Positions 1 through 64,000 of a stretch of 64,000 nt of DNA are shown in pieces (position 1 is the first letter of the stretch; the number at the start of each line of letters is the position of its first letter). The stretch is from Pseudomonas linyingensis (GTDB lineage: Bacteria; Pseudomonadota; Gammaproteobacteria; Pseudomonadales; Pseudomonadaceae): contig NZ_FNZE01000008.1 of assembly GCF_900109175.1 (NCBI RefSeq), positions 1-64,000 of the forward strand, in the 5' to 3' direction. The translations under genes and the position numbers were made by a program. A model generated the notes under the pieces. The model was not told the origin of the DNA and ran no database searches. It was given only the letters and a program-made list of their open reading frames with translations.

Positions 1-129
1 CTGCTCCTGTATATATCGACGAAACGCCTCGCGATTCAGCCGCTTGCGCTGACTCACCTGCCCGGCACGGACGCTCTCGGCAACCTGGTAAACGGACTTG
101 GCCAAATCCACTGCAATCTGCTTGCACAT
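1..129 (-). CDS. IS110-family transposase, N-terminal fragment (cut by window start)
   Basis: The minus strand opens with ATG at 129 and stays open for 43 codons to base 1, so the gene continues beyond the window. The peptide begins MCKQIAVDLAKSVYQVAES, the usual N-terminus of the DEDD (RuvC-like) domain of IS110/IS1111 transposases; the aspartate in AVDLAKS corresponds to the first acidic catalytic residue. The family moves circular elements by a DEDD recombinase and, in the IS110 group, uses an RNA made from a non-coding element end. The adjoining non-coding stretch with a large stem-loop (210-246) may belong to the same element. Family assignment rests on this short N-terminus only, and whether the copy is intact cannot be seen. 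Confidence 0.75.
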   Translation of the reverse strand, partial: MCKQIAVDLAKSVYQVAESVRAGQVSQRKRLNREAFRRYIQEQ

Positions 130-209
130 CGCTGGAATCCTCCGAACGCCACTCACGGCACCGCTGGTGCGGGTAAGTGTGGTGCAAGGAGAGTCCATTA
201 CAGCACTCC

Positions 210-246
210 AGCCGACGACAAAAAGCTGCGCTTTTTACCGTCGGCT
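210..246. repeat. large imperfect stem-loop upstream of the IS110-type gene
   Basis: Left arm 210-217 (AGCCGACG) pairs with 239-246 (CGTCGGCT), then after an AC/AC mismatch 220-226 pairs with 230-236, leaving a three-base loop at 227-229. It lies between the divergent transposase fragment and the small exported-protein gene. It could be a terminator (the inner arm ends in five T on either strand), part of a non-coding RNA of the IS element, or a palindromic target of the IS. Sequence alone does not decide. Confidence 0.6.
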
Positions 247-282
247 GAGCTTTCACGTATACCTCAATCAAAAGGACGAGTC

Positions 283-705
283 GTGAACAAAGCTATACTA
301 ATTTTTGGAATGCTGTTTTCACTGTCAGCTTTAGGTTCTGAACAATACGACGGAATACCAGATAAATTCATGGAGCTGGTGGCTAAAGGTGAAAGTGAGG
401 CCGCACTCGATTCGTTTTTTGGAAAACCTAAAGACCCTAAAAAAGTCACTGCAGAATCGATTTATGCCAAGGAAAAATCAGTCAAAATTCTAAACCAATT
501 TGGTAAGTATTATTTCCATGAAAAAATTTCAGAAGAGAAAATAGGTTCTCGATACGCATTGCTAACCTACATCATTGGTTACGATGAAAAACCTTTGTTT
601 ATATCAATCTCTCTGTATAAAAAAGAAAATTCTTGGGCCGTTAAGTCATATAAAACAAATTCTAACTATAAGGAGTTAGTCAAGGACGTCAATGAAGGTA
701 CATAG
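283..705 (+). CDS. small exported protein of unknown function, AT-rich
   Basis: A 140-residue protein starts at GTG 283, with AAAGGA (271-276) as ribosome binding site. Residues 1-18 form a short signal peptide (MNKAILIFGMLFSLSALG) with probable cleavage before SEQYDG. The mature part is Lys/Glu/Tyr-rich, with alternating helix and strand and no membrane segment or cysteine. I do not recognise the family; it resembles DUF4019-like small periplasmic proteins in size only. Codon use is markedly AT-rich (AAA, ATT, TAT) compared with the GC-rich genes to the right. Together with the IS fragment beside it, this suggests acquisition by transfer. Nothing in the sequence indicates a function. Confidence 0.65.
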   Translation: MNKAILIFGMLFSLSALGSEQYDGIPDKFMELVAKGESEAALDSFFGKPKDPKKVTAESIYAKEKSVKILNQFGKYYFHEKISEEKIGSRYALLTYIIGYDEKPLFISISLYKKENSWAVKSYKTNSNYKELVKDVNEGT

Positions 706-791
706 CATGAGTAAAGCCTTGTCAATCCTGTCGTCAGTGCGGTTGCATTCGCCCGGGCTAAATCCTATCAATTAACCAAGCGTTGGGGAAC

Positions 792-1526
792 ATGACTGCA
801 CTTGATGCAAATTCAACCTCTGGACTCCAAGATCAACTTGATGAGTTGGCAGCGCGCGCTCGGCGGGAGTTTGTCGACGTTTCGGACTTCATTTGGAAAG
901 CCCCGCGTCTTATCGAACACGAGAGGGAGTTGGAACTCTCCAAGCTGGATGCCTACTTTCCAAATCACCCGGAATTGCGGAAGCGTAGGTGGGATTTAGA
1001 GTCGCACAAACTTGACCACACCTTTCCCTATCTCATTGCTGTGGGGAATCTCTTTGGTGCCGTTTCATTATTTGAGTCGTACCTGCTTTTGTTGGCTGGC
1101 GAAATTCAACCACATGTCGCTGTTCAGCTTCGAGATGTCAAAGGTCAGGGCGTTAGCCGCCTATTCAGGTTTTTTCGATTGGTAGGAATGTCTCCGGAGC
1201 AGGTTTTCCTACACGAGCAGGTGCAAGCGGCAATCAAGATTCGTAACTGCCTTACGCACGCGAGCGGCATGTTGGCTTGGTCGCGTGAGAGTTGCGATCT
1301 TAGAAGGATTCAAAGCGCTGGAGCATATCTCAGTCCCGAACACCGAAGAATGCGTCTGGATAGAGGGTCCAGATTTGATGAAGTTCTCGTTGGTGAGTCG
1401 GCGTTTGGTGACCGATTGGTCGTGGATAACCGGTATAGCCATGTTCTGTGCAGCTATCTGCACACGTACTACTCTGCTCTGTGTGAGGCCGCTAAATCTG
1501 TGTTTTCATCTCCGGAGTATCAATAA
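792..1526 (+). CDS. HEPN-like domain protein of unknown function
   Basis: This 244-residue protein is read from ATG 792, preceded by TTGGGGA; an in-frame TTG at 783 adds three residues. It is mostly helical. The stretch IKIRNCLTHASG near residue 150 contains RNxxxH (R-N-C-L-T-H), the signature of HEPN domains. Members include toxin or anti-phage RNases and non-catalytic nucleotide-binding proteins. A hydrophobic helix around residues 80-105 (LIAVGNLFGAVSLFESYLLLL) is the kind of packing helix seen in such folds rather than a clear transmembrane anchor. No antitoxin-like partner is adjacent. Base composition is intermediate, and the gene sits in the probably acquired left edge. Domain assignment is by motif only; function is not established. 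Confidence 0.6.
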   Translation: MTALDANSTSGLQDQLDELAARARREFVDVSDFIWKAPRLIEHERELELSKLDAYFPNHPELRKRRWDLESHKLDHTFPYLIAVGNLFGAVSLFESYLLLLAGEIQPHVAVQLRDVKGQGVSRLFRFFRLVGMSPEQVFLHEQVQAAIKIRNCLTHASGMLAWSRESCDLRRIQSAGAYLSPEHRRMRLDRGSRFDEVLVGESAFGDRLVVDNRYSHVLCSYLHTYYSALCEAAKSVFSSPEYQ

Positions 1527-1643
1527 TGTCCAGTCCGTAATTCAATCTGACCTGTTGCGGCACGAGCCAAAAGCAAAATTGGCAGATTTATTATTGTTGT
1601 TCGTGAAGCTGCCAGTTATCCGTAGAAGTTGATTTCTCAACGT

Positions 1644-1670
1644 GAAAAATCAGGCGGCCCAAGGGCCGCC
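1644..1670 (-). terminator. Rho-independent terminator after the TPP enzyme gene
   Basis: GGCGGCCC (1653-1660) pairs with GGGCCGCC (1663-1670) around a two-base turn; on the minus strand the stem is followed by TGATTTTT. It sits 10 bases beyond the stop codon of the TPP enzyme gene. Confidence 0.85.
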
Positions 1671-1679
1671 CGTTCTCTT

Positions 1680-3362
1680 TCAACGCCCCCGCAGCGCCTG
1701 TTCGCGAATCTGCGCGAGGCTCTGCCGCGGAGTCAGCGCCTGCGGGTCGACGCGGATCTCCAGCAGTGCCGCCTTGCCCGCCCTGCGGGCGCGGGTGAAG
1801 GCGCCGGGGAAGTCGGCGGTGTGCTCCACAACCTCGGCGTACAGGCCGTAGGCCTGGGCCAGGGCGGCGAAGTCCGGGTTGTGCAGCTCGGTGCCGCAGA
1901 CCCGGCCAGGGTAGTGGCGCTCCTGGTGCATGCGGATGGTGCCGTACATGCCGTTGTTGACCACGATGAAGATCACCCGTGCGTCGTACTGGATGGCGGT
2001 GGCCAGTTCCTGGCCGTTCATCATGAAGCAGCCGTCGCCGGCGAAGCTCAGCACGGTGCGCCCCGGCGCGGCCAGTGCGGCGGCGATGGCCGCCGGCACG
2101 CCGTAGCCCATGGAGCCGTTGGTGGGCGCCAGCTGGGTGCGGAAGGCGGGGTACTGGTAGAAGCGGTGCAGCCATACCGCGTAGTTGCCGGCGCCGTTGC
2201 AGAGGATGCTGTCCTCCGGCAGGTGCTCGCCCAGCCAGGCGATGATCTCGCCCATCTGCACCGGGCCGGGCGAGGGCGGGCAGTCGAGGTTGCTGCGGTA
2301 GTCCTGGTTGAGCTGCTCGATCCAGGCCGCATGGCGGCGGGCGTCCACGGCGGGCAGTGCGGCGGCCTGGGCGGCGAAGGCTTCCGGGCTGCTGGCGATG
2401 GCCAGCGCCGGTTGGTAGACGCGGCCCAGCTCTTCGAGGCCGGCGTGCACGTGGATCAGCGTCTGCCGCGGGGTGGGGATGTCCAGCAGGGTGTAGCCGC
2501 TGCTGCTGATCTCGCCGAGGCGGCTGCCGACCACCAGCAACAGATCGGCCTGTTGCACCGCCTCGCGCAGCTCCGCGCTGGCGGCCAGGCCGAGGTCGCC
2601 GGCGTACTGCGGATGGCGGTTGTCGAACAGGTCCTGGCGACGGAACGACAGAGCCACGGGCAGGCGCTGCTGCTCGGCAAAGGTGCGCATGTCGGCCACC
2701 GCCTGGGCGGTCCAGCCGCCGCCACCGAGGACCAGCAGCGGGCGCTGCGCCTGCTCAAGCAGGGCCTGCATCTCGGCGAGCTGTGCCGGCGCCGGATGGC
2801 AGTCGACGCGCCGGCTGGGCAGGGCGTCGGCCACCTCGACCACGTCGGTCAGCATGTCCTCGGGCAGCACCACCACCACCGGACCGGGGCGGCCGCTGAT
2901 GGCGCGCTGGAAGGCCTGGGCCAGTTGCTCCGGCAGGCGCCGGGCGTCTTCGATCTGCACCACCCACTTGGCCAGCGGGGCATACATCTGCTGGTAGTCG
3001 ACTTCCTGGAACGCTTCGCGGCCGAGCTGGTCGCGGGCCACCTGGCCGATGAACAGCAGCATTGGCGTGGAGTCCTGGAAGGCGGTGTGCACGCCGACCG
3101 AGGCGTTGGTGGCGCCGGGGCCGCGGGTGACGAAGCAGATGCCCAGCTGGCCGGTCAGCTTGCCGTGCGCCTCGGCCATGTAGGCGGCGCCGCCCTCCTG
3201 GCGGCACACCACCAGGTCGATCTGCTCGCGGACATCGTGCAGGGCGTCGAGCACCGCCAGGTAGCTCTCGCCGGGCACGCAGAAGGCGCGCTCCACGCCA
3301 TTGAGCAGAAGAGCATCGACCAGAATCTGGCCACCGGTGCGGGGTTTGATAACGGAATTCAC
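1680..3362 (-). CDS. thiamine-diphosphate-dependent decarboxylase/synthase (acetolactate synthase family, AruI-like)
   Basis: A 560-residue enzyme with the three-domain layout of ThDP enzymes: N-terminal PYR domain (about 10-170) with the cofactor-activating glutamate in CRQEGGAAYMAEA, a central domain (about 190-330), and the PP domain (about 360-540) with the metal/ThDP motif GDGCFMMNG ending in VVNNGMYG. Length and sequence fit the acetolactate-synthase-like group that includes AruI, the 2-ketoarginine decarboxylase of Pseudomonas (known family). No small regulatory subunit gene is next to it, so a true biosynthetic IlvB role is less likely. A neighbouring periplasmic amino-acid racemase and a lysine/saccharopine-type dehydrogenase on the same strand suggest catabolism of basic amino acids (inference). 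It is followed by a strong terminator and separated from the racemase by another, so it probably has its own promoter. Confidence 0.85.
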   Translation of the reverse strand: MNSVIKPRTGGQILVDALLLNGVERAFCVPGESYLAVLDALHDVREQIDLVVCRQEGGAAYMAEAHGKLTGQLGICFVTRGPGATNASVGVHTAFQDSTPMLLFIGQVARDQLGREAFQEVDYQQMYAPLAKWVVQIEDARRLPEQLAQAFQRAISGRPGPVVVVLPEDMLTDVVEVADALPSRRVDCHPAPAQLAEMQALLEQAQRPLLVLGGGGWTAQAVADMRTFAEQQRLPVALSFRRQDLFDNRHPQYAGDLGLAASAELREAVQQADLLLVVGSRLGEISSSGYTLLDIPTPRQTLIHVHAGLEELGRVYQPALAIASSPEAFAAQAAALPAVDARRHAAWIEQLNQDYRSNLDCPPSPGPVQMGEIIAWLGEHLPEDSILCNGAGNYAVWLHRFYQYPAFRTQLAPTNGSMGYGVPAAIAAALAAPGRTVLSFAGDGCFMMNGQELATAIQYDARVIFIVVNNGMYGTIRMHQERHYPGRVCGTELHNPDFAALAQAYGLYAEVVEHTADFPGAFTRARRAGKAALLEIRVDPQALTPRQSLAQIREQALRGR

Positions 3363-3380
3363 AGGTCACTCCTTCACATG

Positions 3381-3407
3381 CAAAACGGGCGCCCGTGAGG
3401 CGCCCGT
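3381..3407 (-). terminator. Rho-independent terminator after the racemase gene
   Basis: Nine-base arms 3385-3393 (ACGGGCGCC) and 3399-3407 enclose a five-base loop; on the minus strand they are followed by TTTTG (3381-3385). It lies just past the racemase stop codon and upstream of the TPP enzyme start. Confidence 0.85.
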
Positions 3408-3428
3408 AGATGGCTGAGGTCGGCCGCG

Positions 3429-4676
3429 TTACTGCGCCGCCTGTTCCGGCTTGAGGAATTTCGGGTTGGAGTTGCCCCAGACCGTGTAGAGGTCGGCGAG
3501 CAGGGCACCGTTGAACTCTTCCAGCTCGCTTTGGGCAATTTCCTCCTTGCCCTGGGTGCCGAACAGCACCACCTCGGCACCGGGGTGTACGTCGGGAATG
3601 GCGGTGACGTCGACCATCAGGGTGTTCATCGACACCTTGCCGACCACCGGAGCGCGGTAGCCGTTGATCAGCACCGCTGCCTTGTTGGTGAACACCCGGC
3701 GGTAGCCGTCGGAGTAGCCGACCGAGATGTTGGCCAGACGCGAGTCGCGGGGCAGGGTGAAGGTGCTGTCGTAGCCGACCTTGTTGCCGGCCGGGTACTC
3801 GTTGACCGAGGCGACGCGCGACTTGAAGTTCATCACCCGGCGGTACTCGGTGTAGCTGGGCACGGTGTCGCCATACAGGGCGCCGCCGGGGCGGACCATG
3901 TCCAGGTGTGCCTCCGGCACTTCCAGGGTGGTGAAGGAATTGGCGCAGTGCAGCAGCAGCTGGCTGCGGTCGAGCTTGCCGTGCTCGATGACCCAGGCGG
4001 ACTCCTCCTTGAACTTGTCGAGGCCCTTGAGCACCTCGGCGCGGTCCTCGAAGGGGAAGTGGGTCATGATCCCGGCGACCTGCAGGCCCGGCATGTTGAC
4101 GATGTCCACGGCGGCCAGCTTGCCTTCGGTGGTGCCCATTTCCAGGCCGTTGCGGCTGATGCCGGCGGAATTCAGGCCGAGGTGGATGCGCACGGTCTTG
4201 TGCTCGGCCTGCGCCAGCTGGGCGACCTTCTCGGCGAATTCGAGGTCGCCGACCAGTTCTTCCATGTCGTACTGCAGGGCGTGCTGCACTTCGCCGAGGG
4301 TGGCGGTGCGCACGCGCATCAGGCGTCCGGTGAAGCCGTTTTCGCGGACGATGCGCGCTTCTTCGTTGCTGGCCACGCCGATGCAGGGGATGCCGGTGGC
4401 GATCACCGAGGGCATCAGCAGGTCGATGCCGTGGCCGTAAGCGTCGGCCTTCATCACCGCGCAGATCTGCGTCTTGGCGCCGACATGCTTCTGCAGCGCG
4501 GCGATGTTGTGCTCGAAAGCGACCTTGTCGATCTCGATCCAGGCGTTGGCGCCCTGGGCCTCGCGGCTGGCGGCATCGGCGGCGCCAGTGGCGTTGATCA
4601 GGGTGGGTGCGGCCAGTGTATGGCCGGCGAGCAGGGTGAGGGAAATCGCGATGGCGAGGCTGTTGCGCTTGAACAT
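3429..4676 (-). CDS. alr: periplasmic broad-specificity amino-acid racemase (alanine racemase fold)
   Basis: This 415-residue PLP enzyme has a clear Sec signal peptide at residues 1-23 (hydrophobic AIAISLTLLAGHTLA, then APTLI). Pyridoxal phosphate is expected on Lys76 in AVMKADAYGHG. The second catalytic base, a tyrosine, lies in NKVGYDSTF, and the conserved GYSDGY motif follows. An exported alanine-racemase-fold enzyme of this length is characteristic of the broad-spectrum racemases of Pseudomonas putida and Vibrio, which racemise lysine, arginine and others in the periplasm (known family). The cytoplasmic cell-wall alanine racemases are shorter and lack the leader. A terminator directly follows. 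The neighbouring TPP enzyme and saccharopine-dehydrogenase-like gene suggest that products feed basic amino-acid catabolism (inference). Confidence 0.9.
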   Translation of the reverse strand: MFKRNSLAIAISLTLLAGHTLAAPTLINATGAADAASREAQGANAWIEIDKVAFEHNIAALQKHVGAKTQICAVMKADAYGHGIDLLMPSVIATGIPCIGVASNEEARIVRENGFTGRLMRVRTATLGEVQHALQYDMEELVGDLEFAEKVAQLAQAEHKTVRIHLGLNSAGISRNGLEMGTTEGKLAAVDIVNMPGLQVAGIMTHFPFEDRAEVLKGLDKFKEESAWVIEHGKLDRSQLLLHCANSFTTLEVPEAHLDMVRPGGALYGDTVPSYTEYRRVMNFKSRVASVNEYPAGNKVGYDSTFTLPRDSRLANISVGYSDGYRRVFTNKAAVLINGYRAPVVGKVSMNTLMVDVTAIPDVHPGAEVVLFGTQGKEEIAQSELEEFNGALLADLYTVWGNSNPKFLKPEQAAQ

Positions 4677-4833
4677 CCTTGAATCTCCTTGGCGTTTTTA
4701 TTCTCGGAGCGGCACATGCTGGTATGGAGCTGCCCCGGCCGGAAATGGCCAGGGCAGTAGGCCCGCAGGGTGCGCAGGGCGCAGCCCATCCCCGGGGCGC
4801 CGCTGCGCCCCCTGCGGGTAAAGCAAAGGGATC

Positions 4834-4863
4834 AAACGAAACCTGCCCGCGATTGCGGGCAGG
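4834..4863 (-). terminator. Rho-independent terminator after the saccharopine-dehydrogenase-like gene
   Basis: CCTGCCCGC (4842-4850) pairs with GCGGGCAGG (4855-4863) around GATT; the minus-strand tail reads TTTCGTTT. It lies 10 bases beyond the stop codon. Confidence 0.8.
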
Positions 4864-4872
4864 TGTTCAGAC

Positions 4873-5970
4873 TCAGGCCGCTTCGCGGGCTTCGTCGGCG
4901 TGCTCTTCGTAGGCCTTGCCGAAGCGGTTGGCCAGGAAGTCGTTTAGGGCTACCTGCTCCTGGCTGATGAAGCCGGACTGCGGCAGGCGCTTGGCGCGGA
5001 ACAGGTCCAGGGCGGCGCAGATGCCGGCCGCGGTGGTGATCTGGATGGCGCTGGTCAGGCGGCCGCCCTGCACGTTGGCGAAGATCTTGCGGCTGAACAC
5101 TTCCTGCACCAGCTTGCCGTCCTTCAGGCCGTTGACGGTGACGAACACCAGCACCACGTCCTGCATGGTGGTCGGTACGGCGCCGCGCAGGATGTCCTTG
5201 AGCTTTTCCTGGTTGCCGGCCAGACGCAGATCCTCGAGGAGGAACTTCATCAGGTCGCGGTGGCCCGGGTAGCGCACGGTCTTGTAGTCCAGGGTTTCGA
5301 CCTTGCCGCTCAGGGTCTCGCACAGGGTGCCCAGGCCGCCGGAGGTGTTGAAGGCTTCGTACTCGACGCCGTCGAGGGAGAAGTGCTCGAGACCTTCCAT
5401 CGGCTGCACCAGCTGCAGGCGGCCGTTGCGGATCGCTTCGCACGGGTGGCAGTACTCGTTGACCAGGCCGTCGACGCTCCAGGTCAGGTTGTACTTCAAC
5501 GAGTTGGTCGGGAACTCGGGCAGGGCGCCGACGCGCATCTTCACTTCACGCACGCTGTCGAAGCGGGCGGCCAGCGAGTGGGCGGCGATGCCGATGAAGC
5601 CCGGGGCCAGGCCGCACTGCGGCATGAACGCGGTCTTGGCGTCCTTGGCCAGCTCCATGATGGTCTTGGTGGCATGCACGTCTTCGGTCAGGTCGAAGTA
5701 GTGGGTACCGGTGTTCTTGGCCGCCTTGGCCACGCCGATGGCCATGTGGTAGGGCAGGGCGTTGAGCACGGCGTCCTGGTCGGCCATGGCCTTCTCCAGG
5801 GCGGCGCCGTCAGCCGAATCCAGCTCCAGGGTGGCGATACCCAGTTCGGCAATGGCGCTCAGCGAACTGCTGTCGCGGTCGGCGACGACCACTTTGTAGT
5901 CGCCGGTGTTGTTCAGCAGTTGAGCGATGGTGTAGCCGATGTGACCAGCGCCAAGCAGGAGTACGTTCAT
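4873..5970 (-). CDS. saccharopine dehydrogenase/lysine dehydrogenase-like NAD(P)-dependent oxidoreductase
   Basis: A 365-residue protein. The N-terminus MNVLLLGAGHIGYTIAQLL is a Rossmann GxGxxG nucleotide-binding motif, followed by VVVADRD, the acidic end of strand 2 that favours NAD. The rest matches the catalytic half of the saccharopine dehydrogenase family (CGLAPGFIG around residues 118-126, YPGH, TTAAGICAAL near the C-terminus). Length and lack of an N-terminal lysine-ketoglutarate reductase part fit L-lysine 6-dehydrogenase-like or carboxynorspermidine-dehydrogenase-like members. Context with the racemase favours oxidation of lysine or a related basic amino acid (inference). It starts at ATG 5970 and is divergent from the dioxygenase gene across 321 bases. 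Confidence 0.8.
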   Translation of the reverse strand: MNVLLLGAGHIGYTIAQLLNNTGDYKVVVADRDSSSLSAIAELGIATLELDSADGAALEKAMADQDAVLNALPYHMAIGVAKAAKNTGTHYFDLTEDVHATKTIMELAKDAKTAFMPQCGLAPGFIGIAAHSLAARFDSVREVKMRVGALPEFPTNSLKYNLTWSVDGLVNEYCHPCEAIRNGRLQLVQPMEGLEHFSLDGVEYEAFNTSGGLGTLCETLSGKVETLDYKTVRYPGHRDLMKFLLEDLRLAGNQEKLKDILRGAVPTTMQDVVLVFVTVNGLKDGKLVQEVFSRKIFANVQGGRLTSAIQITTAAGICAALDLFRAKRLPQSGFISQEQVALNDFLANRFGKAYEEHADEAREAA

Positions 5971-6291
5971 TGTTGTTATCTCCGGGTTCGGTTGAATACG
6001 GAGCCAGTCTAGGTGGGGTGTCTGTTCGTCGATAAGACGTAAAGTGCCGCAATTCGATGACGCGACAAGTCAATCTGACGAGCTTGGCCGACAATATGTC
6101 GCAATTGCGCCGGCGAGACGGAATTTTCGGGCTTGTGTGCCGGCGGTGGTTGAACTGGCGCCTTGCTCAAGCCCCGGTGGCTCGATCATGGGCTTGATCC
6201 GCGCTCCTGCAGGCTGGCCAATGGCTCTGGCCAAACCCCCGATGCAGTGCCAGCATGACCTGCAGGTATTCGCATTACTCGGGGGCACGAC
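5971..6291. promoter_or_regulatory. divergent intergenic region with a repeated GCAATT motif
   Basis: This 321-base gap must carry promoters for the minus-strand dehydrogenase and probably for the plus-strand dioxygenase. Two similar blocks, 6044-6056 (GTGCCGCAATTCG) and 6097-6109 (TGTCGCAATTGCG), are 53 bases apart, which would suit a dimeric regulator. No regulator gene is adjacent, and no convincing -35/-10 pair was found by eye. Confidence 0.3.
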
Positions 6292-7062
6292 ATGGCCACC
6301 AGCGAACTCTTGGCACCCCTGACCGCCAGCCGTCTGCAGGCACTGCACCGCGACGGTTTCGTCCTGCTGCCGGGAGTGCTGGATGCTGCCCGGGTCGCCA
6401 CCCTGCGCACGGCGATCGACCGCCTCGAGCCCCAGCACTGGGACTACAGCGGCCTGTGCGACCATTACAAGTGCGTGTTCAACCGCGATCCGCTGTGGCT
6501 GGCGTTTCTCGATCTGGACGGGGTCATCGAGCTGGCCGAGGCGGCCCTCGACGCCGATTGCCACATCATCGGCCAGACCGCCTGGCGCAGCCATCCGGGC
6601 TTCGTCGGCGCCGAACTGCATCTGGACTATCTGGTCATGGAGCTGCCGCCAAGCCTGCTGGCCGATCCCGGCTTCGAATTGCCGATGCAGATCTGCACCG
6701 CACACCTCTACCTCGACGACATCGATGCCGACCTCAGCCCCACCCGGGTGATCCCGGGCAGCCACCGCGCGGGGCGCCCGCCCGCGGCCGGAGAAAACCA
6801 CTGGCAGGGCCGCACGGCGCAGCCGGTGCTGTGTCGGGCCGGGGACGTGCTGATGTTTCGCAGCGAGCTGTGGCACGCCGGCAGCGACAACCGCACCGCC
6901 GACCGCAGCCGCTACCTGCTGCAGGTGCACTACGGCCGGCGCATGGTGGCGCAGAAGTTCTCGCCCTACCTGCACTGGCACTTCAATCCCGAGGTGCTGG
7001 CTGCCGCGACGCCACGGCAACGGCGCCTGCTGGGTGAGCACGAGGAAGCCGAATACGACTGA
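6292..7062 (+). CDS. phytanoyl-CoA dioxygenase family protein (Fe(II)/2-oxoglutarate oxygenase)
   Basis: This 256-residue cytoplasmic protein has the double-stranded beta-helix signature of the PhyH family. The proximal iron ligands are HLD in GAELHLDYLV (about residues 106-108). The distal histidine lies in ELWHAGSDN (about residue 197). The 2-oxoglutarate-binding arginine follows in DRSRYLLQVHY. The N-terminus (GFVLLPGVLDAARV) is the usual family opening. Substrate cannot be told from sequence; bacterial members hydroxylate lipids, amino acids or antibiotic precursors. It begins at ATG 6292 after GGGGGCACGAC and stands alone, not in an obvious operon. Confidence 0.8.
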   Translation: MATSELLAPLTASRLQALHRDGFVLLPGVLDAARVATLRTAIDRLEPQHWDYSGLCDHYKCVFNRDPLWLAFLDLDGVIELAEAALDADCHIIGQTAWRSHPGFVGAELHLDYLVMELPPSLLADPGFELPMQICTAHLYLDDIDADLSPTRVIPGSHRAGRPPAAGENHWQGRTAQPVLCRAGDVLMFRSELWHAGSDNRTADRSRYLLQVHYGRRMVAQKFSPYLHWHFNPEVLAAATPRQRRLLGEHEEAEYD

Positions 7063-7416
7063 GCGCAGGTCGCCATACCCAGCCCTCGGCGTGGCTCGGC
7101 CAGTGCATTGCGCTTCGCCTGCGCCATCCCGCGCTCAAGTCGAGCAGTCGGTCCTGGAGCCGGTGCGAGTGCCGATGCCCGTTCACGCAGCCCCACCATT
7201 CAGGGGGGCGCGAGTCCGCTGCTGTTCTCAAAATTTTACCCGAGACTCGCTCGCGAGCCCTGTTTTCAACGACTAGCCTCACATATAGCGTTTGGCTACT
7301 AGGGCAGATCGGCACAGACGATGTGCAACGTTGGTTGGCGGCCTGGAGAGGGTCGGGCTGAGAGGTTCAGGGTTACCGTTTATTGAGTTGCGATTTTATC
7401 TGAAGGGTCATGACTC
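7063..7416. other. 354-base gap upstream of the motor-like operon
   Basis: No credible gene is seen on either strand. The right half is AT-richer (CTCAAAATTTTACC, TTTATTGAGTTGCGATTTTATC) and is the likely promoter and leader of the operon starting at 7417, where GAAGGG (7401-7406) is the ribosome binding site. No known operator was recognised. Confidence 0.4.
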
Positions 7417-8859
7417 ATGGAGTTCCTGAAGAAAATGTTTAGCTGGTTATTGATTTCTGGAAAGACAGAACCGTCTGGAAATCATCCGGATTTACATCCT
7501 CTCGACCTCGATGAACTCAAACAGGAGCTCAATGTCGAGTTCGAGGCCCGCCGACTGGGTGAAGTCGGATTGCCCCGCCCCGAGGAGACGCGTCTTTCCG
7601 GACCTGAAAATAAAATTGTCCAGCGCCTGGAGGCGGCGCGACGCGACTACATGAACTGGGCCACGATCAGGTTGAAGAATATCCAGATAAAAATGCATGC
7701 CTGTGACATCACCAAAACGGTGAATCGTGCGTTGCAGGCTGCCGAGGAGTTCGAACGGACGGCGAATGGACACTTGTCCGATTATGAAGCTGAAATTCGT
7801 CGCCTGCAGGCCGCCGCATTGCAGATGGAGGAGGATCTGCGACTTTTCAAGCTGGATAACCGCCTTGTGCGAACGGCAAAGGTGGCTTCGCCAACCCAGA
7901 AGCTGACGTTCGTTTTCCTTGCAATATTCATCGTGGTTCTGGAAGGCGCACTGAATGCGAATTTCTTTGCGCAGAGTCTGGATGGCGGGCTGATCCAGGG
8001 GTTTACCTATGCGTTTCTATTGGCGTTTTGCAACGTGGCGGTGGCCATGGCGCTGGGTCGCTTCGGAGTTCCGCACGTGAACCATATCAGGCCGCTCAAC
8101 CGGATGATCGGTTATTCGGCGCTGATCGTGGCGCCTGTCATCATGGTGGTCATGGGCCTGGTCATCGCCCATTTTCGCGACAGTCTCGCGCAAGGCCTGG
8201 ACGATCCGGCAAGCAATCCGGGGGGCGTCGCTTTGCAGACCCTGATGAACAACCCTTTTCAGTTGCACGATATTTATTCGTGGCTGCTGTTTGGCCTGAG
8301 CATATTTTTCGCGCTGGCCAGTCTTGCCGAGGGCTACTACTGGGAAGACCCCTATCCCGGCTTCAGCCGTGTGCAAAAGAACGCCGACAACGCAGTCCAG
8401 GAGTACGAGGAAGGCCTCGCGGAAATGCGCGAGCTTCTCGAGAAACTCAAGGATGAGCATCTTGACGTGCTGGAAAGCAGCATGGATACGGCCAGGGCCG
8501 CGGTGCTCGAGTACAAGGAGCAGATCCATGAAAAGACGTCCTCGCGACACCGCTTGCAGCGAGCGCTACATAAGGCAGAGAACGTGCTGGAAGCCTTGAT
8601 TGCGATTTTCAGGACCGACAATGAACTCCACCGCAAACGAAAGGGCGTGCCAATACCCGCCTATTTTTCGTCGAAGGTCGCCCTTCAGGAAATCGAGTGG
8701 CCCAGCTTCGAGACGGCGCAGGACGAGCAATCCCTGGCGCGCCAGGAGGAGTTGCTGTCCAGGCTGATGGACAAGGTGGAGCCTATCCGCGCGCAAATAC
8801 AGTCGTCATTCGATTCGCGGTTCGATCAGCTCAAGTCGATCCGTGAGCAGATCCGGTGA
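7417..8859 (+). CDS. four-helix membrane protein with long flanking coiled coils (first gene of motor-like operon)
   Basis: A 480-residue protein of a family I do not recognise. Residues about 30-155 are charged and helical, with heptad-like stretches (EFERTANGHLSDYEAEIRRL). Hydrophobic segments then occur at about 162-184, 192-213, 230-251 and 287-305. Residues about 318-480 form a second, acidic coiled coil (EEGLAEMRELLEKLKDEH). Both coiled arms are probably on the same, cytoplasmic side if there are four membrane spans. The next gene overlaps or abuts the stop codon, and the following genes encode VWA-like, MotA-like and MotB-like proteins, so this is probably a structural part of one envelope complex (inference). 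No enzymatic motif is visible. Confidence 0.75.
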   Translation: MEFLKKMFSWLLISGKTEPSGNHPDLHPLDLDELKQELNVEFEARRLGEVGLPRPEETRLSGPENKIVQRLEAARRDYMNWATIRLKNIQIKMHACDITKTVNRALQAAEEFERTANGHLSDYEAEIRRLQAAALQMEEDLRLFKLDNRLVRTAKVASPTQKLTFVFLAIFIVVLEGALNANFFAQSLDGGLIQGFTYAFLLAFCNVAVAMALGRFGVPHVNHIRPLNRMIGYSALIVAPVIMVVMGLVIAHFRDSLAQGLDDPASNPGGVALQTLMNNPFQLHDIYSWLLFGLSIFFALASLAEGYYWEDPYPGFSRVQKNADNAVQEYEEGLAEMRELLEKLKDEHLDVLESSMDTARAAVLEYKEQIHEKTSSRHRLQRALHKAENVLEALIAIFRTDNELHRKRKGVPIPAYFSSKVALQEIEWPSFETAQDEQSLARQEELLSRLMDKVEPIRAQIQSSFDSRFDQLKSIREQIR

Positions 8860-8870
8860 GGGTCGATCCC

Positions 8871-9677
8871 ATGGCGAAAGTGGGCAGGGTAGCGCGCAGG
8901 AAGAGAAACAGGGAGCTGATCAGGGCAACCGGTCTGGGTCTGCTCCTGCTGGCGGTGCTTTCGATGGGCGGGTATTTCTTCGTGCACCGAGACATCGCTC
9001 CCGACCGGGCGACGCTATGCCCGGCCAGCGGACCGCTCGGACATTACGTCGTGCTGGTCGACAACACCGACCCCTACAACTTCATGCAGCGCCAGGCGTT
9101 TTTGCAGAGCCTGACCGCGCTGGCCGAGGAAAAGGTCGAGGAAGGGCATCTGTTGTCTATCTATGTCCTGGGTGCCGAGGTCTCCGAGCACGCCACGCCG
9201 GTGTTCGAGAAGTGCAATCCGGGTGTCGGGGCGGGCAAGTCGGAAATGACCGCCAATCTGGCAAGGATCAAGAAGCGCTATGAGGACGAATTCAAGAAGC
9301 CAATCCTCAAGCTGTCGGAGAGCGTGTTGGTGGACAAGCCCTCCGACCGCTCACCCATTTTCGAAATGCTGCAGATAGCCTCCATCAACGGGTTTCGTGC
9401 CAAGGACGTCCAAGGCGACCGCGTGCTGGTCATCTTTTCCGACATGCTACCGAACACGCAGGAGTTCAGCATGTTCAAGGGATACGGTTCATTCAGTAGT
9501 TTTCTCGACTCGCATTACGGCAGGAAGTCGCAAACCGACCTCGGTGGGGTCAAGGTGGAAGTCAACTATCTACTGAATTATCCCAAGCTGCAGACCAGAA
9601 GCCAGCTGAGCTTCTGGGAAGAGTACTTTAAAAAGGCCGGTGCCAGAATCGTCTCAGTAAAAACCTTGGAAGGTTGA
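8871..9677 (+). CDS. membrane-tethered VWA-like protein (second gene of motor-like operon)
   Basis: The 268-residue protein starts at ATG 8871; a GTG at 8856 overlaps the previous stop as GTGA and is an alternative start. A basic N-terminus (RVARRKRNREL) precedes one transmembrane helix at about 20-40, so the bulk should lie in the periplasm. The domain resembles a von Willebrand A fold: strand and metal-site-like loop HYVVLVDNTDP, a middle RSPIFEM, and a later strand with an acidic residue, RVLVIFSDML. The first loop is DxTDP rather than the classical DxSxS, so metal binding is uncertain. Two cysteines in the mature part (LCPAS and EKCNPG) could form a disulfide. The next gene starts three bases past the stop, consistent with translational coupling. 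Confidence 0.7.
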   Translation: MAKVGRVARRKRNRELIRATGLGLLLLAVLSMGGYFFVHRDIAPDRATLCPASGPLGHYVVLVDNTDPYNFMQRQAFLQSLTALAEEKVEEGHLLSIYVLGAEVSEHATPVFEKCNPGVGAGKSEMTANLARIKKRYEDEFKKPILKLSESVLVDKPSDRSPIFEMLQIASINGFRAKDVQGDRVLVIFSDMLPNTQEFSMFKGYGSFSSFLDSHYGRKSQTDLGGVKVEVNYLLNYPKLQTRSQLSFWEEYFKKAGARIVSVKTLEG

Positions 9678-9679
9678 TT

Positions 9680-11131
9680 ATGGACAAGACCGCCAAAGTT
9701 TCGTTGAAGAGGCTTTTCATCGTGGTCTGCTCGCTAAAGATCGCGAGTTCGGCCGTTGGCTGGTGTTTCGATCAGCCCTGGTTGTTCGGGCTGGCTTTGC
9801 CCTTGCTGTTCATGGTTGCCTATATAGTCGTTGGCTACAATTTTCGCGACCGAGAGCTGTCGGCCGAGAAGTTTGCGGACTCCTGTTACTATCTGGGCTT
9901 TATTTTCACCATTGTCTCTATCGTTTTCAGCCTGGTCGACATCCCCAATATTGGCAACGACATGACCAGCATTGCGGTACGCTTTGGTGCGGCCATGGTG
10001 AGTACCGTGCTGGGCTTATTTGTCCGTGTGGCTTTGGTCAGCTTCAGGCCCAACGCCGAGGATGCCCTGACCAATGTCGAGGATGAGGTTCTGGCATCAT
10101 CCAGAAGGCTCACCGAAGAATTCAACAATGCATTCGACGATCTGCAGGACTTTCGCGGCAATGTAAGTAGCGCCGCGAAGGACTCGGTCGCGCTGGTCAA
10201 CACCCAGTTCGTAGCCTTGGCCGAGCAGAATGCCGCGCAGATGAGCGAGTTTTTTGCGCAAATGTCTCGGCTCAACAAGGAAATGCTCCTTTGCGTCGCT
10301 CAGGACATCCGGAATGCATCCCTGGGCCTGACCCGGGTCGTCAACGAGTACGAGGGATCGATCAAGGCGACGGTCAGTAAGATCGATACCTCCGTTGCCG
10401 GCTTTTCCCATCATTTGATCCGCCGGCTCAATGCCGTCGAGTTTCCCGACGATATCTTCTCCCGCAAGCTGGATGCGCCCATCGCCAGTCTCAGTGAGCG
10501 GGCAGGGACGCTCGGCGCAGGTATAGGGAAGCTTTCCGACGATGTGCTAAAGGCCGCCAGGGCAGTCGATAAGTCGGTTGGGGAGATCAATCTCAAGGCC
10601 GAGAGCATGGCGCAGACCCTTGACGTGGTTCGGCAAATCGCTGCGCAGCAAGAGCAGTTGGCCCAACTGATGAGTACCCAGCAGGAAGGCCTGGCGGCCA
10701 AGCTGCAGGCGCAGCAGGAAAGCCTTGCCGCCCAGGTCCGCGCTCAGCAGGAGTTCATCTCCCAAGGCTTCCAGCGGCAAACCCAGGAGCTTTCGGCGAT
10801 CGCCCAGGCTTTCGGAAAGTTCGATGCATCGCTCGAGAGGCTGATCGACAACCTGTCCGTCAGCCATGAATCGACCGCACGGCTGGCGGGCAAGGTCGAT
10901 GGGGTGAACAGCAATAACGCCGCTCTGCTGGAGGCGCTGCGCGAGTCGGTCGCGTCGCTGACCCATGCGTTCGCCTCGGCCAGCCATCGCGACGAGCAGG
11001 TGACAGATGGCATGCACCCATCGCGGCAGACCAGCCCTGCAACGGAGGCGCGCCTGGAGACGCCCGGCGCGCGATCCCCCTTCGACGCTCTGCAGGCGAG
11101 TGCGCCCATTTCCGTTCACAAACCTGACTGA
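9680..11131 (+). CDS. MotA/ExbB/ZorA-like membrane protein with long coiled-coil tail (third gene of motor-like operon)
   Basis: This 483-residue protein starts at ATG 9680, 6 bases after GGAAGG. Four hydrophobic segments fall at about 11-28, 35-53, 69-87 and 98-120. The last two resemble the pore helices of proton-channel stator proteins: LGFIFTIVSIVFSL and the T/GL pattern in AMVSTVLGLFVRVAL (Thr109, Gly112). From about 125 to 430 the chain is a long helical tail with Gln/Ala-rich repeats (LQAQQESLAAQVRAQQE), comparable in architecture to the cytoplasmic tail of ZorA. The C-terminal 50 residues are disordered. With the downstream MotB-like gene this looks like a motor pair (inference from topology and context; overall similarity to known stators is weak). 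It is distinct from the true motAB at 56.6 kb. Confidence 0.65.
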   Translation: MDKTAKVSLKRLFIVVCSLKIASSAVGWCFDQPWLFGLALPLLFMVAYIVVGYNFRDRELSAEKFADSCYYLGFIFTIVSIVFSLVDIPNIGNDMTSIAVRFGAAMVSTVLGLFVRVALVSFRPNAEDALTNVEDEVLASSRRLTEEFNNAFDDLQDFRGNVSSAAKDSVALVNTQFVALAEQNAAQMSEFFAQMSRLNKEMLLCVAQDIRNASLGLTRVVNEYEGSIKATVSKIDTSVAGFSHHLIRRLNAVEFPDDIFSRKLDAPIASLSERAGTLGAGIGKLSDDVLKAARAVDKSVGEINLKAESMAQTLDVVRQIAAQQEQLAQLMSTQQEGLAAKLQAQQESLAAQVRAQQEFISQGFQRQTQELSAIAQAFGKFDASLERLIDNLSVSHESTARLAGKVDGVNSNNAALLEALRESVASLTHAFASASHRDEQVTDGMHPSRQTSPATEARLETPGARSPFDALQASAPISVHKPD

Positions 11132-11142
11132 GCGGCCAAGCC

Positions 11143-12240
11143 ATGTCGGCAAAGAGTGATCAGGTTTTCCAGCTCTCCTTGACGGAAATCGCGTTCATGA
11201 TCGCCTTCATCCTCATGTTCCTGCTGGGCTTTCACCTCTACAAGACGACCCAGGAGAGCAAGAGCGTCAGCGAGAGGCTTGCCGCTGTGGAGGGGGTGGA
11301 GCAAAAAACGGCCGACCTGAACAACGCGGCCCAGGTATTGGCGCAGGCGATTGCGGCCAACACTGCCCTGAACCCCGATGAAGTCATCAGCAAGCTGATC
11401 GCGGAGAGCGCGGCCAAGACCGAAGTGGAACGGCTCGAGCGCCTTCTGGAAGATCAGGACAGGCAAATCACGGCGCTGGCCGAGATTCAGAAAGCGGTGG
11501 ATCAAGTCCCTGCCGATCGGAAGGACGCGAAGATCAGGGAGGAGGTGCAGGCGTCCTTGCTGCTGGCGGCAGAGGTGAGGAAACACCTGGAGGAGGAGAC
11601 GCAGGCTGCAGGTCAGGCAGAGGAGCAGAGCGATGCGTCATCCGTCGCGGAGAAGGCCGCCGAGTCGATTCGCGAGCTGGCAAAAATCGAGGAGCTGCTC
11701 GCCGCCAAGGAGGGGAGTGCGGAGACTCCTGGCGAGCCTGCAGAAAAGCCCTCCGACAAGGTGGCCGAAATCATCAAGCGAGTTCAGGAACATGCCGCTC
11801 AGATGGGCGGCGGCAAGAGTCCGGAGGCGGTGAAGAAAGAAAACGCGGATTTGCGCGGTCAGATCGCCTTTTTGCACAACAAGCTCAGTGCCAAAGGCGG
11901 TATTGACTATCCGCCCTGCTGGGCCGTCGAGCAGACGGGGAAGATCCAGATGCTGCTCTCTGTCGAGCTGCGCGAGAACGACCTCTCGGTAGCGAAGGCA
12001 TGGCCGGCTTCCCGAGAGCAGGATGCCATGGCGTTGCCGGGCATCCAGGCCGTTCTCGCCAAGCCGGTGACGACCTACGCCGAGTTCATCCGCGATACCC
12101 AGGCCATCGCCGATCTGAGCCGCACCCTGAACTGCCGTTACTACGTCAGGCTCAAGAGCACGATTGCCGACGCGGTGCAGTCCGACCGGCGGCGTCTGAC
12201 GATCGAGGACAGTTTCTACAAGTACGAGGTTCGCCGCTGA
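11143..12240 (+). CDS. MotB/ExbD/ZorB-like single-pass protein (fourth gene of motor-like operon)
   Basis: A 365-residue protein with one N-terminal transmembrane helix at about 12-33. The start of the helix, LSLTEIAFMIAFILMFLLG, aligns with the plug/pore helix of MotB, ExbD and ZorB (SFTDL-type), with Glu15 where those proteins carry the ion-binding aspartate. A long charged coiled coil (about 38-250) follows, then a compact C-terminal domain (about 254-365) containing YPPCW (Cys259) and LNCRYYV (Cys331), two cysteines that could pair in the periplasm, ending in FYKYEVRR. This C-terminal domain is not the OmpA-like peptidoglycan-binding fold of MotB. ATG 11143 lies 11 bases after the previous stop. 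Role in a motor complex is inferred. Confidence 0.65.
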   Translation: MSAKSDQVFQLSLTEIAFMIAFILMFLLGFHLYKTTQESKSVSERLAAVEGVEQKTADLNNAAQVLAQAIAANTALNPDEVISKLIAESAAKTEVERLERLLEDQDRQITALAEIQKAVDQVPADRKDAKIREEVQASLLLAAEVRKHLEEETQAAGQAEEQSDASSVAEKAAESIRELAKIEELLAAKEGSAETPGEPAEKPSDKVAEIIKRVQEHAAQMGGGKSPEAVKKENADLRGQIAFLHNKLSAKGGIDYPPCWAVEQTGKIQMLLSVELRENDLSVAKAWPASREQDAMALPGIQAVLAKPVTTYAEFIRDTQAIADLSRTLNCRYYVRLKSTIADAVQSDRRRLTIEDSFYKYEVRR

Positions 12241-12313
12241 GCGATTCTGCCAGCATGTCTGGCGGCGCTTCGGGTCGCCCGACATGGTCCACTGGCCGGC
12301 GCAACTGCGCCTG

Positions 12314-13387
12314 TTAGTAGCCGGTCATTTCCAGATAGCCTCGCCCGCCGGGGCTGCCCTCGAGACGGATCGGCCCTTCCCAGTAGGGAAACGATGTGCC
12401 CATCCAGGCGCGCGGCTGGATGGACTCGGCCTGCACATCCACGCCGTGATCGGCAACCCGGACACGCCAGCGGGTCGGCACCTTGCGGCCGTTGGCCTGG
12501 CGCGTCCAGGCCAGTTCGTCGAGCTGGATCTGCTCGCCCCGCAGCGCGACGGCGCGGCCGTCGGCGGCGATCCAGGTGCCGGCGCGGTAGTGCAGGCCGT
12601 CGGCCTGGCGGACCCGGAACAGCATCAGCTTGGCGCCACCGTCCAGGTGCAGGGAAAACCAGTCCCAGCCGTGTTGATCGGCCGCCAGCGGCTGGCTGCT
12701 CCACTCCCGGTCCAGCCAGGCCTGCCCGCTGACCGCGTAGCGCTGGCCGGCGCGCTCGATCTCGCCGCTGACCCGGTAGAACGGCTGGCTGTAGTACCAG
12801 GACGCCTGCCCCTGGCCGGACTTCACGCTGTAGCCCCCTGCGCCGTGCAGCACCAGCGGACCGTCGCTGTCCAGCTGCAGGAGATAGCGGAAGTCCTTGC
12901 CGGACGCCTGCATCTGCAGATGCTCGAGACCTTCGCCGGCCGTGCTGTGCAGCGACCAGTCGTCGATCCAGGCGCGGAAGGGCTGCGCCTCGACGCCCGC
13001 CTGGCCGATGCCGCCGCGGGCCAGGGTTTCGCCGGACTGATGGCCGTACGGGCCGGTGAGGGCGGCATGGCCCATCCACAGGTTGGGGCTGTTCCAACCG
13101 GGCTCGTCGGCGCCCGGGCGCAGTGCCGAGCGGAACAGCGTCCATTGCACGCCCCAGTCGCGGCCCTGTTCGTCGCTGAGGTTGGCGGTGACGTACCACC
13201 ATTCGATGCGATAGCCGTGATGGGCGCCGTGGTCGGCCGGGAACTGCAGCGGCCGGCCCCGTTCGACCTGGGCGAAGGCGGCGGCGTCCGCGCCGAGGCC
13301 GGCGAAACCGCCGGGCGGCTGCGGCGCCTCGTCGCAGGCCCCGAGCAGCAGGAGCGCGCCGATGAGCAGGGCCTGCCTAGCGTTCAT
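12314..13387 (-). CDS. AttH/CrtC-like lipocalin-fold lipoprotein
   Basis: A 357-residue protein with a lipoprotein signal peptide (LLIGALLLLGACDEA; lipobox cysteine at residue 18). The body matches the predicted secreted hydrolase/AttH family related to hydroxyneurosporene synthase CrtC: YRIEWWYVTANL near the N-terminus, WMGHAAL, and the basic Trp-rich LDREWSSQPL in the second lipocalin-like half. Known members are encoded with an ABC transporter (attEFG) and are thought to act on or carry a lipid-like compound. Here the start codon overlaps the end of the permease gene by 11 bases, so the three genes form one operon. Substrate unknown. Confidence 0.8.
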   Translation of the reverse strand: MNARQALLIGALLLLGACDEAPQPPGGFAGLGADAAAFAQVERGRPLQFPADHGAHHGYRIEWWYVTANLSDEQGRDWGVQWTLFRSALRPGADEPGWNSPNLWMGHAALTGPYGHQSGETLARGGIGQAGVEAQPFRAWIDDWSLHSTAGEGLEHLQMQASGKDFRYLLQLDSDGPLVLHGAGGYSVKSGQGQASWYYSQPFYRVSGEIERAGQRYAVSGQAWLDREWSSQPLAADQHGWDWFSLHLDGGAKLMLFRVRQADGLHYRAGTWIAADGRAVALRGEQIQLDELAWTRQANGRKVPTRWRVRVADHGVDVQAESIQPRAWMGTSFPYWEGPIRLEGSPGGRGYLEMTGY

Positions 13388-15854
13388 CGGCGAACTGCCT
13401 CAACAGGTCGGCGGGCTGGCGCCGCGCCAGTTGCCAGAGCGGCCCGGCGGCGGCGAGCAGGCTGGTGAGCAGACCGAGCAGGGCCAACTGCAGCAGTTGC
13501 CCGGGAAACACATGCAGCGGCAGGCGCCAGCCGAAGGCCTGCACGTTGACCACCGCCACCAGGCACCAGGCCAGCAGCACGCCCAGGGGCATCGCCAGCA
13601 GCACGGTCAGGCTGGCCAGCAGCAGCGTTTGCCCCAGGCTCAGCCAGGCCAGCCGCGTGCGGCCGACGCCCAGTGCCCAGAGCGGCGCCAACTGGCCCAG
13701 GCGGCTGTGCCCCAGGGTCAGCAGGCTGATGAACAGGGCCACGCCGGCGACCAACAGGGTCAGGCTGTTGAGCGCGGCGGTGGCGGCGAAGGTGCGCTCG
13801 AACACCGCGGTCGACCAGCGTTTCAGCGTGGCCTGCTCGATCAGCCGGGTGGCGTCCAGGCCATAGCGTTGCTCGAGCTGTTCCTTCAGCGCGGCGACCT
13901 GCGCCGGCTGCAGGCGCAGGCTGAGATTGCTCAGCCGCGCCTCGCTCCAGTGGCGGCGTAGCCAGTCGGCGCTGACCAGCAGGTGCCCGCGGGGATTGCC
14001 GTAGTCGGCGTACAGCCCCACCACGCTCAGGTGCTGCTCGCCCTCGGCGCCCGGCAGCGGCAGGCGGTCGCCCAGCCCCAGCTTGAGACGCCGCGCCAGT
14101 TGCTCGCTGAGCATCGCGCCTTGCCCGGCGGCCAGTTGTGTCCAGGCATCGGCCCGTTGTTCCAGCAGCGGCCAGTGTCGGCGGTAGCTGGGGTGGTCGA
14201 CGATGCCCTGCAGCTGCACCGGCCAGCCCTGCAGGCGCATGTCGACCCGCCAGTTCGGCAGGACCGCCTCGACGCCCGGCCGGCCGGCGAGCCAGGCGCT
14301 GATTTCCAGCGCCTGCGCAGTGTCGCGGGGCGTCAGGTAGAGGTCGGCGGACAGGCGCTGGTCGAGCCAGCCGACGAAAGTCTGGCGAAAGCCCTCGGTC
14401 ATGCTTCCGACCCCTACGCTGGCGGCCAGTGCCAGCAGCAGGGCCATCAACGCCAGCGCCAGGGCCGGCAGTTGCTGGCGGCTGTCGGCCACGAACCATT
14501 CGGCCAGCGGTCCGCGGGAATGCCGCGCCAGCACTGCCAGCGTGGCGTCGAGCAGTGCCGGTAGCAGCAAGGCTGCCGCCAGCAACAGTGCGGCGAGCAT
14601 CGCAAAGGCGGCGAGCAGACTGTCGCCGAACCGCCAGCAGCCGGCGGCCAGCAGCAGAAGCACGCCGGCCAGCAACGCCTGGCGGCGCAACCAGCGGCTC
14701 TGCGCGGCACGCCAGGCCTGCGGTAGCGCCAGCGCCAGGAGCGGCAGCTGCGCGGCGCGCCACAGGCTGTTGCCCCCAGCCAGCAGCGCGCCGAACAGGC
14801 TCATGGCGATGCCGGACAGCCACCACTGCGGAGACAGGCTCAATTGCCCGGCCACTTCCGCGCCATACAGGCCGCGCAGGCTGGCTGCGACATCGTCGAG
14901 CAGCAGGCTGGCCAGCAGGTAGCCGCAGGCCACCCCGGCCAGGCCGCCGAGCAGGGCCAACAGACCCAGCTCCACCGCCAGCGCGCCGATCAACCCGCGC
15001 AGGCTCACGCCGCAGGCGCGCAGGGTGCGCAGCAGGCCGCGGCGTTGCTCCAGGGCCAGGCCGATGGCGGCATGCACGATGAACAGGCCGACGAGGAAGG
15101 CCAGCAGACCGAGGGCGCTGAGGTTGAGGTGGAAGCTGTCGGTCAGGCGCTGCAGGTCGTCGCCGGCGCTCGACGGCTGCAGCTGCAGCAGCTCGGCCAG
15201 CGCGGCCGGCAGATCCGGCGGCCGGACTGCGAAATCCGCCGGCAGCAGCAGCCGCGACAGCTGCCCCGGCGCCTGCAGCAGCGCCTGGGCATGGCCGATG
15301 TCGACGACGATCACCCCGGGCGCCAGTTGCGTGTGCACCTGCAGGGGCGGCAGGCGCTGGCCATCGCTGGTCAGTGCCCGCTCGCCGGGCTGCAGGCCGA
15401 GACGCTGCAGGGTGTCCGCGGCGATCCAGGCCTGTCCCGGGGGGCCGATGAAGGCGCGCAGATCCGACGCGCCGCCGGGCTGCCCGGCCACCACGGTGCC
15501 CGGCGGCAGGGTCAGCGGCTCGATGCCGAGCAGTCTTACGCTGAGCGGCTCCGCGCCGGCAAAGCGCAGGCGTCCTTCCAGCACCGGCGAAACCGGCCAG
15601 CCGCTGCGACGCAGCTGCACATACGCCGCCTGCTCGAAGCGTTCGCCCCGGCGTGCCACCAGCTGGGCCTGCGCCGGCCCGGCGAGCAGCGCACTGGCAC
15701 GGGCGTAATCGGCGCGGGCCTGACTGTTGAGCGCCTGCACGCCGGTCCACAAGGCGGTGGCCAGCCACAGGCCGGTGAGGATGCTGAACAACTGCAACGG
15801 GTGTCGCCGCCAGTGGCTGAGCAGTGCCAGCAGGCTGATCCGCAGCATGGCCAT
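13377..15854 (-). CDS. ABC transporter permease with two FtsX-like domains (AttFG-like fusion)
   Basis: This 825-residue protein begins at ATG 15854, sharing TGATG with the ATPase stop. The N-terminal helix is RHPLQLFSILTGLWLATAL, followed by an extracytoplasmic domain (about 40-240). Then come groups of membrane helices typical of FtsX/MacB permeases (LGLLAFLVGLFIVHAAIGLAL, the Leu/Ala-rich helices around 330-470), a second periplasmic domain, and a C-terminal three-helix set (about 690-810). A duplicated FtsX arrangement of this length fits permeases that extract lipids or lipoproteins from the inner membrane, such as the AttF/AttG type fused into one chain. It partners with the ATPase and the lipocalin-like lipoprotein of the same operon. 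Confidence 0.8.
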   Translation of the reverse strand: MAMLRISLLALLSHWRRHPLQLFSILTGLWLATALWTGVQALNSQARADYARASALLAGPAQAQLVARRGERFEQAAYVQLRRSGWPVSPVLEGRLRFAGAEPLSVRLLGIEPLTLPPGTVVAGQPGGASDLRAFIGPPGQAWIAADTLQRLGLQPGERALTSDGQRLPPLQVHTQLAPGVIVVDIGHAQALLQAPGQLSRLLLPADFAVRPPDLPAALAELLQLQPSSAGDDLQRLTDSFHLNLSALGLLAFLVGLFIVHAAIGLALEQRRGLLRTLRACGVSLRGLIGALAVELGLLALLGGLAGVACGYLLASLLLDDVAASLRGLYGAEVAGQLSLSPQWWLSGIAMSLFGALLAGGNSLWRAAQLPLLALALPQAWRAAQSRWLRRQALLAGVLLLLAAGCWRFGDSLLAAFAMLAALLLAAALLLPALLDATLAVLARHSRGPLAEWFVADSRQQLPALALALMALLLALAASVGVGSMTEGFRQTFVGWLDQRLSADLYLTPRDTAQALEISAWLAGRPGVEAVLPNWRVDMRLQGWPVQLQGIVDHPSYRRHWPLLEQRADAWTQLAAGQGAMLSEQLARRLKLGLGDRLPLPGAEGEQHLSVVGLYADYGNPRGHLLVSADWLRRHWSEARLSNLSLRLQPAQVAALKEQLEQRYGLDATRLIEQATLKRWSTAVFERTFAATAALNSLTLLVAGVALFISLLTLGHSRLGQLAPLWALGVGRTRLAWLSLGQTLLLASLTVLLAMPLGVLLAWCLVAVVNVQAFGWRLPLHVFPGQLLQLALLGLLTSLLAAAGPLWQLARRQPADLLRQFADER

Positions 15855-16519
15855 CAGGCCTCCCCTGGCTGGATGCGGCCCTGGCGCAGGTACAGGGTAC
15901 GGCCCAGACGCGAGGCCAGACGCGCGCTGTGGGTGACCATCAACAGGCTGCTGCCGGTCTCGCTGACCAGCTCCAGCAGCAGGTCGAGCACCGCTGCGCT
16001 GCTGGCCTCGTCCAGGTTGCCGGTCGGCTCGTCGGCCAGCAGCAACGCCGGCCGTGCCGCCAGCGCCCGGCCGATGGCCACGCGCTGCTGCTGGCCGCCG
16101 GAGAGCTGTTCGGGATAGCGCGCCAGCAGGGACGCCAGCCCCAGGCGCTCGGCCAGATGGCCGATCCAGGCCTGATCGTGGCGTCCGGCCAGGCGCGCCT
16201 GGAAGGACAGGTTGGCCGCCACGTCGAGGCTGCCGATCAGGTTGTACTGCTGGAACACCAGGCCGATGCCTTCGCGCCGCCAGCGCGCCAGCTCCGCCTC
16301 GCGGCGCCCCTGCAGGGGCTGGCCGTCGACCAGGATGCGTCCGCTGTCGACGCGCTCCAGCCCGGCGATCAGGTGCAGCAGGGTGCTCTTGCCGCTGCCG
16401 GATTCGCCCATCAGCGCCAGGCTGCTGCCGGTCGACAACTGCAGATCGACCCCACGCAACACCGGCAGGCTGCCTTGGGCGGTGACGAACGACTTGTACA
16501 CATTCTCGACGATCAGCAT
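15854..16519 (-). CDS. ABC transporter ATP-binding protein (LolD/MacB-type, AttE-like)
   Basis: The 221-residue ATPase has a complete set of motifs: Walker A GESGSGKST, Q-loop VFQQYNLIGSLDV, signature LSGGQQQRVAIGRAL, Walker B LLLADEPTGNLD and the switch histidine in LMVTHS. Length and sequence are typical of the LolD/MacB group that pairs with FtsX-domain permeases. It is the first gene of a three-gene minus-strand operon with stop/start overlap to the permease. The likely role is export or extraction of a hydrophobic compound from the inner membrane, handed to the lipocalin-fold lipoprotein (inference). Confidence 0.9.
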   Translation of the reverse strand: MLIVENVYKSFVTAQGSLPVLRGVDLQLSTGSSLALMGESGSGKSTLLHLIAGLERVDSGRILVDGQPLQGRREAELARWRREGIGLVFQQYNLIGSLDVAANLSFQARLAGRHDQAWIGHLAERLGLASLLARYPEQLSGGQQQRVAIGRALAARPALLLADEPTGNLDEASSAAVLDLLLELVSETGSSLLMVTHSARLASRLGRTLYLRQGRIQPGEA

Positions 16520-16758
16520 GTGCGGGACTCCTGCATGCTGGAGTGAGAAGGATAGCTGGCCAGCTCGTCGCTCTCGTCGGCATCCCGGGCTTCACGGCTG
16601 TGCGCCTTGGCATGCCGAGGCCGCTTGCGCGCCAGGCTCCCGGTGATGACGGCCCAGGAATATCCCTGCCGGAGGCCGTTGGGCAGCTTTCCCTTCACAG
16701 TCGCGCTGGACTGCCCGAAGATCGAAGGCGTCGATGATGCGCAGGCGAGGTTCCCAAC

Positions 16759-17142
16759 ATGAGCGCGCAGCTGAACCACACTATCGTCTGGTGCCGCGAC
16801 AAGGAGAAGTCGGCGACCTTCCTCACGGAGCTCCTCGGCCTGCCCAGCGCCAGCCGCTTCGGGCCGATGCTCGTCGTCCAGCTCGCCAACGGTGTCTCGC
16901 TCGATTTCCACGAACACGCCGGCGAGATTTCCTCCCAGCACTATGCCTTCCTGATCGACGAAGATGACTTCGACCAGGTCTTCGCCCGCATCCGGGGTCT
17001 AGGGTTGCAGTACTGGGCCGACCCCGGCAGGCATCGCCCAGGCGAAATCAACCGTAACGATGGGGGGCGCGGGGTGTATTTCGAGGACCCCGACGGCCAT
17101 TTCCTCGAGGTCATCACCCGGCCCTACGGCAGCGCTGGTTGA
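16759..17142 (+). CDS. VOC-family (glyoxalase/bleomycin-resistance fold) protein
   Basis: A 127-residue protein made of two beta-alpha-beta-beta-beta units. The first opens with LNHTIVWCRDKEKSATFLTELLG, the usual VOC strand and helix carrying the first metal-ligand histidine. The second ends with GVYFEDPDGHFLEVITRPYG, carrying the final conserved glutamate. The single-domain size fits glyoxalase-like or dioxygenase-like members that act as homodimers. Substrate cannot be inferred. It starts at ATG 16759. The 239 bases before it hold no recognisable gene. Confidence 0.8.
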   Translation: MSAQLNHTIVWCRDKEKSATFLTELLGLPSASRFGPMLVVQLANGVSLDFHEHAGEISSQHYAFLIDEDDFDQVFARIRGLGLQYWADPGRHRPGEINRNDGGRGVYFEDPDGHFLEVITRPYGSAG

Positions 17143-17220
17143 TGTGCCCTCCACGATTCAGCACCGAGCAAGACTCGCCGGGCAGGTAAACTACCCGCGA
17201 CTTCAGCAGAGACCCGCCCG

Positions 17221-17574
17221 ATGAGTTGTACCAGCCGAAAGATCGACCAACTGCGCCGGCAGATCCCCGGGTTCGCCTGCGAGCCCGGATGCCACGACTG
17301 CTGCGGGCCGGTCACGGCGTCGTCCGAGGAGATGTCGCGACTGCCGGTGAAAAGCGACGCCGAACATGACGCCGCGCTGGCCGAATGGAACTGCGTGCAT
17401 CTCGGTGCGCAGGGCTGCGAGGTGTACGAGCAGCGCCCGCTGATCTGTCGCCTGTTCGGCACCACGGCGAGTCTGCCATGCCCCCGCGGACGCGGCCCCG
17501 AAGCGCCAACGGAGGCGCATGTCGAGCAGCAGGTGCACGAGCTGATTGCGAGCACACGCCAGGTGCTGGTTTAA
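17221..17574 (+). CDS. YkgJ-family cysteine-cluster protein
   Basis: This 117-residue cytoplasmic protein carries the conserved cysteine pattern of the YkgJ (zinc- or iron-chelating domain) family: ACEPGCHDCCGPV near residues 19-29, then NCVHLGAQGC, then YEQRPLICRLFG, the family's RPxxCR motif. The cysteines probably bind a metal or Fe-S cluster; the biochemical role of the family is not established. It starts at ATG 17221, 78 bases downstream of the VOC gene on the same strand, and is convergent with the next gene. Confidence 0.85.
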   Translation: MSCTSRKIDQLRRQIPGFACEPGCHDCCGPVTASSEEMSRLPVKSDAEHDAALAEWNCVHLGAQGCEVYEQRPLICRLFGTTASLPCPRGRGPEAPTEAHVEQQVHELIASTRQVLV

Positions 17575-17602
17575 GGAGGCGGCCGGGCCGGCCCTGCGAG
17601 TC

Positions 17603-18223
17603 TCAAGGCTTGCCGGCTGGCGTGGCTGGTGCCGCAGCGGCCTTCAGCACGTCAGCCACCCGTTTCTGCATCTCGTAGCCCGGCGTCTCGACGCTGTCGT
17701 AGTCGCGGGTATAGCGCCGGGCAAACTCGGCCACGCCCCATTGCTGGTACTGCTGCACATGTACGAGTTCATGGGCCCAGAGCGCGACGTCGTTGAGGGC
17801 GGCCTCCTCGCTGCGAAAGACGATGATGTCCACCAGCGTGACGGCTTGCACGTCGGGGTTCTGCAGCATGGTGTTGGCGGCGTTGAACTCCGTCTCGTCG
17901 CCGATCTTGTAGCGGGCGGTCTCCAGCACCTGCAGGTCGAAGTAGTCTTCGAGCTGGACGCGGATGTTCAGCGGGATTGGTCGCACATCGCCGGCCGCAG
18001 CAGTGTTGCGCGACTGCACCAGCCACGTCTCCAGTCCGGACGCAGCCATCTTGCCAACACTGTCGTAGATCTCGCCCATCTCCTCCCGGGTGCCGGGGGC
18101 GCAGAAGCAGGTGAGCATGCAGACCTCGTGCTGGCCGGCCGGACAGGCGAGCCCGGCGGACGCGCTGCCGGTGGCAAGCAGCAGGGCGCAGAGGAGTGAT
18201 TGGCGCAGGAAAACAGCAGGCAA
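17603..18223 (-). CDS. exported DUF4157-like protein with HExxH motif
   Basis: A start at TTG 18223 is chosen because GGAG lies 6 bases upstream and it begins a clean signal peptide (VFLRQSLLCALLLATGSASA). An ATG at 18271 would add 16 residues without a good ribosome binding site. The mature protein has an early cysteine-rich patch (CPAGQHEVCMLTCFCAPG, four Cys, possible disulfides) and a C-terminal module with VDIIVFRSEEAA, then HELVHVQQYQQWG and FARRYTRDYDSVE. That module matches the DUF4157 fold, whose HExxH is metalloprotease-like. DUF4157 is best known from extracellular contractile-injection-system loci, but no such genes are here. Proteolytic activity is unproven. Confidence 0.7.
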   Translation of the reverse strand: MPAVFLRQSLLCALLLATGSASAGLACPAGQHEVCMLTCFCAPGTREEMGEIYDSVGKMAASGLETWLVQSRNTAAAGDVRPIPLNIRVQLEDYFDLQVLETARYKIGDETEFNAANTMLQNPDVQAVTLVDIIVFRSEEAALNDVALWAHELVHVQQYQQWGVAEFARRYTRDYDSVETPGYEMQKRVADVLKAAAAPATPAGKP

Positions 18224-18456
18224 GGGGGGCTCCGCGAGGCATTGGCGATCGGCAGGCGCTACTTTGAGCATCGCCGCGCCCGTTGTCGAATCACGGGATT
18301 GGACCGCTGCGGCCCGCGTTCGTTGCCCAGGTAGCCGGCGCTTTTCCCGGCCGTGAGCCGATGGCCAGATCCCCTCAGCGCACCGGCCGATTCGAGACGA
18401 TCCAGGGCGGCCTGGCGAAGCGGGTACGAGCCAGGTCGCACCCGCTCCTGGCGTCT

Positions 18457-19017
18457 TCAGCGCTTGATCGGGGAAATCTTCGACCCCTCGATGCCGATGC
18501 CTGCCATCAAGCCTTGCTGATCGAAGATGAACGCGTAGGCATCGTCCTTCAGCGTGGTGCTGGACAGCTTCTTCGCTACCCCGGAGTCCACCACGACCAC
18601 GGTCGGCCCGACACCGATTTCCCAGCCCTTGGTCTCGCCGATATATTTCACCATCTCTTCGTTCATCAGGAACACCACATAGCCGTACGACTGCGCGCCG
18701 GCCTGCAGCCCCCAGGAACCGCTGACGGAGTTGTAGTAGCCGGTCACCTTCGAGCCGCGCATCAGCGCGCCCTCGCCATAGCTGCCGCCAAACACCAGCC
18801 CCGCCTTCACTATCTTCGGAAAGACGAGTACCGCCTTGGCATTGCGCGCGATGGTTTCGGCAAAGGGATTGGACTTGTAGAGGGTCTGCAACGCCTGCCG
18901 GCAGTCCTGGTCCAGGTCCTCTGCGGTAGCGGCAGTCGCGCTATTCATAAGGCCCACGGATATCAGTGACAGGGTCGTGAAGACGATCGAGAGAAAGAAC
19001 CGCAGAGATTGGGTCAT
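18457..19017 (-). CDS. SYLF/Ysc84-domain lipid-binding protein, exported
   Basis: A 186-residue protein starting at ATG 19017 with a signal peptide (LRFFLSIVFTTLSLISVGLMNSATA, cleavage before ATAEDL). The mature domain is a typical SYLF (Ysc84-like) module: helix with AKAVLVFPKIVKAGLVFGGSYGEG, then GYYNSVSGSWGLQAGAQSYG, VVVVDSGVAKKL and the final DAYAFIFDQQGLMAGIGIEGSKISPI. The eukaryotic counterpart binds phosphoinositides; bacterial exported forms are poorly understood. It stands alone between the DUF4157-like gene and the indolepyruvate oxidoreductase terminator region. Confidence 0.9.
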   Translation of the reverse strand: MTQSLRFFLSIVFTTLSLISVGLMNSATAATAEDLDQDCRQALQTLYKSNPFAETIARNAKAVLVFPKIVKAGLVFGGSYGEGALMRGSKVTGYYNSVSGSWGLQAGAQSYGYVVFLMNEEMVKYIGETKGWEIGVGPTVVVVDSGVAKKLSSTTLKDDAYAFIFDQQGLMAGIGIEGSKISPIKR

Positions 19018-19376
19018 TGTCGTGCTCCGATGCTGGCGATGGGCAGCATGTGACGAGTCACTGAGCCGCAGCCCGCACATGCAACAGACGGGTTCCGCCG
19101 CCTGCGGGAAATCATCCGGCGCACCATGGGTTGCTCGCGTGGCGAGCTGCTACCTGGAAAGGCTCGATCCAGGATCGCCACGACCGACGGGCTGCGGACG
19201 AATCGCTCATGAGTGTAGATCTGAACCCGCCCCGGTGCCCGGAGAGGGATCGGCATGGGCTGTCGATCCCTCTCCGCCGGGATTTCCGCGGCCCAGAAAT
19301 AAAAAACCGCCCGCGCCATACAGCGCGGGCGGCAAACGGGTACCGCCTCCAGCACCCGGTCCACATGCTCATTGCA
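19018..19376. other. 359-base gap with a second strong stem-loop
   Basis: This gap holds the promoter of the SYLF gene at its left and the terminator of the oxidoreductase at 19301-19332. Between them, 19241-19252 (GGAGAGGGATCG) pairs perfectly with 19264-19275 around an 11-base loop. No T-run follows it on either strand. No gene is credible here. Confidence 0.5.
19301..19332 (-). terminator. Rho-independent terminator after the indolepyruvate oxidoreductase gene
   Basis: Ten-base arms 19307-19316 and 19323-19332 (CCGCCCGCGC) enclose a six-base loop; the minus-strand tail is six T followed by ATTT. It lies 45 bases past the stop codon. Confidence 0.9.
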
Positions 19377-22300
19377 TCAAGCGACGTTCTGTTCGGCCTT
19401 CGGCTCAGTCTTGGCCGGCTGGATGTGCACCACCTGTACCGCCACCGCTTCGACCTTCGGCTGCGGCTTGGCATAGCGCTGCGGGGCGAAGTCGTGCAGC
19501 AGGCGCGCCTCGCGGGCCTTCACGCGCTCGACGTTGGCCAGCTTGACGTGGTCGTAGCCGCGGATCTCCTCGGCCAGCGCGGCGATGCGCACGGCGCCTT
19601 CCAGGTTGCCCTGGGTCAGCTGCGGCAGCAGTTCGCGGATGCGCGCGGCGTATTCCTCGATCAGCCGGCGCTCCATGCGGCGCTCCTCGCTCATGCCGAA
19701 CAGGTCCAGCGCAGTGCCGCGCAGGGCCTTGGCCTTGGCCATCAGCGGGAAGACCTTCTGCAGCCACGGGCCGATGGTGATCTTGCGCGGGGCGCTGCCG
19801 TCCTGGCCCGGACGCGACAGCAGCGGCGGGGCCATGTGGAATTCCAGGCTGAAGTCGCCCTCGAACTGCGCTTCCAGCTGGGCGCGGAAGGTTGGGTCGC
19901 TGTACAGGCGCGCCACCTCGTACTCGTCCTTGTAGGCCATCAGCTTGGCGTAGCCGCGCGCCACCACCGGGCTCAGGCGCAGCTTGGCGTCCGCGCCGAG
20001 CAGGGCGCGTTCGGCAGCGGCGACTTCGTCCACCAGCGCGCGGAAGCGGCGGGCGTAGGCGGCGTTCTGGTAGTCGGTGAGCAGCAGCTCGCGGTGGGCG
20101 ACCAGCTCGTCGAAGTCCTCGATGGCGCGGAATTCCTCCACCTCGGCGCTACGGCTGAGCAGCTGGCGCAGGCCCTGCGGATTGGCGCAGGCCAGGCGAC
20201 CGAGGCCGAAGGCGGCCAGGTTCATCGGTACGGCGACGCCGTTCAGTTCGATGGCGCGTTGCAGCGATTCCAGGCTCAGCGGGATCAGCCCGGCCTGCCA
20301 GGCGTAGCCCATCAGCAGGATGTTGGCGCCGATGCTGTCGCCGAGGGCACGCTGGGCCAGGCTCTGCGCGTCGCACAGGTCGAGGCCGGCTTCGCCGACA
20401 GCGTGGCGGATCTTCTCCAGCAGCCCTTCGGTCTGCAGGTTGGCGTCCGGGTTGCGCACGAACTCGGCGGTCGGCAGCACATGGCGGTTGGCGACCACCT
20501 TGGTGCGGCCGTGCTTGACGCTCTGCAGGGCGTCGGCGGAGGCGGCCACCACCAGGTCGCAGGCGAGCAGGGCGTCGGCCTGCTGGGTGTCGATGCGTAC
20601 CTGGTTGAGGCGCTCCGGCACGTCGGCCAGGCGCACGAAGGACAGCACCGCGCCGCCTTTCTGGGCGAAGCCCATGAAGTCGAGCACGCTGGCCGACTTG
20701 AATTCCAGGTGGGCGGCCATGGAGATCAGCGCGCCGACGGTGACCACGCCGGTGCCGCCGACGCCGGTGACCAGCAGGTCATAGGGCGCGTTCCACACGT
20801 GGGCCGCCGGACGCGGCAGGTTGTTCAGCAGTTCGGCCAGGGCGCGCTGGCCAGCCTCGGCCTGCAGGGCGCCGACGCCCTTGCGCACGCGGCCGCCCTT
20901 GACCGAGACGAAGCTCGGGCAGAAGCCGTTGACGCAGGAGTAGTCCTTGTTGCACGACGACTGGTCGAGCTGGCGCTTGCGGCCCAGTTCGGTCTCCAGC
21001 GGCACCAGCGACAGGCAGTTGGAGGCCACGCCGCAGTCGCCGCAGCCTTCGCATACGGCCTGGTTGATGAACAGGCGGCGATCCGGGTCGGGGAATTCGC
21101 CCTTCTTGCGGCGGCGGCGCTTCTCGGCGGCGCAGGTCTGTTCGTAGATCAGTACGGTGACGCCTGAGGTTTCGCGCAGTTCGCGCTGCACCTTGTCCAG
21201 ATCCTCGCGCGGGTGGAAGGCGGTGCTGGCCGGGAAGCGGCTGCGCTGGCTGTCGTACTTGGCGATGTCGTCGCTGAGCACCACCACCTTGCGTGCGCCC
21301 TCGGCGCTCACCTGCTGGGCGATGGCGTCGACGGTGATGGTGCCGTCCACCGGCTGGCCGCCGGTCATGGCCACCGCGTCGTTGAACAGGATCTTGTAGG
21401 TGATGTTGGCCTTGGCGGCGATCGACTGGCGGATCGCCAGGTAGCCGGAGTGGTAGTAGGTGCCGTCGCCGAGGTTCTGGAACACGTGCGGCACCCTGGT
21501 GAAGCGCGAGTGGGCAGCCCAGTCGACGCCTTCGCCGCCCATCTGGATCAGGCCGGTGGTCTCGCGGTCCATCCAGTTGGCCATGAAGTGGCAGCCGATG
21601 CCGGCCAGGGCGCGCGAGCCTTCCGGCACCTTGGTCGAGCTGTTGTGCGGGCAGCCGGAGCAGAAGTAGGGCGAGCGGCGCACGGCGTCGGCCAGGTTGC
21701 TCAGTTGCGGCGGCGCGGTGAAGTCGCAGACCAGTTGGCGACGATCCAGATCGCCGGTCAGGCGCGCCAGCCAGTCGGCCAGCACCGGCATGATGCGTGA
21801 CGGGCGTAGCTCGCCGAGCGAGGAGAGCAGCGGCTTGCCGTCGACGTCCTGCTTGCCGAGCAGACGCGGGCGCAGCTCGGTCGGCTGGTTGTAGAGCATC
21901 TCGCGCAGCTGGCGCTCGATCACTGGCGCCTTTTCCTCGATCACCAGCAGCTCTTCGAGGCCGAGGGCGAACTCCAGAGCGCGGGTCGGCTCGATGGGGA
22001 AGGACAGGCCGACCTTGTAGACGCGAATGCCGGCGCGGGCCAGGTCGTCGAGGCCGATGTCGAGGCGGCGCAGGCACTCGAGGAAGTCGAGGTGGGCCTT
22101 GCCGCAGGTGACGATGCCGAACCGCGCCTGCTCGCAGGCGACGATGGTCTTGTCGATGCTGTTGGTCTTGGCGAAGGCGCGCACGGCGTCGAGCTTGTCG
22201 GCCTGGCGGGCTTCGAGCTGCAGGGACGGCAGGTCCGGCCAGCGGTAGTGCAGGCCGCCGGCCGGCGCGGTGTAGTCCACCGGGGCCTCGAAGCGGGTCT

Positions 22301-22985
22301 GGATGCGGTCGAGGTCGACGGTCGAGCCGCTTTCCACCACCTCGGAGAGGGCGGTGAAGCCGACCCAGGCGCCGGAGAAGCGCGACAGCGCCCACCCGTA
22401 CAGGCCGAACTCGAGGTATTCGGCAATGGTCGCCGGGGAAACGGTCGGCACGCTCCAGGCCTGGAAGGCCAGGTCGCTCTGGTGCGGCATGGACGAGGAC
22501 ACGCAGCCGTGGTCGTCGCCAGCGACGATCAGCACGCCGCCGTTGGGCGAGGAGCCGTAGGCGTGGCCGTGCTTGAGGGCATCGCCGGCGCGGTCGACGC
22601 CCGGACCCTTGCCGTACCAGTAGGCGAACACGCCCTCGACGGTGCGCTCGGGGTCGGATTCGACCTGCTGGGTGCCGAGCACCGCGGTGCCGCCCAGTTC
22701 TTCGTTGATCGCGGGGAGGAATTCGATCTGGTTGTCGGCCAGCATGCGCTTGGCCTTCCACAGCGCCTGGTCGACCATACCCAGCGGCGAGCCACGGTAG
22801 CCGCTGATGAAGCCGGCGGTGTTCAGGCCACGCTCGCGGTCGATGGCGCGCTGCATCAGCGGCAGGCGTACCAGCGCCTGGGTGCCAGTGAGGAAAATCT
22901 GGCCGCGGGTGGCCTTGAGGTTGTCGCTCAGCTGGTAGTCGCTGCGCAGCTGCACGGTGCTGGCGCGATCGGTCGCATGGGTCAT
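19377..22985 (-). CDS. indolepyruvate:ferredoxin oxidoreductase, fused alpha/beta subunits
   Basis: This 1202-residue protein joins both halves of an archaeal-type IOR. The N-terminal part (about 20-700) is a 2-oxoacid oxidoreductase with ThDP domains (GYRGSPLG, EELGGTAVLGTQQ, NLGDGTYYHSG) and the CSGCPHNSST motif. Cysteine motifs for Fe-S clusters follow (CEGCGDCGVASNC and a later CNKDYSCVNGFC). The C-terminal gamma/beta-type domain contains VTGVGGTGVVTVGALI. It oxidatively decarboxylates aryl pyruvates (indolepyruvate, phenylpyruvate), passing electrons to ferredoxin. Pseudomonad single-chain enzymes have this length. It is divergent from an Lrp/AsnC regulator across 135 bases, so that regulator probably controls it. 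A strong terminator follows. Confidence 0.92.
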   Translation of the reverse strand: MTHATDRASTVQLRSDYQLSDNLKATRGQIFLTGTQALVRLPLMQRAIDRERGLNTAGFISGYRGSPLGMVDQALWKAKRMLADNQIEFLPAINEELGGTAVLGTQQVESDPERTVEGVFAYWYGKGPGVDRAGDALKHGHAYGSSPNGGVLIVAGDDHGCVSSSMPHQSDLAFQAWSVPTVSPATIAEYLEFGLYGWALSRFSGAWVGFTALSEVVESGSTVDLDRIQTRFEAPVDYTAPAGGLHYRWPDLPSLQLEARQADKLDAVRAFAKTNSIDKTIVACEQARFGIVTCGKAHLDFLECLRRLDIGLDDLARAGIRVYKVGLSFPIEPTRALEFALGLEELLVIEEKAPVIERQLREMLYNQPTELRPRLLGKQDVDGKPLLSSLGELRPSRIMPVLADWLARLTGDLDRRQLVCDFTAPPQLSNLADAVRRSPYFCSGCPHNSSTKVPEGSRALAGIGCHFMANWMDRETTGLIQMGGEGVDWAAHSRFTRVPHVFQNLGDGTYYHSGYLAIRQSIAAKANITYKILFNDAVAMTGGQPVDGTITVDAIAQQVSAEGARKVVVLSDDIAKYDSQRSRFPASTAFHPREDLDKVQRELRETSGVTVLIYEQTCAAEKRRRRKKGEFPDPDRRLFINQAVCEGCGDCGVASNCLSLVPLETELGRKRQLDQSSCNKDYSCVNGFCPSFVSVKGGRVRKGVGALQAEAGQRALAELLNNLPRPAAHVWNAPYDLLVTGVGGTGVVTVGALISMAAHLEFKSASVLDFMGFAQKGGAVLSFVRLADVPERLNQVRIDTQQADALLACDLVVAASADALQSVKHGRTKVVANRHVLPTAEFVRNPDANLQTEGLLEKIRHAVGEAGLDLCDAQSLAQRALGDSIGANILLMGYAWQAGLIPLSLESLQRAIELNGVAVPMNLAAFGLGRLACANPQGLRQLLSRSAEVEEFRAIEDFDELVAHRELLLTDYQNAAYARRFRALVDEVAAAERALLGADAKLRLSPVVARGYAKLMAYKDEYEVARLYSDPTFRAQLEAQFEGDFSLEFHMAPPLLSRPGQDGSAPRKITIGPWLQKVFPLMAKAKALRGTALDLFGMSEERRMERRLIEEYAARIRELLPQLTQGNLEGAVRIAALAEEIRGYDHVKLANVERVKAREARLLHDFAPQRYAKPQPKVEAVAVQVVHIQPAKTEPKAEQNVA

Positions 22986-23120
22986 TGTTGTTGTCCTGCG
23001 CGGTGTTGTTCTGTGGGGAATAGTGTTCCCCAGCCGGCGCAGTTTTTTGTTTCTCTTTTTCCTGGTCAGGCGGTAAATTTGAGGATGAATTACTCTTCAA
23101 AAGCCTTATCGGAGAATGAA

Positions 23121-23576
23121 ATGCTCGACAAATTCGCCCGCCAGCTGCTCCGCGAGTTGCAGCGCGACGCCCGGCAGACCATGCAGCAGCTCGCCGAGCG
23201 GGTCGGCCTGTCGACCACGCCCTGCTGGCGGCGCATCAAGGAGCTGGAGGAGGAGGGGGTGATCCGCCGCTACACGGTGCTGGTGGATCGCGAGAAGGTC
23301 GGCCTGCAGAACTGCGTGTTCGCCGAGGTGGCGCTGAGCCGCCACGCCGGCGACGTGACCGCCGAGTTCGAGGCGGCGGTGGCCGCCACCCCGGAGATCG
23401 TCGCCTGCTACGCCACCACCGGCAAGGCCGACTACCTGATCAAGGTGGTCACCAGCGACATCAAGGCCTACGACGAGGTGCTGCAGCAGCGCATCTTCCG
23501 CCTGCCCGGCGTGGCCAGCGTGCATACCAGCGTGGTGCTCAGGGAGGTGAAGGACGAGGTGAGTCTGCCGTTGTGA
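23121..23576 (+). CDS. Lrp/AsnC-family transcriptional regulator
   Basis: A 151-residue regulator read from ATG 23121, 6 bases after GGAGA; an in-frame ATG at 23085 would add twelve residues with a poorer match to the family N-terminus. MLDKFARQLLRELQRDARQ opens the winged helix-turn-helix (LAERVGLSTTPCWRRIKELEEEGVI), and the RAM ligand-binding domain follows (GKADYLIKVVTSDIKAYDEV). Such proteins sense amino acids. It is divergent from the indolepyruvate:ferredoxin oxidoreductase gene, so control of aromatic amino-acid breakdown by an aromatic ligand is likely (inference). The shared intergenic region has AT-rich stretches suited to Lrp binding. Confidence 0.92.
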   Translation: MLDKFARQLLRELQRDARQTMQQLAERVGLSTTPCWRRIKELEEEGVIRRYTVLVDREKVGLQNCVFAEVALSRHAGDVTAEFEAAVAATPEIVACYATTGKADYLIKVVTSDIKAYDEVLQQRIFRLPGVASVHTSVVLREVKDEVSLPL

Positions 23577-23610
23577 GGGTGAGGCGGCCGTGTAGGCTAG
23601 ATGATTCCTG

Positions 23611-24735
23611 CTACCACAATTGATAGGAGTCTTCGTCGTCACTATTCCCCTGTTGCCGTTGCATAGGCTGCCCGTCCGGCGGAGGCACAACTTGCGGTGG
23701 TGGTTCTTGCAGTGGTTGTTCTTGCGCTGGCGGTTCGTAGCGGGCCGGCTGCATGACGGTGCTGGCGAGGCTGCCCTCGATTTGTTCCGATAGGGCGTAG
23801 ACCCCGGCCATCACTCCAGTCTTGGGGTTGTGCACCAGGTCGAGCCACTTCTCGTCAAAGGCGGCGTGCAGATTGCTGCGCAGCTGCGCCTCCATTTTCG
23901 GCCGTTCGTTTTCGCGCAGCATGGCGGTGAAGGCTGCGGTTCCCAGGGATATCACCAGGCCTGCCGCCCGGCCGACCATCGCCGAGACTGCGCCGGCGAC
24001 ACCGCGGGTGGTGCGCTCGGTCACCAGGCTCTCGCTGGTCATTCTCGCGACTGGCGTTATGCCGGCTTGCGCCGACCAGGTTCCCGCGGCACCAGGAATA
24101 TTGTGGAGTCGCGTGACCAAGGCCGCATAGGCCGGCTGACTGTCGATTGGCTCGGCGGTGACAAGCTGGTAGAGCGAAGCGCCAGGCTCCAGTTCGATCG
24201 CGGGAATGTCCTGGAGCCGGTTGTCGAACTGATCCAGAGGCACACCGTAGCGCGGCGGGATGTCCTGGAGTTGCTCGCGCAGGAGGCGGACGTACAGTTG
24301 TGTCGTCTGCGCCATGATCCAGTCGGGACGGATCTCCTTGGCGACGGGTTCCAGCACGCGATCCTGGTATTGCTCCTGCAGATAGAGCGCCAGGCGATCC
24401 ACGGCCGGATATTTCGCGCCCTCTGCGTTCAGCTGGTACCAGGTCACCTTCATGGTCAGCCATTGCCGGGTCCAGTAGCTGGAAAACCACGGAATGAACT
24501 CCGCCTCGGTGCGCTGGTAGACGAGGGTCCTCCAGCGCTGCATGAGTTCGCGGGAATAGTCCTTGGCCTCCCCTGTGGCGTCCTTCGACGCAGCGACTAT
24601 GTCGCTGTCGATCTGCCGCCAGGTACTTTGCGAGATGACCACCGGCGTAGGAGGCGGCTCAGGGGGGCGTTCCTTACTGGCGCACCCTGCCACTGCCACC
24701 AGCAAGGCGATGATCAGGGCACGCAGGTTCAACAT
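23611..24735 (-). CDS. lipoprotein of unknown family
   Basis: This 374-residue protein starts at ATG 24735, where the signal peptide LNLRALIIALLVAVAGC puts the lipobox cysteine at residue 18, followed by a proline-rich linker (RPPEPPPTP). The body is helical, with a Trp-rich part (FIPWFSSYWTRQWLTMKVTWYQL). A hydrophobic glycine/alanine segment (about 255-280, GVAGAVSAMVGRAAGLVISLG) could insert in or lie on a membrane. The last 40 residues are Pro/Gln-rich repeats (PPAQEQPLQEPPPQ). I do not recognise a domain. It is convergent with the Lrp-type gene and monocistronic. Outer-membrane attachment is the only safe statement. Confidence 0.7.
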   Translation of the reverse strand: MLNLRALIIALLVAVAGCASKERPPEPPPTPVVISQSTWRQIDSDIVAASKDATGEAKDYSRELMQRWRTLVYQRTEAEFIPWFSSYWTRQWLTMKVTWYQLNAEGAKYPAVDRLALYLQEQYQDRVLEPVAKEIRPDWIMAQTTQLYVRLLREQLQDIPPRYGVPLDQFDNRLQDIPAIELEPGASLYQLVTAEPIDSQPAYAALVTRLHNIPGAAGTWSAQAGITPVARMTSESLVTERTTRGVAGAVSAMVGRAAGLVISLGTAAFTAMLRENERPKMEAQLRSNLHAAFDEKWLDLVHNPKTGVMAGVYALSEQIEGSLASTVMQPARYEPPAQEQPLQEPPPQVVPPPDGQPMQRQQGNSDDEDSYQLW

Positions 24736-25134
24736 CGCGGGCTCGTTAGGCAGCTTCGACAGCGGCATCCAATCCACCAGCGGACAGGTTGCCAGTGGGC
24801 CCTTCACGCGGTTCATAAGGGGTTCGACTGCTCCGCAGACCTCAAAGGGCTGCTCTCTCCCTCTCAACAAACTGCATGCGGAGCCTGCGCAGTTTTGCCA
24901 GCCTCAAGAGCGGAACGTCCAGTACGTCCGACCACGGTTCATTGAGTTTAGGTGGTACAAAGAGGAAGCAGCAGAGCCGTTGGGCGGATAAGGGACCCAC
25001 AGTGGGTCAGTCTTGGCCACCACGGTCGAGAGCAAAGCAGTCGGGCAAACACCGGGCTGTATGGCCGGTGCAGGTCATCAGGAAGTCCCCGACGGCAGCG
25101 CCCTTGGCGCCACCGTCGGGGGAGCAGCCAGCGC
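24736..25134. other. 399-base gap between the lipoprotein and OmpA-family genes
   Basis: No gene is seen. A small inverted repeat GACCCACAGTGGGTC lies near 24996-25010, and the OmpA-family gene's probable terminator is at 25087-25121. The left part should hold the promoter of the minus-strand lipoprotein gene. Confidence 0.4.
25087..25121 (-). terminator. probable terminator hairpin after the OmpA-family gene
   Basis: Outer arms CCCCGACGG (25087-25095) and CCGTCGGGG (25113-25121) pair, with an inner GCGCC/GGCGC stem. The minus-strand tail is only weakly T-rich (ACTTCCTGATG), so termination strength is uncertain. Confidence 0.55.
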
Positions 25135-25836
25135 TTATTGCTTGGCTTCGACTTCCGCCTCGACGCGGCGGTTGATCGCGCGACCTTCCGCGTTGGCGTT
25201 GTCAGCCACCGGACGGCTTTCGCCATAGCCAACCGCGTCCACGCGATCGGCGCTCACGCCATACTCGTTGACCATCACGTCACGCACGGCGTTGGCACGC
25301 CGCTCGGACAGCCGTTGGTTGTAGGCGTCCGGGCCGACCGAGTCGGTGTGGCCTTCGACGGTAGTGGTGGTCTGCGGGTATTCACTCATGAAGTCGGCTA
25401 CGGCCTTGATGTCGGCCTTGCTTTCCTCCTTGACCACGGCCTTGTCGAAGTCGAACTTGACGTCCAGCTCCACGCGTACCGGCGCGGCGGCTTCGGGCAT
25501 CGGCTCCGGCTCCGGCGCTGGGGCAGCGGCTACCGGAAGCGGACAGCCACGCTCATCCACCTGGGTGCCCCTCGGTGTGTCGGGGCACTTGTCCTCCTTG
25601 TTCACCACGCCATCGCCGTCGGCATCGCCATGCACCCAGCAGTAGGCCGCGCCGGTGAGGGCGCCGATACCCAAGCCACCGGCGGCCCAACTCGCGCTTT
25701 CGATGGCGCCCAGTCCCGCGCCCACCACACCGCCGACTGCCGCGCAGGGCGGCCAGTCGCTCTGCACCAGGCCAGCACAACCCGACAACAGGCCGCTAGC
25801 CAGAACCAGGGGGACAGCTGTTCTTACTATTCGCAT
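25135..25836 (-). CDS. OmpA-family lipoprotein with thrombospondin type-3-like calcium repeat
   Basis: A 233-residue protein. The signal peptide has a lipobox (LVLASGLLSGCAG, cysteine at residue 20). Next is a glycine-zipper-like hydrophobic segment (GGVVGAGLGAIESASWAAGGLGIGAL), then an Asp-rich calcium-binding repeat (DADGDGVVNKEDKCPDTP), a Pro/Ala/Glu linker, and a C-terminal OmpA domain (about 118-233). The domain carries the peptidoglycan-binding signature VEGHTDSVG followed by NQRLSERRANAVRDV. This layout is common in pseudomonad OmpA-like lipoproteins that tie the outer membrane to the cell wall. It is transcribed alone, with a hairpin past the stop. Confidence 0.9.
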   Translation of the reverse strand: MRIVRTAVPLVLASGLLSGCAGLVQSDWPPCAAVGGVVGAGLGAIESASWAAGGLGIGALTGAAYCWVHGDADGDGVVNKEDKCPDTPRGTQVDERGCPLPVAAAPAPEPEPMPEAAAPVRVELDVKFDFDKAVVKEESKADIKAVADFMSEYPQTTTTVEGHTDSVGPDAYNQRLSERRANAVRDVMVNEYGVSADRVDAVGYGESRPVADNANAEGRAINRRVEAEVEAKQ

Positions 25837-26195
25837 ATCTGGTGCTCCTGGATTGATCTGGAGTACTACTCGCTTTGACGGCCGTATAGGCGGATCAATA
25901 TCTGCAGTGTTGCACCGGAAGTAATGCTGTCAAATTGCCTACACGGTTTTTGTCGGCAATCGGCTGCATGCATTGCTGGCGAGAGCGTCCTTCGTCATGC
26001 CACAGCTGACGAATGAGCAGCGGGTGAGACCATGGCGGTCGGCAAGCACCAGTGGGCGCGAGAAGCGGGGCGGCTCCAGACCACTACAAGATGCGGTGAT
26101 CTCCTCTAGTAGATAAGGTGAAATAGGTAGCCGCCAAGAGATCCCAGTCTTGGCGCGAGGTTGGGAGAGGCTGCCGGTTTTCCCGAGCGTACCAA
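25837..26195. other. 359-base gap upstream of the OmpA-family gene
   Basis: No credible gene is present. The AT-richer left third (TGGATTGATCTGGAG, CGGATCAATATCTGC) is the probable promoter region of the minus-strand OmpA-family gene. No clear hairpin terminator for the chemoreceptor gene (stop at 26196) was found. Confidence 0.4.
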
Positions 26196-27854
26196 TCAGA
26201 GCGTGGCCCACATGGCTTCCCGGGGTACGGCTTCCGCGGGGAGCGTGCGTGGCTGGGAGCGTCGCGCTGGTTCGGTGGCCTGCAGCTCTGCCCGGCTGGC
26301 GGTGGCATCGGTCTTGAAGGTGGCTACCAGCTCTTTCATCCGGCCAGCCTGGTTTTCCAGAGCCGCGACGGCGGCGCGGGACTGTTCGACCAGGGTGGCG
26401 TTCTGCTGGGTTGTGCTGTCCAACTGGTTGATCGCGGTATTGATCTGGCCGATACCGGCGCTTTGTTCGCGAGTGGCGCTGGCGATTTCCTGCATCAGGC
26501 TGGAGAGCTGGCGGATCGAAATCACGGTTTCGCGGATGGTCTGGCCGCTGTGCTCGGCCTGGCGCACGCCGTGGGTGATCTTGCTGCCGGTTTCCTCGAT
26601 GAGGGTGCGTATTTCGTTGGCTGAGGCCGCGCTGCGGCTGGCCAGCATGCGCACTTCCGCGGCGACCACGGCGAAGCCGCGGCCCTGTTCGCCGGCGCGA
26701 GCTGCCTCGACCGAGGCGTTTAGGGCCAGGATATTGGTCTGGAAGGCGATGGTGTCGATGACGGTGATGATGTCATTGATCTTCTGCGAGCTGGTGGCGA
26801 GCTCCTGCATCAGCTGGATGCTCTGCTCGACGTCCCTGCCGCCGCTCTCCGCGGTGCGCGCCGCGGAGGCAGCCAGGCGGTTGGCCTGCTCGGTGGACTC
26901 GCTGTTCTGCTGAACCAGCGCGGTAATCTGCTCCATGCTTGAAGCCGTCTGCTGCAGGGCGGCAACCTGCTCGTCGGTGCGGGCGGACAGCTCCTGGCTG
27001 CCGAGGAACACCTCATGGGCACCAGTGAACACCTGCTCGCTGCTGTCGTGCAGCGAGCTCACCAGTGCCGACAGTTTCTGGTTGGTTTCGCTCATGGCCT
27101 CGAGCAGCAGGCCGGTTTCGTCGTTGGGATTGCCGAAGATGGTCTGAGTCAGGTCACCTTCGGCAACGCGGCGGGTCGCCTCCAGGGCGTGGTGCAGGGG
27201 GACGGCAATACTGCGAGTGATGCGCACGGCCATGATCACGGCGATCAGCAAGGCCAGCGCCGCGAAGGACAGCAGGCCGACCAGGGCGTTGCGATGCTGC
27301 TGGGCGATCTGATCGCTCGCGCCACCCACCCGCGTGATTGCTGCCTGGTCGATGGCGGCCGCCAGTTCATCCAGTTGCTGGATCTCGTCGTTGAACTGGC
27401 CGAAGACCATATCGGCAATCGATGGGTCGGTTATTTCACCAGCATCGATCCGGACGAAAACGCCGGTGAAGCCACTGTTGTAGGCATCCAGCAGGGAGCC
27501 AGACTTCAGGTACAACTCGCGCAGTTCCTCATCAGGGGCCAGTGCAGCCCCTTCCTTGAGAGTGTCGGCCAGAGCCTGCTGGCTGTCGTCCCAGCGTTGT
27601 TTGTAGGTCCGCACGGCCTGCGGATTGTTGACGTTGAGGAAGATGTCCTTTTCGGCGCGTCGGCCCTCGAGGCTCAGACGACGAACTTCGGCCGCATTGT
27701 GCGACAGGGCGACGTCAACCTGGAGCATCTGGTTGGCGGTGCGTCTCTGCGCCTCGAGGCCATACAGGCCGACGGCCGTGGCCGCGGCGAGCAGCAGCGC
27801 GATGGAGCCAAAGGCAACGCCCAGGCGGGCACCAATTTTCAGGCGGGATAGCAT
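26196..27854 (-). CDS. methyl-accepting chemotaxis protein with four-helix-bundle sensor
   Basis: This 552-residue chemoreceptor is read from ATG 27854; GTG at 27866 would add four residues. TM1 lies at about 8-30 ([19 protein letters not shown]). A helical periplasmic domain of about 160 residues (4HB_MCP type) and TM2 at about 190-212 ([19 protein letters not shown]) follow, then a HAMP domain and the cytoplasmic signalling coiled coil. The highly conserved tip includes [19 protein letters not shown]. No C-terminal NWETF-type pentapeptide is present (it ends EAMWATL). It sits just before the flagellar cluster but has no sigma-28 consensus match upstream that I could see, unlike the receptor at 61.2 kb. 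Ligand unknown. Confidence 0.9.
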
Positions 27855-27973
27855 CCAGAATTCCACAATCGACCAAATGATGTCGAATTGATATCACTCT
27901 GTCGTTGCAGTTTGGTGACGGTGGCAGGCCTGCGAGGCTCTGCAATCAGCTGCTAGCGGATTTCGGTGGGGGG

Positions 27974-28426
27974 TCAGGCGCGAGAGGCGATGCTGCCGAG
28001 GCTGCCGCGCCGGGCCTGGCCGTCGCTACCGTAGAGCCCTTGGCCGGCGGCTTCGTGGAGGAAGTTCAGCATGCGCTGGTTGTATTCCAGTCGGTTGCGG
28101 ATGCTCTCGCCGTTCAGCCGGTTGAGCTGTTGGGCGCGACTGGCCTGTTCGAGCAGTTGCTGCCAGGTCGCCAGGCAGCCTGCATCTGTGGCAGCGCGTT
28201 CGGCCCCCTGGTGGTCATCGCCATAGCCGAGCCGGCTTTGCGCGTACTGACGCTGGGATTCCATCCGCTCGATCTCGTCCAGCACGGCCTGTTTGCGTGC
28301 GGCCAGTTCGCTCAGGCGCGGGCCGTCGACCTTGCCTGCGGCCAGCAGCAGGGCTTCGCCTTCGAGCAGCTCGATGAACTGCGCCACGGTGGCGGATTGG
28401 CGGGCGAGATGTTTATCCAGGCTCAT
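27974..28426 (-). CDS. flgN: FlgN, flagellar filament-junction export chaperone
   Basis: A 150-residue, mostly helical protein lying directly downstream of flgM, as in the enteric flgMN operon. It begins MSLDKHLARQSATVAQFIELLEGEALLL, the usual FlgN helix, with the C-terminal RNRLEYNQRMLNFLHEAAGQ that in the family binds hook-associated proteins. FlgN holds FlgK and FlgL for export through the flagellar type III apparatus. A gap of 21 bases separates it from flgM, and it would share the sigma-28 promoter upstream of flgM. Sequence conservation in this family is low, so gene order supports the call strongly. Confidence 0.88.
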   Translation of the reverse strand: MSLDKHLARQSATVAQFIELLEGEALLLAAGKVDGPRLSELAARKQAVLDEIERMESQRQYAQSRLGYGDDHQGAERAATDAGCLATWQQLLEQASRAQQLNRLNGESIRNRLEYNQRMLNFLHEAAGQGLYGSDGQARRGSLGSIASRA

Positions 28427-28447
28427 GCGGGCTCCGCAGCGGATGGG

Positions 28448-28729
28448 TCAGTCTTGATCGAGTTGTTCACGCACGCTGGCGATCAGGCCGTCGGCAATAC
28501 GCTCGGCGCTGATCTGCAGGCGGCCCTCGAGAATTGCCCGGCGAATTTCGGCGACGCGTGCTGGGTCCACATCCTGGGCCGCATTTTTGCTGCCGGCGTC
28601 GCTCAGGTGGCTGACCGTCGATGACGATTCGGCCTGGGGTTTGGCCTGGCTGCGCTGGGTTTTGGCGCTGGCTTCTTTGCCTTCCGCCGCTGCCGGACGG
28701 GCCGGCGGGTGAGAGCTGTCGATTTTCAC
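28448..28729 (-). CDS. flgM: FlgM, anti-sigma-28 factor
   Basis: Read from GTG 28729 (7 bases after GGAG) this gives 93 residues starting VKIDSSHPPARPAA, matching the MKID/MSIDR-type N-terminus of FlgM and its usual length of about 95. The N-terminal half is disordered and Ala/Ser/Gln-rich. The C-terminal half has the sigma-28-binding helices (DPARVAEIRRAILEGRLQISAERIADGLI). FlgM holds FliA inactive until the hook is complete and FlgM is exported. An in-frame ATG at 28747 is a less likely start. A sigma-28-type promoter at 28762-28788 precedes it, giving the feedback loop known in enterics. Confidence 0.92.
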   Translation of the reverse strand: MKIDSSHPPARPAAAEGKEASAKTQRSQAKPQAESSSTVSHLSDAGSKNAAQDVDPARVAEIRRAILEGRLQISAERIADGLIASVREQLDQD

Positions 28730-28761
28730 GGGATATCTCCCTTGCATGGGGTCTGTCTGCA

Positions 28762-28788
28762 CTATCGGCCGTAGGCGGGCGGACTTGA
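28762..28788 (-). promoter_or_regulatory. sigma-28-type promoter for flgMN
   Basis: On the minus strand TCAAGTCC (28781-28788), an 11-base spacer, then GCCGATAG (28762-28769), against the FliA consensus TAAAGTTT-N11-GCCGATAA. It lies 33 bases before the flgM start. Confidence 0.85.
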
Positions 28789-28848
28789 GTCGGCTGGGTG
28801 GGCAGAAGTGCGCATTTGTTCGCAGATTATGCACTCCATGGTCGGGTT

Positions 28849-29565
28849 CTAGAAATCGACGCTCAACAGATTCCGGCCGCTGACTCGGGCGCGGACGACC
28901 TCGCCCCCTTCGCTGCGGATGCGGACCTCCTCGCCCATTCCGCCTTTGTCCAGGGCAGTACCGTCGCGACTGACGACGAAGCTGCCGGCGCGCGCCTCAA
29001 CCTTGACCCGTGCGCCGCGCATCACCAGTGGCACGCTGCGCAAGGCATTGCCCGGCAGCGGGCTGCCCATCGGCAGGGCTCGGGTGAGTTCGCGGCCAAG
29101 AGCCTGTTCGACGTCGAGTACGGCATGGCGCGGCAGGCGCCCGAGGTCGCCGTGACGCAGTTCGATCATATTGGCGTTCAGCACCTCGCCGGCGACCAGG
29201 GCGCGGCGCGTCACCGGGTATTCGGCACTGATCGCAACCGTGGCCTGCAGGTGACGGGTTCCCGTCCCGGTGCAACGCACGCCGACTGTCACGCGCCCGG
29301 TCAGACGCGACTCGGGATGTGGCAGGAAAGGTTGTGGATCCGCGCAGGGCGGCAGTTGGGCCGCAATGGGGTGCACCACCACGCTGACCTGTCGGCCGGG
29401 GCCGGCGGCTTCACGGGCAAGCAGTTCGCGCACCCGGACTTCCATAAGCTCCTGCTCGGCCGCCTGGGAGACGGGGTGGTGCCCCAGCAGGGCGATCAGG
29501 AGCGCCAGCAATCCACGAGGCCGGGCGCAGAACAGGTGGGGCAGGGCGCGGCGGTGAGACGGCAT
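28849..29565 (-). CDS. flgA: FlgA, P-ring assembly chaperone
   Basis: A 238-residue periplasmic protein with a signal peptide (LLALLIALLGHHPVSQA). The C-terminal SAF-type domain carries the family landmarks RRALVAGEVLNANMIELRHGDLGRLP, LGRELTRALPMGSPL and, near the end, VRARVSGRNLLSVDF. FlgA binds FlgI subunits and prevents premature assembly of the P ring. It is transcribed divergently from flgB across 164 bases, the arrangement seen in enteric and betaproteobacterial clusters. A pair of cysteines in the N-terminal domain (PPCADP and GVRCTG) may be disulfide-linked. Confidence 0.93.
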   Translation of the reverse strand: MPSHRRALPHLFCARPRGLLALLIALLGHHPVSQAAEQELMEVRVRELLAREAAGPGRQVSVVVHPIAAQLPPCADPQPFLPHPESRLTGRVTVGVRCTGTGTRHLQATVAISAEYPVTRRALVAGEVLNANMIELRHGDLGRLPRHAVLDVEQALGRELTRALPMGSPLPGNALRSVPLVMRGARVKVEARAGSFVVSRDGTALDKGGMGEEVRIRSEGGEVVRARVSGRNLLSVDF

Positions 29566-29729
29566 TGCGATGGCCCGGGAGGGGGAGGAGCCGCAATTCT
29601 AGAGCTGCAGGTCTGTTGGCAAGGCTGAAATTGGCCGTTAAATACCGGCCTGTTCAGGCCTTTGCGTTGGCGGGGCGCCGCCTATTCTGTGCACTGAATC
29701 ACTTTTACTTGTGCGCGGAGGTCGCCCGC

Positions 29730-30146
29730 ATGATCGACAAGCTCGACGGTGCATTGCGCATGCATCAGCTGGCGCTGGGGCTGCGTGCCGAGCGCCAGCA
29801 GGTGCTGGCCAACAACATTGCCAACGCCGATACGCCCAGTTTCAAGGCGCGTGACTTCGACTTTGCCGCAGAACTGAGCAAGGCCGCGCAAGGCGGGCAG
29901 GGCCTTGTGGGTGGACAAGGGCTGCGCACTACCGATGCCCGCCATCTGAGTGCACGCCTCGAGGGGCTGGCCAGTGAGCGCGAGTTGCTTTACCGCATGC
30001 CGGCGCAGCCCAGCATGGATGGCAATACGGTGGATATGGATTTCGAGCGCGGCCAATTCGCAGACAACGCAGTGCGCTACCAGACCAGTCTGACGCTGAT
30101 GAACAGTCGTATCCAGGGGCTCAAGTCGGCCCTGCAGCCCGAGTAA
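29730..30146 (+). CDS. flgB: FlgB, flagellar proximal rod protein
   Basis: This 138-residue protein starts at ATG 29730 after a strong GGAGGT. It carries the N-terminal rod signature QQVLANNIANADTPSFKARDFDF and a C-terminal helix (NAVRYQTSLTLMNSRIQGLKSAL) that pairs with it in the axial D0 core. It is the first gene of a long plus-strand operon flgBCDEFGHIJ and possibly KL. The 164-base divergent region to flgA contains GGCCTG/CAGGCC inverted repeats in the leader but no sigma-54 or sigma-28 consensus, consistent with class II control by FlhDC and sigma-70 (inference). Confidence 0.95.
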   Translation: MIDKLDGALRMHQLALGLRAERQQVLANNIANADTPSFKARDFDFAAELSKAAQGGQGLVGGQGLRTTDARHLSARLEGLASERELLYRMPAQPSMDGNTVDMDFERGQFADNAVRYQTSLTLMNSRIQGLKSALQPE

Positions 30147-30152
30147 TCCGCC

Positions 30153-30560
30153 ATGTCGATGTTCAATATCTTCAATATTTCCAGCTCTGCGCTCAGCGCG
30201 CAGTCGCAGCGCATGAACGTCACCGCCAGCAACCTGGCCAACGCCGACAGCGTGACCGGCCCTGATGGTCAGGCCTACCGCGCCAAGCAGGTCATTTTCG
30301 AGGCCCAGGGCGGTGACAGCCAAGGTGTTGGCGGTGTGCGCGTGGCGCGGGTGATTGATGACCCGGCGCCGATGCGTCAGGAGTATCGCCCTGGTCATCC
30401 GCTGGCCGACGAGCGCGGTTACGTGAGCATGCCCAACGTCGAGCCGGTCAACGAGATGGTCAACATGATCTCCGCCTCGCGCTCCTACCAGGCCAACGTC
30501 GAGGTGATGAGCACCAGCAAGCAACTGATGCTCAAGACCCTGACCCTGGGCGACGGCTGA
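30153..30560 (+). CDS. flgC: FlgC, flagellar proximal rod protein
   Basis: The 135-residue rod subunit begins 6 bases past flgB. It has the axial N-terminal helix with [19 protein letters not shown], the [11 protein letters not shown] strand, and the characteristic C-terminal block [31 protein letters not shown]. It polymerises distal to FliE/FlgB in the rod. Length matches E. coli FlgC (134). Confidence 0.96.
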
Positions 30561-30571
30561 GGAACGCTGCC

Positions 30572-31246
30572 ATGAGTACCACTATCGACAGCTCGATCAT
30601 CAGTTCGATCAACGGGGGCGCCTCGGCGACCGCCAGCGAGAAGCAGAAGGCCGAAGACCTGCGTTCCAACTTCATGACCCTGCTGGTCACCCAGTTGCAG
30701 AACCAGGATCCGCTCAAACCGATGGAAAACGCGGAGATGACCTCGCAGCTGGCGCAGGTCAACACGCTGAGTGGCATCGAGGAGTTGAACGAGACGCTGC
30801 AGGGCATCACCGGGCAGATCGATGCCGGGCAGACCCTGCAGGCCTCGGCATTGATTGGTCGCGGTGTGCTGGTGCCCGGCGAGCGGGTACTGGTCGGCAG
30901 TGGCGAGACCACCCCGTTCGGTATCGAACTGGCGGCGCCGGCCGATCAGGTCAAGGTCAGCATCTACGATGGCGGCGGCCAGTTGGTGCGTCAGTTCGAC
31001 CTCGGTGCGCTGCAGAAGGGGGTGGAGTCGTTCGTCTGGGACGGCACCCTCAATGACGGCAGCACGGCACCGGATGGTGCCTATCGGGTCGCCATCGAGG
31101 CCAGTGCGGATGGGCAGGCCCAGCAGGCGACCGTTCTCACCTATGCCCAAGTGGGCGGCATCAGCACCGGCAACAACGGTCCGCTACTGGATCTGGGCGC
31201 CACCCTTGGCCGGGTCGGCCTGCAGGACGTTCGTCAGATCCTTTAA
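30572..31246 (+). CDS. flgD: FlgD, hook-capping (scaffold) protein
   Basis: A 224-residue protein. The N-terminal region includes FMTLLVTQLQNQDPLKPMEN, the hallmark of FlgD, which drives export and capping. The C-terminal part is the Tudor-like/FlgD-Ig beta domain (VKVSIYDGGGQLVRQFDLG, FVWDGTLNDGSTAPDG). FlgD sits at the tip of the growing hook and is replaced by FlgK. It starts 11 bases after flgC; the 65 bases to flgE contain a GGGGAG ribosome binding site. Confidence 0.96.
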   Translation: MSTTIDSSIISSINGGASATASEKQKAEDLRSNFMTLLVTQLQNQDPLKPMENAEMTSQLAQVNTLSGIEELNETLQGITGQIDAGQTLQASALIGRGVLVPGERVLVGSGETTPFGIELAAPADQVKVSIYDGGGQLVRQFDLGALQKGVESFVWDGTLNDGSTAPDGAYRVAIEASADGQAQQATVLTYAQVGGISTGNNGPLLDLGATLGRVGLQDVRQIL

Positions 31247-31311
31247 CCGCCTTTTTCATACGGATACGCGTGGCAGGCTGAAGGCCGCTGCGCCAGGGGA
31301 GTGAAGTCAAT

Positions 31312-32556
31312 ATGGGCTTTTCGCAGGCACTCAGCGGTCTCAACGCGGCCTCCAAGAACCTCGATGTGATGGGCAACAACATCGCCAACTCGCAGACCGT
31401 GGGCTACAAGAGCGCGAGTATGCAATTCGCCGACGTGTATGCCGGCGCCAAGGTTGGCCTGGGTGTCAGCGTGGCTGCGATTCAGCAGAACTTCAAGGAT
31501 GGCAACCTGGAGGCTACCGGGCGCAATCTGGACCTGGCCATCAGCGGGGGAGGGTTCCTGCGCTTTGACCAGGGCGAACAGATCGTCTATGCGCGCAATG
31601 GCCAGCTGACCATGACCCCGGACGGGTACCTTGAGAACGCCCAAGGCGGTCGCCTGACCGGCTACCCGGGCGCAGCCGGCAACGGTGGTCAGCTGCAGCA
31701 GCTGAACGTCTCGGCGGCCGGCCTGCCGGCCAAGGCGACCACCGAGATCAAGGCCACCCTGAACCTGGACGCCACCCTGCCGAGCCTGGATCCGGCCGCT
31801 TTCGATCCGGTCAAGTCCAGCACATACTCCTATGCCAACGGCGCCACCGTGTTCGACTCCCAGGGCGCACCGCAGACGCTGACCCTGTACTTCATCAAGA
31901 CCGGGGTCAACGCCTGGGAGGTCAAGACCGCGCGCGCCACGCCCGCGGGCCAGGAGTTCTCCGTGGATAGCACCCGGCTGACTTTCGACAGCAACGGCCT
32001 ACTGGCCAGCAGCACGGCGATCACGACCGCCGCGGATGGCACCGTGACCGCCGGGCCGGTCGAGACTCCCTACTTCCCGACCCCGATCAGCTTTGCACTG
32101 ACCACCGGCGCCAACGACCTGAACTTCAAGCTTAACGTCACCGGCAGCACCCAGTTCGCCAACGAGTTCGAGCTCGGCAGCCTCAATCAGGACGGCTTCA
32201 CTTCCGGCAGCCTGGTCGGCATCTCAGTGGACAAGAAGGGCCAGATCATCGGCAACTATTCCAATGAGCGCACCCAGGTGCTGGGCACCATCGCAATGGC
32301 CAACTTCCGCAACCCCGAGGGCTTGACCCCGGTGGGCGGCGGCTGGGTGGAGACGGCTGACTCGGGCCAGGCACTGGTCGGCGAGGCCGGCACCGGCCTG
32401 TTCGGCGACGTCGAGTCGGGCGTGATCGAGACCTCCAACGTCGACCTGACCAAGGAGCTGGTCAACCTGATCATCGCCCAGCGCAACTTCCAAGCCAACG
32501 CGCAGACCATCAAGCTGCAGGACGAAGTGCTGCAGCAGGCCGTGAACCTGCGCTGA
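31312..32556 (+). CDS. flgE: FlgE, flagellar hook protein
   Basis: The 414-residue hook subunit opens with MGFSQALSGLNAASKNLDVM and GNNIANSQTVGYKSA, the D0 axial signature. The central D1/D2 domain contains FDSQGAPQTLTLYFIKTG. It closes with the conserved block SGVIETSNVDLTKELVNLI followed by IAQRNFQANAQTIKLQDEVLQ. Length is close to the enteric protein (402), so it lacks the large extra domain present in many polar-flagellum hook proteins. This fits the enteric/Azotobacter type of the whole cluster. Confidence 0.97.
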   Translation: MGFSQALSGLNAASKNLDVMGNNIANSQTVGYKSASMQFADVYAGAKVGLGVSVAAIQQNFKDGNLEATGRNLDLAISGGGFLRFDQGEQIVYARNGQLTMTPDGYLENAQGGRLTGYPGAAGNGGQLQQLNVSAAGLPAKATTEIKATLNLDATLPSLDPAAFDPVKSSTYSYANGATVFDSQGAPQTLTLYFIKTGVNAWEVKTARATPAGQEFSVDSTRLTFDSNGLLASSTAITTAADGTVTAGPVETPYFPTPISFALTTGANDLNFKLNVTGSTQFANEFELGSLNQDGFTSGSLVGISVDKKGQIIGNYSNERTQVLGTIAMANFRNPEGLTPVGGGWVETADSGQALVGEAGTGLFGDVESGVIETSNVDLTKELVNLIIAQRNFQANAQTIKLQDEVLQQAVNLR

Positions 32557-32568
32557 GGAGTCTGACCG

Positions 32569-33324
32569 ATGGATCGCATCCTCTACACGGCCATGAGCGG
32601 CGCTCGCTCCAGTCTCGAGCAACAGTCCGTGGTCAGCCACAACCTGGCCAACGCCTCGACGCCGGGCTTCCGTGCCCAGCTGGCAGTCATGCGCGCCGAG
32701 CCGGTCGGCGGCGACGGTCTGGCGACCCGCACCCTGGCGGTGGCCAGTGCGCCGACCGCCGACTTCAGCCCCGGGCCGGTCGGCAGTACCGGGCGCGAGC
32801 TGGATGTGGCCATTCAGGACGGCGGCTGGCTGGCCGTTCAGGCAGCCGATGGCAGTGAAGCCTACACCCGCCGCGGCGACCTTCAGGTGGATGCCAACGG
32901 CATGCTCAGTGTGCTGGGGCGTCCGGTGATCGGCGACGGCGGGCCGTTGACCGTGCCGCTGGGCAGCTCCGTGAGCATCGGCAGCGACGGCACCCTGAGC
33001 GCGATCGGCGAGGGCGAGGCACCGGACAGCATTGCCGAGGCGGGGCGTCTGAAACTGGTATCGGCAGCGCCCGGCAGCCTGGTGCGTGGCGAGGACGGTC
33101 TGTTCCGCAGTCAGCCGGATGCCAATGGCGTCGGCATGACCCTGCCCGCCGACGAGAACCTGCGCCTGGCCTCCGGTGCGCTGGAGGGCAGCAACGTCAG
33201 CCCGACTGCGGCCATGGTGGCAATGATCGACAACGCCCGGCGCTACGACATGCAGATGAAGGTCATCGGCAGCGCCGACGAAAACGCCCAGCGCGCCAAC
33301 AGCCTGCTGTCGCTGCAGGGCTGA
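32569..33324 (+). CDS. flgF: FlgF, flagellar proximal rod protein
   Basis: A 251-residue rod protein with the family N-terminus [19 protein letters not shown], the [18 protein letters not shown] axial motif, a middle [23 protein letters not shown] strand, and a C-terminal helix ([30 protein letters not shown] is summarised here as positions about 205-234). It lies between flgE and flgG as in all proteobacterial rod operons, 12 bases after flgE. Confidence 0.96.
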
Positions 33325-33353
33325 GTCCTGGCGAACCCATTCGGAGAAACATA

Positions 33354-34136
33354 ATGATCAGATCGCTGTGGACGGCGAAAACCGGCCTGGAATCCCAGCA
33401 GGTGCAGATGGACGTGATTGCCAACAACCTGGCCAACGTCAGCACCAGTGGCTTCAAGCGCTCGCGCGCGGTGTTCGAGGACCTGCTGTACCAGAACCTG
33501 CGCCAGCCCGGTGCGCAGAGCACGACGCAGACCAACCTGCCCTCGGGGCTGCAGATTGGCACCGGCGTGCGCCCGGTGGCCACCGAACGCCTGCACAGCC
33601 AAGGCAACCTGCAGAACACCGAGAACTCGCGTGATCTGGCGATCAACGGCAACGGCTTCTTTCAGGTGCTGCTGACCGACGGCAGCACCGCCTACACCCG
33701 CGACGGCAGTTTCCAGATCGACCAGAATGGCCAGATGGTCACTGCCAGCGGCTACCCGCTGGAGCCGGCGATCACCATTCCCGAGAATGCCCTGTCGGTG
33801 ACCATCGCCCAGGATGGCGTGGTTTCGGTCACCGAACCGGGCAGTACCCAGAGCCGCGAGGTCGGCCAGATCACCCTGGCCACCTTCATCAATCCCACCG
33901 GCCTGCAGAGCACTGGCGAGAATCTCTATCTGGAAACCGACAGCTCGGGGCCGCGCAACGAAAGCACGCCTGGCCTCAATGGCGTGGGTGTCCTGTATCA
34001 GGGCTATGTCGAGACCTCCAACGTCAACGTGGTGGAGGAGATGGTCAGCATGATCCAGACCCAGCGCGCCTATGAAATCAACAGCAAGGCCGTGCAGACC
34101 TCCGACGAGATGCTCGCCCGGCTGACCCAGCTGTAA
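33354..34136 (+). CDS. flgG: FlgG, flagellar distal rod protein
   Basis: A 260-residue rod subunit, the same length as E. coli FlgG. It opens [19 protein letters not shown] followed by [19 protein letters not shown], and has the FlgG-specific [19 protein letters not shown]. It ends with [20 protein letters not shown] and [18 protein letters not shown]. FlgG forms the distal rod that crosses the periplasm inside the P and L rings. Its stop codon overlaps a possible flgH ATG (TAATG), but flgH more likely starts at 34151. Confidence 0.97.
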
Positions 34137-34150
34137 TGAGGGGGGCGAGC

Positions 34151-34831
34151 ATGCGGTCATCCCTCGGGCGTCGGGCGTTGCTGGTCGCGCTGCTGCCGTC
34201 CCTGCTGCTGAGTGGCTGTGCTCAGTTGCCGCGCGCCTCGGTAGTCAGTGAGCAGGAGCAGGTGCGGATTCCCGAGCGACCGCCGGGGCAGGGGAATGGC
34301 TCGATTTACCAGGCGCGGCACGGTTTCCAGCCGTTGTTTGAGGATCGCCGTCCGCGCATGGTCGGCGACATTCTCACCATCGTCCTCAACGAGCAGGTCA
34401 GCGCCAGCAAGAATGCCGCCTCCAACGCCAGTCGCAACGGTTCGGCCAGCCTGACGCCGATCACTGTGCCGGACAAACTCAGCGAGCTGTCCGAATGGGC
34501 CACCGAGCTGGAGGGCGACAACCTCTTCAGCGGCAGTGGCGGCTCCAAGGCCAACAATTCCTTTGCCGGCACCATTACCGTTTCGGTGCTGGAGGTGATG
34601 GGCAACGGCAATCTTCGGGTGCGTGGCGAGAAGCAGATCGCCATCAACCAAGGCACCGAGTTCATCCGCTTTTCCGGGGTGGTCAATCCACGCACCATCA
34701 CCGGGCAGAACACCGTGCCTTCGACCCAGGTAGCCGATGCGCGCATCGAATACGTCGGCGACGGCTACATCAACGAGGCCCAGAACATGGGCTGGTTGCA
34801 ACGCATCTTCCTCAATGTCTCGCCGTTCTGA
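34151..34831 (+). CDS. flgH: FlgH, flagellar L-ring lipoprotein
   Basis: Read from ATG 34151, 7 or more bases after GAGGGGGG, giving 226 residues; ATG 34136 overlaps the flgG stop and would add five. The lipoprotein leader [17 protein letters not shown] has the lipobox. The body matches Flg[58 protein letters not shown] and the C-terminal YIGDG-like [18 protein letters not shown]. FlgH assembles the outer-membrane L ring, so this flagellum has a Gram-negative two-ring bushing. Confidence 0.96.
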
Positions 34832-34853
34832 TGGGCGAGAGCCGGAAATCGTC

Positions 34854-35984
34854 ATGAAACTGTCCATTCTGGATCTTCTACGCCCCTCCCTGGCGTTGCT
34901 CGGCCTACTGCTTGGCCTGAGCGGCGCCGGTGCTGCTCAGGCCGAGCGCCTGCGCGATCTGGCTGAATTTGCCGGCGTGCGCAGCAACGCCCTGGTCGGC
35001 TACGGCCTGGTGGTGGGCCTGGATGGCTCCGGCGACCAGACCATGCAGGCACCGTTCACCGGCCAGAGCCTGACCAACATGCTGTCGCAGTTGGGCATCA
35101 CCGTGCCGCCGGGCACCAACATGCAGCTGCGCAACATCGCCGCGGTGATGGTCACCGCGCAGCTGCCGGCTTTCGTCCGGCCGGGGCAGGCTCTGGATGT
35201 GGTGGTGTCCTCGGTCGGCAATGCCCGCAGCCTGCGCGGCGGCACCCTGCTGATGACCCCGCTCAAGGGCGCCGATGGCGAAACCTATGCGCTGGCCCAG
35301 GGCAACCTGCTGGTTGGCGGCGCCGGGGCCGAGGCCGGTGGCAGCAGCGTGCAGATCAACCAGCAGGCCGGCGGGCGGATCAGCCGCGGCGCCACGGTCG
35401 AGCGCGAGGTGCCGCTGCAGCTCGGCAACGAGCGCGGCGTGCTCGAGCTGCAGCTCAAGCAGCCGGACTTCGGCATGGCGCAGCGGATGGTCACGGCGAT
35501 CAACTACGCCTTCGGTCGCACCGTGGCCAGCGCCCAGGATGGCGGGCTGATCCTGCTGGATGCACCACGCGATCCCAATGGCCGGGTCAACTTCATGGCG
35601 CGTCTGGAGGGACTGGATATCAGCCCCGGCGAAGTGTCGCCCAAGGTGATCATCAACTCGCGCAGCGGCGCCGTGGTGCTCAATGGCACGGTGACGCTGC
35701 AGAACGCCGCGGTGGCGCATGGCAACCTGTCGGTGGTGATCGACAACCAGCCCAGGGTCAGCCAGCCGGCGCCGTTCAGTGAAGGTCAAACCGTGGTAGT
35801 CCCCGATGCGCAGATCACCGTCGAGCAGCAGGGCACAGGCCTGCGCATGGTGGCGCCGAGCACCAACCTGCTCGATGTGGTCAAGGCGCTGAATGCGCTG
35901 GGCGCCACGCCGCAGGACCTGATGTCGATTCTCGAAGCGCTCAAGGCTTCGGGTGCGTTGCGGGCGGAACTGGAGATCATCTGA
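34854..35984 (+). CDS. flgI: FlgI, flagellar P-ring protein
   Basis: The 376-residue periplasmic protein starts at ATG 34854 with a signal peptide ([18 protein letters not shown]). The family landmarks are clear: [20 protein letters not shown] and [18 protein letters not shown], then [11 protein letters not shown] and, near the end, LVDVVKALN-type [18 protein letters not shown]. FlgI polymerises around the rod at the peptidoglycan layer with the help of FlgA. The stop codon is shared with the flgJ start (TGATG), so the two are translationally coupled. Confidence 0.96.
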
Positions 35985-37003
35985 TGAGTGTTGGCGATCT
36001 GGGCAGTCAGTTTGCCCTCGACCTGCAGGGTATCCAGCGTCTCAAGCAGACAGCCCGCCAGGATCCGGAAAACGGCCTGAGGGAGGCCAGCAAGCAGTTC
36101 GAGGCGCTGTTCTTGCAGATGATGCTCAAGAGCATGCGCGAGGCCAGCCCCCAGTCGGGCCTGCTCGACAGCGAGCAGAGCCGTTTCTACACCGAGCTGC
36201 TCGACCAGCAGCGTGCACAGCAACTGGCCGGCAATGGCCTGGGGCTCGCTGAGCAACTGGTCCAGCAGCTCAGGAGTCAGCCGGGGATGGCTGGCGAGCC
36301 GGCGACCGGAGCGGTGCGCGATGGCCTGATAGCCGGTATCCCGCGTGGCACGCCGCGCCCGCTGTACGGAGCATTGCAGCCGGATCCGGCGGCTGGCAGT
36401 ACCCCGCTGGCCCGAGCGGTCGTCAGCCGCGTCGAGCCGATGAGCCGCCCGGCTACGCTACCACGCGCCGAGAGCGTCTCCGTGGATGGTGTCGGTCGCA
36501 ACACCGGTAGCGGACGCGCGAGCCATGTCGAGTCCTTCGTCGACCGCCTGCAGGCACCGGCTCGCGCCGCCAGCCGCGCCAGCGGCGTACCGGCCGAGCT
36601 GATCCTCGCCCAGGCCGCACTGGAAACCGGCTGGGGGCGCCACGAGATCGCCACCGCCAGCGGCGCCAACAGCCACAACCTGTTCGGCATCAAGGCCGGG
36701 GCTGGCTGGCAGGGAGCGACCACCGAGGTGCGTACCACCGAGTATGTCGAAGGCCAGGCACAGAGCCGGGTCGAGCGATTCCGCGTCTACGAGTCCTTCG
36801 AGGCCGCCTTTACCGACTATGCACAGCTTATCGGCAACAATCCGCGCTATGCCGGCGTGGTCAGCGCCCCCGATGCCCAGCAGGCGGCACGCGCCCTGCA
36901 GCGTGGCGGTTACGCCACAGATCCGGCCTATGCCGACAAGCTGATCGCGGTAATGGCGACCCTCGCCCCGTACGATCCGGCGCGCCAGTTGGCGCAGCTC
37001 TGA
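35984..37003 (+). CDS. flgJ: FlgJ, rod-cap protein with muramidase domain
   Basis: A 339-residue bifunctional protein. The N-terminal rod-capping domain (about 1-100) includes ASKQFEALFLQMMLKSMREA. A low-complexity linker follows. The C-terminal glucosaminidase domain (about 180-335) contains LILAQAALETGWGRHEI, with the catalytic glutamate, and SHNLFGIKAGAGWQG. It cuts peptidoglycan so that the rod can pass. The dual-domain form is typical of gammaproteobacterial and betaproteobacterial flagella with FlgJ secreted through the rod; it is longer than E. coli FlgJ (313), mainly in the linker. Confidence 0.96.
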   Translation: MSVGDLGSQFALDLQGIQRLKQTARQDPENGLREASKQFEALFLQMMLKSMREASPQSGLLDSEQSRFYTELLDQQRAQQLAGNGLGLAEQLVQQLRSQPGMAGEPATGAVRDGLIAGIPRGTPRPLYGALQPDPAAGSTPLARAVVSRVEPMSRPATLPRAESVSVDGVGRNTGSGRASHVESFVDRLQAPARAASRASGVPAELILAQAALETGWGRHEIATASGANSHNLFGIKAGAGWQGATTEVRTTEYVEGQAQSRVERFRVYESFEAAFTDYAQLIGNNPRYAGVVSAPDAQQAARALQRGGYATDPAYADKLIAVMATLAPYDPARQLAQL

Positions 37004-37051
37004 CCCGGCGCTGCGGAGTCTGCAATGTGCGGCCCGTCACGCCAGCGGCTC

Positions 37052-37078
37052 TCAAGATCGTGGCGGCGCTGCCGATAA
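37052..37078 (+). promoter_or_regulatory. sigma-28-type promoter for flgKL
   Basis: TCAAGATC (37052-37059), 11-base spacer, GCCGATAA (37071-37078). The -10 matches the FliA consensus exactly. It lies 31 bases upstream of flgK in the 105-base gap after flgJ, so flgKL can be made late as well as by read-through. Confidence 0.88.
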
Positions 37079-37108
37079 CCTGAGCAAGGTTGAACAGGAA
37101 CGGCTTCA

Positions 37109-38737
37109 ATGAGCATCTTCTCCATCGGCGTCAGTGGCCTCAACAGTGCGCAGACCGTACTGGCGACCACCAGCAACAACATCAGCAACGTCTATACCCC
37201 CGGCTACAACCGCCAACTGGCCCAGGTCGGCGAGCGCTTCGCCGGCACCGGCGTCGAGGTGGTGAACATCGAGCGCCAGTTCAACCAGTTCATCGCCAAT
37301 CAGCTCAACCGCAGCAACGGTGTCGCCGGCGCCTTGGACAGCTACTACGCCCAGGTCAGCCAGATCGACACCCTGCTGGCCGACCGAGAGGCTGGTCTAG
37401 CGCCGCTGATGAGCAACTTCTTCTCCGCCCTGGAGGATGTGGTGGCCTCGCCTGCCGACCCGGCCGCTCGCCAGGGAGTGCTGGGCGCCGCGCAGACGCT
37501 GACCGGCCAGTTCCGCGCTTTCGAGGGTTACCTGAGCGACATGCAGACCAGCATCAGCGGTCAGCTCAAGGATCAGGTCAGCCAGATCAACAACACCGCC
37601 GGCCAGGTCGCCAACCTCAACCGCGAGATCGCCATGGCCAAGGCCAAGACCGGCGAGGCGCCCAACGGCCTGCTCAACATGCGCGACCAGTTGGTAGCCG
37701 AGCTGAGCCAGCGCATCGACGCGCGGCTGACGGTCCAGGACGGCGGCAGCTACAACCTGACCCTGAGCAACGGCCTGAGTCTGGTCAGCGGCACCAGCAG
37801 CTTCAAGCTCGAGGCGATGCGCGCCTCCGAGGATCCCAGCCGCTTCGTGGTCGGCTACCGCGATCCGGGCGGCAACCTGGTGGAGTTCCCCGACAGCACC
37901 TTCAAGGACGGCGAACTGGGCGGGCTAATGACCTTCCGCCGCGAGACCCTCGACCGCACCCAGGGCCAGCTCGGCCAGCTGGCGGTGTCGCTGGCGGTGG
38001 CCTTCAATCAGCAGCATGCCGAGGGCGTCGACCTCTACGGCGAGGCCGGCGGCGACTTCTTCACCATCGGCCAGCCGGTCAGCTTCAGCAACACCCAGAA
38101 CCGCGGCGATGCAGTGCTGAGCGCCAGCTACGATCCGGCCGCGCTGGGCAGCCTGACCGCCAGCGACTACGACGTCAGCTGGAGCGAGACCGACGGCTAC
38201 AGCGTGGTGCGCCGCGATATCGGCACCACGGTGGAGGCCAACCACGACAGCGCCAACGGCACCCTGAGCTTCGGCGGCATGACCGTGCAGCTCAGCGGCA
38301 CCCCCGCCGAGGGCGACCGCTTCCTGATCCAGCCGACCCGCTCCGCAGCAGCGCGTCTGGCCAACAACCTGACCGACCCGGCGCGCATCGCCGCCGGCCA
38401 GCCGGAAGGCGGCAGCGGCGCTGGCGACAACCGCAACGCTCTCGAGCTGCAGGCGCTGCAGGGCCGCAGCCTGGTCGGCGGCCAGGCCACCCTCAACCAG
38501 GGCTACGCGGCCATCGTCAGCGACATCGGCAACCGCACCAACATCGCTGCCGCCAACCTCGGCGCCCAGCAGGGTCTCAGCGAGCAGCTCGGTGCGCTGC
38601 AGCAGGCCGACTCGGGGGTCAACCTCGACGAGGAAGCCGCCAACCTGATCCGCTTCCAGCAGTACTACCAGGCCAACGCCAAGGTCATCGAGATCGGCGC
38701 GACGGTCCTCGATACCCTGCTCGGCATTCGTGCCTGA
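37109..38737 (+). CDS. flgK: FlgK, hook-filament junction protein 1
   Basis: A 542-residue hook-associated protein with MSIFSIGVSGLNSAQTVLA and TTSNNISNVYTPGYNRQL at the N-terminus. A long variable middle covers D2/D3. The C-terminal D0/D1 helices contain SGVNLDEEAANLIRFQQYYQ followed by ANAKVIEIGATVLDTLL. Length matches the enteric protein (547). It joins hook and filament after FlgD leaves, and is escorted by FlgN. It is preceded by a sigma-28-type promoter and coupled to flgL 19 bases downstream. Confidence 0.96.
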   Translation: MSIFSIGVSGLNSAQTVLATTSNNISNVYTPGYNRQLAQVGERFAGTGVEVVNIERQFNQFIANQLNRSNGVAGALDSYYAQVSQIDTLLADREAGLAPLMSNFFSALEDVVASPADPAARQGVLGAAQTLTGQFRAFEGYLSDMQTSISGQLKDQVSQINNTAGQVANLNREIAMAKAKTGEAPNGLLNMRDQLVAELSQRIDARLTVQDGGSYNLTLSNGLSLVSGTSSFKLEAMRASEDPSRFVVGYRDPGGNLVEFPDSTFKDGELGGLMTFRRETLDRTQGQLGQLAVSLAVAFNQQHAEGVDLYGEAGGDFFTIGQPVSFSNTQNRGDAVLSASYDPAALGSLTASDYDVSWSETDGYSVVRRDIGTTVEANHDSANGTLSFGGMTVQLSGTPAEGDRFLIQPTRSAAARLANNLTDPARIAAGQPEGGSGAGDNRNALELQALQGRSLVGGQATLNQGYAAIVSDIGNRTNIAAANLGAQQGLSEQLGALQQADSGVNLDEEAANLIRFQQYYQANAKVIEIGATVLDTLLGIRA

Positions 38738-38756
38738 TCGACCGGAGTAACGCAGC

Positions 38757-39677
38757 ATGCGCATCAGCACCCTCACCATGTACGAGCAGAGCCTCAACTC
38801 GCTGAACCGCCAGCAGGGCGACTTCCTCAAGACCGGCCTGCAGATTTCCAGTGGCCGCCGCGTGGTCAACCCCTCCGACGACCCGCAGGCCGCCTCGCTG
38901 GCGGTGGGCGTCGCCCAGGCCAAGGCGGTCGACCAGCAGTTCGCCAATGCCCGGGTCAGTGCGCGCAACAGCCTGTCCCAGGAGGAGAGCGTGCTGAGCA
39001 GCAGCGCCGACTTCATCGTCCGCGCTCGCACCCTGCTGGTGCAGGCCGGCAACGGCACCCTCGCCGATGCCGACCGCAACGCCATCGCCCAGGAACTCAA
39101 CGGCATCTACCAGGGCCTGCTCGGCCAGGCCAACTCCCAGGACGGCAGTGGCCGCTACCTGTTCGGCGGGCACCAGGACGGCACCCCGCCCTTCGTGCAG
39201 GACGCCGACGGCCGGGTCGGCTACGTCGGTGACGACGGCGTCAAGGCCCAGCAAGTCGACTCGGCGCGGCTGATGCCCAGCGTCGACAACGGCCGGGCCA
39301 TCTTCGCCAGTGCTGAGGATGCAGACCTGTTCGGCGCGCTCAAGGACACCATCGACGTGCTCAACACGCCGGTGGCGGACGAGGCCGGTCGCGAGAATCT
39401 GCGCACGGTGCTGGCTTCCTCCGGCAAGGCGCTGGACAAGGGCTTCGACAACGTCCTCGCCGTGCGCGCCTCGGTGGGCGCGCGGCTCAACGAGCTGGAC
39501 GTGCTCGACGTGGTCGGCAGCAACCGCATGCTCAACTACGAGCAGGTGCTCTCCGACCGCCTGGATCTCGACTACAACAAGGCGATCTCCGAGTACACCC
39601 TGCGCCAGGTCGGCCTGCAGGCGGCGCAGAAGACCTTCGTCGAGGTGCAGAAGCTGTCGCTGTTCGACCGACTGTAA
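38757..39677 (+). CDS. flgL: FlgL, hook-filament junction protein 3
   Basis: The 306-residue protein belongs to the flagellin-like family. The N-terminus has MRISTLTMYEQSLNSLNRQQ and the motif ISSGRRVVNPSDDPQAAS. The middle has QDGSGRYLFGGHQDGTPPF, typical of FlgL, and the C-terminal helix is KAISEYTLRQVGLQAAQKT. It forms the second junction zone below the filament. Its stop codon directly abuts the stop codon of the convergent fliR gene with no base between them, leaving no room for a conventional terminator. Confidence 0.95.
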   Translation: MRISTLTMYEQSLNSLNRQQGDFLKTGLQISSGRRVVNPSDDPQAASLAVGVAQAKAVDQQFANARVSARNSLSQEESVLSSSADFIVRARTLLVQAGNGTLADADRNAIAQELNGIYQGLLGQANSQDGSGRYLFGGHQDGTPPFVQDADGRVGYVGDDGVKAQQVDSARLMPSVDNGRAIFASAEDADLFGALKDTIDVLNTPVADEAGRENLRTVLASSGKALDKGFDNVLAVRASVGARLNELDVLDVVGSNRMLNYEQVLSDRLDLDYNKAISEYTLRQVGLQAAQKTFVEVQKLSLFDRL

Positions 39678-40466
39678 TCAGGACGCCAGCGCCAGGCTGT
39701 CGACGAACTGGCGCAGGAACTGCAGCCCTCCGCCGAACAGACCTTCGAGGAAGCGGCCGAGGTCGTTCATCAGCACCATCATCAGCACCATGCCGACGAG
39801 CAGGGTCAGCGGGAAGCCGACCGCGAACACCGTCAGCTGTGGCGAGGCGCGGTTGAGGATGCCCATCGCCAGGTTGATGGTCAGCAGCGCCGCCACCAGC
39901 GGCAGCGCCAGCAGCAGCCCCGAGGCGAGGATGCTGCCGGCGTAGCGCACCAGTGTGATGCCGGCCGCCGGATCCAACGCCTGGCCGATGGGCAGACTGG
40001 TGAAGCTGGCGGCGAGGATCTCCAGCACGATCAGGTGGCCGTCGAGGGCGAGGAAGATCAGCAGGCTGATCATGTATAGCAGCCGCGACAGGATCATGGT
40101 GTTGGTGCCGGTGTCCGGGGCGAAGAAGGTGGCGAAGCCCAGGCCCATCTGCAGGCCGATGATCTCGCCGGCGGCCTGCACCACGGCGAGGATTACCCGC
40201 ATGGTCAGCCCCATGGCCACGCCGATCACCATCTGTTCGATGACGATGCCCAGGCTGGTCCAGGACACCAGCGGTACCGTCGGCAGTGGCGGCAGGGTCG
40301 GTCCCAGCACCACCGCCAGCAGTACGGCGAGGCCGATCTTGGCCTGGGTCGGCACGCTGTCGTGGCCCCACAGCGGCGAGGCGGCGAGAAAGGCGGTGAG
40401 GCGCACGAACGGCCAGAAGAAGGCAGTCAGCCACTGCTGCAGCTGGGCGAAGTCGACCTCGACCAT
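39678..40466 (-). CDS. fliR: FliR, flagellar type III export gate protein
   Basis: A 262-residue membrane protein with at least five hydrophobic segments (FVRLTAFLAASPLWG near the N-terminus, MVIGVAMGLTMRVILAVVQAAGEIIGLQMGLGFATFFAP, ISLLIFLALDGHLIVLEILAASF, LLALPLVAALLTINLAMGIL, AVGFPLTLLVGMVLMMVLM; each listed part is a separate span or span pair). FliR forms the FliPQR core of the export gate in the MS ring. It is the last gene of the long minus-strand fliF-to-fliR operon, one base from fliQ. Confidence 0.95.
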   Translation of the reverse strand: MVEVDFAQLQQWLTAFFWPFVRLTAFLAASPLWGHDSVPTQAKIGLAVLLAVVLGPTLPPLPTVPLVSWTSLGIVIEQMVIGVAMGLTMRVILAVVQAAGEIIGLQMGLGFATFFAPDTGTNTMILSRLLYMISLLIFLALDGHLIVLEILAASFTSLPIGQALDPAAGITLVRYAGSILASGLLLALPLVAALLTINLAMGILNRASPQLTVFAVGFPLTLLVGMVLMMVLMNDLGRFLEGLFGGGLQFLRQFVDSLALAS

Positions 40467-40467
40467 G

Positions 40468-40737
40468 CTAGCCGATCATCAGCGGGATATTGCTGAACAG
40501 CTCACGGGTGAAATCGACGATCAGCTTGATCATCCATGGTCCGGCCAGCACCAGTACGGTGAACACCGCGAGGATCTTTGGAATGAACGACAGGGTCATT
40601 TCGTTGATCTGCGTGGCGGCCTGGAACAGGCTGATCAGCAGGCCCACCAGCAGAGCGGTGAGCAGCAGCGGGCCGGCCATGAACAGGGTGATGCGCATGC
40701 CCTGGTAGGCGAGGTCCATGACCGATTCGGGTGTCAT
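40468..40737 (-). CDS. fliQ: FliQ, flagellar type III export gate protein
   Basis: The 89-residue protein has two transmembrane helices (LFMAGPLLLTALLVGLLISL and ILAVFTVLVLAGPWMIKLIV) joined by the conserved FQAATQINEMTLSFIPK. Length equals the E. coli protein (89). It forms part of the helical FliPQR gate. Spacing: 22 bases after fliP, one base before fliR. Confidence 0.97.
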   Translation of the reverse strand: MTPESVMDLAYQGMRITLFMAGPLLLTALLVGLLISLFQAATQINEMTLSFIPKILAVFTVLVLAGPWMIKLIVDFTRELFSNIPLMIG

Positions 40738-40759
40738 TGCACGTCTCCGTGGAGCGGGA

Positions 40760-41539
40760 TCAGGTGTAGAAGCTCTGCGCCAGCGAGCCGATCAGCAGTT
40801 GCCAGCCATCCACCAGCACGAACAGCATCAGCTTGAACGGCAGCGAGATGGTTGCCGGCGGCACCATCATCATGCCCAGCGCCATCAGTACGCTGGCCAC
40901 CACCAGGTCGATGATCAGGAACGGAATGAACAGGGTGAAGCCGATCTGGAACGCGGTCTTCAGCTCGCTGGTGACGAACGCCGGCAGCAGCACGCGCATC
41001 GGCACCTGCTCCGGCCCCTCGATGTCGCCGATCTGGGCCAGGCGGGCGAACAGCGCCAGATCGCTCTCGCGGGTCTGGCCGAGCATGAACTCGCGAAACG
41101 GCTGGCTGCCGGTCTCGATGAACTGCTCGAAGTTGATCTCGTCACGAGCGAACGGCTGCCAGGCTTGTTCATGCACCTTGGTCAGCACCGGCGACATGAC
41201 GAAGAAGGTGAGGAACAGCGCCAGGCCGATCAGCACCTGGTTGGGTGGTGTCGAGGGGGTGCCGAGTGCGGTGCGCAGCAGGCCAAGGACGATGATGATG
41301 CGGGTGAAGCCGGTCATCATCAGCAACATGGCCGGCAGGAAGGCCATCGAGCTGAGCAGCAGCAGGGTCTGCAGGCTCAGTGACCACTGCTGGCTGCCGT
41401 CGGCCAGCGGTTTGCTGACGATACCGGGCAGGCCGGTCTCGGCCAGGGCGATGCCCGGCAGGGCGGCGGCGAGCAGCAGTGGCAGCAGCCAGCGCAGGGC
41501 GCGCCGCGGGCTGGCAGTGGTGTGGGGCATTGGCTTCAT
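40760..41539 (-). CDS. fliP: FliP, flagellar type III export gate protein
   Basis: A 259-residue protein starting at ATG 41539, whose ATGA overlaps the fliO stop; an ATG at 41530 is an alternative. It has the cleavable leader known for FliP ([16 protein letters not shown]). The first membrane block is [20 protein letters not shown], followed by the family signature [16 protein letters not shown] and [19 protein letters not shown] periplasmic segment of about 100 residues lies before the last two helices ([19 protein letters not shown]). It forms the pentameric ring of the export gate. Confidence 0.96.
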
Positions 41540-41970
41540 GCCTCGTTGGGCTGGCTGGCGGTTGCCGGATTGCGGCGCAGGTTGTGCCTGAACGCCATGG
41601 CCAGGCGCTCGGCGAAGGTGCCGTCCGGCAGTGCGCTTGCTGCCGGCGCGGCGCTGGCGGGTGCCGGCAGTTCGTGCAGCTTGCTGATCTGTCCGGGGGC
41701 GACGCCGAGCACCAGCCAGGTGCCGGCCACCTCGACGATCACCACCCGCTCGCGCTGGCCCACTGCGGTGCTGCCGAGCACCTTCAGCGGCTGGCCGGCG
41801 AGGTTCTGTCCCGCGTTCAGGCGGCGCAGCAGCCAACTGCACAGCAGGATCAGGCCGATCACCAGCAGCAGGGCGAGGCCGGTCTTGCCCAGCGCGGCCA
41901 GGCCGAGCAGGGCTTCGCCCTCGGCGGCGCTGCTGGCGGCGATCTGTGGGGTGGCGGCCAGGCTGCTCAT
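41536..41970 (-). CDS. fliO: FliO, export-gate assembly protein
   Basis: A 144-residue bitopic protein with one membrane helix (about 28-48, [19 protein letters not shown]). The conserved cytoplasmic FliO domain follows, with [20 protein letters not shown] and a less conserved tail. FliO helps FliP assemble. Both ends overlap neighbours by four bases (fliN stop/fliO start, fliO stop/fliP start), so translation of fliN-O-P is tightly coupled. Confidence 0.94.
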
Positions 41971-42443
41971 CGGTTGAGCTTCTGCACGCGTTCGGAGGGG
42001 GTGATGATTTCGGTGATGCGGATGCCGTACTTGTCGTCGACCACCACCACCTCGCCCTGGGCGATCAGGTAGCCGTTGATCAGGATGTCCATCGGCTCGC
42101 CGGCCAGGCCTTCCAGTTCGATCACCGAACCCTGGGCCAGCTCCAGCAACTGCTTGATGGTGATGCGCGTGCGGCCCAGCTCCACGGTGAGCTTCACCGG
42201 GATGTCCATGATCATTTCCAGGTCGCGCATGCTGCCGCCGCCGGCGCTCTTGTCCAGCGGCTTGAACACGCTTTCCCCGGCGCTCTTCACATTGGGCGCG
42301 GCAGGTGCGGCGGAAGCCTGTTCGGCGAAAGCGGCAGCCCAGGGGTCGTCCTCGACGGCCGGCGCGCTCTCCGCCTGTTCGGCCATGGCGCTGGCCCAGT
42401 CGGCATCGAGGCCGGATTGCTCGGGAGAATTGGGATCAGTCAT
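41967..42443 (-). CDS. fliN: FliN, flagellar C-ring switch protein
   Basis: The 158-residue protein has an acidic, low-complexity N-terminus (about 1-65) and a C-terminal SpoA/SPOA domain: [20 protein letters not shown], then [20 protein letters not shown], and [21 protein letters not shown]. FliN lines the bottom of the C ring and binds FliH to receive export cargo. It overlaps fliM by eight bases. Size matches enteric and pseudomonad FliN (137-157). Confidence 0.96.
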
Positions 42444-43488
42444 TGTTGGAGTCCTTGGCGTCGGGCAGGGCGCCCTTGGCGAACAGATCGGCGGAAACCT
42501 TGGCGGACGGCGGCGTGTGGTCGATCAGGCGGGTGACCCGCAGGGCGCGCAGGCCGCTCTGGCTGCCGTACTCGCAGTGCATCACCGGCACACCGTCGAC
42601 CCTTGCGGTGACGATGTCGGGCAGCTCGATGGGCAACACGTCGCCGACCTTGAGCGCCATGATCCGCGCGATGCTGGCGGGGATGTCGACGAAGTCGGCA
42701 ATCAGCTCCACCTGCGACTGGCGGATCTCGCCGGCCATGCGCTGGCCCCACAGGCGATCCTCGGCAGGGTTGCTGTCGGTCAGCGGGCCGTTGAGCAGTT
42801 CGCGCAGTGGCTCGATCATCGAATAGGGAATGCAGATGTTGAAATCGCTGGCCAGGTTGCCGACTTCCAGGTGGAAGGTGGTGTTGACCACGATCTCGTT
42901 GGGCGAGCTGGTGATGTTGGCGAACTTGACCTGCATTTCCGAGCGCAGGAAGTCGATCTCCAGCGGGTAGACCGCGCGCCAGGAGTCGGTGTAGGCATCC
43001 AGCGCCAGGCTGAGCAGGCGGCGAATGATGCGCTGCTCGGTGTTGGTGAACTCGCGGCCTTCGTTCTTGGTGACGAAGCGCCCGTCGCCGCCGAACAGGT
43101 TGTCGACCACCATGAACACCAGGCTAGGCGGGAACACCACCAGTGCGGTGCCGCGCAGCGGCTTCATGGCGATCAGGTTGAGGTTGGTCGGCACCGGCAC
43201 GTTGCGGGCGAACTCGCTGTAGCTCTGGTAGCGCACGCTGTCCACGGTGATGTCGGCGCTGCGCCGGATCAGGTTGAACAGGCTGGTGCGGAAGCGTCGG
43301 GCAAAGCGTTCGTTGATGATTTCCAGGGCAGGCAGGCGGCCGCGGATGACCCGATGCTGGGTGGCCGGATCGTAGGGGCGCACGCGCGGTCCGCCGGGCG
43401 TCTCGCCGGGCTGGGCCTCTTCCTCGCCGTTGACACCCTTGAGCAGGGCGTCGATTTCTTCCTGCGAAAGCAGGTCGCTCTGGGCCAT
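42436..43488 (-). CDS. fliM: FliM, flagellar C-ring switch protein
   Basis: A 350-residue protein. The N-terminus MAQSDLLSQEEIDALLKGV is the CheY-phosphate-binding segment. The middle CheC-like domain includes RFRTSLFNLIRRSADITV and the family LFGGDGRF. The C-terminal SpoA domain binds FliN (VLPIELPDIVTARVDGVPVM). FliM switches rotation direction when CheY-P binds, so this motor is built for chemotactic control. CheY itself is not in the window. Confidence 0.97.
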   Translation of the reverse strand: MAQSDLLSQEEIDALLKGVNGEEEAQPGETPGGPRVRPYDPATQHRVIRGRLPALEIINERFARRFRTSLFNLIRRSADITVDSVRYQSYSEFARNVPVPTNLNLIAMKPLRGTALVVFPPSLVFMVVDNLFGGDGRFVTKNEGREFTNTEQRIIRRLLSLALDAYTDSWRAVYPLEIDFLRSEMQVKFANITSSPNEIVVNTTFHLEVGNLASDFNICIPYSMIEPLRELLNGPLTDSNPAEDRLWGQRMAGEIRQSQVELIADFVDIPASIARIMALKVGDVLPIELPDIVTARVDGVPVMHCEYGSQSGLRALRVTRLIDHTPPSAKVSADLFAKGALPDAKDSNND

Positions 43489-43492
43489 GGGG

Positions 43493-43990
43493 CTACTGCA
43501 CGATGAAATCGGAGAACAGCACGCCGTCGATCGCCAGCGGTGCCTGCGGTGTGGTCAGCGGCGCATTGAATAGGCCGAGGATCTGCGCGGTCAGCGCATC
43601 CTTGCCGGCTGGGGTAACCAGCTCCTCGGCCTTCTGGCTGGCCATCAGCATCAGCAGGCGGCTGCGCACCTCGGGCATGTGCTCCTTGAGCAGGGCTTCG
43701 GTGGCGGCGTTGCCGACCTTCAGCGACAGGCCGATGTACAGCAGGCGCTGCTCGCCGGGGCCGCCCTGCAGGTTGACGGTGAACGGGCTGATTGGCACGA
43801 ACAGCGGGGTTGGCGACTTCACCGGTGCGGCGGCAGTTTCGGCTTCGGCCGAGCTGCCCAGCAGGTTGTCCAGCTTGCCGCTGCCGAGCAGGAAGTACGC
43901 ACCGACTGCGCTGCCGGCCGAGCACAGCAAGATCAGCAGGACAATCACCAGCCAGGGGGTGCGCTTGCCGGTGGATTCGGGATTGGCCAT
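43493..43990 (-). CDS. fliL: FliL, flagellar stator-associated membrane protein
   Basis: A 165-residue protein starting at ATG 43990, with one N-terminal membrane helix (WLVIVLLILLCSAGSAVGAYFLL) and a periplasmic SPFH-like FliL domain containing FVPISPFTVNLQG, YIGLSLKV and the end ALAIDGVLFSDFIVQ. FliL rings surround the stator and raise torque. It leads fliM by four bases. The 121-base gap upstream, after fliK, is the largest within the minus-strand fli operon and may hold an internal promoter, though none was recognised. Confidence 0.94.
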   Translation of the reverse strand: MANPESTGKRTPWLVIVLLILLCSAGSAVGAYFLLGSGKLDNLLGSSAEAETAAAPVKSPTPLFVPISPFTVNLQGGPGEQRLLYIGLSLKVGNAATEALLKEHMPEVRSRLLMLMASQKAEELVTPAGKDALTAQILGLFNAPLTTPQAPLAIDGVLFSDFIVQ

Positions 43991-44111
43991 GGTTTCGTCG
44001 TGCTCGAGGGTCGGGTAACAGGATGGCAAGTATGGCGACAGCGGTCATGGCCCGATGGCTCGAAAAAGCCAGCCTATCGAGCCTATCTTCACGCTTTGCC
44101 GCCGGCCGGAC

Positions 44112-45395
44112 TCAGGCGTAGAGGTCGACCTGACCCAGGCTCAGAGGCCGTGCAGGAGCGCTTGTTGTCGTGATCTGGGCGTTGTCGAGGACTTCGCTCG
44201 CCGCTGTAGCCGATCCGCCCCCCGCGCCGCTGCCGGCCTGCGAGTCACGCTGCGGCTGGTGCTGCTCGCCGACCGAGGTTTCGCCGAGGCTGATGCCTTG
44301 GCTGGCCAGGGCTTCGCGCAGTTGCGGGATGGCCTGCTCGATGGCGGCGCGCACCTGCGGATGGGCGGAGAGGAACTGCGCCTGGGCGCCCAGTTCGCCG
44401 AGCTTGAGGCTGATCGACAGCGGGCCGAGGTCCGCGGGGTGCAGGTGCAGCTCGATCTGCTGCTCGCCGCGCTGGTGCAGGCCGATCAGCTGCTGGCCGA
44501 GGCCCTGCTGCCATTCGCGGCTGGCCAGCGGGGCAGCGAGAGTGGCGAGTGCCGGGTTGGCGGCCGGCGTAGTGGAGGGGGTGGACACTGCCGTGCTGCC
44601 GTTCAGGTTGAGCGGCGTAGCGGAGGTCGTCTCGCTGCGCGCCGGGCTGTCGGCGAGCGGCAGGCTGGCGTTGTTCTCCAGGGGGGCTGAATCGGCACCG
44701 TTGCCGACCGCAACGCCGATCGTGGTTGCGGGCTGCTGTGTGGCTGCGTCGGGCAGCGCCGCCTGGCTCGCGGCAGGCTGGCCGCCGGCGGCTTCTGGCG
44801 GGCGGCCGGACAGGCTGCGCAAGCCATCGAGCGATGTTGCCTGGCCAGTGCCGAGTGCTGGCGTGGTGCTGGCCAATGCGCTGCCCGCTGGATTCTGCGG
44901 CGGGATGAAACCGTTCGCCATGCCTGCGGCCGCCATATCGCCCGGCAACTGCCCGGCCTGCTCGATCAGCTTCATGCGGCGGCGTATCTCATCAAGAGCA
45001 TCGAGCGGCTGCACTGGCGCCGAAGCCGGGCTGTCCCCGGGTGCTCCGGGCACGGCCGTGCTGGCAACGGTGGCGTTTGCCAGCGACTGCTCGGCAAGCA
45101 GGGCGGGCAGGGCGCTGCGGGCCGGCGTCTGCGTCGCCTGGCCCACGGCTGCACTGCCTGCCGCGCTCGGCGCTTCACCTGCCGCTGGGGGCACCGGGGT
45201 ATCGCTGCTGGGGCTATTGCTGCCGGGTGCATCAGTGCTGGGCGAGTCGGCCGTCGAAGCCGTGGCACTGCCGTTGCCGACCGCCTGCTCCAGGCGCTGG
45301 GCAAAGCTGCCCTCGCTGCCGGTGGCGGGACTCGAGCTGCTGCGCTGCGCGTTGCCGGCGCTGCTGGCGGCGGCGGAGAGAATGCTGATATCCAT
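44112..45395 (-). CDS. fliK: FliK, hook-length control protein
   Basis: Read from ATG 45395 (427 residues); GTG 45407, overlapping the fliJ stop as GTGA, would add four. The N-terminal two-thirds is Ala/Ser/Pro/Thr-rich and unstructured, as expected for the molecular ruler. The C-terminal Flg_hook domain (about 300-400) contains QQIELHLHPADLGPLSISLK and GAQAQFLSAHPQVRAAIEQA then LREALASQGISLGET. FliK measures the hook and switches export through FlhB. A second FliK-like gene is present at 53.7 kb. Confidence 0.92.
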   Translation of the reverse strand: MDISILSAAASSAGNAQRSSSSPATGSEGSFAQRLEQAVGNGSATASTADSPSTDAPGSNSPSSDTPVPPAAGEAPSAAGSAAVGQATQTPARSALPALLAEQSLANATVASTAVPGAPGDSPASAPVQPLDALDEIRRRMKLIEQAGQLPGDMAAAGMANGFIPPQNPAGSALASTTPALGTGQATSLDGLRSLSGRPPEAAGGQPAASQAALPDAATQQPATTIGVAVGNGADSAPLENNASLPLADSPARSETTSATPLNLNGSTAVSTPSTTPAANPALATLAAPLASREWQQGLGQQLIGLHQRGEQQIELHLHPADLGPLSISLKLGELGAQAQFLSAHPQVRAAIEQAIPQLREALASQGISLGETSVGEQHQPQRDSQAGSGAGGGSATAASEVLDNAQITTTSAPARPLSLGQVDLYA

Positions 45396-45403
45396 GGGGC
45401 TGC

Positions 45404-45874
45404 TCACCGACTGCTGCCGGAAGAAGAGGTGAAGGCATTGCCGCGCAGGCGCAGCTGAGCGCTCAGTTCATCGGTCAGGCGTTGCTGGCTGCGGTTGTCC
45501 TGCAGCTGCGCCGCCTGGGCGCGACGTTCGATCAGGGTGTGGTAGGAGTTGAGCTTGCGCTGCTGCTCGAGCCAGTGCTGCTGGCGCTGGCCGACCTGTT
45601 GCACCTGGGCATGCAGGCTCTGCCTCGCGCGGTCGATGGCGTCATCCAGCGAGCCGAGGAAGGCCTGGTAGTTGAGTAGGCTGGCTGGCTCCATGCCTTC
45701 CTGCATGGCCTGTTGCAGGCGCTGGCTGTACTCCTGCCGGTAGTGCAGCAGGGTGTCCAGCTGCGCCTGGGCCTGCTGCTGGCTGCGTCGTGCGCCCGCC
45801 AGGTGGCGGCCGGCGTTGTCGACCGCTTCGCGGGTCAGCTCGATCAGGGTGTCGAGTGCGGATGTGCGGGACAT
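45404..45874 (-). CDS. fliJ: FliJ, flagellar export ATPase stalk protein
   Basis: The 156-residue protein is an antiparallel coiled coil rich in Gln, Leu, Arg and Glu (RRSQQQAQAQLDTLLHYRQEY, QRQQHWLEQQRKLNSYHTLI), matching FliJ in size and composition. FliJ sits in the centre of the FliI hexamer and links it to FlhA. It lies directly after fliI, as in most proteobacterial clusters. Sequence similarity within the family is low, so order supports the call. Confidence 0.9.
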   Translation of the reverse strand: MSRTSALDTLIELTREAVDNAGRHLAGARRSQQQAQAQLDTLLHYRQEYSQRLQQAMQEGMEPASLLNYQAFLGSLDDAIDRARQSLHAQVQQVGQRQQHWLEQQRKLNSYHTLIERRAQAAQLQDNRSQQRLTDELSAQLRLRGNAFTSSSGSSR

Positions 45875-45895
45875 CGGATCACCTCTTGCTGTGCG

Positions 45896-47284
45896 TCATG
45901 CCCCGGGCACCAGGGCGGACAGTTGCTGCAGGGTTTCCTCGATGCCGGCGCGCTCGTCGATGCGCTGCTGGAGGAAGCGTTCCAGGCGCGGATATAGACT
46001 GACCGCCTGGTCGAGCTGTTGGTCGTGGCCGGCGACATAGGCGCCGACGCTGATCAGGTCGCGGTTGCGCTGGTAGCGCGACAGTGCCTGCTTGAACTGC
46101 TGGGCGCGGCGGCGCTGCTGCTCGCTGACGATGGCGGTCATCGCCCGGCTGATCGAGGCCTCGACGTCGATGGCCGGGTAGTGGCCACTCTCCGCCAGCT
46201 GGCGCGAGAGCACCACGTGACCGTCGAGAATCGCCCGTGCCGAGTCGGCGATCGGGTCCTGCTGATCGTCGCCCTCGCTGAGCACGGTATAGAAGGCGGT
46301 GATCGAGCCGCCGCCACGCGGGCCGTTGCCGGTCTTTTCCACCAGCTTGGGCAGCTTGGCGAACACCGAGGGCGGGTAGCCCTTGGTCGCCGGCGGTTCG
46401 CCGATGGCCAGGGCGATCTCGCGCTGGGCCATGGCGTAGCGGGTCAGCGAGTCCATGATCAGCAGCACGTCGCGGCCCTGGTCGCGGAAGTCCTCGGCCA
46501 GGCGGGTGGCGTAGGCGGCGCCCTGCAGGCGCTTGAGCGGCGAGGTGTCGGCCGGCGCGGCGACCACCACCGCGCGGCGGCGGCCTTCCGCACCGAGGAT
46601 GTTGTCGATGAAGTCCTGCACCTCGCGACCGCGTTCGCCGATCAGGCCGACCACGATGACGTCGGCGCGGGTGTAGCGCGCCATCATGCCTAGCAGTACC
46701 GACTTGCCGACCCCCGAGCCGGCGAACAGGCCCATGCGCTGGCCGCGACCGACGCTGAGCAGGCCATTGATGGCGCGGATGCCGACATCGATCTGTTCCT
46801 CGATCGGCGCGCGGTTGAGCGGGTTGATCGACTCGGTGGCCAGCGGCGCGAAGTGGCAGCCTTCCGGCAGCGGCAAACCGTCGAGCGGCTGGCCGCCGCC
46901 GTCGAGGACCCGGCCGAGCAGTGCGGCGCCGAGCGGGAAGCGGCGTGCGCTGGCGCGCTCATCGGCGTTCTCGCCGAGGGAGAACACCCGTGCGCCGGGC
47001 AGCAGGCCGCTGATTTCCTCCAGAGGCATGAGGAACAACTTTTCCCCGGCAAAGCCGACCACCTCGGCCTCGGCGAAGCTGGCCGGCTGGCGCGCATCGC
47101 GGTGCCGCGACAACTCGATGCGGCACACGCCGCCCAGTGGCACATGCAGGCCGGTGGCTTCCAGCACCATGCCGGTGGCGCGGACGATCCGCCCGCTGGC
47201 GCGATAGTGCGGCACCGCAGCGATACGTGCAGTGACGCTACTCAGGGTTCGCTGCCAGTGTTGCTGGTGTGGATTGGCCTGCAT
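45896..47284 (-). CDS. fliI: FliI, flagellum-specific export ATPase
   Basis: A 462-residue F1-beta-like ATPase starting at ATG 47284. Walker A is [15 protein letters not shown], the catalytic region [11 protein letters not shown] and Walker [18 protein letters not shown], with the FliI-typical [19 protein letters not shown]. The hexamer, with FliH and FliJ, unloads chaperone-bound cargo at the export gate. Length is typical (E. coli 457). Confidence 0.97.
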
Positions 47285-47288
47285 GGGT

Positions 47289-48029
47289 TCAGGCTCCCAT
47301 GTCCAGCGCGTCGGTATGGCTCTGCTGGCGGTGGCGGAGCTGGGCGACCAGTGCTTCCCAGCGGCGCTCGCGGGTGGCGTCCAGCTCGCCGCTGCTGGCT
47401 GCAACCCGGCAGCCACCGCGGGTCATCTCGCCGTCCGGCTGCAGACGCCAGCCGGCGGCTTCCAGCTCGTCGCCCAGGTGCGCCTTGACCAGCAGCAGGT
47501 CGGCCGGGTGCAGCCACAGCCGCGGCTGGCCGCTGAGTGCCGGCTCGCTGTGCAGCAGTTCGCGGACGATTTCGAGAATATGTTCGGGATGCACTTGCAG
47601 TGCCTCGCCGGCCAGCTGTCGACCCGTGACCAGGGCCAGCTCCACCAGCTGACCGGCGATCTGCTCGTCCAGCTCGCTCAGCGCTGCGCGGAACTGCGCG
47701 GCCAGGCCGAGCAGCGGCTGAAGGGTCTGTTGCAGTTGCTGCTGCAGTTCGGCCTCGCCGTTCTGGCGGCCTTCCTCGAGGCCGGCGGCATAGCCGGCGC
47801 TGCGGCCCTCCGCGAAACCTTCCTGGTAGCCCTGCTCGCGGGCCTGCTGCTGGGCCTGCTCGCGCAGCGCCTGCAGTTCCGCGTTGCGCTTGAACGCAGC
47901 CTGGCGCAGGGCTTCCTGACGCTGTGCCTCGCGCTGCTGGCGCATCGGCTCCTGCTGGCTGCCCAGCTCGTCCATTTGCCAGGGACGCCACTGCTCGCCG
48001 ACGTGCGGCGGCTGTCGGCGGTCAGACAT
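47289..48029 (-). CDS. fliH: FliH, negative regulator of the export ATPase
   Basis: A 246-residue protein. The N-terminus is Gln/Arg-rich and likely helical ([20 protein letters not shown]). The middle has glycine-repeat-like [20 protein letters not shown], the GxxxG repeats typical of FliH. The C-terminal domain, similar to the ATP synthase delta subunit, follows ([20 protein letters not shown]). FliH links FliI to FliN. It overlaps fliG by eight bases and precedes fliI by four. Confidence 0.94.
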
Positions 48030-49017
48030 AGGAGTCGTCCCCGCCGCCGAGGACGATCTCGCCGCTGTCGGCCAGACGGCGGACGATCAGCAGGATGGCC
48101 TTCTGCTCGGCCTCGACCTGCGACACGCGGATCGGCCCGCGTGCCTCGAGGTCCTCGCGGAACAGCTGGGCCGCGCGTTGCGACATGTTGCGCAGGAACT
48201 TGTCGAGCAGCGCCGGCTCGGCACCCTTGAGGGCGACCACCAGCGAGTTGGTGTCGACTTCCTTGAGGATCATCTGGATGCCGCGATCGTCGACGTCCAG
48301 CAGGTTCTCGAACAGGAACATCTCGTCGAGGATCTTCTGCGCCAGCTCCTCGTTGTGCGCGCGCAGGGTCTCGATGGCCGCCTCTTCCTGATTGGAGTTG
48401 AGCAGGTTGAGGATCTCGGCAGCGGTGCGCACGCCGCCCATCTTGCTGCGCTTGAGGTTCTGGCCGTCGAGCATGCCGCCGAGTACCTCGGTCAGTTCCT
48501 GCAGCGCCGCCGGCTGCACGCCGTTGAAGGTGGCGATGCGCAGGACGATGTCGTTGCGCAGGCGATCCTCGAACAGTTGCAGGATGTCGGCGGCCTGCGG
48601 ACGCTCGAGGTGGACGAGGATGGTGGCGATGATCTGCGGATGCTCGTCGCGGATCAGCTCGGCGACCATCGATGGCTCCATCAGGTTGAGCTTGTCGATG
48701 CCCGAACTGGTGCCGCTGGCGTCGAGGATGTCCTCGATCAGGGTCTCGGCGCGCTCGCTGCCCAGCGCCTTGGTCAGAACCGAGCGAATGTGGTCGCTGG
48801 ACAGCAGGTTGATCGCCGCGTACTGCTCGGTCTCGTCGAAGAAATCGTCGAGCACCTGGCGCATTTCATCATGGGAGACCTGCTGCAGGCGGGCCATTTC
48901 CAGGCTGACGGTCTCGACATCCTGGGTGGACAGGTACTTGAATACTTCCGCCGCGCTGTCCTCGTCCAGGCTGAGCAGCAGGATTGCACTGCGTCGGGCG
49001 CCGCTCATCTCAATCAT
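48022..49017 (-). CDS. fliG: FliG, flagellar motor switch/torque protein
   Basis: The 331-residue protein has the usual three domains. The N-domain (GARRSAILLLSLDEDSAAEV) binds FliF. The middle domain (DEHPQIIATILVHLERPQAA) has the EHPQ motif. The C-terminal torque helix region holds VDDRGIQMILKEVDTNSLV, MSQRAAQLFREDLEARGPIR and VEAEQKAI. The charged residues on that helix face MotA. Length equals E. coli FliG (331). It overlaps fliF by eight bases. Confidence 0.97.
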   Translation of the reverse strand: MIEMSGARRSAILLLSLDEDSAAEVFKYLSTQDVETVSLEMARLQQVSHDEMRQVLDDFFDETEQYAAINLLSSDHIRSVLTKALGSERAETLIEDILDASGTSSGIDKLNLMEPSMVAELIRDEHPQIIATILVHLERPQAADILQLFEDRLRNDIVLRIATFNGVQPAALQELTEVLGGMLDGQNLKRSKMGGVRTAAEILNLLNSNQEEAAIETLRAHNEELAQKILDEMFLFENLLDVDDRGIQMILKEVDTNSLVVALKGAEPALLDKFLRNMSQRAAQLFREDLEARGPIRVSQVEAEQKAILLIVRRLADSGEIVLGGGDDSYV

Positions 49018-50764
49018 TTTTCTTCATCCAGCCACTGACGATCATGGCGATCAGGCGCGGGTCTTCCTGGGCCATTTCACGCAGGTGGGCCAGGTTGTGT
49101 TCATAGACTGCCGAGCGGCGACGCAGGCGGCGCTGTAGTTCGCCAGTGGCAGCGATGCTGGCCTCTTCGCTCGCGGCGGTTGGGGCTTCGCTGGTGGTTG
49201 CGGTAGCGCCGGCACCCTCGACGGCCTCCGTGGCGGCAGCAGCGACGACCGCTGGCGCATGGCGACGCAGCAGCGGGCGCAACAGCAACAGCCAGAGCAG
49301 CAGGGCGGCCAGGGCCACCAGCAGGTAACGGGCTATGGAGGTGGCCATCACGAAGAATTCCGGGGTCTGCCACCAGACGCTCTCCAGTACGACTTCCTGG
49401 GCCTCGGTGAACGGGCTGTTGACCACCTCCAGCGCATCGCCACGCTCGGCGGAGAAGCCGATGGCTTGGCGTACCAGGCGGTTGATCTGCGTCAGCTCCT
49501 CTGCGCTGAGCGCCTCGCGGGTCGGCTTGCCGTCGGCGTCGACGCCGCCACGGAAGTTGACCACCACGGCGGCGGTCAGCCGCTTGATGGTGCCGCGGCG
49601 CTGTTGCACATGCTCGACACTGCGGTCCACCTCGTAGTTGACGACGTTGTCGCGGCGCAGCGAGTTGCGCGGATCCGCTTCGGCCGCCGGTGCCGGCTCG
49701 GCGGTCTGGGCTGCGGCTCCTTTGGCGTCCGCAGCCTTGCCTGGCCTGGCGGCAGGAGCAGGGGGCGCCGGTGGTGCAGGCGGGGTGTTGGACAGCGCGC
49801 CGGGTACGCCGCGGGCCAGTTCGTCGCCGCCGGTGTAGTTCTCGCTCAGCTGCTGGCTGCGGATTGCTGCGTCGCCCGCCGTCTGGTTGGGCGCATAGCG
49901 CTCGGCGGTCTGTTCGCGGGTGGCGAAGTCGATTTCCGCTGCCACCTGGGCACGCACGTTTTGCGCACCGAGGATCGGGCTGAGGATGCGCTCGATGCGC
50001 CGCTGATAGGAGCTTTCGACCTCGTCGACGTAGCTCAGTTGGGTGCCATCGAGGTCGCGCCCGCTGTTGCCGGGCATGGACAGCAGGCGCCCGCTCTGGT
50101 CGACCACGGTGACCGCCTCGGCAGCCAGCTCCGGCACGCTGGAGCCGACCATGTGCACGATGGCATCGACCTGGCCTTCGCCGAGGCTGCGCCCAGGATG
50201 CAGGGTGAGCACCACCGAGGCGCTGGCCGGCTGGCGGTCGCGGACGAAGATCGACTGCTTGGCCATGGCCAGGTGTACGCGCGCCTTGGCCACCGGACCG
50301 AGCGACTCGATCGAGCGCGCCAGCTCGCCTTCGAGGCCGCGCTGGAAGTTGAGATGCTCGGCGAACTGGCTGACACCGAAGGCCTGCTTGTCCATCAGTT
50401 CGAAGCCGACATTGCCGGCCTGGGGTAGGCCCTGCTCGGCCAGTTGCAGGCGCAGGCTGTGCATCTGCTCGGCCGGCACCAGCAGCGCCGTGCCGCCATC
50501 GCTGAGACGATAAGGTACGGCGCGCTTGTCGAGTTCGGCGATGATGCGTCCGCCGTCGGCCTCGCTGAAGTTGGAATAGAGCACTCGGTAGTCAGGCGCC
50601 TGCGCCCACAGCAGCAGGGCGGCGATCACGGCGATCGCCGCCGCGCCGGCAATCAGCAGCGGCACCAGCGGGTTGCTGCGCAGCTGCGCCAGCAGGCGTT
50701 CGGGTGCGCTGCCACTCGGGTTGTCGGCCGAGCCGTTGGCAGTGCCCGGGATGGCCTTGCTCAT
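49010..50764 (-). CDS. fliF: FliF, MS-ring protein
   Basis: A 584-residue protein with an N-terminal membrane helix (about 34-54, VPLLIAGAAAIAVIAALLLW). The ring-building motifs come next (YRVLYSNFSEADGGRIIAELD, QLAEQGLPQAGNVGFELMD, GLEGELARSIESLGPVAKAR, VDQSGRLLS). A Pro/Ala-rich stretch precedes the second membrane helix (about 462-482, YLLVALAALLLWLLLLRPLL). The C-terminal tail binds FliG (YEHNLAHLREMAQEDPRLIA). It is first in the minus-strand operon, divergent from fliE across 274 bases. Confidence 0.96.
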   Translation of the reverse strand: MSKAIPGTANGSADNPSGSAPERLLAQLRSNPLVPLLIAGAAAIAVIAALLLWAQAPDYRVLYSNFSEADGGRIIAELDKRAVPYRLSDGGTALLVPAEQMHSLRLQLAEQGLPQAGNVGFELMDKQAFGVSQFAEHLNFQRGLEGELARSIESLGPVAKARVHLAMAKQSIFVRDRQPASASVVLTLHPGRSLGEGQVDAIVHMVGSSVPELAAEAVTVVDQSGRLLSMPGNSGRDLDGTQLSYVDEVESSYQRRIERILSPILGAQNVRAQVAAEIDFATREQTAERYAPNQTAGDAAIRSQQLSENYTGGDELARGVPGALSNTPPAPPAPPAPAARPGKAADAKGAAAQTAEPAPAAEADPRNSLRRDNVVNYEVDRSVEHVQQRRGTIKRLTAAVVVNFRGGVDADGKPTREALSAEELTQINRLVRQAIGFSAERGDALEVVNSPFTEAQEVVLESVWWQTPEFFVMATSIARYLLVALAALLLWLLLLRPLLRRHAPAVVAAAATEAVEGAGATATTSEAPTAASEEASIAATGELQRRLRRRSAVYEHNLAHLREMAQEDPRLIAMIVSGWMKKND

Positions 50765-51038
50765 GCGCTGCTCCGCTGGCCGGTCGGGGTCGGTACAAAG
50801 GGCATTGCGGTATCCGCTTGCTGAATCGGTCGCTAGGGGTCGCCGGACCCGGCCAGGGATGCCTTGGCGGCGCTGTGGCAGGGCAGGGCGGATCTATGAT
50901 GAGTGCCATTATGCGGACGGCGCGCACGGCTAAAGGCCTGAAAAGCTGACGCTTTTGCCGTCAATTGGGCGCTTGCCCGGCAGTCGCGGATTGCTAGGCT
51001 TGCCAGCATTCCCATCCAGTGCCAACCGGAAGTCGTCG

Positions 51039-51368
51039 ATGAGTGTTCCTGCCGTCCAGTCCGCCCTGCAACAGCTGCACACCCTAGCCACCCAGGCGGC
51101 CGGCCAGCCCGGCAATGCGCTGCAGACTTCGCTGGTTGCCGGGCAGGGCGGTTTCGCTGCCGAGCTGCGTGCCTCGGTCCAGCGCATCAACGAGCTGCAG
51201 CAGACCGCCAGCAACAAGGCCATCGCCCTGCAGTCCGGCGCGCCGGGCGTCGAGCTGGCCGATGTGATGGTCGACATGCAGAAGGCCGGCGTTGGCTTTC
51301 AGATGGGTGTGCAGGTGCGCAACCGCCTGCTGACCGCCTACAAGGACGTGATGAACATGCAGGTGTGA
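51039..51368 (+). CDS. fliE: FliE, MS ring-rod junction protein
   Basis: Read from ATG 51039 after CGGAAG, giving 109 residues. Helical; the C-terminal half carries the FliE signature: QTASNKAIALQSGAPGVELA followed by DVMVDMQKAGVGFQMGVQVR and NRLLTAYKDVMNMQV. FliE joins the MS ring to the rod and is the first protein exported. It is divergent from fliF, as in the enteric fliE/fliFGHIJK arrangement. The 274-base shared region has a small AAAAGC/GCTTTT inverted repeat near 50940-50956 but no sigma-28 consensus. Confidence 0.95.
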   Translation: MSVPAVQSALQQLHTLATQAAGQPGNALQTSLVAGQGGFAAELRASVQRINELQQTASNKAIALQSGAPGVELADVMVDMQKAGVGFQMGVQVRNRLLTAYKDVMNMQV

Positions 51369-51419
51369 GGGCTGCATGTTCAGCGCTGCCGGTCGGGTCG
51401 GTACTTTTCATGTAGAGAC

Positions 51420-51446
51420 TAAAGTCGGCCTGGTGGCGGCCGATAT
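51420..51446 (+). promoter_or_regulatory. sigma-28-type promoter for fliDST
   Basis: TAAAGTCG (51420-51427), 11-base spacer, GCCGATAT (51439-51446). It lies 105 bases upstream of fliD, after the fliE stop codon, consistent with late expression of the filament cap and its chaperones. Confidence 0.85.
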
Positions 51447-51550
51447 CAGGCTTAACAGCGTCGGATAGCCAGGCTCTCCGGCATCGCTTGAACATGGCGC
51501 GCTTGCGGCTGCGAAACGCGCTGCGCGGCGGAGTTGCAAAAGGGAATCCC

Positions 51551-52930
51551 ATGGCCACCATTTCATCGCTGGGCGTCGGCTCAGGTCTCGACCTCGGCGG
51601 TCTGCTCGATCAGCTGGAAACGGCTGAGCGCATGAAGCTGGACCCGATCACCACGCAGAAGAAGGCCCAGCAGACCAAGCTGTCAGCCTACGGCCGCCTG
51701 AAAAGTTCGCTGACCAGCCTGCAGGCGGCGGCGAAGACTCTCAACTCCAGCAAGACCTTCCAGGGGGTCACCAGCAGCATCAGTGGCACCGGTGTGGCCG
51801 CGGCGGCGAAGAGTGACGCAGTGGTTGGTCGCTACGAGGTCAAGGTCACTGCGCTGGCCCAGGCGCAGAGCCTGGCGACTGACGGGGTGGCTGATCGCAC
51901 GGCGGATCTGGGCGCGGGCACGCTGACGATCACCCAGGGCAGCGGTGATACCCTGAAGACCCTCACGGTCGATCTGGCGGCGGATGCCAGCTCGCTGGAA
52001 GACGTGCGCGACGCGATCAACAAGCAGGGTGGCGGGGTCAGCGCCAGCATCGTCAACGACGGCACTGCAGCGCCGCATCGTCTGGTGCTGACCTCGACGG
52101 CTACCGGCACCGATGCGCGAATGACGGTGAGCGGCACTGGGGGGCTGAGCGGTCTGCTTGGCTACGATTCCGCTACCCAGACCGGTGTGATGACCCAGAC
52201 AGTGGCGGCGGCCAACGCCACCCTTAAGGTCAACGGCATTGACATCATCAGTCAGTCCAACGTGGTCGAGGGAGCGGTGCAGGGCGTCACCCTGTCGCTG
52301 ACGGAGGAGGGCGGCACTCATGTGCTGTCGGTCGAGCGCGACAACGCGTCGATCAAGTCGGCGGTGACTGGCTTCGTGACGGCCTACAACTCGCTGCAGA
52401 GCACCATCTCAAGTCTGACCTCCTACAACGCCGACACCCAGGTGGCCGGCGACCTGCTCGGCGATGCCACCCTGCGCAGCGCGCAGAGCCAGTTGCGCAG
52501 CGTGCTCACCGGCACGCTGGGCGAGGGTGCGCTCACCCGCCTGGCCGACATCGGTATCGAGCTGGAGCTCAAGGGCACCCTCAAGCTCGACAGCGACAAG
52601 CTGGACAGTCTGGTCAGCGGCAACCTGTCGGCGCTGACCGATTTCTTCAGTGGCAGCAGTACAGAAGGCGGCATGGCTGGTCAGTTGGGTGCGGTACTGG
52701 ACGGCATCCTCAAGGATGGCGGCGCCCTGTCCAATGTCACCAAGGGCGTCGAGAGCCGGGTCAAGTCGCTCGGCGAGCGCTACACACGGGTGGAGGAAAC
52801 CATCTCCGCCACCGTCGAGCGCTACCGCAAGCAGTTCACCCAGCTCGACCTGATGCTCTCGGAAATGAACGCGACGACCAGCTACCTGACCCAGCAGTTC
52901 GACGCGCTGAACGCCCAGCTAAACGGCTGA
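51551..52930 (+). CDS. fliD: FliD, filament cap protein
   Basis: The 459-residue hook-associated protein 2 starts at ATG 51551. Its N-terminus is MATISSLGVGSGLDLGGLLD followed by coiled coil. The middle has the FliD patterns ITQGSGDTLKTLTVDLAADA and VRDAINKQGGGVSASIVNDG, and the C-terminal helix ends VERYRKQFTQLDLMLSEMNA and SYLTQQFDALNAQLNG. It forms the cap under which flagellin folds. Length matches the enteric protein (468). fliS and fliT follow as in enterics. Confidence 0.95.
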   Translation: MATISSLGVGSGLDLGGLLDQLETAERMKLDPITTQKKAQQTKLSAYGRLKSSLTSLQAAAKTLNSSKTFQGVTSSISGTGVAAAAKSDAVVGRYEVKVTALAQAQSLATDGVADRTADLGAGTLTITQGSGDTLKTLTVDLAADASSLEDVRDAINKQGGGVSASIVNDGTAAPHRLVLTSTATGTDARMTVSGTGGLSGLLGYDSATQTGVMTQTVAAANATLKVNGIDIISQSNVVEGAVQGVTLSLTEEGGTHVLSVERDNASIKSAVTGFVTAYNSLQSTISSLTSYNADTQVAGDLLGDATLRSAQSQLRSVLTGTLGEGALTRLADIGIELELKGTLKLDSDKLDSLVSGNLSALTDFFSGSSTEGGMAGQLGAVLDGILKDGGALSNVTKGVESRVKSLGERYTRVEETISATVERYRKQFTQLDLMLSEMNATTSYLTQQFDALNAQLNG

Positions 52931-52960
52931 TAACAACCCAATCGCAGAGAGGGGAAGAAA

Positions 52961-53365
52961 ATGGTCACCAGTACCATGCGTGGGGCGGCAGCCTATGCTC
53001 GCGTCGGTGTGGAAAGCAGCGTGATGTCGGCTACCCCGCATCGCTTGATCGGCATGCTGTTCGATGGCGCGCAGGCCTCGATCCGCGCGGCTCGCCTGCA
53101 TATGCAGGGTGGCGATGTGGCGGAGAAGGGCAAGGCCATTTCCCGCGCCATCGACATCGTCAATCAGGGCCTGCTGGCTGCGCTCGACCACGAACGCGGC
53201 GGCGAGCTGGCGGGGCGCCTCGAACAGATCTATGACTATGTTGTTCGTCTGCTGCTGCAGGCCAATCTGCACAACGACGAGCAGCGTCTCGACGAGGCGG
53301 CCCGCCTGCTCGAGGACATTGGCTCGGCCTGGCGCGAGATCGGTCAGCAAGTGGACGGGTATTGA
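52961..53365 (+). CDS. fliS: FliS, flagellin export chaperone
   Basis: A 134-residue helical protein with the FliS landmarks: AYARVGVESSVMSATPHRLI near the N-terminus, then MLFDGAQASIRAARLHMQGG and AISRAIDIVNQGLLAALDHE, with LEQIYDYVVRLLLQANLHND later. It binds the flagellin C-terminus and stops premature polymerisation. Length is close to E. coli FliS (136). It shares TGATG with fliT. Confidence 0.95.
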   Translation: MVTSTMRGAAAYARVGVESSVMSATPHRLIGMLFDGAQASIRAARLHMQGGDVAEKGKAISRAIDIVNQGLLAALDHERGGELAGRLEQIYDYVVRLLLQANLHNDEQRLDEAARLLEDIGSAWREIGQQVDGY

Positions 53366-53733
53366 TGATGGCCAGTCAAGCGAGCGTCATCGAGTGCTAC
53401 CAGCAGCTGCTCCGCCAGTCGCAGCGCATGGTCGAGTTCGCCCGTCAGGGCGACTGGACCAATCTGGTGATGGAAAAGTCGCTGTACCTGGTCGAGCTGG
53501 AAAACGTGACCCAGTGCGAGCGCCGATTGGGGGTCGAGGGTGGTGACAAGCTGCGGCGAGCCTGCCTGCTCGAGCAGATCCTCGAGCTGGATGCGGAGAT
53601 CCGCAGCTGTCTGCTCGCTCGGCGTGACGAACTCGGCCGGTTGATCGACGTGTCGCGCCGCCAGATCGAGCTGGGCCGGGCCTATCGCCCCGAGCTGCCG
53701 ATGGGGCCGGATTTCGATGGAGGCTTCATGTGA
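53365..53733 (+). CDS. fliT: FliT-like flagellar export chaperone
   Basis: Starting at the ATG that overlaps the fliS stop (53365), this gives 122 residues; the next codon is also ATG. It is helical and charged, with SQRMVEFARQGDWTNLVMEK resembling the FliT helix (ARxGxWDxLxxLE type), and ends ELPMGPDFDGGFM. In enterics FliT holds FliD and also binds FlhC to limit class II transcription. With flhDC nearby such feedback is plausible here (inference). Conservation is low; the call rests partly on gene order. Confidence 0.85.
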   Translation: MMASQASVIECYQQLLRQSQRMVEFARQGDWTNLVMEKSLYLVELENVTQCERRLGVEGGDKLRRACLLEQILELDAEIRSCLLARRDELGRLIDVSRRQIELGRAYRPELPMGPDFDGGFM

Positions 53734-54902
53734 GTGGCATCACGCCTGTACTGGATACCTTGCTGCATCAGGTGCTGGGCAGGCGTGTGGATATTCCCCT
53801 GCCCAAGGATCTGAACCAGCCGGCTGCTCCTGTGCTGCCGGTAGAAGGTGCGCGGCCGCTGCACAGCGACTCGCGCCTGGATGCGCGTAACCTGCCGCAG
53901 GCGCAGGTTGCCGTACGGCCTCAGCAGGCGGCCGCGGCGCAGGTCTCGTTGGTGCGTGATGCTGCACAGGGCGCGTCGTCAGTCGCTCCTGGCGGTGCTG
54001 CGGCACCCAGTTCGACCATCACCTCGTTCAGTGCCGCCGCGCGAGCGATCGCCGACCTGCTGCAACGCTTTCCGGTGCCGCCATCGGCCATTGCGCCAGC
54101 GGCGCCGTTGCTGGCTGAGGCGCCGCGCGAGGCGCCGGCAGCGACGCTGATCGCCACTCGCCTGCAGCAGAGTATCCAGCACAGTGGCTTGTTTTATGAG
54201 TCTCATGTCGCGCGCTGGTTTCGCGGCGAGTTTCCGCTGGAGGCGCTGCGCCGCGAACCGCAGATGCAGGCTGCTCCGCGCAGTGGCGAGTCGGCCACCC
54301 CGGCGACGTTGCAGGCCGGCGCGCCTGCATCTTCGTCGGGCGTCCAAGGCGCCGTTGCTCCGCCGCTGCCGCCGAGCGAACCGGCGCCAAAGTCGGATGT
54401 TATCGCTGCCGATAGTGCTGACATACTGGATGCCGGGGCGGCGGGGGCGCTGGCAACCCGTGCCGAAGTGGCGGGCTTGCCGCAGGAGTCGCTGTCCTCC
54501 TTGCTGCGCCAGCAGTTGGAGCTGTTGGCGCAGCCGCAGCTGCGTTGGGAGGGCAATGTCTGGGCTGGTGTGTTCATGGGGCTGAGCATCGAGGCGCCAC
54601 CGCTGGCCGAGCGTCAGCTGGATGAGGAGGGTGAGGCTGCCGGGCGTGAGCAGACCTCCGAGGGCGAGTGGAGGGTGCGTCTGGGGCTGCGTCTGGCGGA
54701 TCTTGGCGCCCTGGAGGCAGCCATCAGCCTGCAGGGCGAGCGCCTCGCGCTGACCCTGCAGACCGACTCCGTCAGTCTGCGCCGCTATTTCGAGGGCAGC
54801 CGTGCTGAGCTGCAGGCAAGCCTGGAGGCGTGTGGTTTCAGCTGTGTGCGCCTGCAGTTGCTCGAGGCGGACGCGGCGAAGGTGGAAGATGGCCGAGGAT
54901 AG
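53730..54902 (+). CDS. second FliK-like (hook-length-control-like) protein
   Basis: A 390-residue protein overlapping the fliT stop by four bases (GTG start at 53730 within the fliT end). The first 260 residues are Ala/Pro/Ser-rich and low complexity. The C-terminal part (about 265-390) has a Flg_hook-like pattern: RWEGNVWAGVFMGLSIEAPP, EWRVRLGLRLADLGALEAAI, then SLQGERLALTLQTDSVSLRR and ELQASLEACGFSCVRLQLLE. It is distinct from the fliK at 44-45 kb. Its pairing with a short FlhB-C-like gene right after it suggests both act on export specificity (inference). Function not established. Confidence 0.7.
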   Translation: MSGITPVLDTLLHQVLGRRVDIPLPKDLNQPAAPVLPVEGARPLHSDSRLDARNLPQAQVAVRPQQAAAAQVSLVRDAAQGASSVAPGGAAAPSSTITSFSAAARAIADLLQRFPVPPSAIAPAAPLLAEAPREAPAATLIATRLQQSIQHSGLFYESHVARWFRGEFPLEALRREPQMQAAPRSGESATPATLQAGAPASSSGVQGAVAPPLPPSEPAPKSDVIAADSADILDAGAAGALATRAEVAGLPQESLSSLLRQQLELLAQPQLRWEGNVWAGVFMGLSIEAPPLAERQLDEEGEAAGREQTSEGEWRVRLGLRLADLGALEAAISLQGERLALTLQTDSVSLRRYFEGSRAELQASLEACGFSCVRLQLLEADAAKVEDGRG

Positions 54903-55161
54903 GCGCAATCGCCGTCAGGCTTTGGCGCTGGCCTACGGCGAGGGTGATGGCGCGCCGCGCCTGGTGGCCAAGGGCTATGGCGAGGTGGCCGAGCGGATCA
55001 TCGCCGAGGCGCAGCGCCACGGGGTGCGCATCCACGACTCGCCGGAGTTGGTCGGTTTGCTGATGCAGCTCGACCTCGATGCGCAGATCCCGCCGCAGTT
55101 GTATCAGGTCGTGGCCGAGTTGCTCGCCTGGGTGGCGCGGTTGGAGTCGAGCGAGGAGTGA
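54889..55161 (+). CDS. FlhB C-terminal-domain-like small protein (FhlB/YlqH-type)
   Basis: A 90-residue cytoplasmic protein starting at ATG 54889, overlapping the FliK-like gene by 14 bases. The sequence RRQALALAYGEGDGAPRLVAK followed by GYGEVAERIIAEAQRHGVRI and DSPELVGLLMQLDLDAQIPP, then LYQVVAELLAWVARLE, follows the cytoplasmic domain of FlhB downstream of its autocleavage site. No membrane helices and no NPTH motif are present. Family members with only this domain are known near flagellar genes and can partly replace FlhB-C. The full-length flhB is not in the window. Confidence 0.85.
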   Translation: MAEDRRNRRQALALAYGEGDGAPRLVAKGYGEVAERIIAEAQRHGVRIHDSPELVGLLMQLDLDAQIPPQLYQVVAELLAWVARLESSEE

Positions 55162-55530
55162 CGTCAATTTGTTGATGTAGATCAGGGTCTTGCTGGCTAG
55201 GAAGTAAAAAAACCCTGTGTTGTATAGGTTTTTAGTTCGCCAGATTGGCGCCAAATAGTCGTTTTTCGCAGAATTTAGCGCATTATTGCGATTGTGTCGC
55301 ATTTGTGCAGCTTGGGTGATGGCTTTTTTGTGCTACCTGGTTCACATTTTTGCATGTTAATCTTGCTCGGTGGCGAAACTTTAGCGTCAAGCGAGTGTCG
55401 TCCTGCCTGCGCAACATACTCCAAAAATAACTACCGCTGTCGGCGTCACAGACGCTGTCACGGATGTGTATAACTAAAAATCGCTAGGCGGCGTGCAGCC
55501 TAGATCTCGCCAGATCTGCAAGGAATATCC
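55162..55530 (+). promoter_or_regulatory. 369-base AT-rich leader upstream of flhDC
   Basis: This is the most AT-rich stretch in the flagellar part (runs such as GAAGTAAAAAAACCC, TTTTTTGTGC, TTTTTGCATGTTAATC, GTATAACTAAAAATC). It is the obvious promoter and leader region of the flhDC operon. It contains an Anr/CydR-type site (55172-55185, listed separately). A -10-like TATAAC near 55471 lacks a clear -35. No gene was found inside. Confidence 0.6.
55172..55185. promoter_or_regulatory. Anr/CydR (FNR-family)-type binding site
   Basis: TTGAT-GTAG-ATCAG matches the FNR-family consensus TTGAT-N4-ATCAA in 9 of 10 defined positions. It lies 346 bases before the flhD start. In Azotobacter vinelandii flhDC is reported to be under negative control of the FNR homologue CydR, so a site here is meaningful, though the distance to the gene is large and binding is unproven. 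Confidence 0.5.
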
Positions 55531-55854
55531 ATGAGTGTCGATAGTCTGCTGGACGATATCCAGGAGCTGAATCTTTCCTATCTGCTGCTTGCGCAGAAGC
55601 TGCTGCGTGAGGATTCGGTGGCGGCGATGTTCCGGCTGAAACTCAATCAGAAAACAGCTGATCTGGTGGCTGCGCTGTCGCCCAAGCAGCTTGTGCAGTT
55701 GTCGCGTACTCGTCAGTTGCTGTGCCGCATGGTGCTGGATGACGCCGAGCAGCTGGCGCGCCTGACCCAGGGGCAGCGCGAGCAGGGGCTGGGTCAGATC
55801 CATGCTGCCCTGCTGATGTCTGCCGTCGCTCCTGCGGGTGTTTCGGCTGGTTGA
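55531..55854 (+). CDS. flhD: FlhD, flagellar master regulator subunit
   Basis: The 107-residue protein follows E. coli FlhD (116) along its length: [20 protein letters not shown], then [20 protein letters not shown] and [20 protein letters not shown]. The cysteine in LLCRM corresponds to the one forming the inter-subunit disulfide in E. coli FlhD. FlhD4C2 activates class II flagellar promoters with sigma-70. A leader of 369 bases precedes it, and flhC follows after 11 bases. Confidence 0.95.
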
Positions 55855-55865
55855 ACGGGCTTGTC

Positions 55866-56465
55866 ATGACAGAAAAGAGTCTGCTGAATGAAATGCTGCA
55901 GGTGCAGCTAGCGATAGATCTGATCGAGCTGGGCGCGCGATTGCAGGTTCTCGAAACGGAAACCGACCTCAGTCGTGGTCGGCTCATCCGTCTGTACAAG
56001 GAAGTGCGCGGTGTATCACCGCCGAAAGGAATGCTGCCGTTTTCCACCGACTGGTTCATCACCTGGTTGCCGAACATCCATTCCTCGTTGTTCTACAACA
56101 TCTACGAGAATCTGCTGAACAGCCACGGCTGCGAACGCATGGAAGCCTTCGTCAAGGCCTATCGCCTCTATCTCGAGCAGATCGGTCTTGCCGATGATGA
56201 CGAGCTGGTGCTGGGTCTGACGCGCGCCTGGACCCTGGTGCGTTTCTTCGAGAGCGAGATGCTCGAGTTGGTGCGCTGCACCTGCTGCAGTGGCCGTTTT
56301 GTGGCTCATGCCCACGCGCCCAAGCGCGGCTATGTCTGTGGCATCTGCCAGCCACCGTCACGCGCCGGCAAGACCCGCAAGCAGCGCGAGGCCAGCCTGG
56401 AGGCGGCCGCGAGCGTGGGCGATGCATCCTTCGATGTGGGGCCCATGGCGGTCGGCCACTGCTGA
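55866..56465 (+). CDS. flhC: FlhC, flagellar master regulator subunit
   Basis: A 199-residue protein from ATG 55866. It has the FlhC helical core ([51 protein letters not shown]) and the C-terminal zinc site formed by four cysteines: CTCC...C..C within [16 protein letters not shown] and [10 protein letters not shown]. FlhC provides DNA contacts in the FlhD4C2 complex. FlhDC control replaces the FleQ/sigma-54 hierarchy of typical polar pseudomonad flagella. A strong hairpin 10 bases after the stop separates it from motA. Confidence 0.96.
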
Positions 56466-56472
56466 CTGCCTG

Positions 56473-56501
56473 TCCGGGGCGCCTCTCCGCGGCGCCCCGG
56501 A
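56473..56501 (+). terminator. strong stem-loop between flhC and motA
   Basis: Perfect 11-base arms TCCGGGGCGCC (56473-56483) and 56491-56501 enclose a seven-base loop. No T-run follows (ATGCCTGGCT), so it is either an inefficient terminator or a message-stabilising structure. It lies before the sigma-28-type promoter for motA. Confidence 0.6.
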
Positions 56502-56583
56502 TGCCTGGCTATGTGCACTCCGGTGCAATCCTCGCTATGCAGCTGGTCAGTACGACTTTCTGCCTGCGGCTGCACAAAAAACC

Positions 56584-56610
56584 TCAAGTATCACCAGCGC
56601 TTGCCGATAG
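56584..56610 (+). promoter_or_regulatory. sigma-28-type promoter for motAB-cheAW
   Basis: TCAAGTAT (56584-56591), 11-base spacer, GCCGATAG (56603-56610), 42 bases upstream of the motA start. This matches the class III mocha operon promoter position in enterics. Confidence 0.88.
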
Positions 56611-56651
56611 CACTCAGGTCATCTCCTGATCTGAGCCAAGGAAGTGTTGTC

Positions 56652-57539
56652 GTGCTGATCGTGATCGGATTCGCCGTGGTCCTCATCTCCGTGTTCGGCG
56701 GCTACATGCTGTCCGGTGGTAGTCTCGGTCCGCTGTACCAGCCTACCGAGGTGTTGATCATCTGCGGTGCGGCACTGGGCGCATTCCTGGCCGCCAACCA
56801 CGGCAAGGCGATCAAGGGCACCTTCAAGACTGCCTCCACCCTCAAGCGCAGCCTCAAGTACGACAAGGCGATGTACATGGAGGTGCTGGCCCTGCAGTAC
56901 AAGCTGCTGGCCAAAGCGCGCCGCGACGGCATGCTGGCCATCGAGCGGGACATCGACAATCCGGCCGAAAGCGCGGTGTTCGCCGAGCACCCTCAGTTGC
57001 TCGACGATCCGATGATCATGAATTTCCTCACCGACTACCTGCGCCTGATGATCAGCGGCAACATGAGCGCCCACGAGCTCGACGAGCTGATGCTCCACGA
57101 GATCGAGTCGTTCGAGCACGAGGCGCACATGCCGGCCGATGCCCTGACCAAGGTCAGCGACGGCCTGCCGGCCTTCGGCATCGTCGCCGCCGTGATGGGC
57201 GTGGTGAAGACCTTGAGCATGGCCGCCGACGCGCCGCCGGATCAGATGGGCATGATGATCGCTCACGCGCTGGTCGGCACCTTCCTCGGCATCCTGCTGG
57301 CCTACGGGTTCGTTGCGCCGCTGGCCAGTCGCATCGGTCGCCAAGTGGCCGAGGCGGTGAAGATGCTGCAATGCCTGCGGGTGACCCTGCTGGCCAGCGT
57401 CAACGGCTATGCGCCGCAGATTGCCGTGGAGTTCGGGCGCAAGGCGCTGGATACCGTCGAGCGTCCCACGGCGGTCGAGCTTGAAGAGCACGTGCGCAAC
57501 CAGAAACCGGCGGCGGCCACCAATGCGGAGGCCGCATGA
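56652..57539 (+). CDS. motA: MotA, flagellar stator subunit
   Basis: Starting at GTG 56652, 9 bases after AAGGA, this gives 295 residues, exactly the length of E. coli MotA and aligned so that key residues keep their number: Arg90 and Glu98 in the cytoplasmic loop (KARRDGMLAIE), which face FliG, and Pro173 in SDGLPAFGIV at the channel. Four membrane helices lie at about 2-21, 33-50, 170-190 and 202-222. It forms the MotA5B2 proton channel. motB overlaps by four bases (ATGA). Confidence 0.97.
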   Translation: MLIVIGFAVVLISVFGGYMLSGGSLGPLYQPTEVLIICGAALGAFLAANHGKAIKGTFKTASTLKRSLKYDKAMYMEVLALQYKLLAKARRDGMLAIERDIDNPAESAVFAEHPQLLDDPMIMNFLTDYLRLMISGNMSAHELDELMLHEIESFEHEAHMPADALTKVSDGLPAFGIVAAVMGVVKTLSMAADAPPDQMGMMIAHALVGTFLGILLAYGFVAPLASRIGRQVAEAVKMLQCLRVTLLASVNGYAPQIAVEFGRKALDTVERPTAVELEEHVRNQKPAAATNAEAA

Positions 57540-58474
57540 GCGGCGACCGTCCGATCATCATAATCCGCCGCAAGAAGGCAGCGCATGGTCATCATGGCGG
57601 TGCATGGAAGATCGCCTTTGCCGACTTCATGACCGCGATGATGGCGTTCTTCCTGGTCATGTGGATTCTTGCCTCTTCCAGCAAGGAGACTCGCGTGGCG
57701 ATCGGCGAATACTTCAGTACGCCGCTGCTGGTGGCGATGGCCGGCGGCGACAAGTCCAGTGCCAGCGACAGTGCGATCCCTGGTGGCGGCGACGACCCAA
57801 GCCATGTCGAGGGCGCCAAGGCGCGCATCGATGTGCGCGAAAGAACCCGTCCGAGCGACGAACAGGCTCGTCTGAAAAACCTGGAAAAGCGCATCGAGTC
57901 GGTGATCGAGGCCGATCCGGTGCTGCGCGAACTGCGCGCGCAGATCCGCATGGATCTGACCCCGGAGGGCCTGCGCATCCAGCTGGTGGATACCGAACAG
58001 CGGCCGATGTTCGAGGTCGGCAGCGCGCGGGTTGCCCCCTACATGCGCAGCCTGCTGCAGACCATCGCGCCACTGCTCAACGAGCTGCCCAACAGCATCC
58101 AGATTGTCGGCCATACCGACAGTCGCCCCTATCCTGGCGGCGCGGCCGGCTATGGCAACTGGGAGCTATCCAGCGAGCGCGCCAATGCCTCGCGCCGCGA
58201 GCTGGTCACTGCCGGCCTGGCGCTGGACAAGCTGCTGCGCGTGGCCGGCATGGCCGATCGCATCCCGTTCGACGGCGTCGGTCCGGGTGATCCGATGAAC
58301 CGGCGCATCGCCGTGATCGTCCTCGACAAGCGCACCGCCGCGGCAATCATGCAGCAGAGCTCTTTTGCCCTCGATCCGGAAGAGGCTGTCGAGACCCTGC
58401 CTGCGGCAGCCGAACCTGCTGACGGTGCCTCGCCCGTGTCGCCCGCAATCGAACCCACCCTGAACCCTGAGTGA
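57536..58474 (+). CDS. motB: MotB, flagellar stator subunit
   Basis: The 312-residue protein has a basic N-terminus (IIIIRRKKAAHGHHGGAWK) and one membrane helix with the proton-carrying aspartate at Asp30 in IAFADFMTAMMAFFLVMWIL. The C-terminal OmpA-like peptidoglycan-binding domain includes IQIVGHTDSRPYPGGAAGYG and NWELSSERANASRREL. Length is close to E. coli MotB (308). The absence of extra sodium-type features and the similarity to the enteric pair suggest a proton-driven motor (inference). Confidence 0.97.
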   Translation: MSGDRPIIIIRRKKAAHGHHGGAWKIAFADFMTAMMAFFLVMWILASSSKETRVAIGEYFSTPLLVAMAGGDKSSASDSAIPGGGDDPSHVEGAKARIDVRERTRPSDEQARLKNLEKRIESVIEADPVLRELRAQIRMDLTPEGLRIQLVDTEQRPMFEVGSARVAPYMRSLLQTIAPLLNELPNSIQIVGHTDSRPYPGGAAGYGNWELSSERANASRRELVTAGLALDKLLRVAGMADRIPFDGVGPGDPMNRRIAVIVLDKRTAAAIMQQSSFALDPEEAVETLPAAAEPADGASPVSPAIEPTLNPE

Positions 58475-58482
58475 GTGCCCGC

Positions 58483-60591
58483 ATGGATATCACCGATTTC
58501 TACGACACCTTCTTCGAAGAGGCCGCAGAACTGCTGGGCGACATGGAGCGTCACCTGCTGGAGCTGGATATCGAGGCTCCCGACAGTGAGCAGCTCAACG
58601 CCATCTTTCGCGCGGCGCACTCGATCAAGGGTGGGGCCGGCACCTTCGGCTTCGATGTGTTGCAGAAGACCACCCACATCTTCGAGAACCTGCTCGATCA
58701 CCTGCGTCGCGGCGAATTGAAGCTGCGACGCGATATCGTCGACCTCTTTCTGGAAACCAAGGACATGCTGCAAGATCAGCTGGACGCCTACCGCAACAGC
58801 GCCGAGCCTGATGCCGAGGCCTTTGCGCGTATCTGTCAAACCCTGCAGCAACTGGCCCTGGAGGAGATCGGTCACTCGGCAGCCGCCCCGGCAGTACCGC
58901 CTGCTGCGCCGATGGTCGAGCCCGCACCGCAACCTGTCGTCGCTGCACCCGTCGAGAGCGCAGACACCGGAGAGGCGCGCCTGAGCGTGGCCCTGCTCGG
59001 TGTCAGCGAGAAGGACCGGCTGCTGCTGGTCGAGGAACTCAAGCAATTCGGTAGCATCCGCAGTCAGGGCGGCGATGTGCAGCGCTACGAGGTGGAGCTG
59101 CTGAGCAGTGAGGACGCCGACGACATCGAAGCGGTGATGTGCTTCATCGTCGAGCCCGAGCAGCTGGAAATCCGCGTGCTTGGCATTGCCGACAGCCCGG
59201 TTGCGGCCAGTGCAGCCGCGGAGCCGATCGCGCAGCCGCTGGCGGCAAGCGCTGTCCCGCAAGCCGCGGTTGCCGCCGCTATCCAGGCGGTGGCGACAGC
59301 CGCGCCGGCAGTGCCTGCCAGGGCGCCGTCAAGCAACCCGAGCCCGGCCAAGCCGGCTGCAGCGGCCAGTGCCGAAACCAGCAGCCTGCGCGTGCCGGTG
59401 GACAAGGTCGACCAGATCATCAACCTGGTCGGCGAGCTGGTCATTACCCAGTCGATGCTCGAGCAGACTGCCGGTCAGCTGGACGGCGCCGTACACAGCG
59501 AGCTGATCAACAGCATGAGCCTGCTCAAGCGCAATGCGCGCGACCTGCAGGAAGCGGTGATGTCGATCCGCATGGTGCAGATGGACTACGTGTTCAGCCG
59601 CTTCCCGCGTCAGGTGCGCGACTTGGCCGCCAAGCTGGGCAAGGATGTCGAGCTGGTCACCGAGGGCAAGTCCACTGAGCTGGACAAGAGTCTGGTCGAG
59701 CGGATCATCGATCCGCTGACCCACCTGGTACGCAACAGCCTCGATCACGGCATCGAATCGCCCGAGCAGCGCGAGGCTGCCGGCAAGTCGCGCACCGGCC
59801 GGCTGACCCTGTCCGCCCAGCATCAGGGCGGCAACATCCTGATCGAGGTCAGCGACGACGGTGCCGGTCTCAACCGCGACAAACTGCTGGCCAAGGCACG
59901 CAGTCAGGGCCTGGCTGTGACCGACAACATGCCGGACGACGAGGTCTGGCAGCTGATCTTCGCTCCCGGCTTCTCCACCGCCGAGCAGGTCAGCGACGTG
60001 TCCGGGCGCGGTGTGGGCATGGACGTGGTACGCCGCAACATCCAGTCCATGGGCGGCCATGTGCAGATCGTCTCGCGCTTCGGCCAGGGTACCCGCATCC
60101 GCATCGTCCTGCCGCTGACCCTGGCGATCCTCGACGGCATGTCGGTTCGCGTCGGCAAGGAAATCTTCATCCTGCCGCTCAGTGCGGTGATCGAATCGCT
60201 GCAACCGCGCAGCGAGGATCTCTACTCGATGGCCGGTACCGACCTACTGCTCAAGGTGCGCGACGAGTACCTGCCGGTGGTGGCACTGCATCAGGTGATG
60301 GATGTGGCCGCTGCGCGCACCGAGCCGACCGAATCGATCAGCGTGATCGTGCAGGGCGAGGGTCGCCGCTATGCGCTGCAGGTGGACGACCTGATCGGCC
60401 AGCAGCAGGTGGTGGTGAAGAACCTGGAAACCAACTACCGCCGGGTGCCGGGGATCTCCGCGGCAACCATTCTCGGCGATGGCAGCGTGGCGCTGATTCT
60501 CGATGTCGGCGACCTGCAACGCCTCAACCGTAGTCAATCCGCCGCGCGCGACCCGCGCAGCGCCGTTGCTCCCCTTCAGGAGGTTATCTAA
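58483..60591 (+). CDS. cheA: CheA, chemotaxis histidine kinase
   Basis: A 702-residue kinase read from ATG 58483; GTG 58471, overlapping the motB stop as GTGA, would add four residues. P1: phospho-accepting His46 in FRAAHSIKGGAGTFGF. P2: a CheY/CheB-binding region (about 155-230). P3: the dimer helices. P4: the ATPase with N box RNSLDHGIES, G1 DDGAGLN and G2 GRGVGMDVV. P5: the C-terminal CheW-like domain. Order and length follow enteric CheA (654), with Ala-rich linkers longer. It lies in the motAB-cheAW operon. Confidence 0.96.
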   Translation: MDITDFYDTFFEEAAELLGDMERHLLELDIEAPDSEQLNAIFRAAHSIKGGAGTFGFDVLQKTTHIFENLLDHLRRGELKLRRDIVDLFLETKDMLQDQLDAYRNSAEPDAEAFARICQTLQQLALEEIGHSAAAPAVPPAAPMVEPAPQPVVAAPVESADTGEARLSVALLGVSEKDRLLLVEELKQFGSIRSQGGDVQRYEVELLSSEDADDIEAVMCFIVEPEQLEIRVLGIADSPVAASAAAEPIAQPLAASAVPQAAVAAAIQAVATAAPAVPARAPSSNPSPAKPAAAASAETSSLRVPVDKVDQIINLVGELVITQSMLEQTAGQLDGAVHSELINSMSLLKRNARDLQEAVMSIRMVQMDYVFSRFPRQVRDLAAKLGKDVELVTEGKSTELDKSLVERIIDPLTHLVRNSLDHGIESPEQREAAGKSRTGRLTLSAQHQGGNILIEVSDDGAGLNRDKLLAKARSQGLAVTDNMPDDEVWQLIFAPGFSTAEQVSDVSGRGVGMDVVRRNIQSMGGHVQIVSRFGQGTRIRIVLPLTLAILDGMSVRVGKEIFILPLSAVIESLQPRSEDLYSMAGTDLLLKVRDEYLPVVALHQVMDVAAARTEPTESISVIVQGEGRRYALQVDDLIGQQQVVVKNLETNYRRVPGISAATILGDGSVALILDVGDLQRLNRSQSAARDPRSAVAPLQEVI

Positions 60592-61086
60592 ATGTCCTTC
60601 AGCCATCCGTCCGACAGCACTGCCCTCGAGGCCCAGACCCGCGAATTCCTGGTGTTCTCGCTGGGTGACGAGGAATACGCCATCGACATCCTCAAGGCCC
60701 AGGAGATTCGCGGCTACGAGAACGTCACCCGGATCGCCAGTGCGCCGCCGTTCATCAAGGGCGTCACCAACTTGCGCGGCGTGATCGTTCCGATCGTCGA
60801 CCTGCGCATCAAGTTCAACCTCGACCGCGTCGAGTACGACGGCCAGACCGTGGTCATTGTGGTCAACGTCTCCGGGCGAGTGGTCGGTGTGGTGGTCGAC
60901 GGGGTGTCCGACGTGCTCAGCCTGACCCCGGAGCAGATCAAGCCGGCGCCGGAGTTCGGCTTGTCGCTGTCCTCCGACTACCTCAGCGGCCTGGCCAGTC
61001 TGGAGGATCGCATGCTGGTGCTGGTCGACATCGACCGCATGCTCACCAGCGAGGAAATGGCGCTGGTGGAGAAGACCGCCGCCTGA
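60592..61086 (+). CDS. cheW: CheW, chemotaxis coupling protein
   Basis: A 164-residue two-subdomain beta-barrel protein that couples receptors to CheA. Landmarks are [59 protein letters not shown] and [20 protein letters not shown]. Length is close to E. coli CheW (167). It starts directly after the cheA stop codon, with AGGAGG upstream (60577-60582). Confidence 0.97.
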
Positions 61087-61148
61087 GTGGTGCGGTGAAG
61101 AAAGTGGTTGCCTCCCGTCTGCGATGCCTGTCGCTGTGGCGGGGCAGC

Positions 61149-61175
61149 CAAAGTTCAACCCCGGATTGCCGATAG
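61149..61175 (+). promoter_or_regulatory. sigma-28-type promoter for the chemoreceptor genes
   Basis: CAAAGTTC (61149-61156), 11-base spacer, GCCGATAG (61168-61175), 81 bases before the chemoreceptor start and after cheW. Confidence 0.85.
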
Positions 61176-61255
61176 AGGAAGTAGCGGTGGGGACGGTTAG
61201 TGACCGCTCGTCGGCAAGCCATAAGCGTAAATTATAAATTACGGGGTTTCATGGG

Positions 61256-62902
61256 ATGCGAAATTTGACGACAAGCCAAAAACTGTGGGCAACCCTGATA
61301 GCGGCCTGGCTGGCCATGCTGGTGTTGATGTTCTGGAGCGCCTGGCTGACCCGCAGTGTTCTGTTCGAAGAACGCAAGGCCAAGGTGGAGAGCCAGATCG
61401 AGATCGCCCGCTCGGTGATCCGTGACGTAGCGGCCCAGGTCCAGCGCGGCGGCATGAGTCTGGAGGGCGGCCAGCTGTATGCCAGCGAACTGATCAAGAG
61501 CATGCGCTACGACGACGGCCGCGGCTATTTCTTCGTCTTCGACGACAGCTTTGTCGTCGCCCACCCGACGATCCCGGCCAGTACACCGGTTGAAGACTTC
61601 AAGGATGCCGACGGTCGCCAGCTGTTCGTCGAGATGGCCGAGGCGGTCAAGAAGGCCGGCGATCGTGCCTTCGTCGACTACCGTTGGGCGCATTCCAGTG
61701 GTGCCGAGTTGGAGAACAAGCGCTCCTACGTGCGCGCTTTCGAACCCTGGGGTTGGTACATCGGCACCGGCACCTACATTGCCGACATCAACCAGATGTT
61801 CATGAAACGACTGCTGCAGTCCGGTTTCGGCCTGCTGCTGGTCGGCCTGCCGCTGACCCTGCTGATGGGCTGGGTGATCCGCGACCTGCTGCGGCGCCTG
61901 GGCGGCGATCCGCGCTACGCAGTGGCCGTGGCCCGGCAGATTGCCGAGGGCGAGCTGAACCAGGCGCCGATACTGCAGCCGGGCGATACGCAGAGCTTGC
62001 TGGCCGAGATGAACCGGATGCGCGAGTCGCTCGCACGCACCATCGGCGACATCAGTCAGAGCGCCCATGAGGTGCAGGACGAGGCCCATGCGATCAGCTC
62101 CAGCAATGCCGAGCTGGCCGCGCGCACCGAGCAGCAGGCCGCGGCGCTGGCGGAAACTGCCTCGACCATGGAGCAACTGACCGCCACCGTGCGGCAAAAC
62201 GCCGAGAGCGCCGACCAGGCTCGCCGTCTGGCCTCCAACTGTGCCGAAAATGCGCGCAAGGGCGGCACGGCCATGGAGCAGGTGGTAGACGCCATGCTGG
62301 CGATCCAGTCCAGCGCCAGTCAGATGTCGAGCATCGTCGACACCATCGACTCGATCGCTTTCCAGACCAACATCCTCGCCCTCAACGCCTCGGTCGAGGC
62401 GGCGCGGGCCGGCGAGCAGGGTCGCGGGTTTGCCGTCGTGGCTGGCGAGGTACGCAAGCTGGCCAGTCGCTCGGCCTCGGCGGCCCACGAGATCAAGGGG
62501 CTGATCGACGGCTCCGGCGGTCAGGTGCGCACCGGCAACGAACGGGTACGCCAGACCGGCGAAGTCATTCGCAGCATGGTGACCGACATGGGTCGCCTCA
62601 ACACCCTGATCGGCGAGATCTCCTCTGCCTCGGCCGAGCAGAGCAGCGGCATCGAACAGATCAGCGTTGCGGTGGCGCAGATGGATCAGATGACCCAGCG
62701 CAACGCCGGCATGGTGCAGGACGGCGCGCATGCCGCGCAGCGTCTGAGCCAGCAGAGCGTGCGCCTGAATCAGCACGTGGTGCGCTTCGTGATCGACGAT
62801 AGCAGTGGCGGCGAACGTTCACGTGTGCCGGCCAGTGAGCGCGGCAGCGCGTCGTTCGAGCGCCCGGCGCATGCCGAGCAGAGCGAGGCTGCCTGGGTTT
62901 GA
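61256..62902 (+). CDS. methyl-accepting chemotaxis protein with single-Cache sensor
   Basis: A 548-residue chemoreceptor. TM1 is at about 9-30. The periplasmic domain of about 155 residues matches sCache_2: [40 protein letters not shown] and the closing [18 protein letters not shown]2 lies at about 192-210, then HAMP and the signalling coiled coil with [20 protein letters not shown] at the tip. It is preceded by its own sigma-28-type promoter and follows cheW, like tar/tap genes in enterics. Single-Cache domains of this type often bind small carboxylates, but the ligand is not deducible. Confidence 0.94.
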
Positions 62903-62958
62903 CGGGTTGATGGCGAGGCCTGCCCGCATGCGGCTGGCACCTGGGAAAGGAGAGCAAG

Positions 62959-64000
62959 GTGAAACTACTGAACAACATGACGGTTCGACTGAGCTGGAAT
63001 CTGGTACTGGGGCTGTTTGCCGTACTGGTGTGCGTCCTGAGTGTCCTGGGGCTGTACAGCATGGGTTTCGCCGAGCAGACCATCGCGGGGCTCCAGCAGG
63101 GTGGCCAGTCGCAGGCTTTCGCCGATTTCGCCCTGGCGGTGCGCTGGGTGATCGCCCTGGTCCTATTGGTGTCGGCGTTGAGTATCGTCGCGGTGGTCTG
63201 GGGCGTGAACCGTAACGTGATCCGTCCGCTGCATCGGGTCGTGGCGCATTGCGAGCAGATCGCCTCCGGCAACCTCGCCGAGTCCATCGAATCCGGCAGC
63301 ACCAACGAGATCGGTCAGTTGTTCACCTCGCTGGCCCATATCCAGCAGCGCCTGGCGGCCACCGTCGGCACCGTGCGCGACAGCAGCCAGCTGATCCACG
63401 ACGGTGCCCAGGAAATTGCCGAGGGCAACCGCAACTTGTCCTCGCGCACCATCGAGCAGGCCGCCTCACTGGAGGACACTGCCTCGAGCATGGAGCAACT
63501 GACCGCCACCGTCGGCCAGAACGCCGACAACGCGCGCCAGGCAAGCCAACTGGCGGCTACCGCCGCACGCGCCGCACAGCGCGGCGGTGAGGTGGTCAAC
63601 GAGGTGGTCAGCACCATGGGCGAGATCAGCAGCAGCTCGCACAAGGTTGCCGAAATCATCAAGTTGATCGACTCGATCGCCTTCCAGACCAACATCCTTG
63701 CCCTCAACGCCTCGGTCGAAGCGGCTCGGGCCGGCGAGCAGGGGCGCGGTTTCGCGGTGGTGGCCGGTGAGGTGCGCAGCCTGGCCAGCCGTAGCGCCGA
63801 CGCAGCCAAGGACATCCGCACGCTGATCGGCGAGTCGGTGGCGCGGGTCGAGACCGGCAGCAGCCTGGTCGGCCAGGCCGGCAGCGCCATGGAGGAAATC
63901 GTCGAGGCGGTGCAGAAGGTCGCCGACATCATGGACGAGATCGCCGCCGCCTCGCAGGAGCAGAGCAACGGCATCGGCCTGGTCAATCGGGCGGTGACGC
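62959..64000 (+). CDS. methyl-accepting chemotaxis protein with almost no periplasmic domain (cut by window end)
   Basis: An open frame from GTG 62959 (after AAAGGAGAG) runs to the window end without a stop, 347 codons visible. TM1 is at about 13-36 ([19 protein letters not shown]). Only about 25 residues ([20 protein letters not shown]) separate it from TM2 at about 62-82 ([20 protein letters not shown]), so there is no room for a ligand-binding domain. A HAMP ([20 protein letters not shown]) and the signalling helix follow, with [20 protein letters not shown]. It lies 56 bases after the previous receptor and is probably co-transcribed with it. Confidence 0.9.

What the first reader, a model, noticed from the sequence alone, without database searches (positions are those of the whole stretch)
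7417..12240. Four-gene operon for an undescribed MotAB/ExbBD/ZorAB-like membrane motor with a VWA-like partner
Seen: four plus-strand genes with gaps of 11, 2 and 11 bases (or a GTGA overlap) encode, in order, a four-helix protein with long coiled arms, a membrane-tethered VWA-like protein, a protein with two stator-like pore helices plus a roughly 300-residue coiled tail, and a single-pass protein whose helix starts SLTEIAFMIAF like the pore helix of MotB/ExbD/ZorB. Known: stator pairs of this kind power flagella, TonB, Tol, gliding and the Zorya defence system, where ZorA has a long cytoplasmic coiled tail. Inference: this is a separate ion-driven machine, possibly for defence or envelope work. 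It lacks the ZorC/ZorD/ZorE nuclease or helicase genes, and its composition (VWA plus coiled 4TM protein) does not match a system I know.
Basis: partly seen in the sequence, partly recalled or inferred. Interest (0 to 1): 0.85.

Follow-up and report, generated by a model that had tools for sequence, protein, structure and literature searches.

The report
Undescribed four-gene ion-driven membrane motor
Four neighbouring bacterial genes encode what looks like a new kind of ion-driven membrane machine, related to flagellar and anti-phage motors, and in many relatives it is paired with a nuclease that seems to sit outside the inner membrane, which suggests a defence that cuts invading DNA on its way in.

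Summary
In detail: four plus-strand genes (7417-12240) with the stated spacings. Gene 3 is a divergent MotA/ExbB/ZorA-type channel subunit with a long coil; gene 4 is its axle, with an invariant membrane glutamate; gene 2 is a membrane-tethered vWA domain; gene 1 is a four-helix membrane protein with coiled arms. The set is a conserved unit: all four genes in order in 93 of 99 examined loci and six more, always sparse. In the window it is a clean 5.2-kb insert; a congener has 24 bp there. In the branch opposite the window's, an exported or anchored SNase lies within 3 kb of the cassette, or is fused to gene 4, in 26 of 36 clusters, and another gene 4 carries a fused HNH nuclease. Some neighbours are known defence genes. 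It resembles Zorya in plan but fails Zorya membership: no ZorA/ZorB profile match, no Zor effector, Glu instead of Asp, two extra core proteins. Best reading: an envelope-sensing, ion-driven defence machine, with a periplasmic nuclease as effector in one branch. The window's own branch has no linked SNase. Defence activity is inferred, not shown.

The parts
7066..12310 (.). acquired insert that holds the four genes; 24 bp in congener G004
   Evidence: window 1588-7065 and 12311-18345 align at 91.1% and 89.8% to L180 3988-9459 and 9484-15506; G+C of the four genes 0.556-0.61, flanking genes 0.65-0.72; gene 1 found in 1 of 8 genomes of the genus, the window's own
7417..8859 (+). gene 1: 480-aa four-helix membrane protein with N- and C-terminal coiled arms predicted to be cytoplasmic
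   Evidence: ORF; hydrophobic regions near residues 156-186, 191-219, 227-258, 283-308; profile matches in 11 of 398 genomes of the phylum sample, own included
8871..9677 (+). gene 2: 268-aa membrane-tethered vWA protein (alternative GTG start 8856)
   Evidence: ORF; 24-30% identity to 20 relatives
9027..9674 (+). vWA domain of gene 2 (residues 53-268), predicted periplasmic; C50 and C115 invariant
   Evidence: Foldseek E 2.6e-5, probability 1.00; VIA-align best Z 12.8, rmsd 3.3 over 156 residues; invariant columns in 21 sequences
9680..11131 (+). gene 3: 483-aa MotA/ExbB/ZorA-type channel subunit with long C-terminal coil (alternative TTG start 9674)
   Evidence: Pfam PF01618 residues 68-120, E 7.9e-4, below cut-off; Foldseek first hit type II ZorA; model helices 3-29, 33-54, 62-86, 95-121, then long helices to 239
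9881..9937 (+). third membrane helix of gene 3, core, with invariant T77 and S80
   Evidence: T..S in 100 of 100 sequences
9983..10039 (+). fourth membrane helix of gene 3, core, with S108-T109
   Evidence: ST in 97 and TT in 2 of 100 sequences, 1 unreadable
11143..12240 (+). gene 4: 365-aa axle protein (MotB/ExbD/ZorB position), single pass, C-terminus predicted periplasmic
   Evidence: ORF; single hydrophobic segment; OmpA matches in homologues of the other branch
11173..11229 (+). membrane helix of gene 4; E15 (codon 11185-11187) is the only acidic residue in the helix core
   Evidence: Glu in 99 of 99 sequences where the motif could be read, of 100; L117 unmatched
11896..12237 (+). C-terminal PPCW...CR domain of gene 4, which stands where homologues of the other branch have OmpA
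   Evidence: no Pfam match with the domain (nothing below E 0.2), no PDB sequence match, no plasmid or phage match by tblastn; invariant P30 P31 C32 W33 and C104 in 7 aligned sequences

Best explanation
The four genes encode one ion-driven machine of the 5:2 motor class. Five copies of gene 3 form the ring and two copies of gene 4 the axle. Ions pass between the axle glutamate and a ring of Ser/Thr on gene 3 helices 3 and 4, and turn ring and axle against each other. Gene 4 reaches into the periplasm (OmpA-type domain in the members of the other branch that were tested, a PPCW domain in the window's branch) and the gene 2 vWA domain lies there too; these sense a breach of the envelope or hold the machine to it. 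The long coil of gene 3 and the coiled arms of gene 1 carry the signal inward. The machine is most likely a defence against incoming DNA. In the branch opposite the window's the effector is a nuclease predicted to lie on the periplasmic side (exported or anchored SNase, or SNase/HNH fused to gene 4) that would cut DNA while it crosses the envelope. In the window's branch no linked SNase exists; the effector is then the motor itself, the PPCW domain, or a host enzyme. Shown by sequence or model: the conserved unit, vWA fold, channel-type helices, acid/hydroxyl pattern, nuclease linkage and fusion, insertion. Inferred: 5:2 assembly, ion flux, topology, sensing, defence.
For: Unit: four genes in order in 93 of 99 loci plus six more. 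Channel; in-register alignment to 31 MotA/ExbB domains, hhalign E 0.0016. Ion pathway: Glu in 99 of 99 readable axles; T..S in 100 of 100 and ST/TT in 99 of 100 ring helices. vWA. Nuclease: SNase within 3 kb or fused in 26 of 37 clusters (26 of 36 if L028, of the window's branch, is left out), 40 of 93 loci; 37 of 38 linked SNases have an N-terminal hydrophobic stretch; gene 4 fused to SNase (E 2.3e-13) and to GmrSD_C/HNH (E 2.3e-11) behind an OmpA domain; expected by chance 0.04 SNases at the cassette in 7 genomes, found 6. With labels mended, nuclease presence or absence changes at least 6 times on the gene 1 tree, 4 of them forced by well-supported branches. Defence context: PD-Lambda-1, RmrA, type IIG RM, GajA, SngA+SngC and PDC-S37 within 4.5 kb of six clusters, and a partial MkoA match at a seventh. 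Mobility: empty site; 15 of 24 plasmid records with gene 1 typed conjugative or mobilizable.
Against: No experiment shows defence, ion flux or assembly. Eleven of 37 clusters (50 loci) have no SNase within 3 kb, and 53 of 93 loci in all; one of the 11 has the fused HNH and one (L070) is too short to judge. Among those without are three large Rhizobium groups (42 loci, many close relatives) and both Paracoccus plasmids, some in ordinary metabolic surroundings. The window's whole branch (6 of 6 rows) has no linked SNase, and the window's flanks are metabolic and transporter genes without a defence match beyond generic ABC-ATPase ones. The channel match of gene 3 is weak by any single test: Pfam below cut-off, hhalign probability 16%, Foldseek E 0.15 on a model of pLDDT 66, and designed helical bundles tie with ZorA in VIA-align. 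The defence-gene count has no matched control; only 20 of 142 neighbour proteins were scanned singly, and 13 of those 20 gave no match or only a generic one.
Confidence: 0.55

Rival explanations
1. It is an envelope-maintenance or stress machine (Tol/Ton-like force transducer, with the vWA protein as load), not a defence. The SNase recycles or removes DNA in the periplasm.
For: Other vWA proteins travel with TolQ-like motors and are proposed to transmit force to the outer membrane (PMC12204202, section 8 read). OmpA-type domains in gene 4 suit peptidoglycan anchoring. Three large Rhizobium groups (42 loci) lack SNase and many of these loci share the same neighbours, such as an ABC-type gene.
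Against: Patchy presence: gene 1 matches in 11 of 398 phylum genomes, 6 of 398 family genomes, 1 of 8 in the genus; insertion with an empty site; plasmids; neighbours that are known defence genes. A housekeeping envelope machine would be expected to be broader and vertically inherited.
Confidence: 0.2
2. It is a new Zorya type: gene 3 = ZorA, gene 4 = ZorB, with genes 1 and 2 as its own specificity proteins.
For: First Foldseek and VIA-align hit is type II ZorA. Same plan: ring protein with long coil, axle with OmpA-type domain in relatives, nuclease effector (compare PMC11890865, part 1 of section 6 and section 10 read).
Against: ZorA profiles match only the coil, at E 0.0038 or worse, and no ZorB profile matches; NCBIfam ZorA at E 1.2. 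No ZorC, D, E, F or G match among the four or the nine window neighbours scanned. Axle acid is Glu, not Asp. The nuclease, where present, is predicted outside the cytoplasm. Distant gene 1-gene 2 pairs exist without genes 3 and 4.
Confidence: 0.15
3. It controls transfer or processing of DNA by mobile elements (conjugation or uptake), for instance as an entry-exclusion machine carried by plasmids and islands against rivals.
For: Distant gene 1-gene 2 pairs lie next to a VirD4/TraG-like ATPase gene in L031 and L040 (the ATPase name is from reading the sequence, no family search). Fifteen of 24 plasmid records with gene 1 are typed conjugative or mobilizable. A periplasmic nuclease would meet single-stranded transfer DNA as well as phage DNA.
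Against: No transfer gene is annotated next to the cassette in the six plasmid loci opened (the plasmid gene tables are incomplete). The VirD4-linked pairs are far diverged (gene 1 at 37 and 48 bits). Nine of the 24 plasmids are typed non-mobilizable.
Confidence: 0.1

Closest known systems
Zorya (ZorAB plus ZorCD, ZorE or ZorFG)
   Same: Ring protein with channel helices followed by a long coil; single-pass axle with peptidoglycan-type domain in relatives; nuclease effectors; patchy distribution; ZorA II is the first structural match to gene 3.
   Different: No ZorA/ZorB profile match; Glu instead of Asp in the axle; two additional core proteins (four-helix coiled protein, vWA); effector, where present, predicted periplasmic and mostly separately encoded; no linked SNase in the window's branch.
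vWA-TolQ force-transducer families (PMC12204202, section 8)
   Same: A membrane-tethered vWA protein encoded next to a MotA/ExbB/TolQ-type ring.
   Different: There the vWA protein either carries the axle helix itself with an Asp, with no separate axle gene, or has a TonB-like SHLS helix beside tolR-like genes. Here a separate axle gene is present in 93 of 99 loci and the window's vWA helix has no acidic residue in its hydrophobic core.
MotAB / ExbBD / TolQR
   Same: Same channel helices and Ser/Thr pattern; MotB-like OmpA domain in some axles.
   Different: Only about 15 residues between gene 3 helices 2 and 3, so no room for the torque-generating loop of MotA (recalled); long C-terminal coil; extra partners.
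SNIPE, nuclease that cuts phage DNA during injection (PMC13190303, passages read)
   Same: Idea of cutting DNA at the membrane while it enters; a gene that matches PADLOC PD-Lambda-1 at E 7.4e-170, with DUF4041 and T5orf172 domains, lies near the Sinorhizobium fredii cassette; that PD-Lambda-1 is SNIPE is recalled.
   Different: SNIPE is one protein with a cytoplasmic GIY-YIG domain and no motor; here the nuclease is SNase or HNH, predicted on the other side of the membrane, beside a motor.

Membership tests
5:2 ion-driven motors (MotAB/ExbBD/TolQR/ZorAB) | Ring protein with MotA/ExbB-type pore helices | tested here: met
   Pfam E 7.9e-4 below cut-off, borderline in the G256 homologue; the first 13 Foldseek rows are all of this class, though none reaches E 0.001. 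Met by convergence of weak tests; each alone is marginal (hhalign probability 16%).
5:2 ion-driven motors (MotAB/ExbBD/TolQR/ZorAB) | Axle with a single helix carrying a conserved acidic residue | tested here: met
   Glu in 99 of 99 readable sequences of 100; ZorB has Asp (PMC11890865).
5:2 ion-driven motors (MotAB/ExbBD/TolQR/ZorAB) | Ser/Thr ring facing the acid | tested here: met
   T..S in helix 3 in 100 of 100; ST or TT in helix 4 in 99 of 100, 1 unreadable. That they face the pore is by analogy.
5:2 ion-driven motors (MotAB/ExbBD/TolQR/ZorAB) | 5:2 stoichiometry and ion flux | not testable with these tools
   Needs complex modelling or biochemistry.
Zorya | ZorA and ZorB recognised by curated profiles | tested here: not met
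   PADLOC ZorA E 0.0038 at best, on the coil only; no ZorB hit; NCBIfam ZorA_3 E 1.2.
Zorya | Type-specific partner ZorCD, ZorE or ZorFG (PMC8565338 passages; PMC11890865) | tested here: not met
   No such hit among the four proteins or among nine neighbouring window proteins.
Zorya | Axle Asp and OmpA-type peptidoglycan-binding domain | tested here: not met
   Glu in place of Asp; the window's gene 4 has no OmpA match, though homologues of the other branch do.
Zorya | Fold of the ring subunit | tested here: inconclusive
   Type II ZorA is rank 1, but model confidence is low, E is 0.15, and ExbB/TolQ follow closely.
Zorya | Protection against phage | not testable with these tools
   Needs plaque assays.
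vWA domain proteins | vWA fold | tested here: met
   Foldseek E 2.6e-5, probability 1.00; no Pfam match by sequence.
vWA domain proteins | Complete MIDAS metal site (DxSxS; motif recalled) | tested here: not met
   The strand-1 motif reads D-x-T-D-P (D64, D67 and P68 invariant): first Asp kept, Ser positions altered, so degenerate.
vWA-TolQ force transducers (PMC12204202) | vWA protein supplies the axle helix with Asp, no separate axle gene | tested here: not met
   A separate axle gene is present in 93 of 99 loci, with Glu in all that could be read; the window's gene 2 helix core has no acid.

The most novel reading that the evidence does not exclude
A new family of ion-driven surveillance machines, distinct from Zorya, in which a ring-and-axle motor with a vWA partner detects a breach of the envelope and directs or releases a nuclease in the periplasm, so that invading phage or plasmid DNA is cut between the two membranes before it reaches the cytoplasm; a second branch, the one in this window, works with a different output domain on the axle.
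Probability: 0.4. Interest if true: 0.88.

Novelty: new variant of a known kind. Interest (0 to 1): 0.74.

Why it matters
Zorya is called a unique example of such machinery adapted for defence, and its authors speculate that more exist (PMC11890865 discussion). This would be a second, independent one, with a sensor-like vWA protein, a different carboxylate in the ion path, and, in one branch, an effector on the other side of the membrane. It offers a natural test of how rotation or ion flow is turned into an immune output, and whether bacteria cut invading DNA in the periplasm by command rather than by constant secretion of nuclease.

Tried and rejected
Close relatives: none in phages (tblastn of gene 1), none near in plasmids, none in E. 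coli genomes (blastn of genes 1-3), none in viral contigs with gene 2; one locus with the gene 3 head. These absences hold only for those collections and sensitivities.

A sequence-profile search of the PDB with gene 3 returned coiled-coil and apolipoprotein-type matches, no motor protein among the 60 rows shown; uninformative. With gene 2 one match at E 0.18 to an unrelated enzyme, with the PPCW domain none. A first profile comparison of gene 3 to MotA/ExbB domains was spoiled by wrong reading frames on minus-strand loci; repeated with 31 clean domains.

ZorA sequences for a direct comparison were not obtained: the NCBIfam ZorA_3 search gave 19 of 143 genomes at E 0.001 but none over the curated cut-off, so no gene 3-ZorA tree was made.

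The first SNase count (24 of 37 clusters) was too low, because a greedy gene picker hid one gene (L119) behind an antisense ORF and did not count the L035 fusion; replaced by a profile count (26 of 37). Only SNase was sought by profile beside the cassette; other nuclease kinds were not searched systematically.

Dropped before counts: six loci without all four genes are not in the 37 clusters. L070 is a 4.3-kb contig where neighbours cannot be judged, yet it is counted among the clusters without SNase. L117 has a broken gene 4 reading and L120 a wrong gene 4 ORF start. The gene 4 acid count mis-set its motif and was redone. L028 is of the window's branch but is counted among the 37 clusters. 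In the chance estimate genome G631 was used from its search coordinates without opening its locus, genome sizes were the rounded ones, and G482/G631 and G691/G721 are pairs of one genus.

PADLOC matches named mad3, mad8 and AriA were not counted as defence, because the window's ordinary ABC ATPase also gives them.

No integrase, terminal repeat or target duplication was seen at the window insert, so how it arrived is unknown; loss in the congener instead of gain here is not formally excluded, though base composition favours gain. A second congener, G003, lacks gene 1 and has both flanks nearby but rearranged; five of the eight genomes gave no match to the flanking CrtC gene. So the empty site rests on one genome.

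The PPCW domain was searched in 321 genomes of the class: 3 with a match, the window, G256 and an orphan in G220.

Not in print: searches of the held open library for ZorA with thermonuclease, periplasmic nuclease with anti-phage, SNase with defence islands, thermonuclease/OmpA/MotB/ZorE and motor terms gave, by their listings, no description of this set. Subscription papers were not searched, and the Zorya paper in Nature 2025 was not held.

Full report
What is there. Gene 1 (480 aa) has four membrane regions between coiled arms. Gene 2 (268 aa) has one membrane segment and a vWA domain. Gene 3 (483 aa) has four membrane helices and a long coil. Gene 4 (365 aa) has one N-terminal helix, a coil, and a C-terminal domain with a PPCW motif. 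None passes a curated cut-off in Pfam or NCBIfam, and PADLOC gives only weak coil matches.

Gene 3 is a divergent channel subunit. Pfam MotA_ExbB reaches E 7.9e-4 on residues 68-120, under its cut-off, and is borderline in a homologue of the same class (genome G256). A profile comparison with 31 MotA/ExbB domains aligns the last two helices in register, at E 0.0016 but a probability of only 16%. A model of residues 1-240 (pLDDT 66, pTM 0.37) has type II ZorA as its first Foldseek hit (probability 0.96, E 0.15), and the first 13 rows all come from ZorAB, ExbBD, TolQRA or MotAB entries; no row reaches E 0.001. VIA-align gives type II ZorA Z 10.2, rmsd 2.6 over 97 residues, but designed helical bundles follow at 9.9 and 9.3, a tie, so that score is not decisive. 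The hydroxyl pattern is kept: T..S in helix 3 in 100 of 100 sequences, ST or TT in helix 4 in 99 of 100 with one unreadable. The axle helix of gene 4 carries Glu in all 99 sequences that could be read, of 100; ZorB has Asp (PMC11890865), as does MotB (general knowledge).

Gene 2 is a vWA protein: its model (pLDDT 78.5) matches vWA domains at E 2.6e-5, probability 1.00. C50 and C115 are invariant among 21 sequences, which suits a disulphide outside the cytoplasm. The metal site is degenerate.

The four genes are a unit. Gene 1 searched against plasmids by tblastn gave 24 records, of genera of Alphaproteobacteria, at under 30% identity in the 20 rows listed; the six that I opened all have the same four-gene order. 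A gene 1 profile found 5 of 369 genomes of the class, 11 of 398 of the phylum and 6 of 398 of the family, own genome included each time. These counts include diverged gene 1-gene 2 pairs without a motor: three of the five class hits outside the own genome or G256 are such pairs or a cut contig, and three of the phylum hits are pairs. A scan of genome contigs with the gene 3 head found 208 relatives, of which the best 80 were kept, mostly rhizobia and their kin. Of 99 loci examined, 93 have all four genes in order, 5 have genes 1 and 2 only, and 1 is cut by a contig end; all 80 loci found through gene 3 are complete. Five more genomes of the window's family and one locus of the viral collection are complete too. 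The 93 loci fall into 37 clusters at 90% gene 1 identity, so many are near copies.

Two branches. A tree of gene 1 (43 rows) has on one side the window with five rows of its own class (100/100) and on the other 37 rows. Gene 4 ends in the PPCW domain in every member of the window's branch. In the second branch OmpA matches were found in the gene 4 proteins that I scanned from L012, L009, L035 and L036 (in L012 only E 0.005); four of the six plasmid copies are annotated as OmpA family. L037, in the second branch, has PPCW instead.

The new finding is a linked nuclease. An SNase lies within 3 kb of the cassette, or is fused to gene 4, in 26 of 37 clusters (40 of 93 loci); one of the other 11 clusters, L028, is of the window's branch, so the share in the second branch is 26 of 36. 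It lies on either side and in either orientation. Of 38 linked SNases, 37 have an N-terminal hydrophobic stretch, as exported or anchored proteins do. In L035 an SNase (E 2.3e-13), and in L036 an HNH domain of the GmrSD_C family (E 2.3e-11), is fused behind the OmpA domain of gene 4, which by its likeness to MotB lies in the periplasm. In seven genomes of the second branch with 22 SNases in all, six SNases lie at or in the cassette where 0.04 are expected by chance (Poisson P 5e-12; one genome per genus, 4 against 0.027, P 2e-8). The seventh is the one with the fused HNH. On the tree, presence or absence of a nuclease needs at least 6 changes, 4 of them forced by well-supported branches. The L165 locus has two SNases. 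Against this: 11 of 37 clusters (50 loci) lack a nearby SNase, one of them with the HNH fusion and one, L070, too short to judge. The window's branch has none at all (6 of 6 rows). The window's genome has two SNases, both on other contigs.

Surroundings. Of 142 neighbour proteins from one locus per cluster, scanned as a batch, 165 PADLOC families matched at E 1e-8 (25 shown). Twenty of these proteins were scanned singly. Six clusters have a strong match within 4.5 kb of the cassette: PD-Lambda-1 (L007), RmrA (L041), type IIG restriction (L099), GajA (L102), SngA and SngC (L107), PDC-S37 (L032); a seventh has a partial MkoA match (L117). Matches to mad3, mad8 and AriA were not counted, because the window's ordinary ABC ATPase gives them too. 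PD-Lambda-1 is, from recall of its name and from the DUF4041 and nuclease domains, the SNIPE family, which cuts phage DNA during injection (PMC13190303, passages read). No matched control was run, so this is suggestive only. The window's own neighbours show no defence gene.

Mobility. In congener G004 the window's flanks stand 24 bp apart; 5,245 bp (7066-12310) are extra in the window, and its genes have lower G+C (0.556-0.61) than the flanking genes (0.65-0.72). The insert lies between two convergent genes, a PhyH-type dioxygenase and a CrtC-type protein, and holds no further evident gene. In the window's lineage the four genes seem to be the whole mobile unit. This rests on one congener.

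How it most likely works. By analogy with ZorAB and MotAB: five gene 3 around two gene 4, ion flow through the Glu and Ser/Thr path, the axle held to the wall or cued by damage, the coil and the gene 1 arms relaying movement into the cell, the vWA domain as sensor or adaptor in the periplasm. In the second branch the output is, I think, a nuclease in the periplasm that meets phage or plasmid DNA in transit. In the window's branch the output is unknown: the motor's own ion flux, the PPCW domain, or a host nuclease. Conservation, folds, linkage, fusions and the empty site are shown; assembly, ion flow, topology and defence are inferred.

Known systems. Zorya (PMC11890865, part 1 of section 6 and section 10 read; PMC8565338, passages read) has the nearest plan, but the profile, effector and axle-acid tests fail. 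vWA proteins beside TolQ-like motors are described in PMC12204202 (section 8 read), but there the vWA protein is itself the axle or a TonB-like arm; here a separate axle exists. A survey of MotAB homologues (PMC12505986, passages read) notes diverse uncharacterised motors; the passages that I saw do not describe this set. I found no description of it in the held open library. It works like a Zorya-type motor; it should not be filed as Zorya.

Noticed in passing
L031 1076-4948 and L040 7080-10994: Distant gene 1-gene 2 pairs without a motor, followed by a VirD4/TraG-like ATPase gene (name from reading the sequence). The pair may be a module that can serve different engines.
   Followed up: partly
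L038 8231-10620 and L039 10208-12597: Gene 1-gene 2 pair without genes 3 and 4, near what look like Tat export genes (names recalled).
   Followed up: no
L187 8603-9625: Orphan gene-4-like protein with the SLTE helix and PPCW domain, no gene 3 among the ORFs of 180 aa or more listed around it, downstream of a gene that looks like a SIR2-type NAD enzyme (recalled).
   Followed up: no
L165 1916-11113 (viral contigs): Cassette on a contig with a serine recombinase, a LexA/S24-like repressor (names recalled) and two SNase genes; perhaps a mobile island rather than a phage.
   Followed up: partly
L171 3-1899 and L173 1-1731: Two relatives of the window's family, of one genus, carry the cassette near genes that look like the transposition genes TniB and TniQ (recalled).
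   Followed up: no
L112 6452-7651 and others: A protein of one family directly follows the cassette in 6 of 37 clusters; it is probably the DUF4236 family that Pfam finds in 5 of 142 neighbours. SH3_3 proteins are also frequent (6 of 142). Either may be an accessory part.
   Followed up: no
L106 4428-5612: A protein with an S1/P1-nuclease-like motif and an apparent signal peptide lies 1.1 kb upstream of a cassette that also has an SNase; Pfam finds one S1/P1 nuclease among the 142 neighbours.
   Followed up: no
window 56511-58474: An ordinary flagellar-type MotA/MotB pair (MotA_N, MotB_plug and OmpA Pfam matches), not close to the cassette in sequence or place.
   Followed up: partly
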